A stretch of DNA of 33,991 nucleotides. Origin: a virus. The notes beneath the pieces are model-generated. The model worked only from the letters and a program-made list of their open reading frames with translations, had not been told where the DNA came from and did no database searches. Every line of letters begins with the position of its first letter. Positions within the stretch are counted from its first letter, which is position 1. The stretch spans positions 1-33,991 of the IMG/VR virus record IMGVR_UViG_3300032311_000767; one strand, given 5' to 3'. The position numbers and the translations under genes are program-made. Shown piece after piece: positions 1-33,991 of the stretch.

Positions 1-1
1 T

Positions 2-187
2 CATGTTGTTGAACAAATTAAAACATCTAAACCTGATTACAAATTTTACGATTTAAAAGCAGACATGGATGGTGTGGAAGAATTAGAAGAAATATTTGAT
101 GTAGATTACTTACCATCATTAGTGATCATATCGGAAACGGGATACAAAGAGTATTCAGGTACTAGACAAATAAAAAAGCTATTGTAA
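2..187 (+). CDS. Thioredoxin/glutaredoxin-like protein, C-terminal part (5' truncated by window)
   Basis: An open frame runs into the window from upstream and stops with TAA at 185-187, giving 61 visible residues. The segment VDYLPSLVIIS followed by G..EY.G and a short C-terminal helix is the usual second half of a thioredoxin fold: a beta strand entered through a cis-proline (here LPS), then a beta hairpin and the last helix. The CxxC active site would lie upstream of the window and cannot be checked. T4-like phages commonly carry such a redoxin (NrdC type) as electron donor for ribonucleotide reductase, which would suit the nucleotide genes that follow. That role is inferred from fold and context only. 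Confidence 0.6.
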   Translation, partial: HVVEQIKTSKPDYKFYDLKADMDGVEELEEIFDVDYLPSLVIISETGYKEYSGTRQIKKLL

Positions 188-269
188 AATAAATACCTAA
201 ACTGACACAGTAATTATAAGATACCCCCAAAAGCATTACTAAGTTCAATATTTCCATATATTTATAGAT

Positions 270-905
270 ATGGTAGGAATATATAAAATAACAAATCCAA
301 ATAATAAAGTTTATATTGGTCAATCTATTAATATAAAAGAACGCTTTAGAAAGTATAGTAAACTTAGTAATAAAAGGCAAATTAAACTATATAATTCATT
401 TCAAAAACATGGGATTGCTAATCATCAATTTGAAATAATAGAAGAATGTAGTGAAGATATGTTAAATGAACGTGAAATATATTGGGGTAATTATTACAAC
501 GTGTTAGAAGATGAGGGATTAAATTTGAGATTAGGTAATGGTAGAGGTAGTTGTAGTAAAAATACTAAAAGTAAAATTAGTAAATCTTTAAAAGGTAAAA
601 AGAAAAGTAAAGAACATTGTGCTAATTTAAGTATAGCTAAAACCGGCATTCCTAGTCCCCGAAAAGGGAAACCTGATTTAAAACAGAAGGGTAAACCTAA
701 ACCTGGAGCTGGAGGGAAAGGAATATTAAGACCTGGAGCCGGTCCAAAAACAGGGAAACATATTTTATATGTTGATACTGGAGAAGTATTTTTGTCTGTT
801 AAAGAATGTATGGAAAAATTTGGCTTTCATAAAAAACAAATGTATATTCATCTCAATGATGAAAATAGTAAATTTAAAAAAATAAATAAAACATGGAGTT
901 ATTAA
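270..905 (+). CDS. GIY-YIG homing-type endonuclease with NUMOD repeats
   Basis: The 211-residue protein opens with a GIY-YIG nuclease domain (about residues 1-90): G3-I4-Y5, Y15-I16-G17, the catalytic Arg at about 25, and the LNEREIYW segment bearing the metal-binding Glu (about E69). The middle (about 95-165) is a Lys/Gly/Pro-rich linker with NUMOD3-like motifs such as SKISKSLKGKKKS and a GAGGKG/GAGPKTG repeat. The C-terminal 45 residues (LYVDTGEVF..VKEC..KFG) resemble a NUMOD1-type helix-turn-helix. This is the usual build of phage free-standing homing endonucleases that cut intron-less or alternative alleles. Its last 13 bases overlap the folE start, so it sits as an insertion between the redoxin gene and folE. 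It has a leader of about 80 bases with a TATATTTATA-like box but no clear -33 box. Confidence 0.85.
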   Translation: MVGIYKITNPNNKVYIGQSINIKERFRKYSKLSNKRQIKLYNSFQKHGIANHQFEIIEECSEDMLNEREIYWGNYYNVLEDEGLNLRLGNGRGSCSKNTKSKISKSLKGKKKSKEHCANLSIAKTGIPSPRKGKPDLKQKGKPKPGAGGKGILRPGAGPKTGKHILYVDTGEVFLSVKECMEKFGFHKKQMYIHLNDENSKFKKINKTWSY

Positions 906-1528
906 AAAAATCAAACGGAAATTTCCCCCGCACAGAAAAAGAAATAAATGAAATGATTGACAACGCGGCTTATTTTTATGGTAAGTTTTTACAATCAGTA
1001 GGTTTTGACTATGAAGCAGACAAACAAACTGCTGATACACCTCGTAGAGTAGCTAAATCTTTTCTTAAAGACCTAATCGTAGGTTCAGTTACAGACGAAC
1101 CTAACATTACAGTATTCCCAAATGATGAAGGATATGATGGATTAGTAATTCAATCAGGTATTCCTATTGTTAGTATGTGTGCTCATCATAACTTAGCATT
1201 TACAGGTTATGCTACTGTAGCTTACATACCTAAAGAAAATGTAATTGGATTAAGTAAACTTAATCGTATTGTAGAATGGTTTTCTCGTAGACCACAAATG
1301 CAAGAATCATTAACACAACAAATTCATGATTATATTGCCGCTAAAATGGATTGTGAATCAGTAGCAGTTAGTATTGCTTGTAAACATACATGTTGCTCAC
1401 ATAGAGGAATAAAACATGGCTCTACAATGTCTACAAATAAATTCAGTGGAGTGTTTATGGAAAAAGATAATCTAATCAGAGAAGAATTACTTCATGCTAT
1501 TGAGATGAATGGAACTCCTATGAAATAA
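893..1528 (+). CDS. folE: GTP cyclohydrolase I
   Basis: The 211-residue product matches the FolE family, which converts GTP to 7,8-dihydroneopterin triphosphate, the first step of folate and of 7-deazaguanine synthesis. The core is intact: SMCAHHNLAFTGYATVAYIP, then VIGLSKLNRIVEWFSRRPQ and QESLTQQI, then the HTCCSHRGI segment. The expected zinc ligands are visible as C96, H99 and C167 (E. coli C110, H113, C181). One difference is CAHH in place of the common CEHH. The ATG at 893 lies inside the end of the GIY-YIG gene; an alternative start is 953, but the earlier one gives a normal N-terminal helix. In phages FolE either boosts folate for nucleotide synthesis or feeds modified-guanine DNA; no queC, queD or queE is seen in this window to decide. 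Confidence 0.95.
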   Translation: MELLKKSNGNFPRTEKEINEMIDNAAYFYGKFLQSVGFDYEADKQTADTPRRVAKSFLKDLIVGSVTDEPNITVFPNDEGYDGLVIQSGIPIVSMCAHHNLAFTGYATVAYIPKENVIGLSKLNRIVEWFSRRPQMQESLTQQIHDYIAAKMDCESVAVSIACKHTCCSHRGIKHGSTMSTNKFSGVFMEKDNLIREELLHAIEMNGTPMK

Positions 1529-1540
1529 AATTAAATAAAC

Positions 1541-1702
1541 ATGCAAGTAAAAGAATCAAAAACAAATTGGCACTTCAATATTAGTTTAGCTAAATCATGT
1601 CTTAGGATAGTAGCAGGTATTACCTTAATTAGAGGTGAATTATTATTAGCTGGTATTTTATTTATATCAGCTGAAATATTAGGAGTAGTAGAAGAATTTT
1701 AA
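1541..1702 (+). CDS. Small hydrophobic protein, probably membrane
   Basis: A 53-residue frame (ATG 1541, TAA 1700-1702) fills the gap between folE and dut with an A-rich leader (ttaaataaac). After a polar N-terminus (MQVKESKTNWHFN) it has two hydrophobic stretches, about residues 18-30 and 33-52, containing spaced Gly residues (AGITLIRGELLLAGILF). The pattern suggests a short two-helix membrane hairpin. The function is not recognised. Tight packing on both sides and the conventional leader support a real gene. Confidence 0.6.
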   Translation: MQVKESKTNWHFNISLAKSCLRIVAGITLIRGELLLAGILFISAEILGVVEEF

Positions 1703-1717
1703 AATTAAAAAAATAAT

Positions 1718-2170
1718 ATGGTTACAATTTACGCACACAAAACAGACCCTAAAGCTGTTATCCCTAAAGTACAATATGGTGATACGTCAGCTTGTTTTGA
1801 CATCACATGTACTCAAACAACAGTAATACCTGCAAAAGGCACAGCTGTAGTACCTAATGGATTAAATCTAACAATACATGAATCTGAAAGATATTGGATG
1901 CAAATTCAATTACGTTCTAGTAAAGGATTCAAATATGATTTAATACCGCACTACGGTACAGTAGATGCTGGTTATACAGGAAATTTAGGTGTTAAAATAT
2001 ACAATGTTGGAGATACAGACGTTACAATTGAAGAAGGTGAACGTTATGCTCAAATAGCAGTTATTAAAAAACCTAAATACGAAATCATTGAATTAAACGA
2101 TGATGAATTCGAGGAATTAAAATTAAGCCAAATGCGCGGAGACAAAGGATTTGGATCTTCTGGAAAATAA
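1718..2170 (+). CDS. dut: dUTP diphosphatase (trimeric dUTPase)
   Basis: The 150-residue protein shows all five motifs of the trimeric dUTPase family. Motif I is SACFDITC (about 24-31), motif II LRSSKG (65-70), motif III GTVDAGYTGNLGVKIYNV (80-97) with the catalytic Asp in VDAGY, motif IV GERYAQI (107-113), and motif V RGDKGFGSSGK (140-150) at the extreme C-terminus, which closes over the bound nucleotide. It hydrolyses dUTP to dUMP and diphosphate, keeping uracil out of DNA and supplying the thymidylate precursor. Its place just before the polymerase module fits that role. Length is normal for the family and the protein looks functional. Confidence 0.96.
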   Translation: MVTIYAHKTDPKAVIPKVQYGDTSACFDITCTQTTVIPAKGTAVVPNGLNLTIHESERYWMQIQLRSSKGFKYDLIPHYGTVDAGYTGNLGVKIYNVGDTDVTIEEGERYAQIAVIKKPKYEIIELNDDEFEELKLSQMRGDKGFGSSGK

Positions 2171-2186
2171 ACAAAAATAATATATT

Positions 2187-2480
2187 ATGGAATCATTAAA
2201 AAACTCGTTCGAACATTTAAAAAATACAATTATCTCATCTAACCCTAATCCGTGGTATACTATGATGATTGATGCTTTAGGTCATTTCGAAAACGAATTA
2301 AACCAACATTTAGCAACTGTAAGCCCTACAATTAAGGTTGAAGAACCAGTAGTGATTGAAGAACCAATTATTGAGGAACCAACAGTAGTTGAAGAACTAA
2401 CAGTTGAAGAACCAATCATTGAGGAACCAACAGTAGTTGAAGATGTTAAAAAACCAGTAGTTAAAAAAACAACTAAATAA
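2187..2480 (+). CDS. Small acidic protein with Val-Glu-Glu-Pro repeats
   Basis: This is a 97-residue protein of unknown function. Residues 1-48 are a normal-looking helical segment (SLKNSFEHLKNTII and later MMIDALGHFENELNQHL). From about residue 50 it becomes a low-complexity tail of EEP units (VEEPVVIEEPIIEEP and similar) and ends in a basic patch, VKKPVVKKTTK. The tail is encoded by a 48-bp tandem repeat. Such acidic Pro-Glu spacers followed by a Lys-rich tip are common as extended linkers; here one could tether a partner of the polymerase encoded just downstream, but that is only a guess from position. Confidence 0.7.
   Translation: MESLKNSFEHLKNTIISSNPNPWYTMMIDALGHFENELNQHLATVSPTIKVEEPVVIEEPIIEEPTVVEELTVEEPIIEEPTVVEDVKKPVVKKTTK
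2356..2443 (+). repeat. Two direct repeats of 40 bp, period 48 bp, inside the EEP-protein gene
   Basis: Bases 2356-2395 recur at 2404-2443 with one mismatch (t for c). Each copy encodes EEPIIEEPTVVEE-like residues in the same frame. The period is a multiple of three, so copy-number change would lengthen or shorten the linker without a frameshift. Confidence 0.85.
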
Positions 2481-2498
2481 TAAATAAAAATAAAGGTT

Positions 2499-5246
2499 AT
2501 GTATCAAGGTATTTACTACTCTCATTCTGGAGAGGATAAAGGAACATGTTATTTAAGGGATGATAAGAAAGGTTGGTCATCCTTTAAATACTACCCTACA
2601 GTCTATAAATTAGATCGTGATGGTGAACATCAAACACTATTTGGTGACAGTTGCTCACCAATAACAGGCAAATTTGACTGGAATGATCCTTCAATCCTAG
2701 AAAAAGACATTCAGAAAGAATTAGCGATATTAAGAGATTTATATTACAAGGACGATTCAGCTCCTACATCTCATAATACCATTTACCTTGATATTGAGAT
2801 TGAAATTTTAGGTACCCTTACATCTCAGTCTATTAGAGATGCCAACGCTAAAATTACCTCCATAGCCTTAATTGATATTACTACTGGTAAGAAATATTGT
2901 CTAATATTAGACGATAAACAAACAATAGAACATGTAAATAAGGATAACAAGGAAATTATACCATGTCTAACAGAAAAAGATTTACTAAGTAAATTTCTAG
3001 ATTTATGGATTACTTTAGATCCAACAATTGTTGTAGGATATAATAGTGATTTCTTTGATATACCTTATTTATATTTTCGTATTAAAAAAGTATTAGGTGA
3101 TGACTTAGTTTTATATTTATCTCCAATTAAAAAGATAAATGACAGTCCTTATTCACCACAATCTCCAATCACTTTAGGTGGTGTTAACAGTTTAGATTAC
3201 ATGATGTTAGTTAAAAAATATATCATGAAAGAAGAACCATCTTACAAATTAGGAGATATAGGTTTAAAATACGTTAAATTAGGTAAAATAGAATATAATG
3301 GATCACTAGATAAATTATTCAGAGAAGATCCAGATAAATTCATTGAATATAATTTACGTGACGTTGAAATCATTGAGGCATTAGAGAATAAATTACAATT
3401 TATTAAATTAACTGTCTTGATATGTCATTTATGTCATGTTCCCTATGAATCGATTTATTATAATACTGTGTTAAATGAGGGTGCTATATTAACTTATCTT
3501 AAAAGAAAAGGAATAGTATCACCTAACAAACCTACCACAACTAATAAATCTATTAAAGAACTTAATATAGGTGATGAAGTACAACATCAACGAGGTACTC
3601 CAACTATTGAAGGTACAATTACTTATGTAGATGATAAATCTGGAAAATGTCAGATAAGAACTAAATCTAATATTTTAAAAGAACGTAGTTTAAAATCAGT
3701 AAGAAAAAAAGATTCATATGCTGGTGGATATCTTTTAGAACCAACACCTGGTTTATATTCATATGTTAGTGATGCTGACTTTACCAGTCTATATCCAAGT
3801 ATTATTAAATCCCTAAATTTAGGTATTGAGACACTAATGGGGAGAATAATTACTAAAGATAACTATGAACAATATAACTCATTAGAGCAATTAAAACAAT
3901 TAGAACCAGACACTATTTTAAACATTGAAAAATTAAGTAATAAAACATATTCTTTAAAAGAATGTCAAATCAAAGTTAAAGACTTAATTGAAATCATAGA
4001 AGAAAATAACTGGTCTATTTCAGCTAGTGGAGCATTTTACAGAAACGATATTAAAAGTATATCATGTGAAGTGTTAGAGGATTGGTTTAAACAAAGAGAA
4101 CACTATCGTGAACTCAAGAAAAAAGCAGGTAAAAAAGAAGATTGGGAAAATTATAAATTATATGACCTGTATCAACTTGCCTTTAAGATCTTACAAAACG
4201 CATTGTATGGTACTTATGCTATTAACGGTTGGAGATATACAGACGGATATAAAATATGTTCATCATCTATTACTAACAGTGGTCAAAGATTAACTAAAGA
4301 GAGTATCATATTCATAAATGACAAATTAGAAAACATTATAAATAATGGTAGAAAAGAATTTGTAATAGCATCAGATACTGATTCTGCATACATTGAATTA
4401 AAAGATCTACTTAATTTAAAATACCCTGATGTCACAGATGAAGAAGAAAAAATTAGTAAATTGATTGAATTATCTCAAGAACTCATTACTGAAGCTAATC
4501 AAAATCTAGACAACATATCTAAGAAAGTATTTAATATCCAGAGCAAACATTACTTTGAATTAAAACAAGAGGTAATTGTAAAGAAAGCTTATTGGTCAGG
4601 TAAACGTAGATACGCTATGTGGATTGTAAATAAAGAAGGTGTTCCTATTCCTTCAGATCACAAAGATGCTCTAGATATGAAAGGTTTAGATATCATGAAA
4701 TCTAATTTCCCACCATTGTTTAGAGATTTTGGAGAAGAATTAATTAAGAAAATATTATTTGATACTCCTAAATCAGATGTTGACAAATATATACTTGACT
4801 TTAGAAAATCACTTGATGTAATATCTTGGAAAAAATTACTTAAACCAACTGGATTAAAGAAATTAGATGAATATATTTCACAAAAACCAACAACTGGAGA
4901 AATATTTTCTAAATTAGCTTTAAAATGTCCAACCAATACTAAAGGTGCTATATACACAAACGATTTGATAAGGTTTAAAAAACAAACTAAACAATATGAT
5001 ACATTTCAAGTAGGAGATAAAATGTATTTAGCTTATTTAAAAGAAAATCCATATCGTATAGAAGTATTAGGACTAAATGGATACAATGACTCTCCTGATG
5101 TCTTAGAATTTATAGAAAAATATATTGACAGAAATCAAATGTTCGATTCAGTTATAAAAAATAAAATTATGAATTTATATGAAGATTTAGGGTGGGGAGC
5201 AGTTGTGTTCAACGAAAACATAAATAAATTCTTTAAATTTAATTAA
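2499..5246 (+). CDS. 43: Family B DNA polymerase with 3'-5' exonuclease (T4 gp43-like)
   Basis: At 915 residues this is the replicative polymerase, close to T4 gp43 in length. Exonuclease motifs: Exo I YLDIEIE (D98/E100), Exo II VVGYNSDFFD (about 178-187) and Exo III YNLRDVEII (about 284). Polymerase motifs: A SDADFTSLYPS (about 424-434), B KILQNALYG (about 563-571) and C ASDTDSAYIEL (about 623-633). All catalytic Asp residues are present. Between the exonuclease and palm domains (about residues 349-400) lies an unusual insert, ELNIGDEVQHQRG..EGTITYVDDKSGKCQIRTKS, that reads like a small SH3/KOW-type barrel. The C-terminus ends NINKFFKFN, which may bind the clamp encoded next. It starts after an A-rich leader ending aaaggttATG. 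Confidence 0.97.
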   Translation: MYQGIYYSHSGEDKGTCYLRDDKKGWSSFKYYPTVYKLDRDGEHQTLFGDSCSPITGKFDWNDPSILEKDIQKELAILRDLYYKDDSAPTSHNTIYLDIEIEILGTLTSQSIRDANAKITSIALIDITTGKKYCLILDDKQTIEHVNKDNKEIIPCLTEKDLLSKFLDLWITLDPTIVVGYNSDFFDIPYLYFRIKKVLGDDLVLYLSPIKKINDSPYSPQSPITLGGVNSLDYMMLVKKYIMKEEPSYKLGDIGLKYVKLGKIEYNGSLDKLFREDPDKFIEYNLRDVEIIEALENKLQFIKLTVLICHLCHVPYESIYYNTVLNEGAILTYLKRKGIVSPNKPTTTNKSIKELNIGDEVQHQRGTPTIEGTITYVDDKSGKCQIRTKSNILKERSLKSVRKKDSYAGGYLLEPTPGLYSYVSDADFTSLYPSIIKSLNLGIETLMGRIITKDNYEQYNSLEQLKQLEPDTILNIEKLSNKTYSLKECQIKVKDLIEIIEENNWSISASGAFYRNDIKSISCEVLEDWFKQREHYRELKKKAGKKEDWENYKLYDLYQLAFKILQNALYGTYAINGWRYTDGYKICSSSITNSGQRLTKESIIFINDKLENIINNGRKEFVIASDTDSAYIELKDLLNLKYPDVTDEEEKISKLIELSQELITEANQNLDNISKKVFNIQSKHYFELKQEVIVKKAYWSGKRRYAMWIVNKEGVPIPSDHKDALDMKGLDIMKSNFPPLFRDFGEELIKKILFDTPKSDVDKYILDFRKSLDVISWKKLLKPTGLKKLDEYISQKPTTGEIFSKLALKCPTNTKGAIYTNDLIRFKKQTKQYDTFQVGDKMYLAYLKENPYRIEVLGLNGYNDSPDVLEFIEKYIDRNQMFDSVIKNKIMNLYEDLGWGAVVFNENINKFFKFN

Positions 5247-5251
5247 AAAAG

Positions 5252-5283
5252 TTTGGTAATATAAACAATATTTACTATATTCA
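5252..5283 (+). promoter_or_regulatory. Bacteroidota-type promoter upstream of the clamp gene
   Basis: TTTG at 5252-5255 and TATATTCA at 5276-5283 are separated by 20 nt, the same spacing as the other promoters in this window. The first G after TTTG is also shared. The -7 box ends only 5 nt before the clamp ATG at 5289, so a transcript starting at the usual distance would have almost no leader. Confidence 0.6.
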
Positions 5284-5288
5284 ATAAT

Positions 5289-6035
5289 ATGATACAAAAA
5301 TTAGAATTAACATCAGCAATATCCAAGTATTATCTGAATGGCATGAATGAATCAGTCATATGGGATATTAAAGATAATACATTAAACGTTAAATTTTCAT
5401 CTCCATCTAAAGAGATGTTAGGTAATGTTTCATTTCATAATTTCCCTTTAGAAGATTCTAAAATAGGTATAAGTAATACAACACAGTTAAATAAACTGAT
5501 AAACATTACTAATAACTCATTAGATGTAAAGTATATTAAACACAACAATACACCTTACAAACTAATTATCGCTGATAATAATTTCACGCTTAATTATACT
5601 TTAGCTGACTTAATAATCATACCAAAACCAGGTGAGGTAGTTAATGATATTAATTTTAATATTAAAGCTACAATAGATAGTGATAGTATACATTCCATTG
5701 TTAAAGCTAAAACAGCAGTAAATGAAAGTGAAATAGTAATAATCAAACCATCACTTAATGATGATGGTGATTATATGATTGAACTAGAGTTTGGTGGGAA
5801 TGTAGAACATGCAAATAAAGTCTCATTCTTTATACCTAATGTTGAAACAATAAACACACCAGAAAACTTTAAAATACAATATAATTCAGATATAATTAAA
5901 GAAATAATGTATTGTAATAAAGATATGCACAGTGGTGAAATGCATATTAATTTAGATGGGATAATGAAGTTAGAATTTTCAAACGAAGAAAAAACATTAA
6001 CTAGTACTTATTACCTAATCGCCAAAGACTCCTAA
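5289..6035 (+). CDS. 45: Sliding clamp, DNA polymerase processivity factor (T4 gp45-like)
   Basis: The 248-residue protein is called the clamp mainly from context, directly after the polymerase and upstream of the gp44/gp62-like loader genes. Supporting signs are the size (T4 gp45 is 228), the beta-rich composition without catalytic motifs, an N-terminal helix of the type LELTSAISKYYLNG, and the C-terminal strand pair GIMKLEFS..KTLTSTYYLIAK, typical of T4-type clamps. The trimeric ring would tether the polymerase to DNA and, in T4, also serves late transcription. It has its own promoter with a very short leader. Sequence divergence from T4 is high. Confidence 0.75.
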   Translation: MIQKLELTSAISKYYLNGMNESVIWDIKDNTLNVKFSSPSKEMLGNVSFHNFPLEDSKIGISNTTQLNKLINITNNSLDVKYIKHNNTPYKLIIADNNFTLNYTLADLIIIPKPGEVVNDINFNIKATIDSDSIHSIVKAKTAVNESEIVIIKPSLNDDGDYMIELEFGGNVEHANKVSFFIPNVETINTPENFKIQYNSDIIKEIMYCNKDMHSGEMHINLDGIMKLEFSNEEKTLTSTYYLIAKDS

Positions 6036-6076
6036 ACAACATATTTATATAAAACAAGTTATTTAAAATAAAAATT

Positions 6077-6364
6077 ATGATAAAAGCAACATTCAATGCA
6101 ATCATTGTAAAACCGTTCAGTGAAGAAGAAACAACGTATGGAAACATTATAGTCCCCGATTTAGGAAAAGAGCGAAATCTTAGTGGTACAATTGTATCAG
6201 TAGGTCCAGGTCAACTTTCTTACACAGGAGAATTACTCCCAACACAACTTAAAGTAGGACAAAAAGTTATTTTACCTCAAATGGGCCCTGTTAAAGTAGA
6301 GCATGATGGAGAAGAGTATTATGTGTGTGTTGAAAACACAGTATTAGCTATTATTGAAGATTAA
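6077..6364 (+). CDS. groES: GroES-type co-chaperonin
   Basis: The 95-residue protein has standard GroES length. The mobile loop that docks on GroEL is at about residues 16-32 (EEETTYGNIIVPDLGKERN), followed by the hallmark SGTIVSVGPG (36-45) and the C-terminal strand EEYYVCVENTVLAIIED. It caps the GroEL ring during folding. It is the first gene of a two-gene unit with groEL 11 bases downstream. The upstream gap (6036-6076) has a TATATTTATA-like box but no -33 TTTG. A cognate phage-encoded GroES/GroEL pair implies folding of phage proteins, such as a capsid protein, independent of or modified from the host system. Confidence 0.95.
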   Translation: MIKATFNAIIVKPFSEEETTYGNIIVPDLGKERNLSGTIVSVGPGQLSYTGELLPTQLKVGQKVILPQMGPVKVEHDGEEYYVCVENTVLAIIED

Positions 6365-6375
6365 AAATTAAAATT

Positions 6376-7992
6376 ATGAGCAAAGTTATAGAATTTGGGC
6401 CAGAGGCCAGGAAAAAATTATTTGACGGTATTGAAAAATTATCTAATGCTGTTACCGCGACATTAGGACCTAATGGTCGAAATGTAGTTATCGCTAGACC
6501 AGGTGAATATCCATCAAGTACAAAGGATGGAGTTACAGTAGCTAAATCTATTTCACTTGAAGATCCAATTGAAGAATTAGGAGTACAAATGGTTAAACAA
6601 GCCGCTATTAAAACAGCTGATATTGCTGGTGATGGTACAACTACTTCTACTTTATTAGCATCTGAAATGATTAGACAAGGTTTAAATCAATTAAACAATG
6701 GAGCTAACGCAGTTGAAATTAAACGTGGTATTGATAAAGCTGTAAAGGAAGTAATTGATTTTATTAAAACTGAAATTAAAGAAAATATTTCATCTGAAGA
6801 TCAACTTAAACAAATCGCTTCAATCTCAGCAAACAACGATATTGAAATAGGTGAATTAATCGCGACAGCGATGCAAAAAGTAGGTCGTGAAGGTGTAGTA
6901 CACATTGAAGAAAGCAAATCAGGTGAAACATATCTTGAAACTGTAGAAGGAATGCAATTTGACAGAGGTTATAAATCACCATATTTTGTTACTGATAATA
7001 ATTCAATGACAAGTACATTAAACGATTCATTAATTCTTATTGTAGATAAAAAAATCAATCAAGTAAAAGAACTTTTACCTATATTAGAAAATGTATCATC
7101 TCAAAACAAATCATTACTTGTTATAGCTGAAGATATTGACGGAGAAGCATTAGCTACACTTGTTGTTAATAAAGCTAGAAACATTCTAAAAGTATGTGCT
7201 GTTAAGGCTCCAGATTTTGGAGATAGAAGAAAACTTATTCTTGAAGACATCGCTATATTAACTGGAGGTCAAGTTGTTAGTAGTGAAAAAGGAATGAAAT
7301 TAGAAAAATTCAATACTGACTGGTTCGGAAAAGCAAGAGTAGTTACTATTCAGAAAGAAACTACAACAATTGTTGATGGTAAAGGTGATGAAGAAGCTAT
7401 AAATAGAAGAATTGAAGAATTACAAATTCAAATTGAAAACTCTAAAAGTTTATTTGAACAAGAAAAACTTCAAGAACGTTTAGCTAAATTTATTGGTGGT
7501 GTAGCTATTGTTCATGTAGGTGGAAATACTGAAACTGAAATGAAAGAAAAGAAAGATAGAGTAGATGATGCTTTACATGCCACTAAAGCCGCTATTGAAG
7601 AAGGTATTGTACCTGGAGGTGGTATTACTTTGTTACATGCTCGAAAAGGAATCAATCTTAGAGATAATATAGGCTCCAAAATCGTTTGGGAAGCATGTTC
7701 AGCACCATTCAAGAAAATCCTATCAAACGCTGGTTACGAACAAGAAAATATCTATACTTCACTTAACTCAGTAACTCATTTTAATCATTGGTATGGATGG
7801 AATTTAAAACAAGAATGTTTTAACGATATGAAAGAAGCCGGTATCATTGATCCATTTAAAGTAACACGTTGTGCTCTTGAAAATGCAGCTTCAGTAGCAG
7901 GTGTTGTTTTATTAACAGAAGCAACTATTGTTGATAAACCTGAAGAAAAGAAATCTAATGAAGGGTTTGGAGATATGGGAGGAATGTATTAA
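6376..7992 (+). CDS. groEL: GroEL-type 60-kDa chaperonin
   Basis: The 538-residue protein covers the whole GroEL fold. ATPase residues are retained: TLGPNGRNV in the nucleotide site, TKDGVTVAK (Asp near 52), [12 protein letters not shown] (Asp near 88) and [19 protein letters not shown] (Asp near 397, the catalytic Asp398 equivalent). The apical-domain Tyr/Leu groove region is present in recognisable but diverged form. The C-terminus is GFGDMGGMY, one GGM unit in place of the longer GGM repeat of bacterial GroEL. With groES immediately upstream it should form a phage-specific folding chamber. It is set among replication genes, whereas many phages carry such genes near structural modules. Confidence 0.97.
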
Positions 7993-8001
7993 ATTTAAGG
8001 T

Positions 8002-8238
8002 ATGAAAGAAAAATATGTACAAATAGCTGAAAGACAAGTAGGCAAAGGTGATACATGGAAGTTATTAAGTGATGGGAAGATATATTCTTCCCTCACTATA
8101 ACATTAGACATGTATTTTAATATAATTCAAAAGCATGTTAAATTCATGCTAGATCCATTTGGTGGTAAATTATATGTTATAGATGAAGAAACAGTAGAAC
8201 CACCACCATTAAAGTATAACATTTACGGAGATCATTAA
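8002..8238 (+). CDS. Small protein of unknown function
   Basis: This 78-residue frame sits between groEL and the clamp loader with a 9-base gap and leader (ttaaggtATG). It contains WKLLSDGKIYSSLTITLDMYFNIIQKHVKFMLDPFGGKLYVIDEE, a mixed alpha/beta pattern, and a Pro run near the end (EPPPLKY). No catalytic motif or membrane segment is seen. Position suggests co-transcription with groEL and gp44; I do not recognise the family. Confidence 0.65.
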   Translation: MKEKYVQIAERQVGKGDTWKLLSDGKIYSSLTITLDMYFNIIQKHVKFMLDPFGGKLYVIDEETVEPPPLKYNIYGDH

Positions 8239-8256
8239 AACAAAAAAATAAAAGTT

Positions 8257-9192
8257 ATGAAACAGCACACAATATTAAACGAAAAATATCGTCCTGATAC
8301 TTTAGAAGGCTATATTTGCTCAGACGGAAATAAAGATAAATTTCAAGAATTTATAAATAATCAAGATATACCTCATATCTTATTAGCTGGAAGACCAGGT
8401 TCAGGTAAAACAACCTTAGCTAAAATATTAGCAAATAATATTAATTGTGATTATTTATTTCTTAATGCTGTTGATGAACGAAGTATAGATGTTATGAGAG
8501 ATAAAGTTGGATCATTCGCTTCAGCTGGATCATTTAAACCTCTTAAAATAGTAATACTGGATGAAGCAACTCATATTCTTCAAGCATCACAAGTAATGTT
8601 ACTTAACATGATGGAAACGTATAGTATAAATACTCGTTTCATCTTAACAGGTAACTATCCAGAACGTTTGATTGAACCACTTCGTAGCAGATGTCAAGAA
8701 TTTGATTTAGAACCACCGTCTAAAAAGGTTATAGCTAAACATGTAGACAATATATTAAATATTGAAGACATTAAACACACACCTGAAGATGTTGTTAGTA
8801 TAATTAAAAAATTCTATCCTGATTTTAGACGTATAATCAATGCATGTCAAAAATATACTGTCAATAATGAAATCAAATTAGATAGTTCTATAACCGTATC
8901 TGATGACTATAAGAATCAAATATTAGAAGTGCTTAAAAACCCAAAATCAACTGCATTCAATACAGTACGCCAAATACTAGCAGATGCTGATTTAAGTGAT
9001 TATACCGACCTTTACAGGTTTTTATACGACAATATAGATGAATACACTAAAAATAATGTTGGAGAAATAATTATCTTAATCGAAGAATATAGATATCATT
9101 CTGTTGTAAGAATTGATCAGGAAATTTGTTTCTGCGCTTTAATTAGTAAAATTATATCTATTCTTTTATTCAAAACAATTAAAATAAATTAA
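8257..9192 (+). CDS. 44: Clamp loader large subunit, AAA+ ATPase (T4 gp44-like)
   Basis: The 311-residue AAA+ protein (T4 gp44 has 319) carries Walker A GRPGSGKT (45-52), Walker B IVILDEAT (98-105, DEAT in place of DEAD), sensor 1 FILTGNYPERL (about 128-138) and the SRC arginine-finger motif (144-146) typical of clamp-loader subunits. It begins ILNEKYRPDTLEGYI, the standard opening of RFC/gp44 proteins. Four copies with one gp62 would open the clamp ring and place it on primer-template junctions using ATP. The gp62-like gene lies two genes downstream, matching the T4 pairing. Confidence 0.95.
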   Translation: MKQHTILNEKYRPDTLEGYICSDGNKDKFQEFINNQDIPHILLAGRPGSGKTTLAKILANNINCDYLFLNAVDERSIDVMRDKVGSFASAGSFKPLKIVILDEATHILQASQVMLLNMMETYSINTRFILTGNYPERLIEPLRSRCQEFDLEPPSKKVIAKHVDNILNIEDIKHTPEDVVSIIKKFYPDFRRIINACQKYTVNNEIKLDSSITVSDDYKNQILEVLKNPKSTAFNTVRQILADADLSDYTDLYRFLYDNIDEYTKNNVGEIIILIEEYRYHSVVRIDQEICFCALISKIISILLFKTIKIN

Positions 9193-9199
9193 AAATAAA

Positions 9200-9445
9200 A
9201 TGGAAAACCAAAAACAAATGAAGCTGAACATTGATTTAAAATCAGCAGAAACAATTTATTCATCTAATGGCAATTGTATATTCGCAGAAGGTGTGATATT
9301 GAAGAAAATTTCTAAATTTGTATCTGGAACATCAGAAGATGCTATAGTACCTATACCTGTATTTTATGATATAGAAAGTGGAGCTATTTTAACTGAGTTA
9401 TTACCTAAAGAATTAAGAGAAGAGTTTGAAAACAAAGAACAATAA
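9200..9445 (+). CDS. Small conserved-looking protein between the clamp loader genes
   Basis: An 81-residue protein. The segment VILKKISKFVSGTSEDAIVPIPVFYDIESGAIL resembles, from memory, a small zinc-ribbon protein of T4-like phages with the pattern KISK..tGt.qD..vPIPVF followed by a CxxC pair; here the cysteine knuckles are absent apart from one Cys in NGNCIF. If the relation is real, this member has lost zinc binding. It overlaps the following gp62-like gene by 20 bases, so the two are probably translated together. Function unknown. Confidence 0.6.
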   Translation: MENQKQMKLNIDLKSAETIYSSNGNCIFAEGVILKKISKFVSGTSEDAIVPIPVFYDIESGAILTELLPKELREEFENKEQ

Positions 9446-9869
9446 TTTTACATTATTTGACTGGTTAAAAGAGATTACTCTAAATAAACATAAATGGAGC
9501 TCATTCAGTGAAGATGATAAAGCTTCATTTAATGTTTATATGATAAATCGTTACTTATCAATGAGTCAAGAATACATTGACATAGTTAACTATGTTCAAA
9601 CAATCCCCTATACTGAAAAAGAAAAAGTATACAAAATATACTGTAGTATAATACCTAAGAGAAATGTTTGGTTAAAATATACCAAATCAAACAAAAAATC
9701 TAATCCAGATGTTTTATTACAGTACGTAGCAAAAGAATATACTATTTCGCTTGGAGAAGCAAAAGAATATATTTACTTTCTAGGTAAAGAAGGTATTACA
9801 GATATTTTAACCAGACATGGTGTAGATGAAAAAGAACAGAAAAAACTTTTAAAAGATTTAATTATATGA
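9426..9869 (+). CDS. 62: Clamp loader small subunit (T4 gp62-like), diverged
   Basis: The 147-residue protein has the layout of gp62 proteins of T4-like phages: an N-terminal FDWLKEIT, then a segment of the type YMINRYLSM..EYIDIVNYVQ (compare the family pattern yxvNr.LSy..d.v..aN.mn), then KVYKIYCSIIPKRNVWLKYTK (family pattern yd.l.n.irprkRf.kW.K) and a C-terminal helical part, VLLQYVAKEYTISLGEAKEYIYFLG. Position after gp44 supports the call. Its stop overlaps the next start (ATGA). gp62 has no ATPase of its own; it completes the pentameric loader. Confidence 0.7.
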   Translation: MKTKNNNFTLFDWLKEITLNKHKWSSFSEDDKASFNVYMINRYLSMSQEYIDIVNYVQTIPYTEKEKVYKIYCSIIPKRNVWLKYTKSNKKSNPDVLLQYVAKEYTISLGEAKEYIYFLGKEGITDILTRHGVDEKEQKKLLKDLII

Positions 9870-10240
9870 CAAAGAATAGTGAACTATATCCTGATTTTGG
9901 GAAAAATATTGTAAATGAGTTTGAAACTAATTACCCTCAATTATCTAATGAATTCAAACAAATTCAGCAGGAGCAATATAGATTATTTGCTTCCAAAATG
10001 ATGGATTATGGTATACAAAATATAGCTTTAGGCTCAACATTAGAAAACGAAGAAGATGTTAAATTTTCTATAACTGGTATTTGGTTACGATGTAACGATA
10101 AAATCAATCGTTTAAAAAACTTAATTAAACGTGATGGACAAAATTATGTTAAAGGTGAATCAATGATTGATAGCTTTATTGACTTATCTAATTACGGGAT
10201 AATAGCAATGATGGTTTTACGAAACAAATGGAAAAAATAA
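9866..10240 (+). CDS. DUF1599 / Nmad1-like protein
   Basis: The 124-residue protein matches the DUF1599 pattern, also named nucleotide modification associated domain 1. It has a MMDYGIQNIALGS-type motif, ENEEDVKFSITGIWLRCNDKINRLKNLI, a GQNYVKGESMIDSFIDLSNYGIIAMMV segment, and a terminal KWKK. The conserved acidic and Asn residues in ENEEDVKFS and NDKINRL are the family's likely functional positions. The family has been linked in comparative studies to phage genomes with modified nucleotides, but its chemistry is not established. It follows gp62 with an ATGA overlap, so it is translationally coupled to the replication genes. Confidence 0.8.
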   Translation: MTKNSELYPDFGKNIVNEFETNYPQLSNEFKQIQQEQYRLFASKMMDYGIQNIALGSTLENEEDVKFSITGIWLRCNDKINRLKNLIKRDGQNYVKGESMIDSFIDLSNYGIIAMMVLRNKWKK

Positions 10241-10243
10241 ATT

Positions 10244-11206
10244 TTGAAAAAACAAATACCAAAAATAATAAAGGAAATTCAGAAACATAGCTTTCCAGAA
10301 TTAGATAAAAGTATTGTAAAAACAATATCTTATAGTCAGATGTCTATGTTTATGTCTTGTCCTAAAAAATGGGAGTTACAATATAAAGAAGGAAATTATA
10401 GTTTTAAACCATCAATTCATGCTACTTTTGGAACAGCGTTACATGAAACCTTACAAAATTATATTACTGTATTTTATGAAGAAAGTGGAGCTGAAGCTGA
10501 TAGAATTGATATAGAATCTTACTTTCAAGATAGATTAAGTGAAGTTTATAAAAGTGGATATGAATCAAATCAAAAAGTTCATTTTAGTACTCCTGAAGAA
10601 CTAAGAGAGTTTTATGATGATGGTTTAGAAATTATAAAATTCTTTAAAAAAAAGAAAGGAGGATATTTCGATAAAAAAGGATGGCATTTAATAGGGTGTG
10701 AAATACCAATTCAATTACCACCCCATCCTGACTATAGAAATATAATATATAAAGGTTATCTTGACTTAGTATTATATCATGAACCAACAAATACTTTTAA
10801 GATTATAGATATCAAAACAAGTACTCGAGGATGGAATGATAAAAATAAAAAAGATGAAATCAAGCAATTCCAATTAATATTATACAAACAATACTTTAGT
10901 CAGATATTTAATGTTCCTGTAGACAATATTGAAATAGAATTCTTTATTGTAAAAAGAAAAATATGGGAAAAATCAGAATTTCCTCAAAGTCGTATTCAAA
11001 CATTTACACCATTAAGTGGAAAAATCAAATCAAGTAAAGCATCAAAAGCTGTTTATGATTTTATTGATAAAGTGTTTGAACAAAATGGAGAATATAAAAA
11101 TACAAAACATGAAGTGAATCCAAGTAAAGATAACTGTATGTATTGTTTTTTTGCTGATAAACCTGACTTATGTTCAAAAGGTCAAGAAATTTTAAAAAAA
11201 GATTAA
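10244..11206 (+). CDS. PD-(D/E)XK nuclease of RecB/Cas4 type with Cys cluster
   Basis: The 320-residue protein starts at TTG 10244 after the usual A-rich leader, with the next in-frame ATG only at residue 33. Motifs: SYSQMSMFMSCPKKWELQY (about 29-47) with C39, then FGTALHETLQNYI (about 62-74), the Asp of GYLDLVLY (about 173) and IIDIKTS (about 187-193) forming the catalytic D..DxK, and QFQLILYKQY with the QxxxY motif. C-terminal cysteines in NCMYCFFADKPDLC, together with C39, are placed as in the iron-sulfur staple of Cas4/AddB nucleases. It probably acts as a DNA exonuclease in recombination or end processing. It closes the replication module. Confidence 0.85.
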   Translation: MKKQIPKIIKEIQKHSFPELDKSIVKTISYSQMSMFMSCPKKWELQYKEGNYSFKPSIHATFGTALHETLQNYITVFYEESGAEADRIDIESYFQDRLSEVYKSGYESNQKVHFSTPEELREFYDDGLEIIKFFKKKKGGYFDKKGWHLIGCEIPIQLPPHPDYRNIIYKGYLDLVLYHEPTNTFKIIDIKTSTRGWNDKNKKDEIKQFQLILYKQYFSQIFNVPVDNIEIEFFIVKRKIWEKSEFPQSRIQTFTPLSGKIKSSKASKAVYDFIDKVFEQNGEYKNTKHEVNPSKDNCMYCFFADKPDLCSKGQEILKKD

Positions 11207-11260
11207 TTTTTCATATCTCCGCATATATTTATATATAACAATTAAATTAAAATAAAATAT

Positions 11261-11455
11261 ATGAAAAACGTACAAGTTCTTACAAGTGTTAAAGTTAATA
11301 GTGCAATATGGGATGAATTTAGAATATCATGTGTTAAATACAAGTTCTCACTACAGAAATTAGCAGATAGAGCAATGCATTTATACTTAACAGATCCTGA
11401 ATTTAGAAAAAAAGTCCATAGTCATACTAATATTGACATTGAAACAAAAGATTAA
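11261..11455 (+). CDS. Ribbon-helix-helix-like small DNA-binding protein
   Basis: The 64-residue protein begins with a short strand, VLTSVKVNSAIW, followed by two helices, DEFRISCVKYKFSLQKLADRAMHLYL, the order seen in Arc/MetJ-type ribbon-helix-helix regulators. It is preceded by a 54-base gap with a TATATTTATA box (11224-11233) and stands at the border between the replication module and the glycan island, a sensible place for a regulator. DNA binding is inferred from the fold pattern only. Confidence 0.55.
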   Translation: MKNVQVLTSVKVNSAIWDEFRISCVKYKFSLQKLADRAMHLYLTDPEFRKKVHSHTNIDIETKD

Positions 11456-11476
11456 TTAAATTAAAAAACAAGTTAT

Positions 11477-12910
11477 ATGAATTCAGAATTTAAATATTTA
11501 CCTCTTGATAAGAGGAAAAAAATCATGCTCGTAACAGACGACATACGTGTCCATAGTGGCGTAGCAACAGTTGGGAGAGAGATTGTTATACATACTGCCC
11601 AACATTTTAATTGGGTTGTAGTTGGAGGATCTATAAAACACCCAGATAGTGGTAAACGATTTGATTTATCCCAAGACACTAATGGTATAGCAAATTTAAC
11701 AGACTCATCAGTTATTTTATATCCAGTTGATGGATATGGTAGTCAAGAATTAATTAGACATTTAATTGAACTTGAAAAACCAGATGCAATAATGTTGATT
11801 ACTGACCCTCGTTATTTCACTCATATTTTCCAAATGGAAAATGAAATAAGAAGAAAAATACCTATCACATATTTAAATATTTGGGATGAATACCCAGCTC
11901 CATTATATAATAAAGCATATTATGAAGCTTGTGATTTATTAATGGGTATTTCAAAACAAACAGTTAATATTAACAAATTAGTATTAGGTGATAAAGCTAA
12001 TAATAAAATTATAAAATATGTACCTCATGGTTTGAATCATGAAATAATGAAACCATTTGATTATAATGATCCTGAATTAGTTAAATTTAGAAAAAATTTA
12101 TTTGGAAATAAAGAATATGATTTTGTATTATTCTTTAACTCTAGAAATATTAGAAGAAAACAAATTCCGGACGCTATGTTAGCATATCGTTTATTCATAG
12201 AACAATTACCTATTGAAAAGGCTAAAAAATGTGCTTTTGTATTACATACAGAAATTGTAAGTGAACATGGTACTGATTTAGAAGCCGTTAGAGAATTATT
12301 TCTTGAAGGTGAACAATATAATGTTTATTTCTCTACAAATAGATATAATACTCATGAAATGAATTTATTATATAACTGTAGTGATGCTCAAATATTATTA
12401 ACATCAAATGAAGGATGGGGATTAAGTTTAACTGAAGCTATATTAGCTGGTCGTCCAATTATCGCTAATGTAACAGGTGGAATGCAAGATCAAATGCGTT
12501 TTTCTAAAAACAATAAATGGATTGATTTTGATGCTGATTTCCCTTCTAATCATAATGGCACTATAAAAGAGTGTGGAGAATGGGCGTTCCCAGTATTCCC
12601 AACTAACCGTTCACTTGTTGGTTCACCAGTTACTCCGTATATTTGGGATGATAGATGTACATCAGAAGATGCTGCTGAACAAATTATGAATGTTTATAAT
12701 TTAGGAAGAGAAGAATTAAGACGTAGAGGATTAAAAGGTAGAGAATGGGCAATAAGTAAAGAAGCTGGATTTACAGGTGAACATCAAGGTGAAAGAGTAA
12801 TAGAAGCTTTTGATGAATTGTTTGAAACTTGGAAACCAAGAGAAAAATATGAATTAATAAATTGCAATGAAACAAAACCAAACTCTGTAAACCATAAATT
12901 AATATATTAA
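11477..12910 (+). CDS. GT-B fold glycosyltransferase (family 4-like)
   Basis: The 477-residue protein has a GT-B two-domain layout. The N-terminal Rossmann part starts KKIMLVTDDIRVHSGVATVG, with the Gly-rich loop after the first strand. The C-terminal domain holds the sugar-nucleotide site SNEGWGLSLTEAILAGRPII (about 309-328), the EGxGLxxxEA signature of GT4 enzymes. It should move a sugar from a nucleotide donor to an acceptor not defined here. It is the first enzyme of the glycan island and is followed by a second GT4-like gene after 14 bases. Confidence 0.88.
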   Translation: MNSEFKYLPLDKRKKIMLVTDDIRVHSGVATVGREIVIHTAQHFNWVVVGGSIKHPDSGKRFDLSQDTNGIANLTDSSVILYPVDGYGSQELIRHLIELEKPDAIMLITDPRYFTHIFQMENEIRRKIPITYLNIWDEYPAPLYNKAYYEACDLLMGISKQTVNINKLVLGDKANNKIIKYVPHGLNHEIMKPFDYNDPELVKFRKNLFGNKEYDFVLFFNSRNIRRKQIPDAMLAYRLFIEQLPIEKAKKCAFVLHTEIVSEHGTDLEAVRELFLEGEQYNVYFSTNRYNTHEMNLLYNCSDAQILLTSNEGWGLSLTEAILAGRPIIANVTGGMQDQMRFSKNNKWIDFDADFPSNHNGTIKECGEWAFPVFPTNRSLVGSPVTPYIWDDRCTSEDAAEQIMNVYNLGREELRRRGLKGREWAISKEAGFTGEHQGERVIEAFDELFETWKPREKYELINCNETKPNSVNHKLIY

Positions 12911-12924
12911 AATAAAAAAATTAT

Positions 12925-14235
12925 ATGAATAAACCGTTATTTATAATTAGTAGTTGTTATGATACATACAGTGGATATGGAGCTAGAAGTCGTGATTTGA
13001 TAAAAGCTATTATTGAAACTGATAAATATGATGTTAAATTATTATCTCAAAGATGGGGGAATACACCTTGGGGATTCTGTAAAGACAATCCAGAATGGGG
13101 ATTTTTATTAAATCATAATTTACCTAATAACCAATTAACTCAACAACCTGAAATATGGATGCAGATTACAATTCCATCTGAATTTCAACCTGTAGGAAAA
13201 TACAATATTGGTGTAACAGCAGGTATTGAAACAACAGTATGTGCTCCTGATTGGATTGAAGGATTAAATAGAATGGATTTGAATTTAGTTTCATCTAATC
13301 ATTCGAAAAAAGTATTTGAAGAAAGTAAATTTGAAAGACGTAATCAGCAAACAAATCAAGTAGAAGGAATGATACAACTTCAAAAACCAATTGAAGTGTT
13401 ATTTGAAGGAGCTAATTTAGATGTTTATAATGTCATAAACCAAAATCAAATTACAAACATCGAACTTGATTCAATTAAAGAAAATTTCGCTTATCTTTTC
13501 GTAGGACATTGGGTTCAAGGCGACTTAGGTGAAGACCGCAAAAACGTCGGCTTATTAATTAAGGCATTTTATGAGATATTTAAAAATAAAAAGACAAAAC
13601 CAGCTCTTATTTTAAAAACATCAATGGTTGGATCATCGTATATGGATAGAGAAGAAATTCTTAAACGTATTAAGATGATTAGAAAAACAGTTAATTCAAA
13701 AGACTTACCAAATATATATCTTTTACATGGTGAATTTACAGATTCAGAAATGAATGAATTGTATAATCATTCTAAAGTAAAAGCTATGATTAATCTAACT
13801 AGAGGTGAAGGATTTGGTCGTCCGTTACTTGAATTTAGTTTAGTTAAAAAGCCAATGATTACTACTAATTGGAGTGGACATACAGATTTCTTAAAATCAG
13901 AATTTACAACTATGTTACCTGGTCAAATGACTAATGTTCATCCAAGTGCTGCTAATCAATGGTTATTACAAGAAAGTCAATGGTTATCAGTAGATCAAGG
14001 TCAAGTAGGTCATTACATGAAAGATATGTTTGAAAACTATAAAAACTATACTGAAAACGCTAAACGTCAAGCATACTACAGTAAAACAGAATTTAGTTGG
14101 GATAAAATGAAAGATAAATTAGATGAATATTTAACTAAATCAATTCCCGAGTTCCCAAAACAAATTCAACTTAAACTACCTCAACTTAAAAAAATCGAGT
14201 TACCTAAACTTAAAAAAATAGAATCAAATGGATAA
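12925..14235 (+). CDS. GT-B fold glycosyltransferase (family 4-like) with repeated C-terminal tail
   Basis: The 436-residue enzyme opens with PLFIISSCYDTYSGYGARSRDLI, a Gly-rich GT-B donor loop, and has the family signature LTRGEGFGRPLLEFSLVKKP (about 291-310). After the catalytic domain the last 25 residues are two copies of LPxLKKIE (LPQLKKIELPKLKKIE), a basic amphipathic tail that could bind a membrane or a partner. It overlaps the next gene by 8 bases. It is paired with the preceding GT4-like gene, probably acting in sequence on the same glycan. Confidence 0.87.
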   Translation: MNKPLFIISSCYDTYSGYGARSRDLIKAIIETDKYDVKLLSQRWGNTPWGFCKDNPEWGFLLNHNLPNNQLTQQPEIWMQITIPSEFQPVGKYNIGVTAGIETTVCAPDWIEGLNRMDLNLVSSNHSKKVFEESKFERRNQQTNQVEGMIQLQKPIEVLFEGANLDVYNVINQNQITNIELDSIKENFAYLFVGHWVQGDLGEDRKNVGLLIKAFYEIFKNKKTKPALILKTSMVGSSYMDREEILKRIKMIRKTVNSKDLPNIYLLHGEFTDSEMNELYNHSKVKAMINLTRGEGFGRPLLEFSLVKKPMITTNWSGHTDFLKSEFTTMLPGQMTNVHPSAANQWLLQESQWLSVDQGQVGHYMKDMFENYKNYTENAKRQAYYSKTEFSWDKMKDKLDEYLTKSIPEFPKQIQLKLPQLKKIELPKLKKIESNG

Positions 14236-14776
14236 ACAATTTAATGAAGAAAAACTCATTGAAATATTATTTCATGAAGATGTAAAAATACTAAAAAATA
14301 AAGAATTACAAGAATATTATTCTTTAGCTAATACCTTACTCACTGAATTTTTAAATCCTGAATTAAGTTATAATTATGAAAAAATTGTAAGAGATAGTGG
14401 GGAATTAATGTTTAAAATAAAATATGAAAATGATCCTTATTTTATTATAACATTAAAGAAAGGTGGAATAAATGAAAATCATTATTGGATTTTAGATTTT
14501 TATTTTCCTGAGAAAGAAGATGGATTTGCTAAACAAGAAGGATTAAAAGGTGAAAATTATTTAGACACTGTTTCTAAAATATTTAAAGATGAAATATTAC
14601 CTTTTATAGAAAAAAATCAATATCCTATATTATATTTTAAAGCATATTCTAATGATAGTTATGGAAATTTAAGGATGAAGGTTTTCACTAAAATAGTAGA
14701 TAAATTTATAAATAAAAACACATTTGATGTAGAAAAAAGATCAAATGAATTTGTAATAACTAAAAAAATAAATTAA
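14228..14776 (+). CDS. Protein of unknown function in glycan island
   Basis: A 182-residue protein with no motif I recognise. It is alpha/beta: a helical N-terminus (KLIEILFHEDVKILKNKELQEYYSLANTLLTEFL), a central beta section (ELMFKIKYENDPYFIITLKKGG..HYWILDFYFP) and a C-terminal segment, YPILYFKAYSNDSYGNLRMKVFTKIVDKF, that loosely resembles acetyltransferase-like folds in phages. No signal peptide or membrane helix. The overlap with the upstream glycosyltransferase gene implies coupled translation. Confidence 0.7.
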   Translation: MDKQFNEEKLIEILFHEDVKILKNKELQEYYSLANTLLTEFLNPELSYNYEKIVRDSGELMFKIKYENDPYFIITLKKGGINENHYWILDFYFPEKEDGFAKQEGLKGENYLDTVSKIFKDEILPFIEKNQYPILYFKAYSNDSYGNLRMKVFTKIVDKFINKNTFDVEKRSNEFVITKKIN

Positions 14777-14782
14777 AATAAA

Positions 14783-15262
14783 ATGGATAATTTAGTAATA
14801 TGTAAAAGATGTGGCTCAGACGCATGTATGGAAACTGAACCTTATCAAAATGTAAAATCATACCACTGTATGGGGTGTGGTTTTACTACAAACATCTTAA
14901 TGAAAGAAGGTGAAGCATTTTTAGAAGAACAAAAAGGAATTTTACCTGAATTGTATAAAGACTTAATGTTCACAGATGATGAAGGAAAAATTTGGATGCC
15001 TTCATCGGTAAATTCACCAGAACAAGGAATGATATTTGCTAATGGTACAGGAGCGGATTTGTGGAAATGGTCAGCTGTAAAGGCAGTACCAGTATTAGAA
15101 GAAGAAAAAGAAAAATACCCAATAAAATCAAAACCAGGAGAATATTATAAATTCCGAATGGATATGGATACAATACAACATTTCGAAGAAGGTGATTATA
15201 TGGATGCATTAAGTCATATAGGTATCCTCCCTCAAGAAGAAAGTTTGGAAGACCAAAAATAA
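14783..15262 (+). CDS. Zinc-ribbon protein of unknown function
   Basis: The 159-residue protein starts with a zinc ribbon: CKRCGSDAC at 7-15 and CMGCGF at 29-34, that is CxxC..CxxC. The rest is acidic and unassigned (DEGKIWMPSSVNSPEQGMIFANG, then WKWSAVKAVPV). Proteins of this layout are frequent in T4-like phages and have been left unnamed. Its last codons contain the -33 box of the promoter for the next gene. Confidence 0.7.
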   Translation: MDNLVICKRCGSDACMETEPYQNVKSYHCMGCGFTTNILMKEGEAFLEEQKGILPELYKDLMFTDDEGKIWMPSSVNSPEQGMIFANGTGADLWKWSAVKAVPVLEEEKEKYPIKSKPGEYYKFRMDMDTIQHFEEGDYMDALSHIGILPQEESLEDQK

Positions 15263-15275
15263 GGTATTATATTTG
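15244..15275 (+). promoter_or_regulatory. Promoter with perfect TTTG / TAnnTTTG boxes, overlapping a gene end
   Basis: TTTG at 15244-15247 lies in the last codons of the zinc-ribbon gene, and TATATTTG at 15268-15275 is an exact Bacteroidota -7 box. The spacing is 20 nt. The -7 box is 15 bases before the ATG at 15290. The spacer (ggaagaccaaaaataagg) closely resembles that of the promoter at 33572. Confidence 0.65.
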
Positions 15276-15289
15276 GGATAAATAATAAT

Positions 15290-15547
15290 ATGATAGAAAG
15301 ACACCAATACATTGAAATGATTAAAACGGGTAATTTTGGTATGAATATATTTTATGAATACTACTCCGAGTTTAATAAAAATGAGTTATTTAAATTTTCA
15401 ATTAATGAATTTAATATGTTATTTAATAATTATATTAATATCATTGGAGTTAATGGTGCCATTAGTACAATTCGAAATTATTATGATAATAAATTCAATA
15501 TTATCACTTTGTCAGATAAAGAAGGAAAATTAATAAATGTTTTATAA
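15290..15547 (+). CDS. Small protein of unknown function
   Basis: An 85-residue protein rich in Asn, Ile, Tyr and Phe, predicted largely helical (RHQYIEMIKTGNFGMNIFYEYY, then FSINEFNMLFNNYINIIG). No recognisable domain. It has its own promoter and lies 2 bases before a GT-A glycosyltransferase, so both are probably transcribed from 15244. Confidence 0.65.
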   Translation: MIERHQYIEMIKTGNFGMNIFYEYYSEFNKNELFKFSINEFNMLFNNYINIIGVNGAISTIRNYYDNKFNIITLSDKEGKLINVL

Positions 15548-15549
15548 AT

Positions 15550-16179
15550 ATGAAAATAAGTTACGGAATAACAGTTAAAGATGAAATAGTAGAAATTCAA
15601 CATTTGTTAACTTTTCTTTTAAAGAATAAAAGACAGCAAGATGAAATCGTTATATTATTTGATAGTATGAATGGTTCTTCATCAGTTGAAGATTATTTAC
15701 GAGCAAACTCAATAAATGATGATTGTGGGTTTAAATGGTATCCATATCCTTTCAATGGGCATTTTGCTGATTTAAAAAATTATTTAAGCAGTTGGTGTAC
15801 TGGTGATTATATATTCCAAATAGATGCTGATGAAACTCCAGATGAGGAACTTATGAAACAATTACCTGATGTTTTAGAAAATAACTCAAACATTGAAGTA
15901 TTTTTAGTACCTCGTATTAATACAGTAAAAGGTCTAACTCAAGAACATATTCAAAAATGGGGTTGGAATGTAAATGAAAACCAATGGGTTAATTGGCCTG
16001 ACTATCAATGGAGAATTTACAAAAATACTTCTGAAATTAAATGGATAAATAAAGTGCATGAACGATTAGATGGATTCAAAACGTACACTGCGTTGCCAGA
16101 TGATAAGACATTCACTTTATTTCATCCTAAAACAATTGAACGACAAGAAAAACAAAATAGTTATTATAACAAATTATAA
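15550..16179 (+). CDS. GT-A fold glycosyltransferase (family 2-like)
   Basis: The 209-residue protein begins MKISYGITVKDEIVEIQHLLTFLL, the N-terminal strand and helix of GT2 enzymes, with an acidic residue after strand 2 (VILFDSMNG) and the metal-binding DxD in YIFQIDADETPDEEL (DAD at 92-94). The later RINTVKG and WRIYKN..IKWINKVHERLDG segments match a subgroup of short phage and bacterial GT2 proteins that ends with VHE. It should transfer a sugar from a nucleotide donor with Mn2+ or Mg2+. Confidence 0.85.
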   Translation: MKISYGITVKDEIVEIQHLLTFLLKNKRQQDEIVILFDSMNGSSSVEDYLRANSINDDCGFKWYPYPFNGHFADLKNYLSSWCTGDYIFQIDADETPDEELMKQLPDVLENNSNIEVFLVPRINTVKGLTQEHIQKWGWNVNENQWVNWPDYQWRIYKNTSEIKWINKVHERLDGFKTYTALPDDKTFTLFHPKTIERQEKQNSYYNKL

Positions 16180-16189
16180 ACCCCACTAA

Positions 16190-17188
16190 ATGACTCCCCA
16201 AAAAATTAATATACAACTACCTAAAAGTATAAATCCTGCGAATGATTATTGTACTTTAACTAAAAATACATTTATAACTCATGTTGATCCACAAAATATT
16301 AATGGGATTGGTACAGGTTGGTTAAATATCAGTTATGAAAATAAAAAATATAATGAACTCATAAATGAAAAAGTATTTTTATTATATGATGAAGCCGGTT
16401 TAAATTATATTCATTTCTTTTTTAATTTCTTTGGTAAATGTCTTTATTTTGATGAACTTAGAAAAACTATACCTAATCTTAAATTAGCGATACCATCAGA
16501 TTTTTATAATGAAACAGGTAATAGTACTTTTATCAAACAATGGTTAGATTTGTATTATCAAGATAATATACCTGATATTATAATTTTAAATAAAAACATT
16601 ACATATTGTATTGAAAGTTTATATACACCTCAAACTTTATATGGCTTTCCAATGGCTATTGGTGATGATTATATTATAGATAAAATACTAGAAACAGTAG
16701 ATAAAGTTCCTACAATTCCAGTAACTAAGAATGGATGTTATATTTCAAGACAAGATACTATTAAACGTGGATGGTATCATTCAAGAGAATTAGAAAATGA
16801 ACTTGAATTGATAGATAAAATTAAATCTGAACTCAATTATGATATTATTGAGTTAATGGATTATGATATGATAGGTAAAATACAAATATTCAAATCATAT
16901 AAAAATATCATTCAACAAAGTAGTGCATCAAATGTTAATATATTATTTTCAAATAAAAATAATACTAACATTATTATTACACACCCCAAAATGGAAGACT
17001 GGTTAGGATATAAATGCAATCAGTTTTCAAATAGATCTAAAACAAATTTGATTTCTTTAAATGGAGGTGGTATATTAACAGCAGAACAAAAAGAAGATCA
17101 AGCTGATGGTAATAATTTAGCATGGAAATTAGGAGATATAGACTCTATAATTGAAGTTTTAAAACAGATTGATAAAGGAGAAATATAA
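16190..17188 (+). CDS. GT61-like glycosyltransferase
   Basis: The 332-residue protein resembles the GT61/DUF563 group in its second half. It has CYISRQDTIKRGWYHSRELENELELI (family pattern isR..a..R...NE.el), then a segment of the type MDYDMIGKIQIFKSYKNIIQQSSASNVNILF (pattern eQi.lf..a..ivg..GaalaN.lF), with the usual His-Gly-Ala replaced by SSASN. The N-terminal part is unassigned. The missing HGA signature lowers confidence and could mean altered substrate or a related unnamed family. Confidence 0.6.
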   Translation: MTPQKINIQLPKSINPANDYCTLTKNTFITHVDPQNINGIGTGWLNISYENKKYNELINEKVFLLYDEAGLNYIHFFFNFFGKCLYFDELRKTIPNLKLAIPSDFYNETGNSTFIKQWLDLYYQDNIPDIIILNKNITYCIESLYTPQTLYGFPMAIGDDYIIDKILETVDKVPTIPVTKNGCYISRQDTIKRGWYHSRELENELELIDKIKSELNYDIIELMDYDMIGKIQIFKSYKNIIQQSSASNVNILFSNKNNTNIIITHPKMEDWLGYKCNQFSNRSKTNLISLNGGGILTAEQKEDQADGNNLAWKLGDIDSIIEVLKQIDKGEI

Positions 17189-17192
17189 GATA

Positions 17193-17224
17193 TTTGGATA
17201 TCATAAATACCTTTATTATATTAA
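17193..17224 (+). promoter_or_regulatory. Promoter of the sugar-synthesis operon
   Basis: TTTG at 17193-17196 and TATATTAA at 17217-17224 are 20 nt apart; the -7 box differs from the window's TATATTTA at one position. The -7 box starts 28 bases before the ATG at 17245, the same distance as for the promoters at 28852, 30068 and 30436. It fixes the start of the next gene at 17245 and not at an upstream TTG (17194), which lies inside the -33 box. Confidence 0.55.
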
Positions 17225-17244
17225 AATTAATTAAAAATAATTAC

Positions 17245-18555
17245 ATGGATAACATTTTAAGTTTAGTACAAGAGTATATTACAAAAAAAGATAGTGAAAA
17301 GAAATGGGTAGCGGGAAAGGATTTAGTTAAATATGCTGGACCTTATTTTGACGGTCAAGAAGCACAAGCTGTTGTTAAAACCATGCTTGATGGTTGGTTA
17401 GTTTTAGGAAAAGAAGGAGCAAGATTTGAAAAACATTTCCCTAAAAAATTAGGACATAAAACTGGAGTTATTGTTAATAGTGGTTCAAGTGCTAATTTAT
17501 TAATGATGTTAGCACTAACATCTAAAAGAGGATTAAATCTACCTAAAGGCACAAAAGTAATCACCCCAATAGCTGGATTCCCAGCTACGCTTAGTCCAGC
17601 TATACAAGTAGGTTTTACACCTATATTTGTAGATATTGAATTAGAATCTCTTAATCTTGATTTAGACCAAGTAGAACAAGCATGTATTGATCACCCCGAT
17701 ACAAAAATAATTACATTCGCCCACGTATTAGGTAATCCACCTAACATGGATAGATTAATGGAAATTATAAATAAATATGATTTAATTTTATTAGAAGACT
17801 GTTGCGATGCTTTAGGAACAACTTATGATGGTAAACCATTAGGATCATTTGGTAAAATGGCTTCATGCTCATTCTACCCAGCACATCATATAACAATGGG
17901 TGAAGGAGGATTTGTAGCATGTAGTGATCCATCAACAGAAAAAATATTAAGAAGTTTTAGAGACTGGGGTAGAGGATGTTATTGTCAAGGTAAAGCAAAT
18001 GCTTTAGAATGTGGTTCATGTGGTATTAGATTTAGTAACTGGTTACCAAGTTTACCTGATGAAATATTTGATCACAAATACACCTATGAAGAAATTGGTT
18101 ATAATTTAAAACCAACTGAATTGCAAGCCGCTATGGGTAATATTCAATTAGGTAAATTAGAAGAAATTGGAATATTAAGAAGAAGAAATCATAAAGCTAT
18201 TGTTGATATCTTTAAAAAATATGAGGATAAATTTATACTACCTAAAGCCACAGATAAATCAGACCCAGATTGGTTTGCAGTCGCATTAACAATTAAAGAT
18301 GGAGTAGATTTTACAAGAGCTGAATTTTGTCAGTACTTAGAGAAAAATAAAATTCAAACAAGACCTTATTTCGCTGGTAATATTATGCTACAACCAGGAT
18401 ATTCTCACTTAATAGATTCGAAAGAAGTAATAGAGAAATTTCCAGTATCAAGAAAAGTAACAACTGATACATTTTTCTTAGGATGTTCACCTGTAATCAC
18501 TTTAGAACAAATTGAATATATTAAAATAATTGTAGATAAATTTTTTAACAAATAA
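17245..18555 (+). CDS. PLP-dependent 3-dehydrase of DegT family, E1/DdhC (RfbH)-like, with [2Fe-2S] site
   Basis: The 436-residue protein belongs to the DegT/DnrJ/EryC1/StrS fold, but the PLP-lysine position is His: CSFYPAHHITMGEGG, where H214 aligns with the usual Lys. This is the signature of CDP-6-deoxy-glucoseen 3-dehydrase E1 (DdhC/RfbH/AscC), which removes the 3-hydroxyl without transamination. The E1 iron-sulfur cysteines also appear: C187-X57-C245-X1-C247, then C256 after 8 residues and C259 nearby; the known motif is C-X57-C-X1-C-X7-C. The stretch FDHKYTYEEIGYNLKPTELQAA is also typical of E1. It would form the 3,6-dideoxy-4-ketohexose precursor. The reductase partner (E3/DdhD) is not in this window. 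Start chosen at 17245 from the promoter. Confidence 0.88.
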   Translation: MDNILSLVQEYITKKDSEKKWVAGKDLVKYAGPYFDGQEAQAVVKTMLDGWLVLGKEGARFEKHFPKKLGHKTGVIVNSGSSANLLMMLALTSKRGLNLPKGTKVITPIAGFPATLSPAIQVGFTPIFVDIELESLNLDLDQVEQACIDHPDTKIITFAHVLGNPPNMDRLMEIINKYDLILLEDCCDALGTTYDGKPLGSFGKMASCSFYPAHHITMGEGGFVACSDPSTEKILRSFRDWGRGCYCQGKANALECGSCGIRFSNWLPSLPDEIFDHKYTYEEIGYNLKPTELQAAMGNIQLGKLEEIGILRRRNHKAIVDIFKKYEDKFILPKATDKSDPDWFAVALTIKDGVDFTRAEFCQYLEKNKIQTRPYFAGNIMLQPGYSHLIDSKEVIEKFPVSRKVTTDTFFLGCSPVITLEQIEYIKIIVDKFFNK

Positions 18556-18558
18556 CAT

Positions 18559-19509
18559 ATGAAAGTAGTATATATAACAGGTTGTTTAGGTTTCATTGGT
18601 TCCTATGTTACTCGAACTTGTCTTCAAAAAGGATGGTATGTTAAAGGTGTAGATAAAATAACATACGCTGCTAATAAAGATTTATTAGGTGAATTTAATC
18701 AATATAAAAATTTTTCATTTGTACATTGTGATATTAATGAATTAACATTTTTATATGACTGTGATTATATAATTAACACAGCCGCTGAAACACATGTTGG
18801 TAATTCAATATCTGATAGTAGTGAATTTATACATTCAAATATACAAGGAGTACATAATCTACTTGAATTGATTAAAAATCATAGAGGTGAAAATGTCAAA
18901 AAACCAATTCTTCTTCATTTTAGTACAGACGAAGTATATGGGGATATTGAAGAAGGAGCTCACATTGAAACAGATTTATTAAAACCATCTAACCCATACT
19001 CAGCAACAAAAGCTGCAGCCGATATGTTAGTAACAGCTTGGGGGAGAACTCATAAAGTACCTTATGTTATTGTTCGACCAACTAATAACTACGGGATGGG
19101 ACAATATGTTGAAAAATTAATTCCTAAAACATGTAAATATCTTAAATTAGGAAAAAAAATACCACTACACAATAATGGTACACCTATTAGAAATTGGTTA
19201 CATGCTCAAGACACAGCAGATGCTGTTATAACCATCATTGAATCTGGTGTTGAGAATGAAATTTATAACATTTGTGGAAATTTTGAGCAAAATAATTTGG
19301 ATACCGTAAAAAAATTACTTATATTGTGTGAAATAGATTTAGAAGATATAGATAAATATATTGATTGGTCATGTAATAGACAAGGACAAGATGTTAGATA
19401 TGCTTTAGATGATTCTAAATTAAGAGAATTAGGTTGGATTCCAAAAATGAAATTTGATGAGGAATTACCTAGTATTGTTAAATATTATAAAAATAAATTT
19501 ATATGGTAA
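18559..19509 (+). CDS. NAD-dependent sugar-nucleotide 4,6-dehydratase (RmlB-like SDR)
   Basis: The 316-residue extended SDR has the NAD motif TGCLGFIGS (7-15), the catalytic HFSTDEVYGD (about 119-128, TDE as in dTDP-glucose 4,6-dehydratase) and YSATKAAAD (YxxxK at about 147). Further support comes from RPTNNYGMGQYVEKLIP and GTPIRNWLHAQDTADAV, the usual RmlB substrate loops. The TDE triad argues for a dTDP- or similar donor over CDP-glucose 4,6-dehydratase, which usually has TDK. It is about 35 residues shorter than typical RmlB. It lies 3 bases after the dehydrase gene and overlaps the HAD gene by 7 bases. Confidence 0.88.
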   Translation: MKVVYITGCLGFIGSYVTRTCLQKGWYVKGVDKITYAANKDLLGEFNQYKNFSFVHCDINELTFLYDCDYIINTAAETHVGNSISDSSEFIHSNIQGVHNLLELIKNHRGENVKKPILLHFSTDEVYGDIEEGAHIETDLLKPSNPYSATKAAADMLVTAWGRTHKVPYVIVRPTNNYGMGQYVEKLIPKTCKYLKLGKKIPLHNNGTPIRNWLHAQDTADAVITIIESGVENEIYNICGNFEQNNLDTVKKLLILCEIDLEDIDKYIDWSCNRQGQDVRYALDDSKLRELGWIPKMKFDEELPSIVKYYKNKFIW

Positions 19510-19796
19510 TATACATTGATATTGATGAAACAATATGTAATAGTCCTGATAAACCAGATTACTCCACAAGTACTCCAATAATTGAAAACATTGAAAAAGC
19601 CAACAAATTATATGATGAAGGAAATTTAATAGTATATTGGACCGCAAGAGGATCAGCAACTGGGATAGATTGGAGTGAAATAACTAAAAAACAATTTGTA
19701 GAATGGGGGGTAAAATATCATGATTTGAAATTTGGAAAACCTAATTATGATTTGTTTATTGATGATAAAAATATTAACACTAAAAACTGGATATGA
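19503..19796 (+). CDS. Small HAD-superfamily phosphatase (capsule-type, BcbF/EcbF-like)
   Basis: The 97-residue minimal HAD protein has motif I YIDIDETIC (D6xD8xT), motif II Thr in YWTARG (about 46-51) and motif III/IV KPNYDLFIDDKNI near the C-terminus. The short capless form resembles capsule-cluster phosphatases. Overlap with the NeuB-like gene (ATG at 19793, 4 bases before the stop) suggests it may dephosphorylate a sugar-acid phosphate made by, or the substrate supplied to, that enzyme; this pairing is an inference. Confidence 0.8.
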   Translation: MVIYIDIDETICNSPDKPDYSTSTPIIENIEKANKLYDEGNLIVYWTARGSATGIDWSEITKKQFVEWGVKYHDLKFGKPNYDLFIDDKNINTKNWI

Positions 19797-21295
19797 TAGA
19801 ACAAAAACAACTTATTATTTTTGAAATGGCGAATAATCACATGGGTGATATAGAACATGGAAAAAAGATGATTAATGAATTTTCAAAAGTTATAGATAAA
19901 TATAAAAATTTATTTGATTTTGCTTGGAAATTTCAATTTAGGGATTTTGAAACTTTTATACATAAAGATTATAAAAGTAAAATGGATCACAAATATGTAA
20001 AAAGATTTACTGAAACTAGTCTAACATTTGACGAGTTTACAAAACTAAAACAAAAGGCAGAAGAATGTGGCTTTAAAACAATGTGTACAGGATTTGATGA
20101 AAATTCAGTAAACCTTATTGAAAAAATGGGGTTTGAAATAATAAAAGTTGCAAGTTGTTCTTTTACTGATTGGCCTTTACTAAATAGAATTGTCACATGT
20201 GATAAACCTATAATATTATCAACCGCCGGAGCATCAGTGAATGATATAGACAGTGTTGTTAGTTTTTTCAAACATAGAAATAAAAATATATCACTTATGC
20301 ATTGTGTGGGAGAGTATCCTACAAAATCAGAAAATTTACAATTAAATCAAATAGATTTTCTTAAAAATCGTTATCCGGGCATTAAAATTGGATATTCAAC
20401 ACATGAAGAACCAAATCAATATGATGCTATTAAAATAGCAATATCAAAAGGAATTTCTATAGCCGAAAAACATGTCGCTATTGAATCAGAAAAATATGAA
20501 ATCAATGCATATTCAGTAACACCTGAACAAATGGATAATTGGTTAAAAAATGCTGCTGAGGCCTTAAATATGTGTGGTATCTCTGATAAAAAGTCACAAA
20601 CATCAGATAAAGAATTATCAGATTTATTACAATTTAAAAGAGGTGTTTTTATTAAAAATTCAATTAAAAAAGGAGATATTATTAGTAAAAATGATATTTA
20701 CTATGCTTGGCCAAATATACCTGGTCAGATATTAGCAAATGATATGTCAAAATATAACCAATTTATAGCATTAGAGGATATTGAAATTGATAAACCTTTA
20801 ATGTCTAATAAAACTATTAAAAGTAATAATAGAGAAAAGGTTTGGGATATTGTTCAAAAAGTAAAAGATTTTATAAGAGAATCATCAGTTGTTTATCCTG
20901 GTGAAGCTGAATTAGAAATATCACATCACTATGGTATTGATAAATTTTATGAAACCGGCATAACAATGATTACTGTTGTTAATAGAGAATATTGTAAAAA
21001 ATTGATAATAGTTTTACCAAATCAAACACATCCTGAACAATACCATTTACAAAAAGAAGAAACCTTTGTAATATTACATGGTGAAGTTGAACTTATTTTA
21101 GATGGAGTTAAAAAAATACTTAAAAAAGGAGATGTTATAACAATAGAAAAAGAAGTTAGACATGAATTTTCTACAAAAACAGGATGTATAATTGAAGAAG
21201 TTTCATCAACTCATTACATTAATGATTCATATTATACTAATGAATTAATATCACAAAATAAAGATCGTAAAACATTTGTAACCCATTGGATTTAA
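19793..21295 (+). CDS. NeuB-type sialic/nonulosonic acid synthase fused to SAF and cupin domains
   Basis: The 500-residue protein has three parts. Residues 1 to about 265 are a NeuB TIM barrel: IIFEMANNHMGDIEHGKKMI, AWKFQFRDFETFIH, TGFDENSVNLIEKMGFEIIKVAS, then LMHCVGEYPTKSENLQLNQI and GYSTHE. Residues about 275-345 form a SAF-like antifreeze domain (FKRGVFIKNSIKKGDIISKNDI). Residues about 370-490 form a cupin: HPEQYHLQKEETFVILHGEVELILDG, then KKGDVITIEKEVRHEF with metal-type His/Glu residues. NeuB enzymes condense phosphoenolpyruvate with an N-acyl or plain hexose; the cupin may isomerise or bind the sugar. The usual NeuB ends after SAF, so this is a longer, fused version. Confidence 0.88.
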   Translation: MIEQKQLIIFEMANNHMGDIEHGKKMINEFSKVIDKYKNLFDFAWKFQFRDFETFIHKDYKSKMDHKYVKRFTETSLTFDEFTKLKQKAEECGFKTMCTGFDENSVNLIEKMGFEIIKVASCSFTDWPLLNRIVTCDKPIILSTAGASVNDIDSVVSFFKHRNKNISLMHCVGEYPTKSENLQLNQIDFLKNRYPGIKIGYSTHEEPNQYDAIKIAISKGISIAEKHVAIESEKYEINAYSVTPEQMDNWLKNAAEALNMCGISDKKSQTSDKELSDLLQFKRGVFIKNSIKKGDIISKNDIYYAWPNIPGQILANDMSKYNQFIALEDIEIDKPLMSNKTIKSNNREKVWDIVQKVKDFIRESSVVYPGEAELEISHHYGIDKFYETGITMITVVNREYCKKLIIVLPNQTHPEQYHLQKEETFVILHGEVELILDGVKKILKKGDVITIEKEVRHEFSTKTGCIIEEVSSTHYINDSYYTNELISQNKDRKTFVTHWI

Positions 21296-21296
21296 T

Positions 21297-23069
21297 ATGA
21301 AATTATCAGATTACGTAATATCAATAATAAGTGAATATACTAAACATGTATTCCTAGTATCAGGAGGAGGATGTATACATCTAGTTGATTCACTAAGTAA
21401 AAGTAATATTGAACTTATCCCAACATTACATGAACAAGGAGCATCTATAGCTGCAGAGTCATATTCGCAGTATACAAATAAAATAGGAGTAGCTTTAGTT
21501 ACTACAGGTCCTGGGTCTACAAATGCCTTAACAGGAGTAGCATCAGCTTGGTTAGATTCAATTCCTATGTTATTGTTAACAGGTCAAGTACAAAATAAAG
21601 ATAGAGTTGGTAATAGTGGTGTTAGACAAATGGGATTTCAAGAAATAGATACAATTGGAATTTATAAATCAATTACAAAATATGCCGTGACTATATCTGA
21701 TCCTAAAATGGTAAAATATAACTTAGAAAAGGCATTATGGTTAGCAATGAATGGACGTCCTGGTCCTGTTGTTTTGGATATACCTTTAGATGTACAAGCA
21801 GCTGAAATTGAACCAGATGAATTAGAGTCTTTTTACCCAAATGTGATTAATTACAATTTATCAAATATAAAAGATATATCTAAAAAATTATCACAAGCAA
21901 AAAGACCAATATTATTAGTGGGGAATGGAGTTAGATTAGCAAACGCACTCCCAGAATTTTATGAATTTATAGAAAAAACAAAAATTCCTGTACTAACTAC
22001 TTGGAAAGCACTTGATTTAATTGAAGAAGAACACCCACAATATGTTGGTAGACCTGGAGGAGTAGGACAAAGAGGAGCAAACTTTAATCAACAAAATTCC
22101 GACTTTATATTAGTTATAGGTGCTAGATTAGATCATGGTCAATTAGCATATCAACCACAATACTTTGCTCGTGAAGCAATAAAATGTATAGTAGATATTG
22201 ATAAAAACGAAATATCAAAATTAAATATAAATGTTGATTATCCAATAGAAATGGATGCGAAATTATTTCTTAAAGAATTAAATGATAATGTTGATAAATT
22301 AAATATAAATGAATGGTTAGATTTTTGCAAAAATTTATATAAAAAATATCCTGTCATATTAGATGAATATCTAGATACAACAAAGAAAAATATTAATAAC
22401 TATGCATTTATAGATACATTATCTCATACCATGCCTGAAAATTCATTATTAATACCAGGAAGTTCTGGAACGTGTAGTGAAGTAACAATGCAGTCTTTAA
22501 AATGCAAAAACGGAACTAGAGTATATAATAGTGAAGGATTAGGATCTATGGGGTTTGGAATCCCAGCAGCAATCGGTGGGTGTATAGCTAGCAATAAACA
22601 GGAAACAATATGTATTGATGGTGATGGTGGATTTTTTATGAATATACAAGAATTAGAATTAGTTTATCGTTATCAATTACCTATTAAGTTTTTTATATTA
22701 AATAATAATGGTTATGGTTCTATAAGAACTACACAAAACACACATTTTGGAGGAAATTTAGTTGTAAGTGATAGTACAAGCGGATTAACTTTACCATCAA
22801 TAGAATTAAATGCGGCCGCGTATAAAATTCCATTTATAAAAATTGAAAATCAAAAAAACTTAAAAGAAGATATAAAATCAGTATTAAACTATCCTGGTCC
22901 AGTAATATGTGAATTGACTATAGATCCTGATCATAAAACATTTCCTAAAGCATCTGTGTACAAGAAAGAAGATGGTAGTTTCGCAACAAGGCCAATGGAA
23001 GATTTAGCTCCATTTCTTGAAAGAGAAGAATACTTAAACAATTTATTAATAAAACCAATAAAATATTAA
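21297..23069 (+). CDS. TPP-dependent enzyme of acetolactate synthase family, probably in sugar synthesis
   Basis: The 590-residue protein has the three-domain layout of acetohydroxyacid synthase/IlvB proteins. The catalytic Glu is in LHEQGASIAAESYSQ (E47), followed by VTTGPGSTNALTGVASAW. A central dinucleotide-fold domain spans about 190-340. The TPP site is CIDGDGGFFMNIQELELVYR.. to ILNNNGYGSI (about 438-472, GDG..NN). In this operon amino-acid synthesis is unlikely. A known relative, YerE, uses TPP to add a two-carbon branch to CDP-3,6-dideoxy-4-ketohexose in yersiniose synthesis; the E1-like gene three genes upstream would make such a substrate. That assignment is inference from context. 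Confidence 0.85.
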   Translation: MKLSDYVISIISEYTKHVFLVSGGGCIHLVDSLSKSNIELIPTLHEQGASIAAESYSQYTNKIGVALVTTGPGSTNALTGVASAWLDSIPMLLLTGQVQNKDRVGNSGVRQMGFQEIDTIGIYKSITKYAVTISDPKMVKYNLEKALWLAMNGRPGPVVLDIPLDVQAAEIEPDELESFYPNVINYNLSNIKDISKKLSQAKRPILLVGNGVRLANALPEFYEFIEKTKIPVLTTWKALDLIEEEHPQYVGRPGGVGQRGANFNQQNSDFILVIGARLDHGQLAYQPQYFAREAIKCIVDIDKNEISKLNINVDYPIEMDAKLFLKELNDNVDKLNINEWLDFCKNLYKKYPVILDEYLDTTKKNINNYAFIDTLSHTMPENSLLIPGSSGTCSEVTMQSLKCKNGTRVYNSEGLGSMGFGIPAAIGGCIASNKQETICIDGDGGFFMNIQELELVYRYQLPIKFFILNNNGYGSIRTTQNTHFGGNLVVSDSTSGLTLPSIELNAAAYKIPFIKIENQKNLKEDIKSVLNYPGPVICELTIDPDHKTFPKASVYKKEDGSFATRPMEDLAPFLEREEYLNNLLIKPIKY

Positions 23070-23070
23070 A

Positions 23071-23829
23071 ATGCAATTTTTTAAAAAAACAAAACAAACT
23101 AATTCTTTTTATAACAAAGAATTGTCTTTAACAGACATAGCAAATCAGTTAGAGACTGACAAAGGAACAGCAGATAAAAGTACTCTATCTTGGGGAAAAG
23201 ATTGGCCGGAGCATATCTGTATGGGATATACTGAGACATATCAAAAATATATGATATCTAAAAGAGATACACCAGCTAAATTATTAGAAATAGGAATTTG
23301 TGATAAACGATTTCCATATGCTTCTCCTAAAATGTGGTTATCATATTTCAAAGATTTAGATTTATATTGTGTAGATAATTTTTGGGGTACATATTTAAAT
23401 GAAAGATTAGATGAAGTCAAAATGATTAATGATTGGGGTGTAAATTTTATATACGCTGATCAAGGGAATTTTTGTGATTGGAATGAATTAAAACAAGAAT
23501 GTCCTAAAGATTTTGATTTTATTGTTGAAGATGGTAGTCATTGGCCAAATCACATGATTGTTAGTTTATGGCAATCTAGAGATATGATTAAATCTGGAGG
23601 TTATTATTTTATGGAAGATTTACAAAATCCAAGATATACGAGAGGTAAATTTAAATATGATAATTCTTTATTAACAGAAGATTTATTAATGGCACAACAT
23701 ACTGGAGTAATTAAATCACATTTCTTGCATGATAAACAAAATCAAGATTTACAAGATAATTTTGAACTTGTAGAAATGGTTTTAGACAAACAATTAGTAA
23801 ATTATTTAGCAATATTCAGAAAAAAATAA
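23071..23829 (+). CDS. Class I SAM-dependent methyltransferase-like protein
   Basis: The 252-residue protein has motif I as KLLEIGICDKRF, an acidic end of strand 2 (DLYCVDNFWG), strand 4 FDFIVEDGSHWPNHMI and the following GGYYFMEDLQ. This matches the methyltransferase/CmcI-MycE group that includes sugar O-methyltransferases (D.S/EDGSH metal motif). The N-terminal LSLTDIANQLETDKGT..WGKDWPEHICMGYTETYQKY is also typical of that group. It lies 1 base after the TPP enzyme and closes the tight operon, so a sugar hydroxyl is the likely acceptor. Confidence 0.75.
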   Translation: MQFFKKTKQTNSFYNKELSLTDIANQLETDKGTADKSTLSWGKDWPEHICMGYTETYQKYMISKRDTPAKLLEIGICDKRFPYASPKMWLSYFKDLDLYCVDNFWGTYLNERLDEVKMINDWGVNFIYADQGNFCDWNELKQECPKDFDFIVEDGSHWPNHMIVSLWQSRDMIKSGGYYFMEDLQNPRYTRGKFKYDNSLLTEDLLMAQHTGVIKSHFLHDKQNQDLQDNFELVEMVLDKQLVNYLAIFRKK

Positions 23830-23926
23830 ACATGCAACAATTGAAAAATCACGTCTCAGACGAACTATGAAATCAATACAGTTTGTATATTCTATCCAAG
23901 AGTATATGATATTTGTAATTTAATAT
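23830..23926 (+). promoter_or_regulatory. Intergenic segment with dyad and weak promoter-like boxes
   Basis: This 97-base gap breaks an otherwise gapless operon. It holds the interrupted palindrome CGTCT-c-AGACG (23852-23862), then TTTG at 23882-23885 and GATATTTG at 23908-23915 (22-nt spacing, first base of the -7 box off consensus), just before the ATG at 23927. A separate regulated start for the next genes is plausible; spacing and box are weaker than at the 14 good sites. Confidence 0.35.
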
Positions 23927-24724
23927 ATGCAAACAGAAAATAAAAGTAAAATACTAATCACAGGAGGTAACGGCTATATATCTAAAAGTCTTTTCAATAA
24001 TTTAAAGACTAAATATCAAATAACTTTAGTAACAAGAGATGACTTTGATTTATCAGATAGTAGGGCCGTTGCTGAATGGTTTAGTAATAAGAAATATGAC
24101 GTAGTTATACATGCCGCCGCCGTTGGAGGTAGTAGATTATTAGATGAAGATAATCAAATTATAGATCAAAACTTACAAATGTATTATAATCTCTTAGCAA
24201 ATAAAAGCTGCTTTAATAAATTTATCAGCTTTGGCTCAGGAGCTGAAGTATACGCTAAATCCACCCCATACGGTTTAAGTAAACATATTATTAGGAAATC
24301 TATTTTGAATAAAGATAATTTCTATAACTTAAGAATATACGCAGTGTTTGATGAAAATGAATTAGATACAAGATTCATTAAAGCTAATATTAATAGGTAT
24401 ATAAAAAAAGAAAATATTATTATACACCAAGATAAATATATGAGCTTTATTTACATGCAGGATTTAATAAAAATCGTAGATTATTATATAACTAATGATG
24501 AATTAGAAAAAGAAATTAATTGCTGTTATAAAGATGTTTATACATTAAATGAAATAGCTGATATTATAAATTCTTTAGATTCACATAAAGTGGATATTAT
24601 AAAGCATAAAGTAGGTTTGGGATTAGGATATTGGGGTAATGACACCTTTATTCCAAATTTAGAATATGAGGGGTTAAAAATCGGTATAAAAAATGTTTAT
24701 AAAAAATTAAAAACAAATAAATGA
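23927..24724 (+). CDS. NAD(P)-dependent SDR, sugar-nucleotide epimerase/reductase-like
   Basis: The 265-residue short-form SDR has a dinucleotide motif ILITGGNGYISKSL (about 9-22), the strand end DVVIHAAAVGG, then FISFGSGAEVYAKSTPYGLSKHII with catalytic YxxxK at about 114-118. It resembles GDP-fucose synthase and 4-ketosugar reductases of the RmlD type in its compact length. It could reduce a 4-keto sugar made by the upstream dehydratase. Substrate not determinable from sequence. It overlaps the next gene by 4 bases. Confidence 0.8.
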   Translation: MQTENKSKILITGGNGYISKSLFNNLKTKYQITLVTRDDFDLSDSRAVAEWFSNKKYDVVIHAAAVGGSRLLDEDNQIIDQNLQMYYNLLANKSCFNKFISFGSGAEVYAKSTPYGLSKHIIRKSILNKDNFYNLRIYAVFDENELDTRFIKANINRYIKKENIIIHQDKYMSFIYMQDLIKIVDYYITNDELEKEINCCYKDVYTLNEIADIINSLDSHKVDIIKHKVGLGLGYWGNDTFIPNLEYEGLKIGIKNVYKKLKTNK

Positions 24725-25644
24725 ATATAAAAATAATCCAGCACATAATGCCTTGGGAAATAGATTATGCTATGTTAACATACATGCAACTTAAAAAATC
24801 AAAATATCATATTCCTGAGGGAGTAAATATTGTAGTTGAGACTGAATTAAATTTATCCTCATATATAATAGATTGGGATAAGAGTAGATTACCAAAAGAA
24901 TTTTTTATACAAAAATATAATGAAATATCAAATTTATTATGTGATTACAAACATGTGAAAAAAATATATGATGGTAATGACTTATATGGTTGTTTAGATT
25001 CTGTAAAAGGAAATATAGATAATGATACTGAATATTATTTAAGTATATGTCCTGATATTTATTTTAGTGAATATGCCATTTCATATCTTATAGAATCTAT
25101 AAAGCAAATAAATAATAAATATTTTGTAATAACTCCTGAAATATCAAAAGTAGGTGATGTTAGTTGGGATGAAATTACAGGTGAAAAATATATTAATATA
25201 CCATACTCAGATTATTTAAATGTTGATATTTTTGATATTAGATATAATAACAAAATTTCAGATGAGGAAAAAAGCCTATACCCAGTTAGAAAAAGTAAAT
25301 GGGCGGGTTGGTGTGACTTATATAATAAAGCATTTTATGAAGAATTATGTCCATTTCTTGATGAATGGAAGGGATATGGTCCGTGGGATTGGTATTCAAA
25401 TATAATTACAAATTATGTAAAACAACATGGTGTAGATTTTCAACAATATCTTTTAAAAGGTGAAACTATATGGATGTATCCAACTGGTCCATTAATTAAA
25501 GATGGCATGAATGGATTTGCAAAATACTATAAGGATTTTATTTCATTAAATAATATTCCAAATCAAAGACAAAATTTTGAAAGTAAGATGAATGATTATG
25601 TTAATCAAACTTTAACTAATTTAAAAAATAAAAATATAATATAA
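24721..25644 (+). CDS. Probable glycosyltransferase-like protein
   Basis: The 307-residue protein is probably of GT-A type. Support is the order of elements: an N-terminal strand and helix (IKIIQHIMPWEIDYAMLTYMQL), a central YYLSICPDIYFSEYAISYLIESI where the metal-binding acidic motif usually sits (PDIYF), and WAGWCDLYNKAFYEELCPFLDEWKGYGPWDWYSN, which resembles the acceptor loop of phage GT proteins (W...GY..WD/ED). No classical DxD is seen. It is translationally coupled (ATGA) to the SDR and directly followed by a GT2 gene. Confidence 0.55.
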   Translation: MNIKIIQHIMPWEIDYAMLTYMQLKKSKYHIPEGVNIVVETELNLSSYIIDWDKSRLPKEFFIQKYNEISNLLCDYKHVKKIYDGNDLYGCLDSVKGNIDNDTEYYLSICPDIYFSEYAISYLIESIKQINNKYFVITPEISKVGDVSWDEITGEKYINIPYSDYLNVDIFDIRYNNKISDEEKSLYPVRKSKWAGWCDLYNKAFYEELCPFLDEWKGYGPWDWYSNIITNYVKQHGVDFQQYLLKGETIWMYPTGPLIKDGMNGFAKYYKDFISLNNIPNQRQNFESKMNDYVNQTLTNLKNKNII

Positions 25645-26678
25645 TGATATCACTAGTTATACCAACTACAAGTTCTAATAAAAACTATACAAATAATCTT
25701 ATTAAAAATATAAGAGAAATTTATCCAAATGAAAATGAAGTAGAAATAATTCTTGAAGAAAATGATACTACTGCATTGGGGATTAATTTTAATAATGCTG
25801 TTGCAAAAGCGAATGGTAATAAAATAATTTTATTACACAATGATATGGTTATAAAACCTGGATTTATAGAAACAATGGAGAAACATATTTGTAAAAATAG
25901 AATTACAAGTTATACAAGAATAGAACCACCAATATATAATGACATATATCCTGGAAAGGTGATATTGGATTGTGGTAGAGATTTGGATAATTTTGATAAA
26001 GAAAAATTTTATAATTATAATTTGGAAACTTCTTTAATAGATGGTGGTTCTCAATTATTCTTTGGATGCTTGAAAGAAGATTATATTGGATTAGATGGTA
26101 ATACTTTTAAGATGTTTTGTGAAGATGATGATTTGCACTTAAGATATAAATTAGCAGGATTTGAACATAAAGTAAGTTCAGCTCATGTTTATCATTTTGT
26201 TAGTAAAACATCAAGAACTACAAAAGATTATCAGCAAATAGAATTAAATTCAAATCGTAATTTTATTCGCAAATGGGGTAATAGAAGTCCAAAGGTAAAA
26301 TATAATATTGCTTATGTAGTTAAAAAGTGTAACTCACAATTACTTGGAATATTAGAACCATGGTGTGATAGAATTTACATTGAAGATGACATGTATGTTT
26401 TAATAGATTTATATATAGAACAAGAACAACCAAACACTTCATCTAATTTAACTAAACGGGTATTACATATTAAACATAATTATCCTGAAGGAGAAAATGA
26501 TATCGTTGTTGAATTTGATGCTACTCAATTAACACAACAATCATTTCAACTATTACAACAACTCCCAGATATTATTAAAGAAAGTGGAGAGGTAGGAGTA
26601 TTTGAATTAGAAATATTTAAAATAAAAATTCAAAATATTTGGGAATACCAAAATGATTTAGTATATTTAGAAAAATAA
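25644..26678 (+). CDS. GT2 family glycosyltransferase with C-terminal extension
   Basis: The 344-residue protein begins MISLVIPTTSSNKNYTNNLIKNI, as in GT2 enzymes. It has IILEENDTTALGINFNNAVAKANGNKIILLHNDMVI (about 36-71), where HNDM stands in the DxD position, and FCEDDDLHLRYKLAGFEHK (about 155-173) with the ED catalytic-base motif. Residues beyond about 235 form an extra region of strands and helices (DRIYIEDDMYVLIDLYIEQEQ, then QLTQQSFQLLQQLPDI) of unknown role. It is the last enzyme of the glycan island. Confidence 0.85.
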   Translation: MISLVIPTTSSNKNYTNNLIKNIREIYPNENEVEIILEENDTTALGINFNNAVAKANGNKIILLHNDMVIKPGFIETMEKHICKNRITSYTRIEPPIYNDIYPGKVILDCGRDLDNFDKEKFYNYNLETSLIDGGSQLFFGCLKEDYIGLDGNTFKMFCEDDDLHLRYKLAGFEHKVSSAHVYHFVSKTSRTTKDYQQIELNSNRNFIRKWGNRSPKVKYNIAYVVKKCNSQLLGILEPWCDRIYIEDDMYVLIDLYIEQEQPNTSSNLTKRVLHIKHNYPEGENDIVVEFDATQLTQQSFQLLQQLPDIIKESGEVGVFELEIFKIKIQNIWEYQNDLVYLEK

Positions 26679-26683
26679 AAATT

Positions 26684-26866
26684 ATGAAAGAAATACTTAA
26701 AGAAACTATCGGATTTATTATATTTACAGGGTTTTGTATTTATGGAATTTATTTATTAGATAATAATACTGCTATCATCCACTCAGATAAACCATTAACC
26801 CCAACAATAGAATTAAAAATAAAAGATAATAAAGTAGATACAATATATGTTTACAGACTAAAATAA
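26684..26866 (+). CDS. Small single-pass membrane protein
   Basis: A 60-residue protein with one N-terminal transmembrane helix (about residues 8-25, TIGFIIFTGFCIYGIYLL) and a short polar C-terminal part, IELKIKDNKVDTIYVYRLK. It is not a cleavable signal as far as can be judged. Function unknown. Leader aaaaattATG, 5 bases after the GT2 gene. Confidence 0.65.
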   Translation: MKEILKETIGFIIFTGFCIYGIYLLDNNTAIIHSDKPLTPTIELKIKDNKVDTIYVYRLK

Positions 26867-26871
26867 AAATT

Positions 26872-27030
26872 ATGTTATACGGATTTTACAGTAAATTAGA
26901 CCCAAACCAAGAGATAATTAATCGTTTAATTAATACATCACGATTAAGAGCAGCTGAACACTTCGCAGCTAAGAAACAATTAGATTTAAAATCATTTTTA
27001 AAAATATATGGAGTTAAAAAATTAAGATAA
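26872..27030 (+). CDS. Very small basic protein of unknown function
   Basis: A 52-residue frame (ATG 26872, TAA 27028-27030) beginning MLYGFYSKLDPNQEIINRL and ending LKSFLKIYGVKKLR, helical and basic. Its stop overlaps the next start as TAATG, so the two are coupled. It reminds me of a tiny conserved protein in T4-like phages, but I cannot confirm that. No known function. Confidence 0.65.
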   Translation: MLYGFYSKLDPNQEIINRLINTSRLRAAEHFAAKKQLDLKSFLKIYGVKKLR

Positions 27031-27419
27031 TGGATATAAAAAATTTTGGCCAACGTCTTAAATTAGAAGAATCTAAGACATCGAGAGTAAAAAAAGAGAA
27101 AGAAGTATTTATTGAGACTGTAACACTATTAGAACATTGCCTTCAACGCTCAGATATTTTGTATAAAGACTTTAACATTGATATTTATTCGTATGAAGAA
27201 TATTTCATTAAAATAATTGAGAATTTATTTTTACTTAAATATGGTGAAGTAGTAACTGAGATAATGATTTGGTATTTATATGATAGGGTTGATGAAAATG
27301 GAAAAGTATACCCTTTAATATATGAAGAAGAAGAAAAACCATCAATCGAAATAAAAATTAAAAACCCAACAGACTTATGGAAATTTATAGATAAATTATT
27401 AAAACGAAATTATGAGTGA
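27030..27419 (+). CDS. Protein of unknown function
   Basis: A 129-residue, mainly helical protein. The central part FIETVTLLEHCLQRSDILYKDFNIDIYSYEEYFIKIIENLFLLKYGEVV is amphipathic and followed by an EEEE stretch. No recognised motif. Overlaps the following zinc-finger gene by 8 bases (ATGAGTGA), indicating coupled translation. Confidence 0.65.
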   Translation: MDIKNFGQRLKLEESKTSRVKKEKEVFIETVTLLEHCLQRSDILYKDFNIDIYSYEEYFIKIIENLFLLKYGEVVTEIMIWYLYDRVDENGKVYPLIYEEEEKPSIEIKIKNPTDLWKFIDKLLKRNYE

Positions 27420-27669
27420 GTTAATTAAATATTGTAAATGCGGAGTACAAATTCCCGAAGCTAGATTAAAAATTTTACCTAATACACACACATGTGTCAA
27501 TTGTTCTGATGTACAGACTAAAAAACCAGTTATAGTACAACGTGGAAAAGGTGATCATACTTATACTGAAACTGTAGTTTTGGATCATGAGGAATATGTT
27601 AAGTATGTTGAAGAAGAAAATAAATTTAAAAAACGTATGTCGTCAGGATTAGATATTCCTAATATGTAA
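27412..27669 (+). CDS. DksA/TraR-type C4 zinc finger protein
   Basis: The 85-residue protein has YCKCGVQIPEARLKILPNTHTCVNC (7-31), matching the DksA/TraR zinc-finger pattern C.CG..Ip..RL...P....C..C. The long N-terminal coiled coil of DksA is absent, as in phage TraR-like short forms. Those proteins bind RNA polymerase in the secondary channel and alter promoter choice. In a phage early or middle region this could redirect host transcription. The role is by family, not tested. Confidence 0.75.
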   Translation: MSELIKYCKCGVQIPEARLKILPNTHTCVNCSDVQTKKPVIVQRGKGDHTYTETVVLDHEEYVKYVEEENKFKKRMSSGLDIPNM

Positions 27670-27672
27670 ATT

Positions 27673-28338
27673 ATGCCTAAACCTCGCCCATTAAGTAAGC
27701 AAGACATATTGGCTGCTATGAGTCAAACAAAATCGAATCGTAGCGCTGCTAGATATATCAATTGTAGTTATATTCATTATAAGAAATGGGCTAAATTTTA
27801 TGAGGCTACTGATGAAAACTATTCCAATCTATTTGACCAACATAAAAATCAGGCTGGTAAAGGAATACCTAAATTCTTAAGTAATACACCTTGGGGAAGA
27901 AAAGAACCATGTATACAAAAAATCATAGATGGAACTGAAGACCCATCACCGTTTAATCCTCAAAAAATTAAACATAGAATGATTCAACAAGGTTATTTAA
28001 AAGAAGAATGTAGTACCTGTGGTTTTCATGAACGTAGATTGATGGATTATAAAATGCCTCTTATATTACATTTTAAAGACAATAACAAAAAACATTGGGA
28101 ACCAAGTAACATTCAGTTATTATGTTACAATTGTTATTTTCTTTACCATAAAAATGTATTTGATGAGAAACAAATAGAAAAAATGGAAGATCATTTACCA
28201 ACAAGAGAAAATTTACCAACTTGGGAGGTGGATGATTATACTCAAAAACGTCTTGAAGAATTAGGGTTATATGATATTAAAGTAGAAAATGACCCATATG
28301 ATTTAGTGTCTAGGAATAAAGAACGCAAATCTGAATAA
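27673..28338 (+). CDS. HNH-like endonuclease with N-terminal helix-turn-helix
   Basis: The 221-residue protein starts with a homeodomain-like helix-turn-helix (SKQDILAAMSQTKSNRSAARYINCSYIHYKKWAKFY, about 8-44). Its C-terminal half has a zinc-braced HNH core: CSTCG (about 114-118), PLILHFKDNNKKHWEPSNIQLLCYNCYFLYH. HFKD replaces the common DHi.G, Asn is kept, and CYNC supplies the second knuckle, with a final His nearby. It may be a homing-type or site-specific nuclease. It could also be a DNA-binding recombination helper, since the first His is shifted. Confidence 0.75.
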   Translation: MPKPRPLSKQDILAAMSQTKSNRSAARYINCSYIHYKKWAKFYEATDENYSNLFDQHKNQAGKGIPKFLSNTPWGRKEPCIQKIIDGTEDPSPFNPQKIKHRMIQQGYLKEECSTCGFHERRLMDYKMPLILHFKDNNKKHWEPSNIQLLCYNCYFLYHKNVFDEKQIEKMEDHLPTRENLPTWEVDDYTQKRLEELGLYDIKVENDPYDLVSRNKERKSE

Positions 28339-28360
28339 TTTACAAATATTTATCAGTGAC

Positions 28361-28519
28361 ATGAAGAAGACTAAAAAACATCAGGAAATAATAAGAGATT
28401 ATGAATCTCAAAAAGCAAAACATTTAGAAAAAATAGCTAGTAAAATACTAAATAATGATGAAAAGTTTTCTAAATTAAAAGAAAAAGAAACAAGTTTAAA
28501 ATTTTTAAAATTATTCTAA
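28361..28519 (+). CDS. Very small Lys-rich helical protein
   Basis: A 52-residue frame (ATG 28361, TAA 28517-28519) rich in Lys and Glu (MKKTKKHQEIIRDYESQKAK..KLKEKETSLKFLKLF), almost certainly one long helix or coiled coil. It is preceded by AAATATTTATC (28344-28354) without a -33 box and followed by the next ATG at 28521. Unknown function. Confidence 0.55.
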   Translation: MKKTKKHQEIIRDYESQKAKHLEKIASKILNNDEKFSKLKEKETSLKFLKLF

Positions 28520-28520
28520 A

Positions 28521-28850
28521 ATGGCTCTAGAACTAAACGTAAATAATATTGAGGAATTTCAAACTATGATAGATAATAAGGATTTTAGGATCTCTGAGTC
28601 AATAATTAAAACTATATTGAATAATGTAAATACTAAGAAAAAACATGTTCATATAATTTCAATAAATGTTTTAGAAAATAATACTACATTGGACTTGACT
28701 TTAGAGAAGAAATTTTTTATTGAAACTTTAGAGGAAAATTTGAAATTTTTCATTGAACAAGAAAGATACGAAGATTGTCAGAATATAGTAAATGCAATTA
28801 ATCAATTAAAAAGTAATAATACTCCAACAAGTAAGAAAAAAACTAAATAA
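28521..28850 (+). CDS. Protein of unknown function
   Basis: A 109-residue protein, helical with a central strand (HVHIISINVLENNTTLDLTLEK) and a basic tail, PTSKKKTK. It directly follows a tiny gene with no gap and ends 1 base before the promoter of the ligase gene. Not recognised. Confidence 0.65.
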   Translation: MALELNVNNIEEFQTMIDNKDFRISESIIKTILNNVNTKKKHVHIISINVLENNTTLDLTLEKKFFIETLEENLKFFIEQERYEDCQNIVNAINQLKSNNTPTSKKKTK

Positions 28851-28851
28851 G

Positions 28852-28883
28852 TTTGGTTTATCTAAATATTATTCGTACATTTA
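28852..28883 (+). promoter_or_regulatory. Strong Bacteroidota-type promoter upstream of DNA ligase
   Basis: TTTG 28852-28855, 20-nt spacer, TACATTTA 28876-28883. The flanks match the promoter family of this region: G after TTTG, TCG before the -7 box, AAATAA after it. The ATG is 28 bases downstream of the -7 start. Confidence 0.8.
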
Positions 28884-28903
28884 GATAAATAAGAATAAAG
28901 GTT

Positions 28904-29959
28904 ATGAAATTATCGAAACTTTACTCAAGGTCCACTACTGGAAAGGTATGTACTTGGGAAATTGAAATTAATCAAAATAAATACAGAACAATTAGTGGAT
29001 TTGATGGAATGAAACTAACTACGTCTGAATGGACAACATGTGATGCTAAATCTTACTGTACCGCAGAAGAACAAGTACTTAAAGAAGCAACAGCTATACA
29101 CCGTAAGAAAATGGAGACGGGTTCATTTGAAGATATTAATCAAATTGATAATAAAGTATTCTTTGAACCAATGCTCGCTAAAGATTATACTAAAGAAAAA
29201 GTAAACTACCCTGTTTATTCTCAGCCTAAGTTAGATGGTATTCGTTGTATTGTTAGAGCAGATGGAATGTGGTCTCGTACTGGTAAGAAAATAATATCAG
29301 CACCTCATATATTTGAATCAATGAAACATTTATTTGAAGTTGATCCTAATTTAATTTTTGATGGGGAACTATATGCTGATAAATTTGCAAACGATTTTAA
29401 TGCCATTTGTTCATTAGTTAAGAAAACAAAACCAACAGAACATGACTTATTAGAATCAGCTAAAGCGATTCAATATCACATTTATGACTTACCTTCACAC
29501 AATGCTAATTTTTCAATTAGAATGGAGGAATTAAATAAAATAAATTTACCTGAATGTTGTGTTGTTGTATTAACTGATTTTGTTAAAACAGAATCTGAGT
29601 TAATGGAGTTATATGGAAAATATGTTAATGATGGTTATGAAGGTCAAATGGTTCGTTTAGATAATAAATATGAAAATAAACGATCTAAATATTTACTTAA
29701 ACATAAATCATTTGTTGATAAAGAATACACTATTTTAGGTGTTAAAGAAGGTGTAGGTAAATTAGAAGGAAAAGCAGGAGCATTAATATTTGATGGATTT
29801 GAAAGTTCAATAAACGGAAATCATCAATACTTGGAAGAAATATGGATGCGTAGAAATGAATTAATAGGTAAGGAAGCAACAGTTAAATACTTCAACCTAA
29901 CACCAGATGGACAACCTAGATTTCCGAAAGTTATAAACATTGATAGAGATGGACTGTAA
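28904..29959 (+). CDS. ATP-dependent DNA ligase
   Basis: The 351-residue ligase has adenylation motif I SQPKLDGIRC (K109 is the AMP-bound Lys), motif Ia WSRTGKKI, motif III LIFDGELYAD, motif IV DGYEGQMVR and motif V KYLLKHKSF, followed by an OB-type C-terminus (EYTILGVKEGVGKLEGKAGAL). The first 80 residues (SKLYSRSTTGKVCTWEIEINQNKYRTISGFDG) resemble a WGR-type nucleic-acid-binding domain, not usual in minimal phage ligases. It seals nicks during replication and repair. Driven by its own promoter at the start of the accessory array. Confidence 0.93.
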   Translation: MKLSKLYSRSTTGKVCTWEIEINQNKYRTISGFDGMKLTTSEWTTCDAKSYCTAEEQVLKEATAIHRKKMETGSFEDINQIDNKVFFEPMLAKDYTKEKVNYPVYSQPKLDGIRCIVRADGMWSRTGKKIISAPHIFESMKHLFEVDPNLIFDGELYADKFANDFNAICSLVKKTKPTEHDLLESAKAIQYHIYDLPSHNANFSIRMEELNKINLPECCVVVLTDFVKTESELMELYGKYVNDGYEGQMVRLDNKYENKRSKYLLKHKSFVDKEYTILGVKEGVGKLEGKAGALIFDGFESSINGNHQYLEEIWMRRNELIGKEATVKYFNLTPDGQPRFPKVINIDRDGL

Positions 29960-29975
29960 ATAAAAAATAAATAAT

Positions 29976-30067
29976 ATATGGATAGAGTAGCTTTAACAAG
30001 TATAATAGTATTAGTATTATATTTAATTTGTATTAATAGAGGTAATGATGAAGATTATCAAAAATAA
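29976..30067 (+). other. Possible tiny hydrophobic ORF between ligase and next promoter
   Basis: A short reading frame ending at TAA 30065-30067 encodes a hydrophobic stretch, VLVLYLICINRGNDEDYQK, and stops exactly where the next promoter begins, as neighbouring genes do. The only nearby start is an ATG at about 29976. I could not settle that the ATG and the hydrophobic frame are in the same phase, so this is flagged and not called as a gene. Confidence 0.3.
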
Positions 30068-30099
30068 TTTGGCTACCCTAAAATTAGATATTATATTTA
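30068..30099 (+). promoter_or_regulatory. Strong Bacteroidota-type promoter
   Basis: TTTG 30068-30071, 20-nt spacer starting gctaccctaaaat, TATATTTA 30092-30099. It fixes the start of the next gene at 30120 (28 bases after the -7 start), because an upstream ATG at 30045 would lie before the transcript starts. Confidence 0.8.
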
Positions 30100-30119
30100 T
30101 AAGAATAAAAATAAAAATT

Positions 30120-30245
30120 ATGAAAGATATGATTCAAACACTTAAATGGAAATGGAATTCAAATAAATTAGAATTCATTGGCTCAGTATTATCCATCACT
30201 ACCTTAGGATTACTTTATTATTTTATACTAAATATTTGTTATTAA
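30120..30245 (+). CDS. Very small membrane protein
   Basis: A 41-residue protein beginning MKDMIQTLKWKW with one hydrophobic helix (about residues 18-38, EFIGSVLSITTLGLLYYFIL). The frame is open further upstream to 30045, but the promoter at 30068-30099 makes 30120 the likely start. Leader ataaaaattATG is of the standard type. Unknown function. Confidence 0.6.
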   Translation: MKDMIQTLKWKWNSNKLEFIGSVLSITTLGLLYYFILNICY

Positions 30246-30248
30246 CAT

Positions 30249-30434
30249 ATGAACTATATTACTTTATCTAAAACAGAATTAAAACACATTATAAAAAAAG
30301 CATATATGAGTGGACAAAATAATAATATTCAACTTGCTAATAATATGAATGTGTCATATAATTTAGATGAATATGTTCAAAATGAAATAGAACAAATATT
30401 AAAACAACAACAAACAGATGAATGGTTAAAATAA
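30249..30434 (+). CDS. Small protein of unknown function
   Basis: A 61-residue, Asn- and Gln-rich helical protein: NYITLSKTELKHIIKKAYMSGQN, then NLDEYVQNEIEQILKQQQTDEWLK. It lies 3 bases after the preceding tiny gene and ends 1 base before the next promoter. Not recognised. Confidence 0.6.
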   Translation: MNYITLSKTELKHIIKKAYMSGQNNNIQLANNMNVSYNLDEYVQNEIEQILKQQQTDEWLK

Positions 30435-30435
30435 A

Positions 30436-30467
30436 TTTGGTTACCCAAAATTATTTACTTATATTTA
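30436..30467 (+). promoter_or_regulatory. Strong Bacteroidota-type promoter
   Basis: TTTG 30436-30439, 20-nt spacer starting gttacccaaaatt, TATATTTA 30460-30467. The ATG of the next gene is 28 bases after the -7 start. It probably also serves the HTH gene at 30685, ahead of a terminator. Confidence 0.8.
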
Positions 30468-30487
30468 CATAAATAAAATTAAAAAAC

Positions 30488-30664
30488 ATGAAAAAAGAAA
30501 CAATTTCAAATTTAATTAAAAAATGGATTGGATTATCACCAAAACGAGATATTCCATCTATCTTAGAACAAGATGTAAATTTCAAAACAATAGTACCTGA
30601 CCAATATTTTGATTTCAATGATTGGGCACAAAAAATGAAAGTCAGTTGTTATTGTCCTAAATAA
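30488..30664 (+). CDS. Small protein of unknown function
   Basis: A 58-residue protein (ATG 30488, TAA 30662-30664): MKKETISNLIKKWIGL, then a Pro/Asp-rich part, DIPSILEQDVNFKTIVPDQYF, and a Cys pair at the C-terminus, VSCYCPK. Correct distance from a strong promoter supports it as a gene. Not recognised. Confidence 0.65.
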   Translation: MKKETISNLIKKWIGLSPKRDIPSILEQDVNFKTIVPDQYFDFNDWAQKMKVSCYCPK

Positions 30665-30684
30665 AAAAATTAAACAGTTATATT

Positions 30685-30897
30685 ATGAACAAGTTAAATC
30701 GAACAGCTAAATTGTCTTTCTTTACAGCTCGTAAAAGACAAGGTGACGCAACCCGCATCGCTGAAAACACAGGGTATTCTTTATCTCACGTTACAAATGT
30801 AATGAATGGTACTCGTTCAGTACCACAAGTTATTGCTAATGAAATGTATAACATTAGTAGACGTCGTATGACTAATCGTGAACGTATTTTGGCTTAA
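30685..30897 (+). CDS. Small helix-turn-helix protein
   Basis: The 70-residue protein contains a compact XRE-like helix-turn-helix: DATRIAENTGYSLSHVTNVMNG (about 21-42), with the recognition helix in SLSHVTNVMNGTR. The C-terminus is basic (MYNISRRRMTNRER). It is likely a DNA-binding regulator. It is more GC-rich than its neighbours, closely followed by the one clear terminator in the window, and sits inside the promoter array, so it could act on those promoters. Confidence 0.75.
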   Translation: MNKLNRTAKLSFFTARKRQGDATRIAENTGYSLSHVTNVMNGTRSVPQVIANEMYNISRRRMTNRERILA

Positions 30898-30913
30898 AAG
30901 TTAATTAAGTATT

Positions 30914-30942
30914 TGAAGGAGCTTTTGCTCCTTCATTTATTT
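30914..30942 (+). terminator. Rho-independent-type terminator after the HTH gene
   Basis: A perfect stem of 9 bp (tgaaggagc / gctccttca, arms 30914-30922 and 30927-30935) with a TTTT loop is followed by a T-rich tract, tttattta. It lies 16 bases after the HTH stop codon. Confidence 0.85.
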
Positions 30943-30977
30943 AGTTATTAAATTAAAAACTATTAAATTAATAAAAA

Positions 30978-31298
30978 ATGAAATTATTTAAAGGCATATT
31001 AGAATCATTAGCAACATTGATTTACATTTTTATTATAACAATATTCATGTATATGGCATGGGCAGGTTGGTTTAAAATAATTCCTTCATCTCGATTAAAA
31101 GAAGATGACACTCCATTAATAGCAATGGTATTAAATTTTTTATATTTGCTATTTTTATTTATATTATCATTTGTTACTGAAGGTATATTACAAGAGAATA
31201 TCATGATGTTTATGATATATAACTGGTTTTATAATGCTATATTCATAGTCATAGGAATATTATTATATGTAATTCTTCCTGATAATAAATACAAGTAA
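30978..31298 (+). CDS. Three-helix membrane protein
   Basis: The 106-residue protein is mostly hydrophobic, with about three transmembrane helices: near residues 10-30 (LATLIYIFIITIFMYMAWAG), 48-70 (IAMVLNFLYLLFLFILSFV) and 80-101 (WFYNAIFIVIGILLYVILP). The loop between helices 1 and 2 is charged (SSRLKEDDTP). No enzyme motif. No promoter box is seen directly upstream, so its expression source is unclear. Confidence 0.7.
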   Translation: MKLFKGILESLATLIYIFIITIFMYMAWAGWFKIIPSSRLKEDDTPLIAMVLNFLYLLFLFILSFVTEGILQENIMMFMIYNWFYNAIFIVIGILLYVILPDNKYK

Positions 31299-31330
31299 GT
31301 TTGGTTACCCAAAATACTAGTCATATATTT
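31299..31330 (+). promoter_or_regulatory. Strong Bacteroidota-type promoter
   Basis: TTTG 31299-31302, 20-nt spacer starting gttacccaaaata, TATATTTA 31323-31330. It begins immediately after the stop codon of the membrane-protein gene. The next ATG is 30 bases after the -7 start. Confidence 0.8.
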
Positions 31331-31352
31331 AACTAAATAAAAAATAAATAAT

Positions 31353-31547
31353 ATGAACATGAGTTATTGCCGATTTGAAAACACATACAATGATTTGATT
31401 GATTGTATTGAAAACATGAGTAAAGAATCAAATAACGATAGAGATGAAAGATATCGTGAACGTTTACTTCTATTAATGAAAAACACAGTTGATTCAGGGG
31501 AAATAGATGAAATATTAGAAGAAATAGAGGATAATAGACATAAGTAA
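31353..31547 (+). CDS. Small acidic protein of unknown function
   Basis: A 64-residue helical, charged protein: MSYCRFENTYNDLIDCIENM, then DERYRERLLLLMKNTVDSGEIDEILEEIED. The N-terminal MSYCRFENT..DL.DC pattern is one I associate with unnamed phage proteins, but no function is known to me. Own promoter; the next promoter follows the stop at once. Confidence 0.65.
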   Translation: MNMSYCRFENTYNDLIDCIENMSKESNNDRDERYRERLLLLMKNTVDSGEIDEILEEIEDNRHK

Positions 31548-31548
31548 G

Positions 31549-31580
31549 TTTGGCTACCCAAGATATTAATCGTACATTCA
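31549..31580 (+). promoter_or_regulatory. Strong Bacteroidota-type promoter
   Basis: TTTG 31549-31552, 20-nt spacer starting gctacccaagata, TACATTCA 31573-31580 (one change from the regional TACATTTA). The next ATG is 30 bases after the -7 start. Confidence 0.75.
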
Positions 31581-31602
31581 CATAAATAAAAAATAATAAA
31601 AT

Positions 31603-31809
31603 ATGGTTAAAGAAAATCAATTACTTAAAGATTTCAAAGCGTACATCGCAACAACAGGTTTAAAAACTGTAAGAGTATGGGAAAATAAAATTGGATTATA
31701 TGCTCAGATTAGTGGATGGACCGATAAAAATAACCCATATTTCACTAAAGTAATGCAAGGTGGTACAGTTGTTAGTTTATCTTTTGATGATATTAAAGCA
31801 TTTAAATAA
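31603..31809 (+). CDS. Small protein of unknown function
   Basis: A 68-residue alpha/beta protein: helix LLKDFKAYIATTG, then strands TVRVWENKIGLYAQISGW, YFTKVMQGGTVVSLSF and a final DDIKAF. Probably a compact beta-sheet fold. Not recognised. Followed after 3 bases by a Cys-rich gene, so they form a small operon with the next one. Confidence 0.65.
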   Translation: MVKENQLLKDFKAYIATTGLKTVRVWENKIGLYAQISGWTDKNNPYFTKVMQGGTVVSLSFDDIKAFK

Positions 31810-31812
31810 AAT

Positions 31813-32001
31813 ATGAATAAACAGGAAAATAATAAATCAGAAATAATGGATGTAACAATGTGTAGAGGCAGAGATTGTCCATTAACAGAGAGTTGTTATA
31901 GATATACAGTAGATGTTAGTAAATATCAGTCGTATTTTACAGAATCACCATTTGAAAATGGTAGATGTGAAGTATATTTAGAAAATAGAAAATGTTTATG
32001 A
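31813..32001 (+). CDS. Small Cys-rich protein of unknown function
   Basis: A 62-residue protein with five cysteines (CRGRDCPLTESC, then GRCEVYLENRKC), spaced as in small metal-binding domains. The C..CPL..SC.RY pattern may hold a zinc or iron-sulfur site. Its TGA stop overlaps the next ATG as ATGA, so translation is coupled. Function unknown. Confidence 0.65.
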   Translation: MNKQENNKSEIMDVTMCRGRDCPLTESCYRYTVDVSKYQSYFTESPFENGRCEVYLENRKCL

Positions 32002-32204
32002 AACTAATTAACGTAGAAACATATGATGCAAAAGTATATACGTTTAGAGACGAAGGTGGAAAATTATATCATGTTATAAAACAAGATAGTTTCCTAAATA
32101 ATATATACCCGGAATATCGTTTTATAGGTCCTAATCAAAGTGAAATGATGGAGGAAAAAGTAATAAACGAGATTAAAAATATAATGAAAGGTTGGGAAAA
32201 ATAA
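31998..32204 (+). CDS. Small protein of unknown function
   Basis: A 68-residue protein beginning MKLINVETYDAKVYTFRDEGGKLYHVIKQD, probably a beta-rich barrel-like N-terminus with a helical end (MMEEKVINEIKNIMKGW). Start chosen at 31998 and not the in-frame ATG at 31992 because 31998 gives the ATGA overlap with the upstream stop. Not recognised. Confidence 0.6.
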   Translation: MKLINVETYDAKVYTFRDEGGKLYHVIKQDSFLNNIYPEYRFIGPNQSEMMEEKVINEIKNIMKGWEK

Positions 32205-32263
32205 ATTCAAAAATTCGTTCATAAACACACCAATAACAATATACGTATATACAAAACAACATA

Positions 32264-32295
32264 TTTGACTCCATTAAGGAGCCATCGTATATTTA
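32264..32295 (+). promoter_or_regulatory. Strong Bacteroidota-type promoter with dyad in spacer
   Basis: TTTG 32264-32267, 20-nt spacer, TATATTTA 32288-32295. This is the one promoter of the array whose spacer lacks the usual GGyTAyC start; it has an inverted repeat, CTCC-attaa-GGAG, possibly an operator. The ATG at 32313 is 25 bases after the -7 start, ruling out an upstream TTG (32265) inside the -33 box. Confidence 0.75.
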
Positions 32296-32320
32296 CATCA
32301 AATAAAGAAATAATGGAAAA
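32285..32320 (+). repeat. 36-bp direct repeat, copy 1 (promoter -7 box, leader and start codon)
   Basis: Bases 32285-32320 are identical to 32725-32760. The repeat covers the TCG before the -7 box, the -7 box, the whole leader, the ATG and the first codons; similarity continues about 11 bases further with two mismatches, so both proteins begin MEKQxTA. Confidence 0.85.
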
Positions 32321-32489
32321 ACAAAAAACAGCAGTTGAATGGTTGGTAAAGAAATTAAATACACCCGGATTTACTCAAGTAGTAACGGATGAAGAATTCC
32401 AACAAGCATTAGCAATGGAAATGGAACAAAGGGTAAAATCATATAAAAACGGATATATAAACGGACAAATGGATGCTTTTACTAATTAA
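32313..32489 (+). CDS. Small protein of unknown function
   Basis: A 58-residue helical protein, MEKQKTAVEWLVKKLNTPGF, then FQQALAMEMEQRVKSYKNGYINGQMDAF. Start at 32313 set by the promoter. The sequence AVEWLVKKL..A..ME..Q....Y..GY..G..DAF resembles a pattern seen in unnamed short proteins of Bacteroidota phages; no function known to me. Its N-terminus matches that of the gene at 32753. Confidence 0.65.
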   Translation: MEKQKTAVEWLVKKLNTPGFTQVVTDEEFQQALAMEMEQRVKSYKNGYINGQMDAFTN

Positions 32490-32490
32490 A

Positions 32491-32522
32491 TTTGGCTCAT
32501 CTAAAATTCAGTCGTACATTTA
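32491..32522 (+). promoter_or_regulatory. Strong Bacteroidota-type promoter
   Basis: TTTG 32491-32494, 20-nt spacer starting gctcatctaaaat, TACATTTA 32515-32522, preceded by AGTCG. The next ATG is 24 bases after the -7 start. Confidence 0.8.
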
Positions 32523-32538
32523 CAACAAATAAAGAAAT

Positions 32539-32745
32539 ATGAAAATATTAATACAAAACGAGTTTGACGAAACAAGAATAATTAAATGGATGAATAATCA
32601 ATTTGATAGTAATAAATGGAATATAATTAATCGAGAACAAGGCATTGAGGTTAAACTTGAAATTACCATTGACAAACTATCTAAAACAGAACAAGAAAAT
32701 TTATTTGGCTATCTAAAATCTCAGTCGTATATTTACATCAAATAA
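32539..32745 (+). CDS. Small protein of unknown function
   Basis: A 68-residue protein, MKILIQNEFDETRIIKWMNNQF, then WNIINREQGIEVKLEITIDKL. Its last 14 codons are at the same time the promoter of the next gene (32704-32735), so the C-terminal LFGYLKSQSYIYIK may be dictated by promoter sequence. Not recognised. Confidence 0.6.
   Translation: MKILIQNEFDETRIIKWMNNQFDSNKWNIINREQGIEVKLEITIDKLSKTEQENLFGYLKSQSYIYIK
32704..32735 (+). promoter_or_regulatory. Strong Bacteroidota-type promoter embedded in coding sequence
   Basis: TTTG 32704-32707, 20-nt spacer starting gctatctaaaat, TATATTTA 32728-32735, preceded by AGTCG. It lies wholly inside the 3' end of the gene at 32539. The next ATG is 25 bases after the -7 start. 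Confidence 0.8.
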
Positions 32746-32760
32746 AGAAATAATGGAAAA
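32725..32760 (+). repeat. 36-bp direct repeat, copy 2 (promoter -7 box, leader and start codon)
   Basis: Identical to 32285-32320. The copies are 440 bp apart in the same orientation and could recombine, deleting one gene pair. Confidence 0.85.
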
Positions 32761-32989
32761 GCAACAAACAGCGATGCAAGAACTATTAGAATTTTGCGAA
32801 TATAGACAAACCAAAGCAACTGATGGTTGTAAAGCTGCGTGGAATATGATATTAGCAAAAATAAAAGATGATGGACTTATTGAAATAGAACAGGAACAAA
32901 TAATGAATGCATGGGTAAAAGGAGTAGTTAGTGAAGGTGATATGACGGCAAGACAATATTACAAAGAAACATATAAACAAGAAGAATAA
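32753..32989 (+). CDS. Small protein of unknown function
   Basis: A 78-residue acidic helical protein: MEKQQTAMQELLEFCEYRQTKATDGCKAAWNMILAKI, then EQIMNAWVKGVVSEGDMTARQYYKETY. The start and leader are duplicated from the gene at 32313 or vice versa. It is followed by an A-rich gap and another promoter. Not recognised. Confidence 0.65.
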   Translation: MEKQQTAMQELLEFCEYRQTKATDGCKAAWNMILAKIKDDGLIEIEQEQIMNAWVKGVVSEGDMTARQYYKETYKQEE

Positions 32990-33004
32990 GAATCCAGTAA
33001 ATAA

Positions 33005-33036
33005 TTTGGTTACCGTAATAATCAGTCGTACATTTA
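33005..33036 (+). promoter_or_regulatory. Strong Bacteroidota-type promoter
   Basis: TTTG 33005-33008, 20-nt spacer starting gttaccgtaataat, TACATTTA 33029-33036, preceded by AGTCG. The next ATG is 35 bases after the -7 start, the longest leader of the array. Confidence 0.8.
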
Positions 33037-33063
33037 CATCAAATAAAAATAAATAAAAAACAT

Positions 33064-33354
33064 ATGAGTAGATTAATAAGTGAATTGCCGTACGAGATAA
33101 AATTAAAAGCAATGAAATACAGTAATGCTCCGGGTGAAGATGATTTGGCTGCCTCGTTTATATGGAATACAACAGATGAAGGTCATGATATATGGGAAGG
33201 AATATATAATAAAGGTGACTATCAATCGTTTTATAGTTTTCATGATATGAAATATCCAAAACAAATAACACCAAAACAATGGTGTGAGGAAAAAGGATAT
33301 AATGAATATCATGTAATGATAATAGAACAGTATTTGAAAGATACGGGTAAATAG
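33064..33354 (+). CDS. Small protein of unknown function
   Basis: A 96-residue protein beginning MSRLISELPYEIKLKAMKYSN and continuing DDLAASFIWNTTDEGHDIWEGIYNKGDYQSFYSFH, then a helical C-terminus. It is rich in aromatic and acidic residues and ends in TAG, unlike the TAA of most neighbours. The AxxxxxTxEGHDxWExIxxxxDY type of motif appears in unnamed phage proteins as far as I recall. Own promoter. Confidence 0.65.
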   Translation: MSRLISELPYEIKLKAMKYSNAPGEDDLAASFIWNTTDEGHDIWEGIYNKGDYQSFYSFHDMKYPKQITPKQWCEEKGYNEYHVMIIEQYLKDTGK

Positions 33355-33571
33355 TACGTTAAGGGTACTGGGATATAAAAATGAGATATGTGACAAATAT
33401 ACATAAACGGAAGTGTGACACGGGAATGGATGAGGTAGGATAGTATATGACATAGATGTGGTGTGTGGGATATGTTGAGAATTTGAAATCCGTACCTCCT
33501 TTCATCGAGGGAACCAACCATTTCATCGACAAAGTATATACTACTTTCACACACCCCATAAACAAGATCTA
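33355..33571 (+). ncRNA. Gene-poor, more GC-rich stretch; possible structured RNA
   Basis: These about 217 bases have no convincing gene. The only fair-sized + frame is 33456-33584 (42 codons), with no A-rich leader. GC is near 38 percent, higher than the array around it, and the first half is G/T-rich. GGTGTGTG (33460-33467) can pair with CACACACC (33548-33555), extended by G-U and A-U pairs to about 11 bp, enclosing a loop that contains TTTCATCGA twice and a small CCTC/GAGG hairpin. Also AGTAC/GTACT at 33353-33369. It could be transcribed from the promoter at 33005. RNA function is speculative. Confidence 0.3.
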
Positions 33572-33603
33572 TTTGGAGAACTAAAAATAAGGTCTTACAT
33601 TTA
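33572..33603 (+). promoter_or_regulatory. Strong Bacteroidota-type promoter
   Basis: TTTG 33572-33575, 20-nt spacer starting gagaactaaaaataagg, TACATTTA 33596-33603. The spacer is notably like that of the promoter at 15244. The next ATG is 23 bases after the -7 start. Confidence 0.75.
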
Positions 33604-33618
33604 CAAAAAATAAAGGTT

Positions 33619-33729
33619 ATGAATAGAAGAAATAATTTAGATGAAATTTTATATGGTATAGTTTGTGTAATTGCTTCATGGATTTTTGGAGGTTTTTTAG
33701 TAATGATTATTTGTAAATTATTAAGTTAA
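33619..33729 (+). CDS. Very small membrane protein
   Basis: A 36-residue protein, MNRRNNLDEILYGIVCVIAS, with one hydrophobic helix (about residues 11-33) containing an FGGF motif and a positively charged N-terminus, so probably N-in. Leader aaataaaggttATG is of the same form as for the polymerase and ligase genes. Unknown function; small single-helix proteins of this kind often act on the host envelope or immunity. Confidence 0.6.
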   Translation: MNRRNNLDEILYGIVCVIASWIFGGFLVMIICKLLS

Positions 33730-33730
33730 A

Positions 33731-33762
33731 TTAGGTTTCCCTAAAAAATAGTCGTACATTTA
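33731..33762 (+). promoter_or_regulatory. Bacteroidota-type promoter with TTAG in the -33 box
   Basis: TTAGG at 33731 replaces TTTGG, followed by a 20-nt spacer (gtttccctaaaaaatagtcg) and TACATTTA 33755-33762. The rest of the family signature (AGTCG before the -7 box) is intact. The -33 change may weaken it. Confidence 0.65.
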
Positions 33763-33779
33763 CTAAAATGAAAAATAAA

Positions 33780-33991
33780 ATGAAAAATAAAAAAGTTTAT
33801 GTCGTACGGGGTTCCACCGACGGTAACCTAGGTGTGTACACGACCCTATCTAAAGCACATGAGTGTGTTATGGAATACTTTAATGATTATGGAAATTTAA
33901 ATTTCACTCTGAAAGATATTAAGCATTTCCATTCCCAATACCCATATTCGGATATAAATGTTTATTCAGGTGATACAGATTCATATTGTAA
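33780..33991 (+). CDS. Protein of unknown function, cut by the window end
   Basis: A frame open to the window edge, about 70 residues visible: MKNKKVYVVRGSTDGNLGVYTTLSKAHECV..., then YFNDYGNLNFTLKDIKHFHSQYPYSD. Two ATGs are in frame, 33768 and 33780; 33780 is preferred because it is 25 bases after the -7 start, like its neighbours, whereas 33768 would be 13. The opening strand and GSTDGNLGVYTTLSKA segment suggest a small beta-alpha fold. Incomplete at the 3' end. Confidence 0.65.
   Translation, partial: MKNKKVYVVRGSTDGNLGVYTTLSKAHECVMEYFNDYGNLNFTLKDIKHFHSQYPYSDINVYSGDTDSYC

Follow-up and report, generated by a model that had tools for sequence, protein, structure and literature searches.

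The window analyzed here (the whole 33,991-nt stretch of the IMG/VR virus record IMGVR_UViG_3300032311_000767) carries, within 28852-33762, eleven + strand sites of the pattern TTTG-N20-TAnnTTTA, which raises the question of what kind of element is repeated there and why its two boxes are held at one distance. The initial annotation described these sites as TTTG and TAnnTTTA boxes around an invariant 20-nt spacer, and all of them are present, above chance (Table 1). In 11/11 sites, 20 nt separate TTTG from the TA that opens the -7 box; TTTG is intact in ten of the 11 and TAnnTTTA likewise in ten, the deviants being those already named, 33731 (TTAG) and 31549 (TACATTCA). A further exception, missed earlier, is 32264, with TTTGA for the TTTGG found elsewhere.

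Scanning the window with TTTGG..TAnnTTT[AG] returned 11 + strand matches at spacer 20, which overlap, but differ from, the eleven annotated sites. The other spacers from 12 to 29, the shuffled window and the minus strand searched at spacer 20 all lacked matches. The form recurs three times outside the array (5252, 15244 and 26638), each time directly before a gene; two other pattern matches, 819 and 7966, fall inside coding sequence and are probably due to chance.

At 7/11 array sites the box begins 0-1 nt past the TAA stop of the preceding gene, and the 32704 site lies within the 3’ end of the preceding gene, neither of which had been noted before. Start codons are mostly 15-30 nt past the -7 box, compatible with a predicted sigma-A-type transcription start ~5-7 nt after the box. 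The description of each site as preceding one to three tiny genes does not hold for 28852, which is followed by the gene for a 351-aa DNA ligase.

Table 1. Candidate promoters of the class and the intrinsic terminator in the window
Feature	Coordinates	Strand	Sequence	Arms	Context
Promoter 1	28852..28883	+	TTTGGTTTATCTAAATATTATTCG TACATTTA	TTTGG / CTAAA	1 nt past TAA of ORF 28521-28850; then DNA ligase gene 28904-29959; also in relative L038 (98% identical)
Promoter 2	30068..30099	+	TTTGGCTACCCTAAAATTAGATAT TATATTTA	TTTGG / CTAAA	Immediately past TAA
Promoter 3	30436..30467	+	TTTGGTTACCCAAAATTATTTACT TATATTTA	TTTGG / CCAAA	1 nt past TAA of ORF 30249-30434; then ORF 30488-30664 and HTH-like ORF 30685-30897
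Promoter 4	31300..31331	+	TTTGGTTACCCAAAATACTAGTCA TATATTTA	TTTGG / CCAAA	1 nt past TAA of ORF 30978-31298
Promoter 5	31549..31580	+	TTTGGCTACCCAAGATATTAATCG TACATTCA	TTTGG / CCAAG	1 nt past TAA of ORF 31353-31547; then three small ORFs (31603-32204)
Promoter 6	32264..32295	+	TTTGACTCCATTAAGGAGCCATCG TATATTTA	ACTCC / GGAGC (hairpin with highest G+C of array)	~59 nt past preceding gene
Promoter 7	32491..32522	+	TTTGGCTCATCTAAAATTCAGTCG TACATTTA	TTTGG / CTAAA	1 nt past TAA of ORF 32313-32489
Promoter 8	32704..32735	+	TTTGGCTATCTAAAATCTCAGTCG TATATTTA	TTTGG / CTAAA	Within end of ORF 32539-32745
Promoter 9	33005..33036	+	TTTGGTTACCGTAATAATCAGTCG TACATTTA	No 5/5 arm pairing	
Promoter 10	33572..33603	+	TTTGGAGAACTAAAAATAAGGTCT TACATTTA	TTTGG / CTAAA	After ~215 nt without convincing gene
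Promoter 11	33731..33762	+	TTAGGTTTCCCTAAAAAATAGTCG TACATTTA	TTAGG / CCTAA (variant -33 box, arm matches)	1 nt past TAA of ORF 33619-33729
Extra promoter	5252..5283	+	-7 box TATATTCA		Past DNA polymerase gene (3’ end at 5246); then ORF 5289-6035
Extra promoter	15244..15275	+		TTTGG-AAGA-CCAAA	Then ORF 15290-15547
Extra promoter	26638..26669	+		TTTGG-GAATA-CCAAA	Then ORF 26684-26866
Canonical intrinsic terminator	30914..30935	+	TGAAGGAGC-TTTT-GCTCCTTCA + TTTATTT		3’ of HTH-like gene; free-standing, no fusion with promoter

Phage specificity and genomic location

Among relatives, TTTGG..TAnnTTT[AG] occurs 189 times at spacer 20 versus 2-14 times at other lengths (~4 after shuffling), and four whole phage records have 33, 27, 34 and 13 matches at spacer 20 on one strand, with 0-3 at the remaining spacers. 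Flavobacterium phage immuto has a -33 box different from TTTGG (GTTG) and likewise a 20-nt spacer. The initial annotation had named conserved spacer bases in relatives as what would support its second DNA-binding factor; these bases diverge across lineages, and the factor is therefore not supported.

Seven Bacteroidota genomes (31.7 Mb) gave 151 pattern matches versus 199 for the reversed control pattern. The extended motif in exact form had 0 matches in genome_contigs versus 70 stretches in viral contigs, and a host origin of the motif was rejected on these counts; a looser pattern, with 63 scattered matches (several outside the Bacteroidota), behaved about as chance would. The frequency of the extended motif in host genomes, proposed earlier as a check, is thus at or below the control level, and the motif is not common there. 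A DNA similarity search with the window among phage records produced no match, the promoter class is absent in 50 kb of the huge phage LR756511 (ligase 47% identical), and the count of the T4 late motif TATAAATA is not above its reversed control.

Gp23 is found in the relatives, and in the span from sheath to gp23 only one promoter was observed versus 14.1 expected (p about 1e-5). Because the class avoids this sheath-capsid region, it is probably early. The low level in host genomes, the rigid spacer shared by T4-like relatives and the depletion in the structural region support the earlier proposal that the phage has its own extended class of promoters, probably used early.

Directly 5’ of the -7 box, T-(C/G)-(G/T) falls in the register of the TGn extended -10 element (PMC2988021). 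The ACA..AAATAA tail sits in the short 5’ UTR, and its A-rich composition fits the 5’ UTR rules of Flavobacterium, where the start context is A-rich and without a Shine-Dalgarno sequence (PMC6847099). Judged by their sequences, the sites are putative promoters of the host sigma-A type, in a version that is specific to phages and rigid in its spacing.

Spacer complementarity to the -33 box

What relatives retain is a -33 box region able to pair with the 5’ half of the spacer, while loop length and arms vary. Such pairing occurs at 12/14 sites in the window (11 in the array, 3 outside) versus 1.7 expected, at 19/20 sites in the relative G014 versus 2.0 expected and at 16/22 in G010 versus 2.1 expected. 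The folding-energy minimum lies on the -33 box and first half-spacer in the window, G010, G011 and immuto. In a swap test, right halves were exchanged among promoters of one genome and hairpin stability was compared; swapping weakened the hairpins in G010 (p≤0.004), G011 (0.01-0.03), G014 (0.01-0.05) and the window (0.01-0.04).

Recent duplication of a single promoter, with the shared spacer bases reflecting common descent only, is most improbable as the explanation. The 32264 and 32704 sites are 79% alike across an 82-nt stretch that takes in the gene start, and near-identical promoter copies are present in relatives. Copying occurs, yet it leaves the constraint unexplained: the spacing is exactly 20 in distant phages despite diverged spacer sequences, the arms of 33731 and 32264 differ yet pair, and the pairing excess persists once similar copies are removed.

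A plain extended promoter is also conceivable, in which all conserved bases, including the mid-spacer C-Y-A-A-A, serve host RNA polymerase as contact points or help to bend the DNA, the complementarity in the window is incidental, and the terminators of relatives are separate elements overlapping by chance. An extra consensus beyond the sigma-70 boxes exists in T4 early promoters too (PMC2988021), and the pairs adjoining the five do not form in the window. Moreover, the right arm remains CYAAA in TTTGG lineages even with a mutated -33 box; among mutated -33 boxes in TTTGG-type phages, 21 pair with their own arm and 33 with the unmutated arm. Compensation is thus mostly absent, which counts against the pairing model, and the conservation of CYAAA is therefore partly at the level of sequence. 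A plain promoter nevertheless seems unlikely to us, as loop length varies, arms differ among lineages, the swap test is significant in 4/5 TTTGG records (the window among them), and in immuto, with its different -33 box, the hairpin halves covary strongly (swap test p<0.001).

Sense-strand hairpins of the window are no more stable than those of the opposite strand, the distant relatives L036-L086 have no folding-energy excess, and an Rfam search gave no match. Counts of G-T versus A-C mismatches were uninformative as a strand test because the fixed TTTGG arm can hardly yield A-C, and divergent upstream genes were rejected as a negative control, nearly all being spurious ORFs.

The TTTGG-N4/5-CCAAA palindrome could instead be an operator. 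A repressor of the phage, perhaps the HTH-like product of 30685-30897, would then cover the -33 box and shut off the early promoters. The repeat overlaps the -33 box at 12/14 window sites, and a small array-encoded protein has a weak HTH match (HTH_31, E 0.038, below the cut-off; phrog_6223 repressor, E 0.056). The inter-arm space, however, varies by at least 1 nt, and arms differ among promoters of one genome in relatives, variation that a dimer site would hardly allow. With U-rich tracts and UUCG loops pointing to RNA, an operator appears highly improbable.

Terminator-like hairpins and gene exchange

Most window hairpins are weak, with folding energies between about 0 and -6 kcal/mol at 37 °C. 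A terminator scan of the window promoters found no + strand match, the sole + strand terminator being the strong, free-standing one in Table 1. Termination at 7/11 window sites is doubtful, because the hairpin abuts the stop codon and would be covered by the ribosome. At many sites of relatives and immuto there is a G+C-rich hairpin with a U tract, and terminator-like hairpins are nested in promoters of G008 (130324, 131571, 132792), L093, L109, L099 and L011, as well as immuto (68714, 69566). The immuto promoter at 64498 also carries a strong hairpin. Strong hairpins (-5 kcal/mol or below) were found at 52% where the box is 21-60 nt past the stop codon and at 19% where it is ≤20 nt past. Many hairpins of relatives look like intrinsic terminators of the preceding gene, which gives every small gene the appearance of a plug-in unit.

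When relatives were compared, 14/107 insertions ended at a promoter versus 4.4 expected, with one clean cassette case (L136/L141). The window cassette 30420-30898, comprising promoter 3 and its two genes, is at another place in L222/L223.

We propose, with a probability of roughly 0.7 for the account as a whole, that a T4-like phage infecting Bacteroidota uses the sites as early promoters, transcribed by host RNA polymerase with sigma-A and overlapping a hairpin or terminator that would insulate exchangeable gene units. No phage factor would be needed; the combined recognition elements would be A-rich upstream DNA, the TTTGG -33 box, a spacer of exactly 20 nt, T-(C/G)-(G/T) in the TGn register and the TAYATTTA -7 box. 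In a transcript arriving from the preceding gene, the -33 box and first half of the spacer would encode a hairpin, short and weak at most window sites. Many relatives would have a complete intrinsic terminator, with the U-rich tract in the spacer before the -7 box, and ~40 bp would both close one transcription unit and open the next. The small early genes would thereby be insulated, exchangeable promoter-gene units. Sequence analysis itself establishes the boxes, their rigid spacing, the phage specificity, the location, the excess of pairing and the covariation, whereas promoter activity, start sites, early timing, termination and insulation are predictions. More tentatively, and at somewhat less than even odds, the terminator of one gene may in T4-like Bacteroidota phages be nested in the next promoter, the same bases serving as -33 box and hairpin arm or loop and the spacer as U-rich tract; this dual role would then account in part for the rigid 20-nt spacer, and small early genes could be exchanged at the element as at a minimal, insulated docking site.

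Phage transcription in the Bacteroidota is little described, and the sites define a putative phage-specific promoter class for this major bacterial phylum. The compact terminator-promoter element is a possible part for Bacteroidota genetics. The proposal is directly testable because a cultivated pair, immuto on Flavobacterium sp. LMO8, has the same architecture.

Comparison with known systems

Both boxes are those of the Bacteroidota sigma-A promoter (TTTG / TAnnTTTG), in which spacer length varies and the -33 box is often faint (PMC7366714, PMC6847099); here, in contrast, spacer length is constant, TTTGG replaces the shorter -33 box, and the -7 box ends in A for G. T4 early promoters have near-consensus host-type boxes, added consensus regions, A-rich upstream DNA and a TGn element, and precede early genes (PMC2988021). 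The present class resembles them in its near-consensus host boxes with an extended consensus, A-rich upstream DNA, position before putative early genes and occurrence in a T4-like phage, and differs in having TTTGG and TAYATTTA instead of the sigma-70 -35/-10 boxes, a spacer fixed at 20 and an overlapping hairpin. Timing is known for the T4 early promoters and predicted for the window class.

PeSL (promoter-early stem-loop) cassettes were reportedly described in T4-like coliphages by Arbiol et al. in 2010 and Comeau et al. in 2014, both cited in PMC4503421. A PeSL joins a terminator to a strong early promoter, lies between small genes that T4-like phages can dispense with, and is tied to gene exchange. 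On the basis of citations and a scan of RB49 over its first 50 kb, PeSL cassettes are the closest known system, alike in the small genes and the T4-like phages and, putatively, in the terminator-promoter composite and the link to gene exchange. In that part of RB49, the -35 box follows 13-16 nt after the end of each of three clear terminators, and folding energy shows little excess at -10 to 0; in the present class the hairpin extends over the -33 box and spacer, with the U-rich tract before the -7 box. The difference in placement is a matter of degree, since at the RB49 promoters 43031 and 18532 a hairpin lies within or spans the spacer, though no U tract follows. A terminator preceding the -35 box, a PeSL trait read from the RB49 scan and not from the PeSL papers, does not occur here. 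Unlike PeSL cassettes, the class has boxes of the Bacteroidota sigma-A type; support for recombination at its sites is only modest, and the combination of stem-loop and promoter is clear in relatives and immuto, whereas the window has weak hairpins. If our account is true, PeSL-style packing of exchangeable early genes would extend outside coliphages, with a tighter geometry.

A rigidly spaced class of predicted promoters

The initial annotation had proposed eleven + strand promoters with a TTTG box (-33 box) and a TAnnTTTA box (-7 box) separated by 20 nt. All eleven were confirmed in the window sequence, together with the two exceptions noted there (TTAG at 33731, TACATTCA at 31549). At one position the DNA ligase gene comes next, contrary to the statement that every site is followed by tiny genes. 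The pattern TTTGG..TAnnTTT[AG], whose 11 + strand matches overlap these sites but are not identical to them, occurs at spacer 20 and at no other spacer from 12 to 29; at spacer 20 it is absent from the minus strand and from the shuffled window. Three further sites of the same form lie outside the array, each just 5' of a gene. The TAA of the preceding gene ends 0-1 nt before the box at 7/11 window sites, and the stop codon is most often at offset -4 (25 of 161 assigned non-redundant sites).

Positions of predicted promoter sites and other features in the window
Position	Feature	Observation
28852	promoter	DNA ligase gene next
30068	promoter
30436	promoter
31300	promoter
31549	promoter
32264	promoter
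32491	promoter
32704	promoter
33005	promoter
33572	promoter
33731	promoter
5252	further site
15244	further site
26638	further site
270-905	ORF	matches group I intron endonuclease (TIGR01453)
893-1528	GTP cyclohydrolase I-like gene	match below curated cut-off
11477-19509	glycosyltransferase, aminotransferase, dTDP-glucose dehydratase-like gene cluster	resembles that of Flavobacterium phage immuto
30914-30935	strong free-standing intrinsic terminator	3' of HTH-like gene; separate from any promoter
30978	next gene after this terminator	no promoter of the class
32313-32489	small protein gene	starts MEKQKTA
32753-32989	small protein gene	starts MEKQQTA, then differs from the preceding entry; promoter and leader sequence in common with it
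32539-32745	ORF	promoter 32704, the next one, supplies the last 13 codons (FGYLKSQSYIYIK), as though a promoter had been inserted at the end of the gene
33355-33571	~215 nt without convincing ORF	no Rfam match; region otherwise tightly packed

The comparison set included 80 viral contigs with a related ligase. Among the relatives, TTTGG with TAnnTTT[AG] was found 189 times at spacer 20 vs. 2-14 times at other spacers. One-strand counts at spacer 20 for the whole phage records G010, G011, G014 and G008 were 33, 27, 34 and 13, respectively (other spacers, 0-3). Seven Bacteroidota genomes gave 78 forward and 73 reverse matches, vs. 100 and 99 for the backwards pattern used as control. These scans bear out the suggestion of an extended phage promoter class, as predicted promoters that are rigidly spaced in relatives and not common to host genomes. 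Spacer length is variable in Bacteroides thetaiotaomicron promoters (PMC7366714), and the -33 box is far less evident in those of F. johnsoniae (PMC6847099). The span from tail sheath to capsid genes holds 1 promoter of the class vs. 14.1 expected, a near absence that fits a putative early class.

For the conserved spacer bases the annotation had suggested, as the other option, a second DNA-binding factor. Such a factor is not supported: the bases after TTTG are not kept across relatives (their complementarity to the -33 box is), and the other extra bases do not call for it. The T-(C/G)-(G/T) ahead of the -7 box, at -15 to -13 if that box is taken as -12 to -5, is in the same register as TGn of E. 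coli, and additional consensus regions also occur in T4 early promoters (PMC2988021). The first position of T-(C/G)-(G/T) is T at 142/168 sites of relatives. The DNA 5' of the -33 box is A-rich, and the downstream tail, which falls between the ATG and the start site predicted by the host rule, agrees with the start context in Flavobacterium, which is A-rich and lacks a Shine-Dalgarno sequence (PMC6847099).

Hairpins nested in the predicted promoters

Full (5/5) pairing between the -33 box and the bases that follow it, G-T allowed, occurs at 12/14 window sites (1.7 expected, maximum 6 in 1000 shuffles), 19/20 in G014 (2.0 expected), 16/22 in G010 and 12/21 in G011. With sites matching the search pattern left out, relatives L087-L156 show pairing in 40/65 (7.1 expected). 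Along the promoters of the window, G010 and G011, and less sharply along those of G014, folding energy is lowest across the -33 box and the first half of the spacer; G008 as a whole has little signal. Hairpins became weaker when right halves were exchanged among promoters of one genome, a swap that leaves column make-up unchanged. This held for the window (p 0.01-0.04), for G010 (p ≤0.004) and for G011 and G014 (p about 0.01-0.05), with no clear effect in G008 (p about 0.09). The promoter hairpin has the form of a canonical terminator in L109 (GAGCCGTCCATTTGGGCGGCTTTTTTTATTTTTG then TATATTTA), likewise in L093, L099 and L011, and G008 also carries one (GGGGATTTGGGTAACTAGATCCCCTTTTG then TATGTTTA). 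The -33 box can lie in the 5' arm, loop or 3' arm, and strong hairpins in relatives are most frequent where 21-60 nt separate the preceding stop codon from the promoter.

The cultivated phage immuto provides an independent case. It has almost no TTTGG sites, and its small-gene array (60-77 kb) contains GTTG-N20-TA[TC][AC]TTTA, with 29 at spacer 20, 0-2 at other spacers and 1 on the other strand. Seven GTTG sites have box-overlapping hairpins (-12.5 to -17.3 kcal/mol), mostly followed by U-rich DNA, and 0/1000 permutations in the swap test reach the observed -5.99 kcal/mol (swapped, -3.4 to -3.9). Spacing and nested hairpin thus persist through a change of the -33 box.

We have fair confidence that, in the group, the hairpin terminator of the preceding gene is nested in the promoter of the next. 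For the window's own sites this reading is held with less confidence: the hairpins are weak, most abut the stop codon, they are no more stable on the sense strand than on the other, and the window has its own distinct strong terminator at 30914-30935. Site 32264, the window's site 21-60 nt behind a stop, has the most G+C-rich hairpin. Where the -33 box of TTTGG phages is changed, the other arm mostly lacks a matching change, which argues that CYAAA conservation is in part at the sequence level, and distant relatives L036-L086 show no folding-energy excess.

Gene content

The window, a virus record of 33,991 bases, encodes a T4-type ligase, GroEL, GroES, a polymerase matching phrog_262 and a clamp-loader-like protein. 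The T4 capsid family Gp23 is present in 8/12 records tested; the best cultivated match of G008 Gp23 is that of immuto (53% identical), which has a similar gene suite (GroES/GroEL, FolE, glycosyltransferases, aminotransferase, sugar epimerase). In immuto, the genes annotated for DNA modification with 7-deazaguanine include FolE, so the window phage, with its GTP cyclohydrolase I-like gene, may modify its own DNA. The endonuclease ORF may be a mobile insertion, since nothing in L141, a ~95% identical relative, aligns with window bases 185-885.

Gene exchange and comparison with PeSLs

The closest known elements are the promoter-early stem-loop cassettes (PeSLs) of T4-like coliphages, which are tied to gene shuffling. 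Of 107 insertions between relatives, 14 end at a promoter, where 4.4 would be expected; the comparison of L136 with L141 gives one clean case. In relatives L222/L223 the window cassette 30420-30898 (promoter 30436, a tiny gene and the HTH-like gene) is located elsewhere: it follows the DNA polymerase gene and precedes the gene after that, a place occupied in the window by its own promoter 5252. Gene exchange at promoter sites is modestly supported by these comparisons. In the first 50 kb of coliphage RB49 (L265), the clear terminators (before promoters 47732, 45322, 34481) end 13-16 nt 5' of the -35 box, and at -10 to 0 the energy excess is small. The contrast with nested hairpins is not absolute, as RB49 promoters 43031 and 18532 have hairpins that lie within the spacer or span it, although with no U tract, and the RB49 profile has a further excess at +10. 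The element would be PeSL-like in its working, with its parts in a different order.
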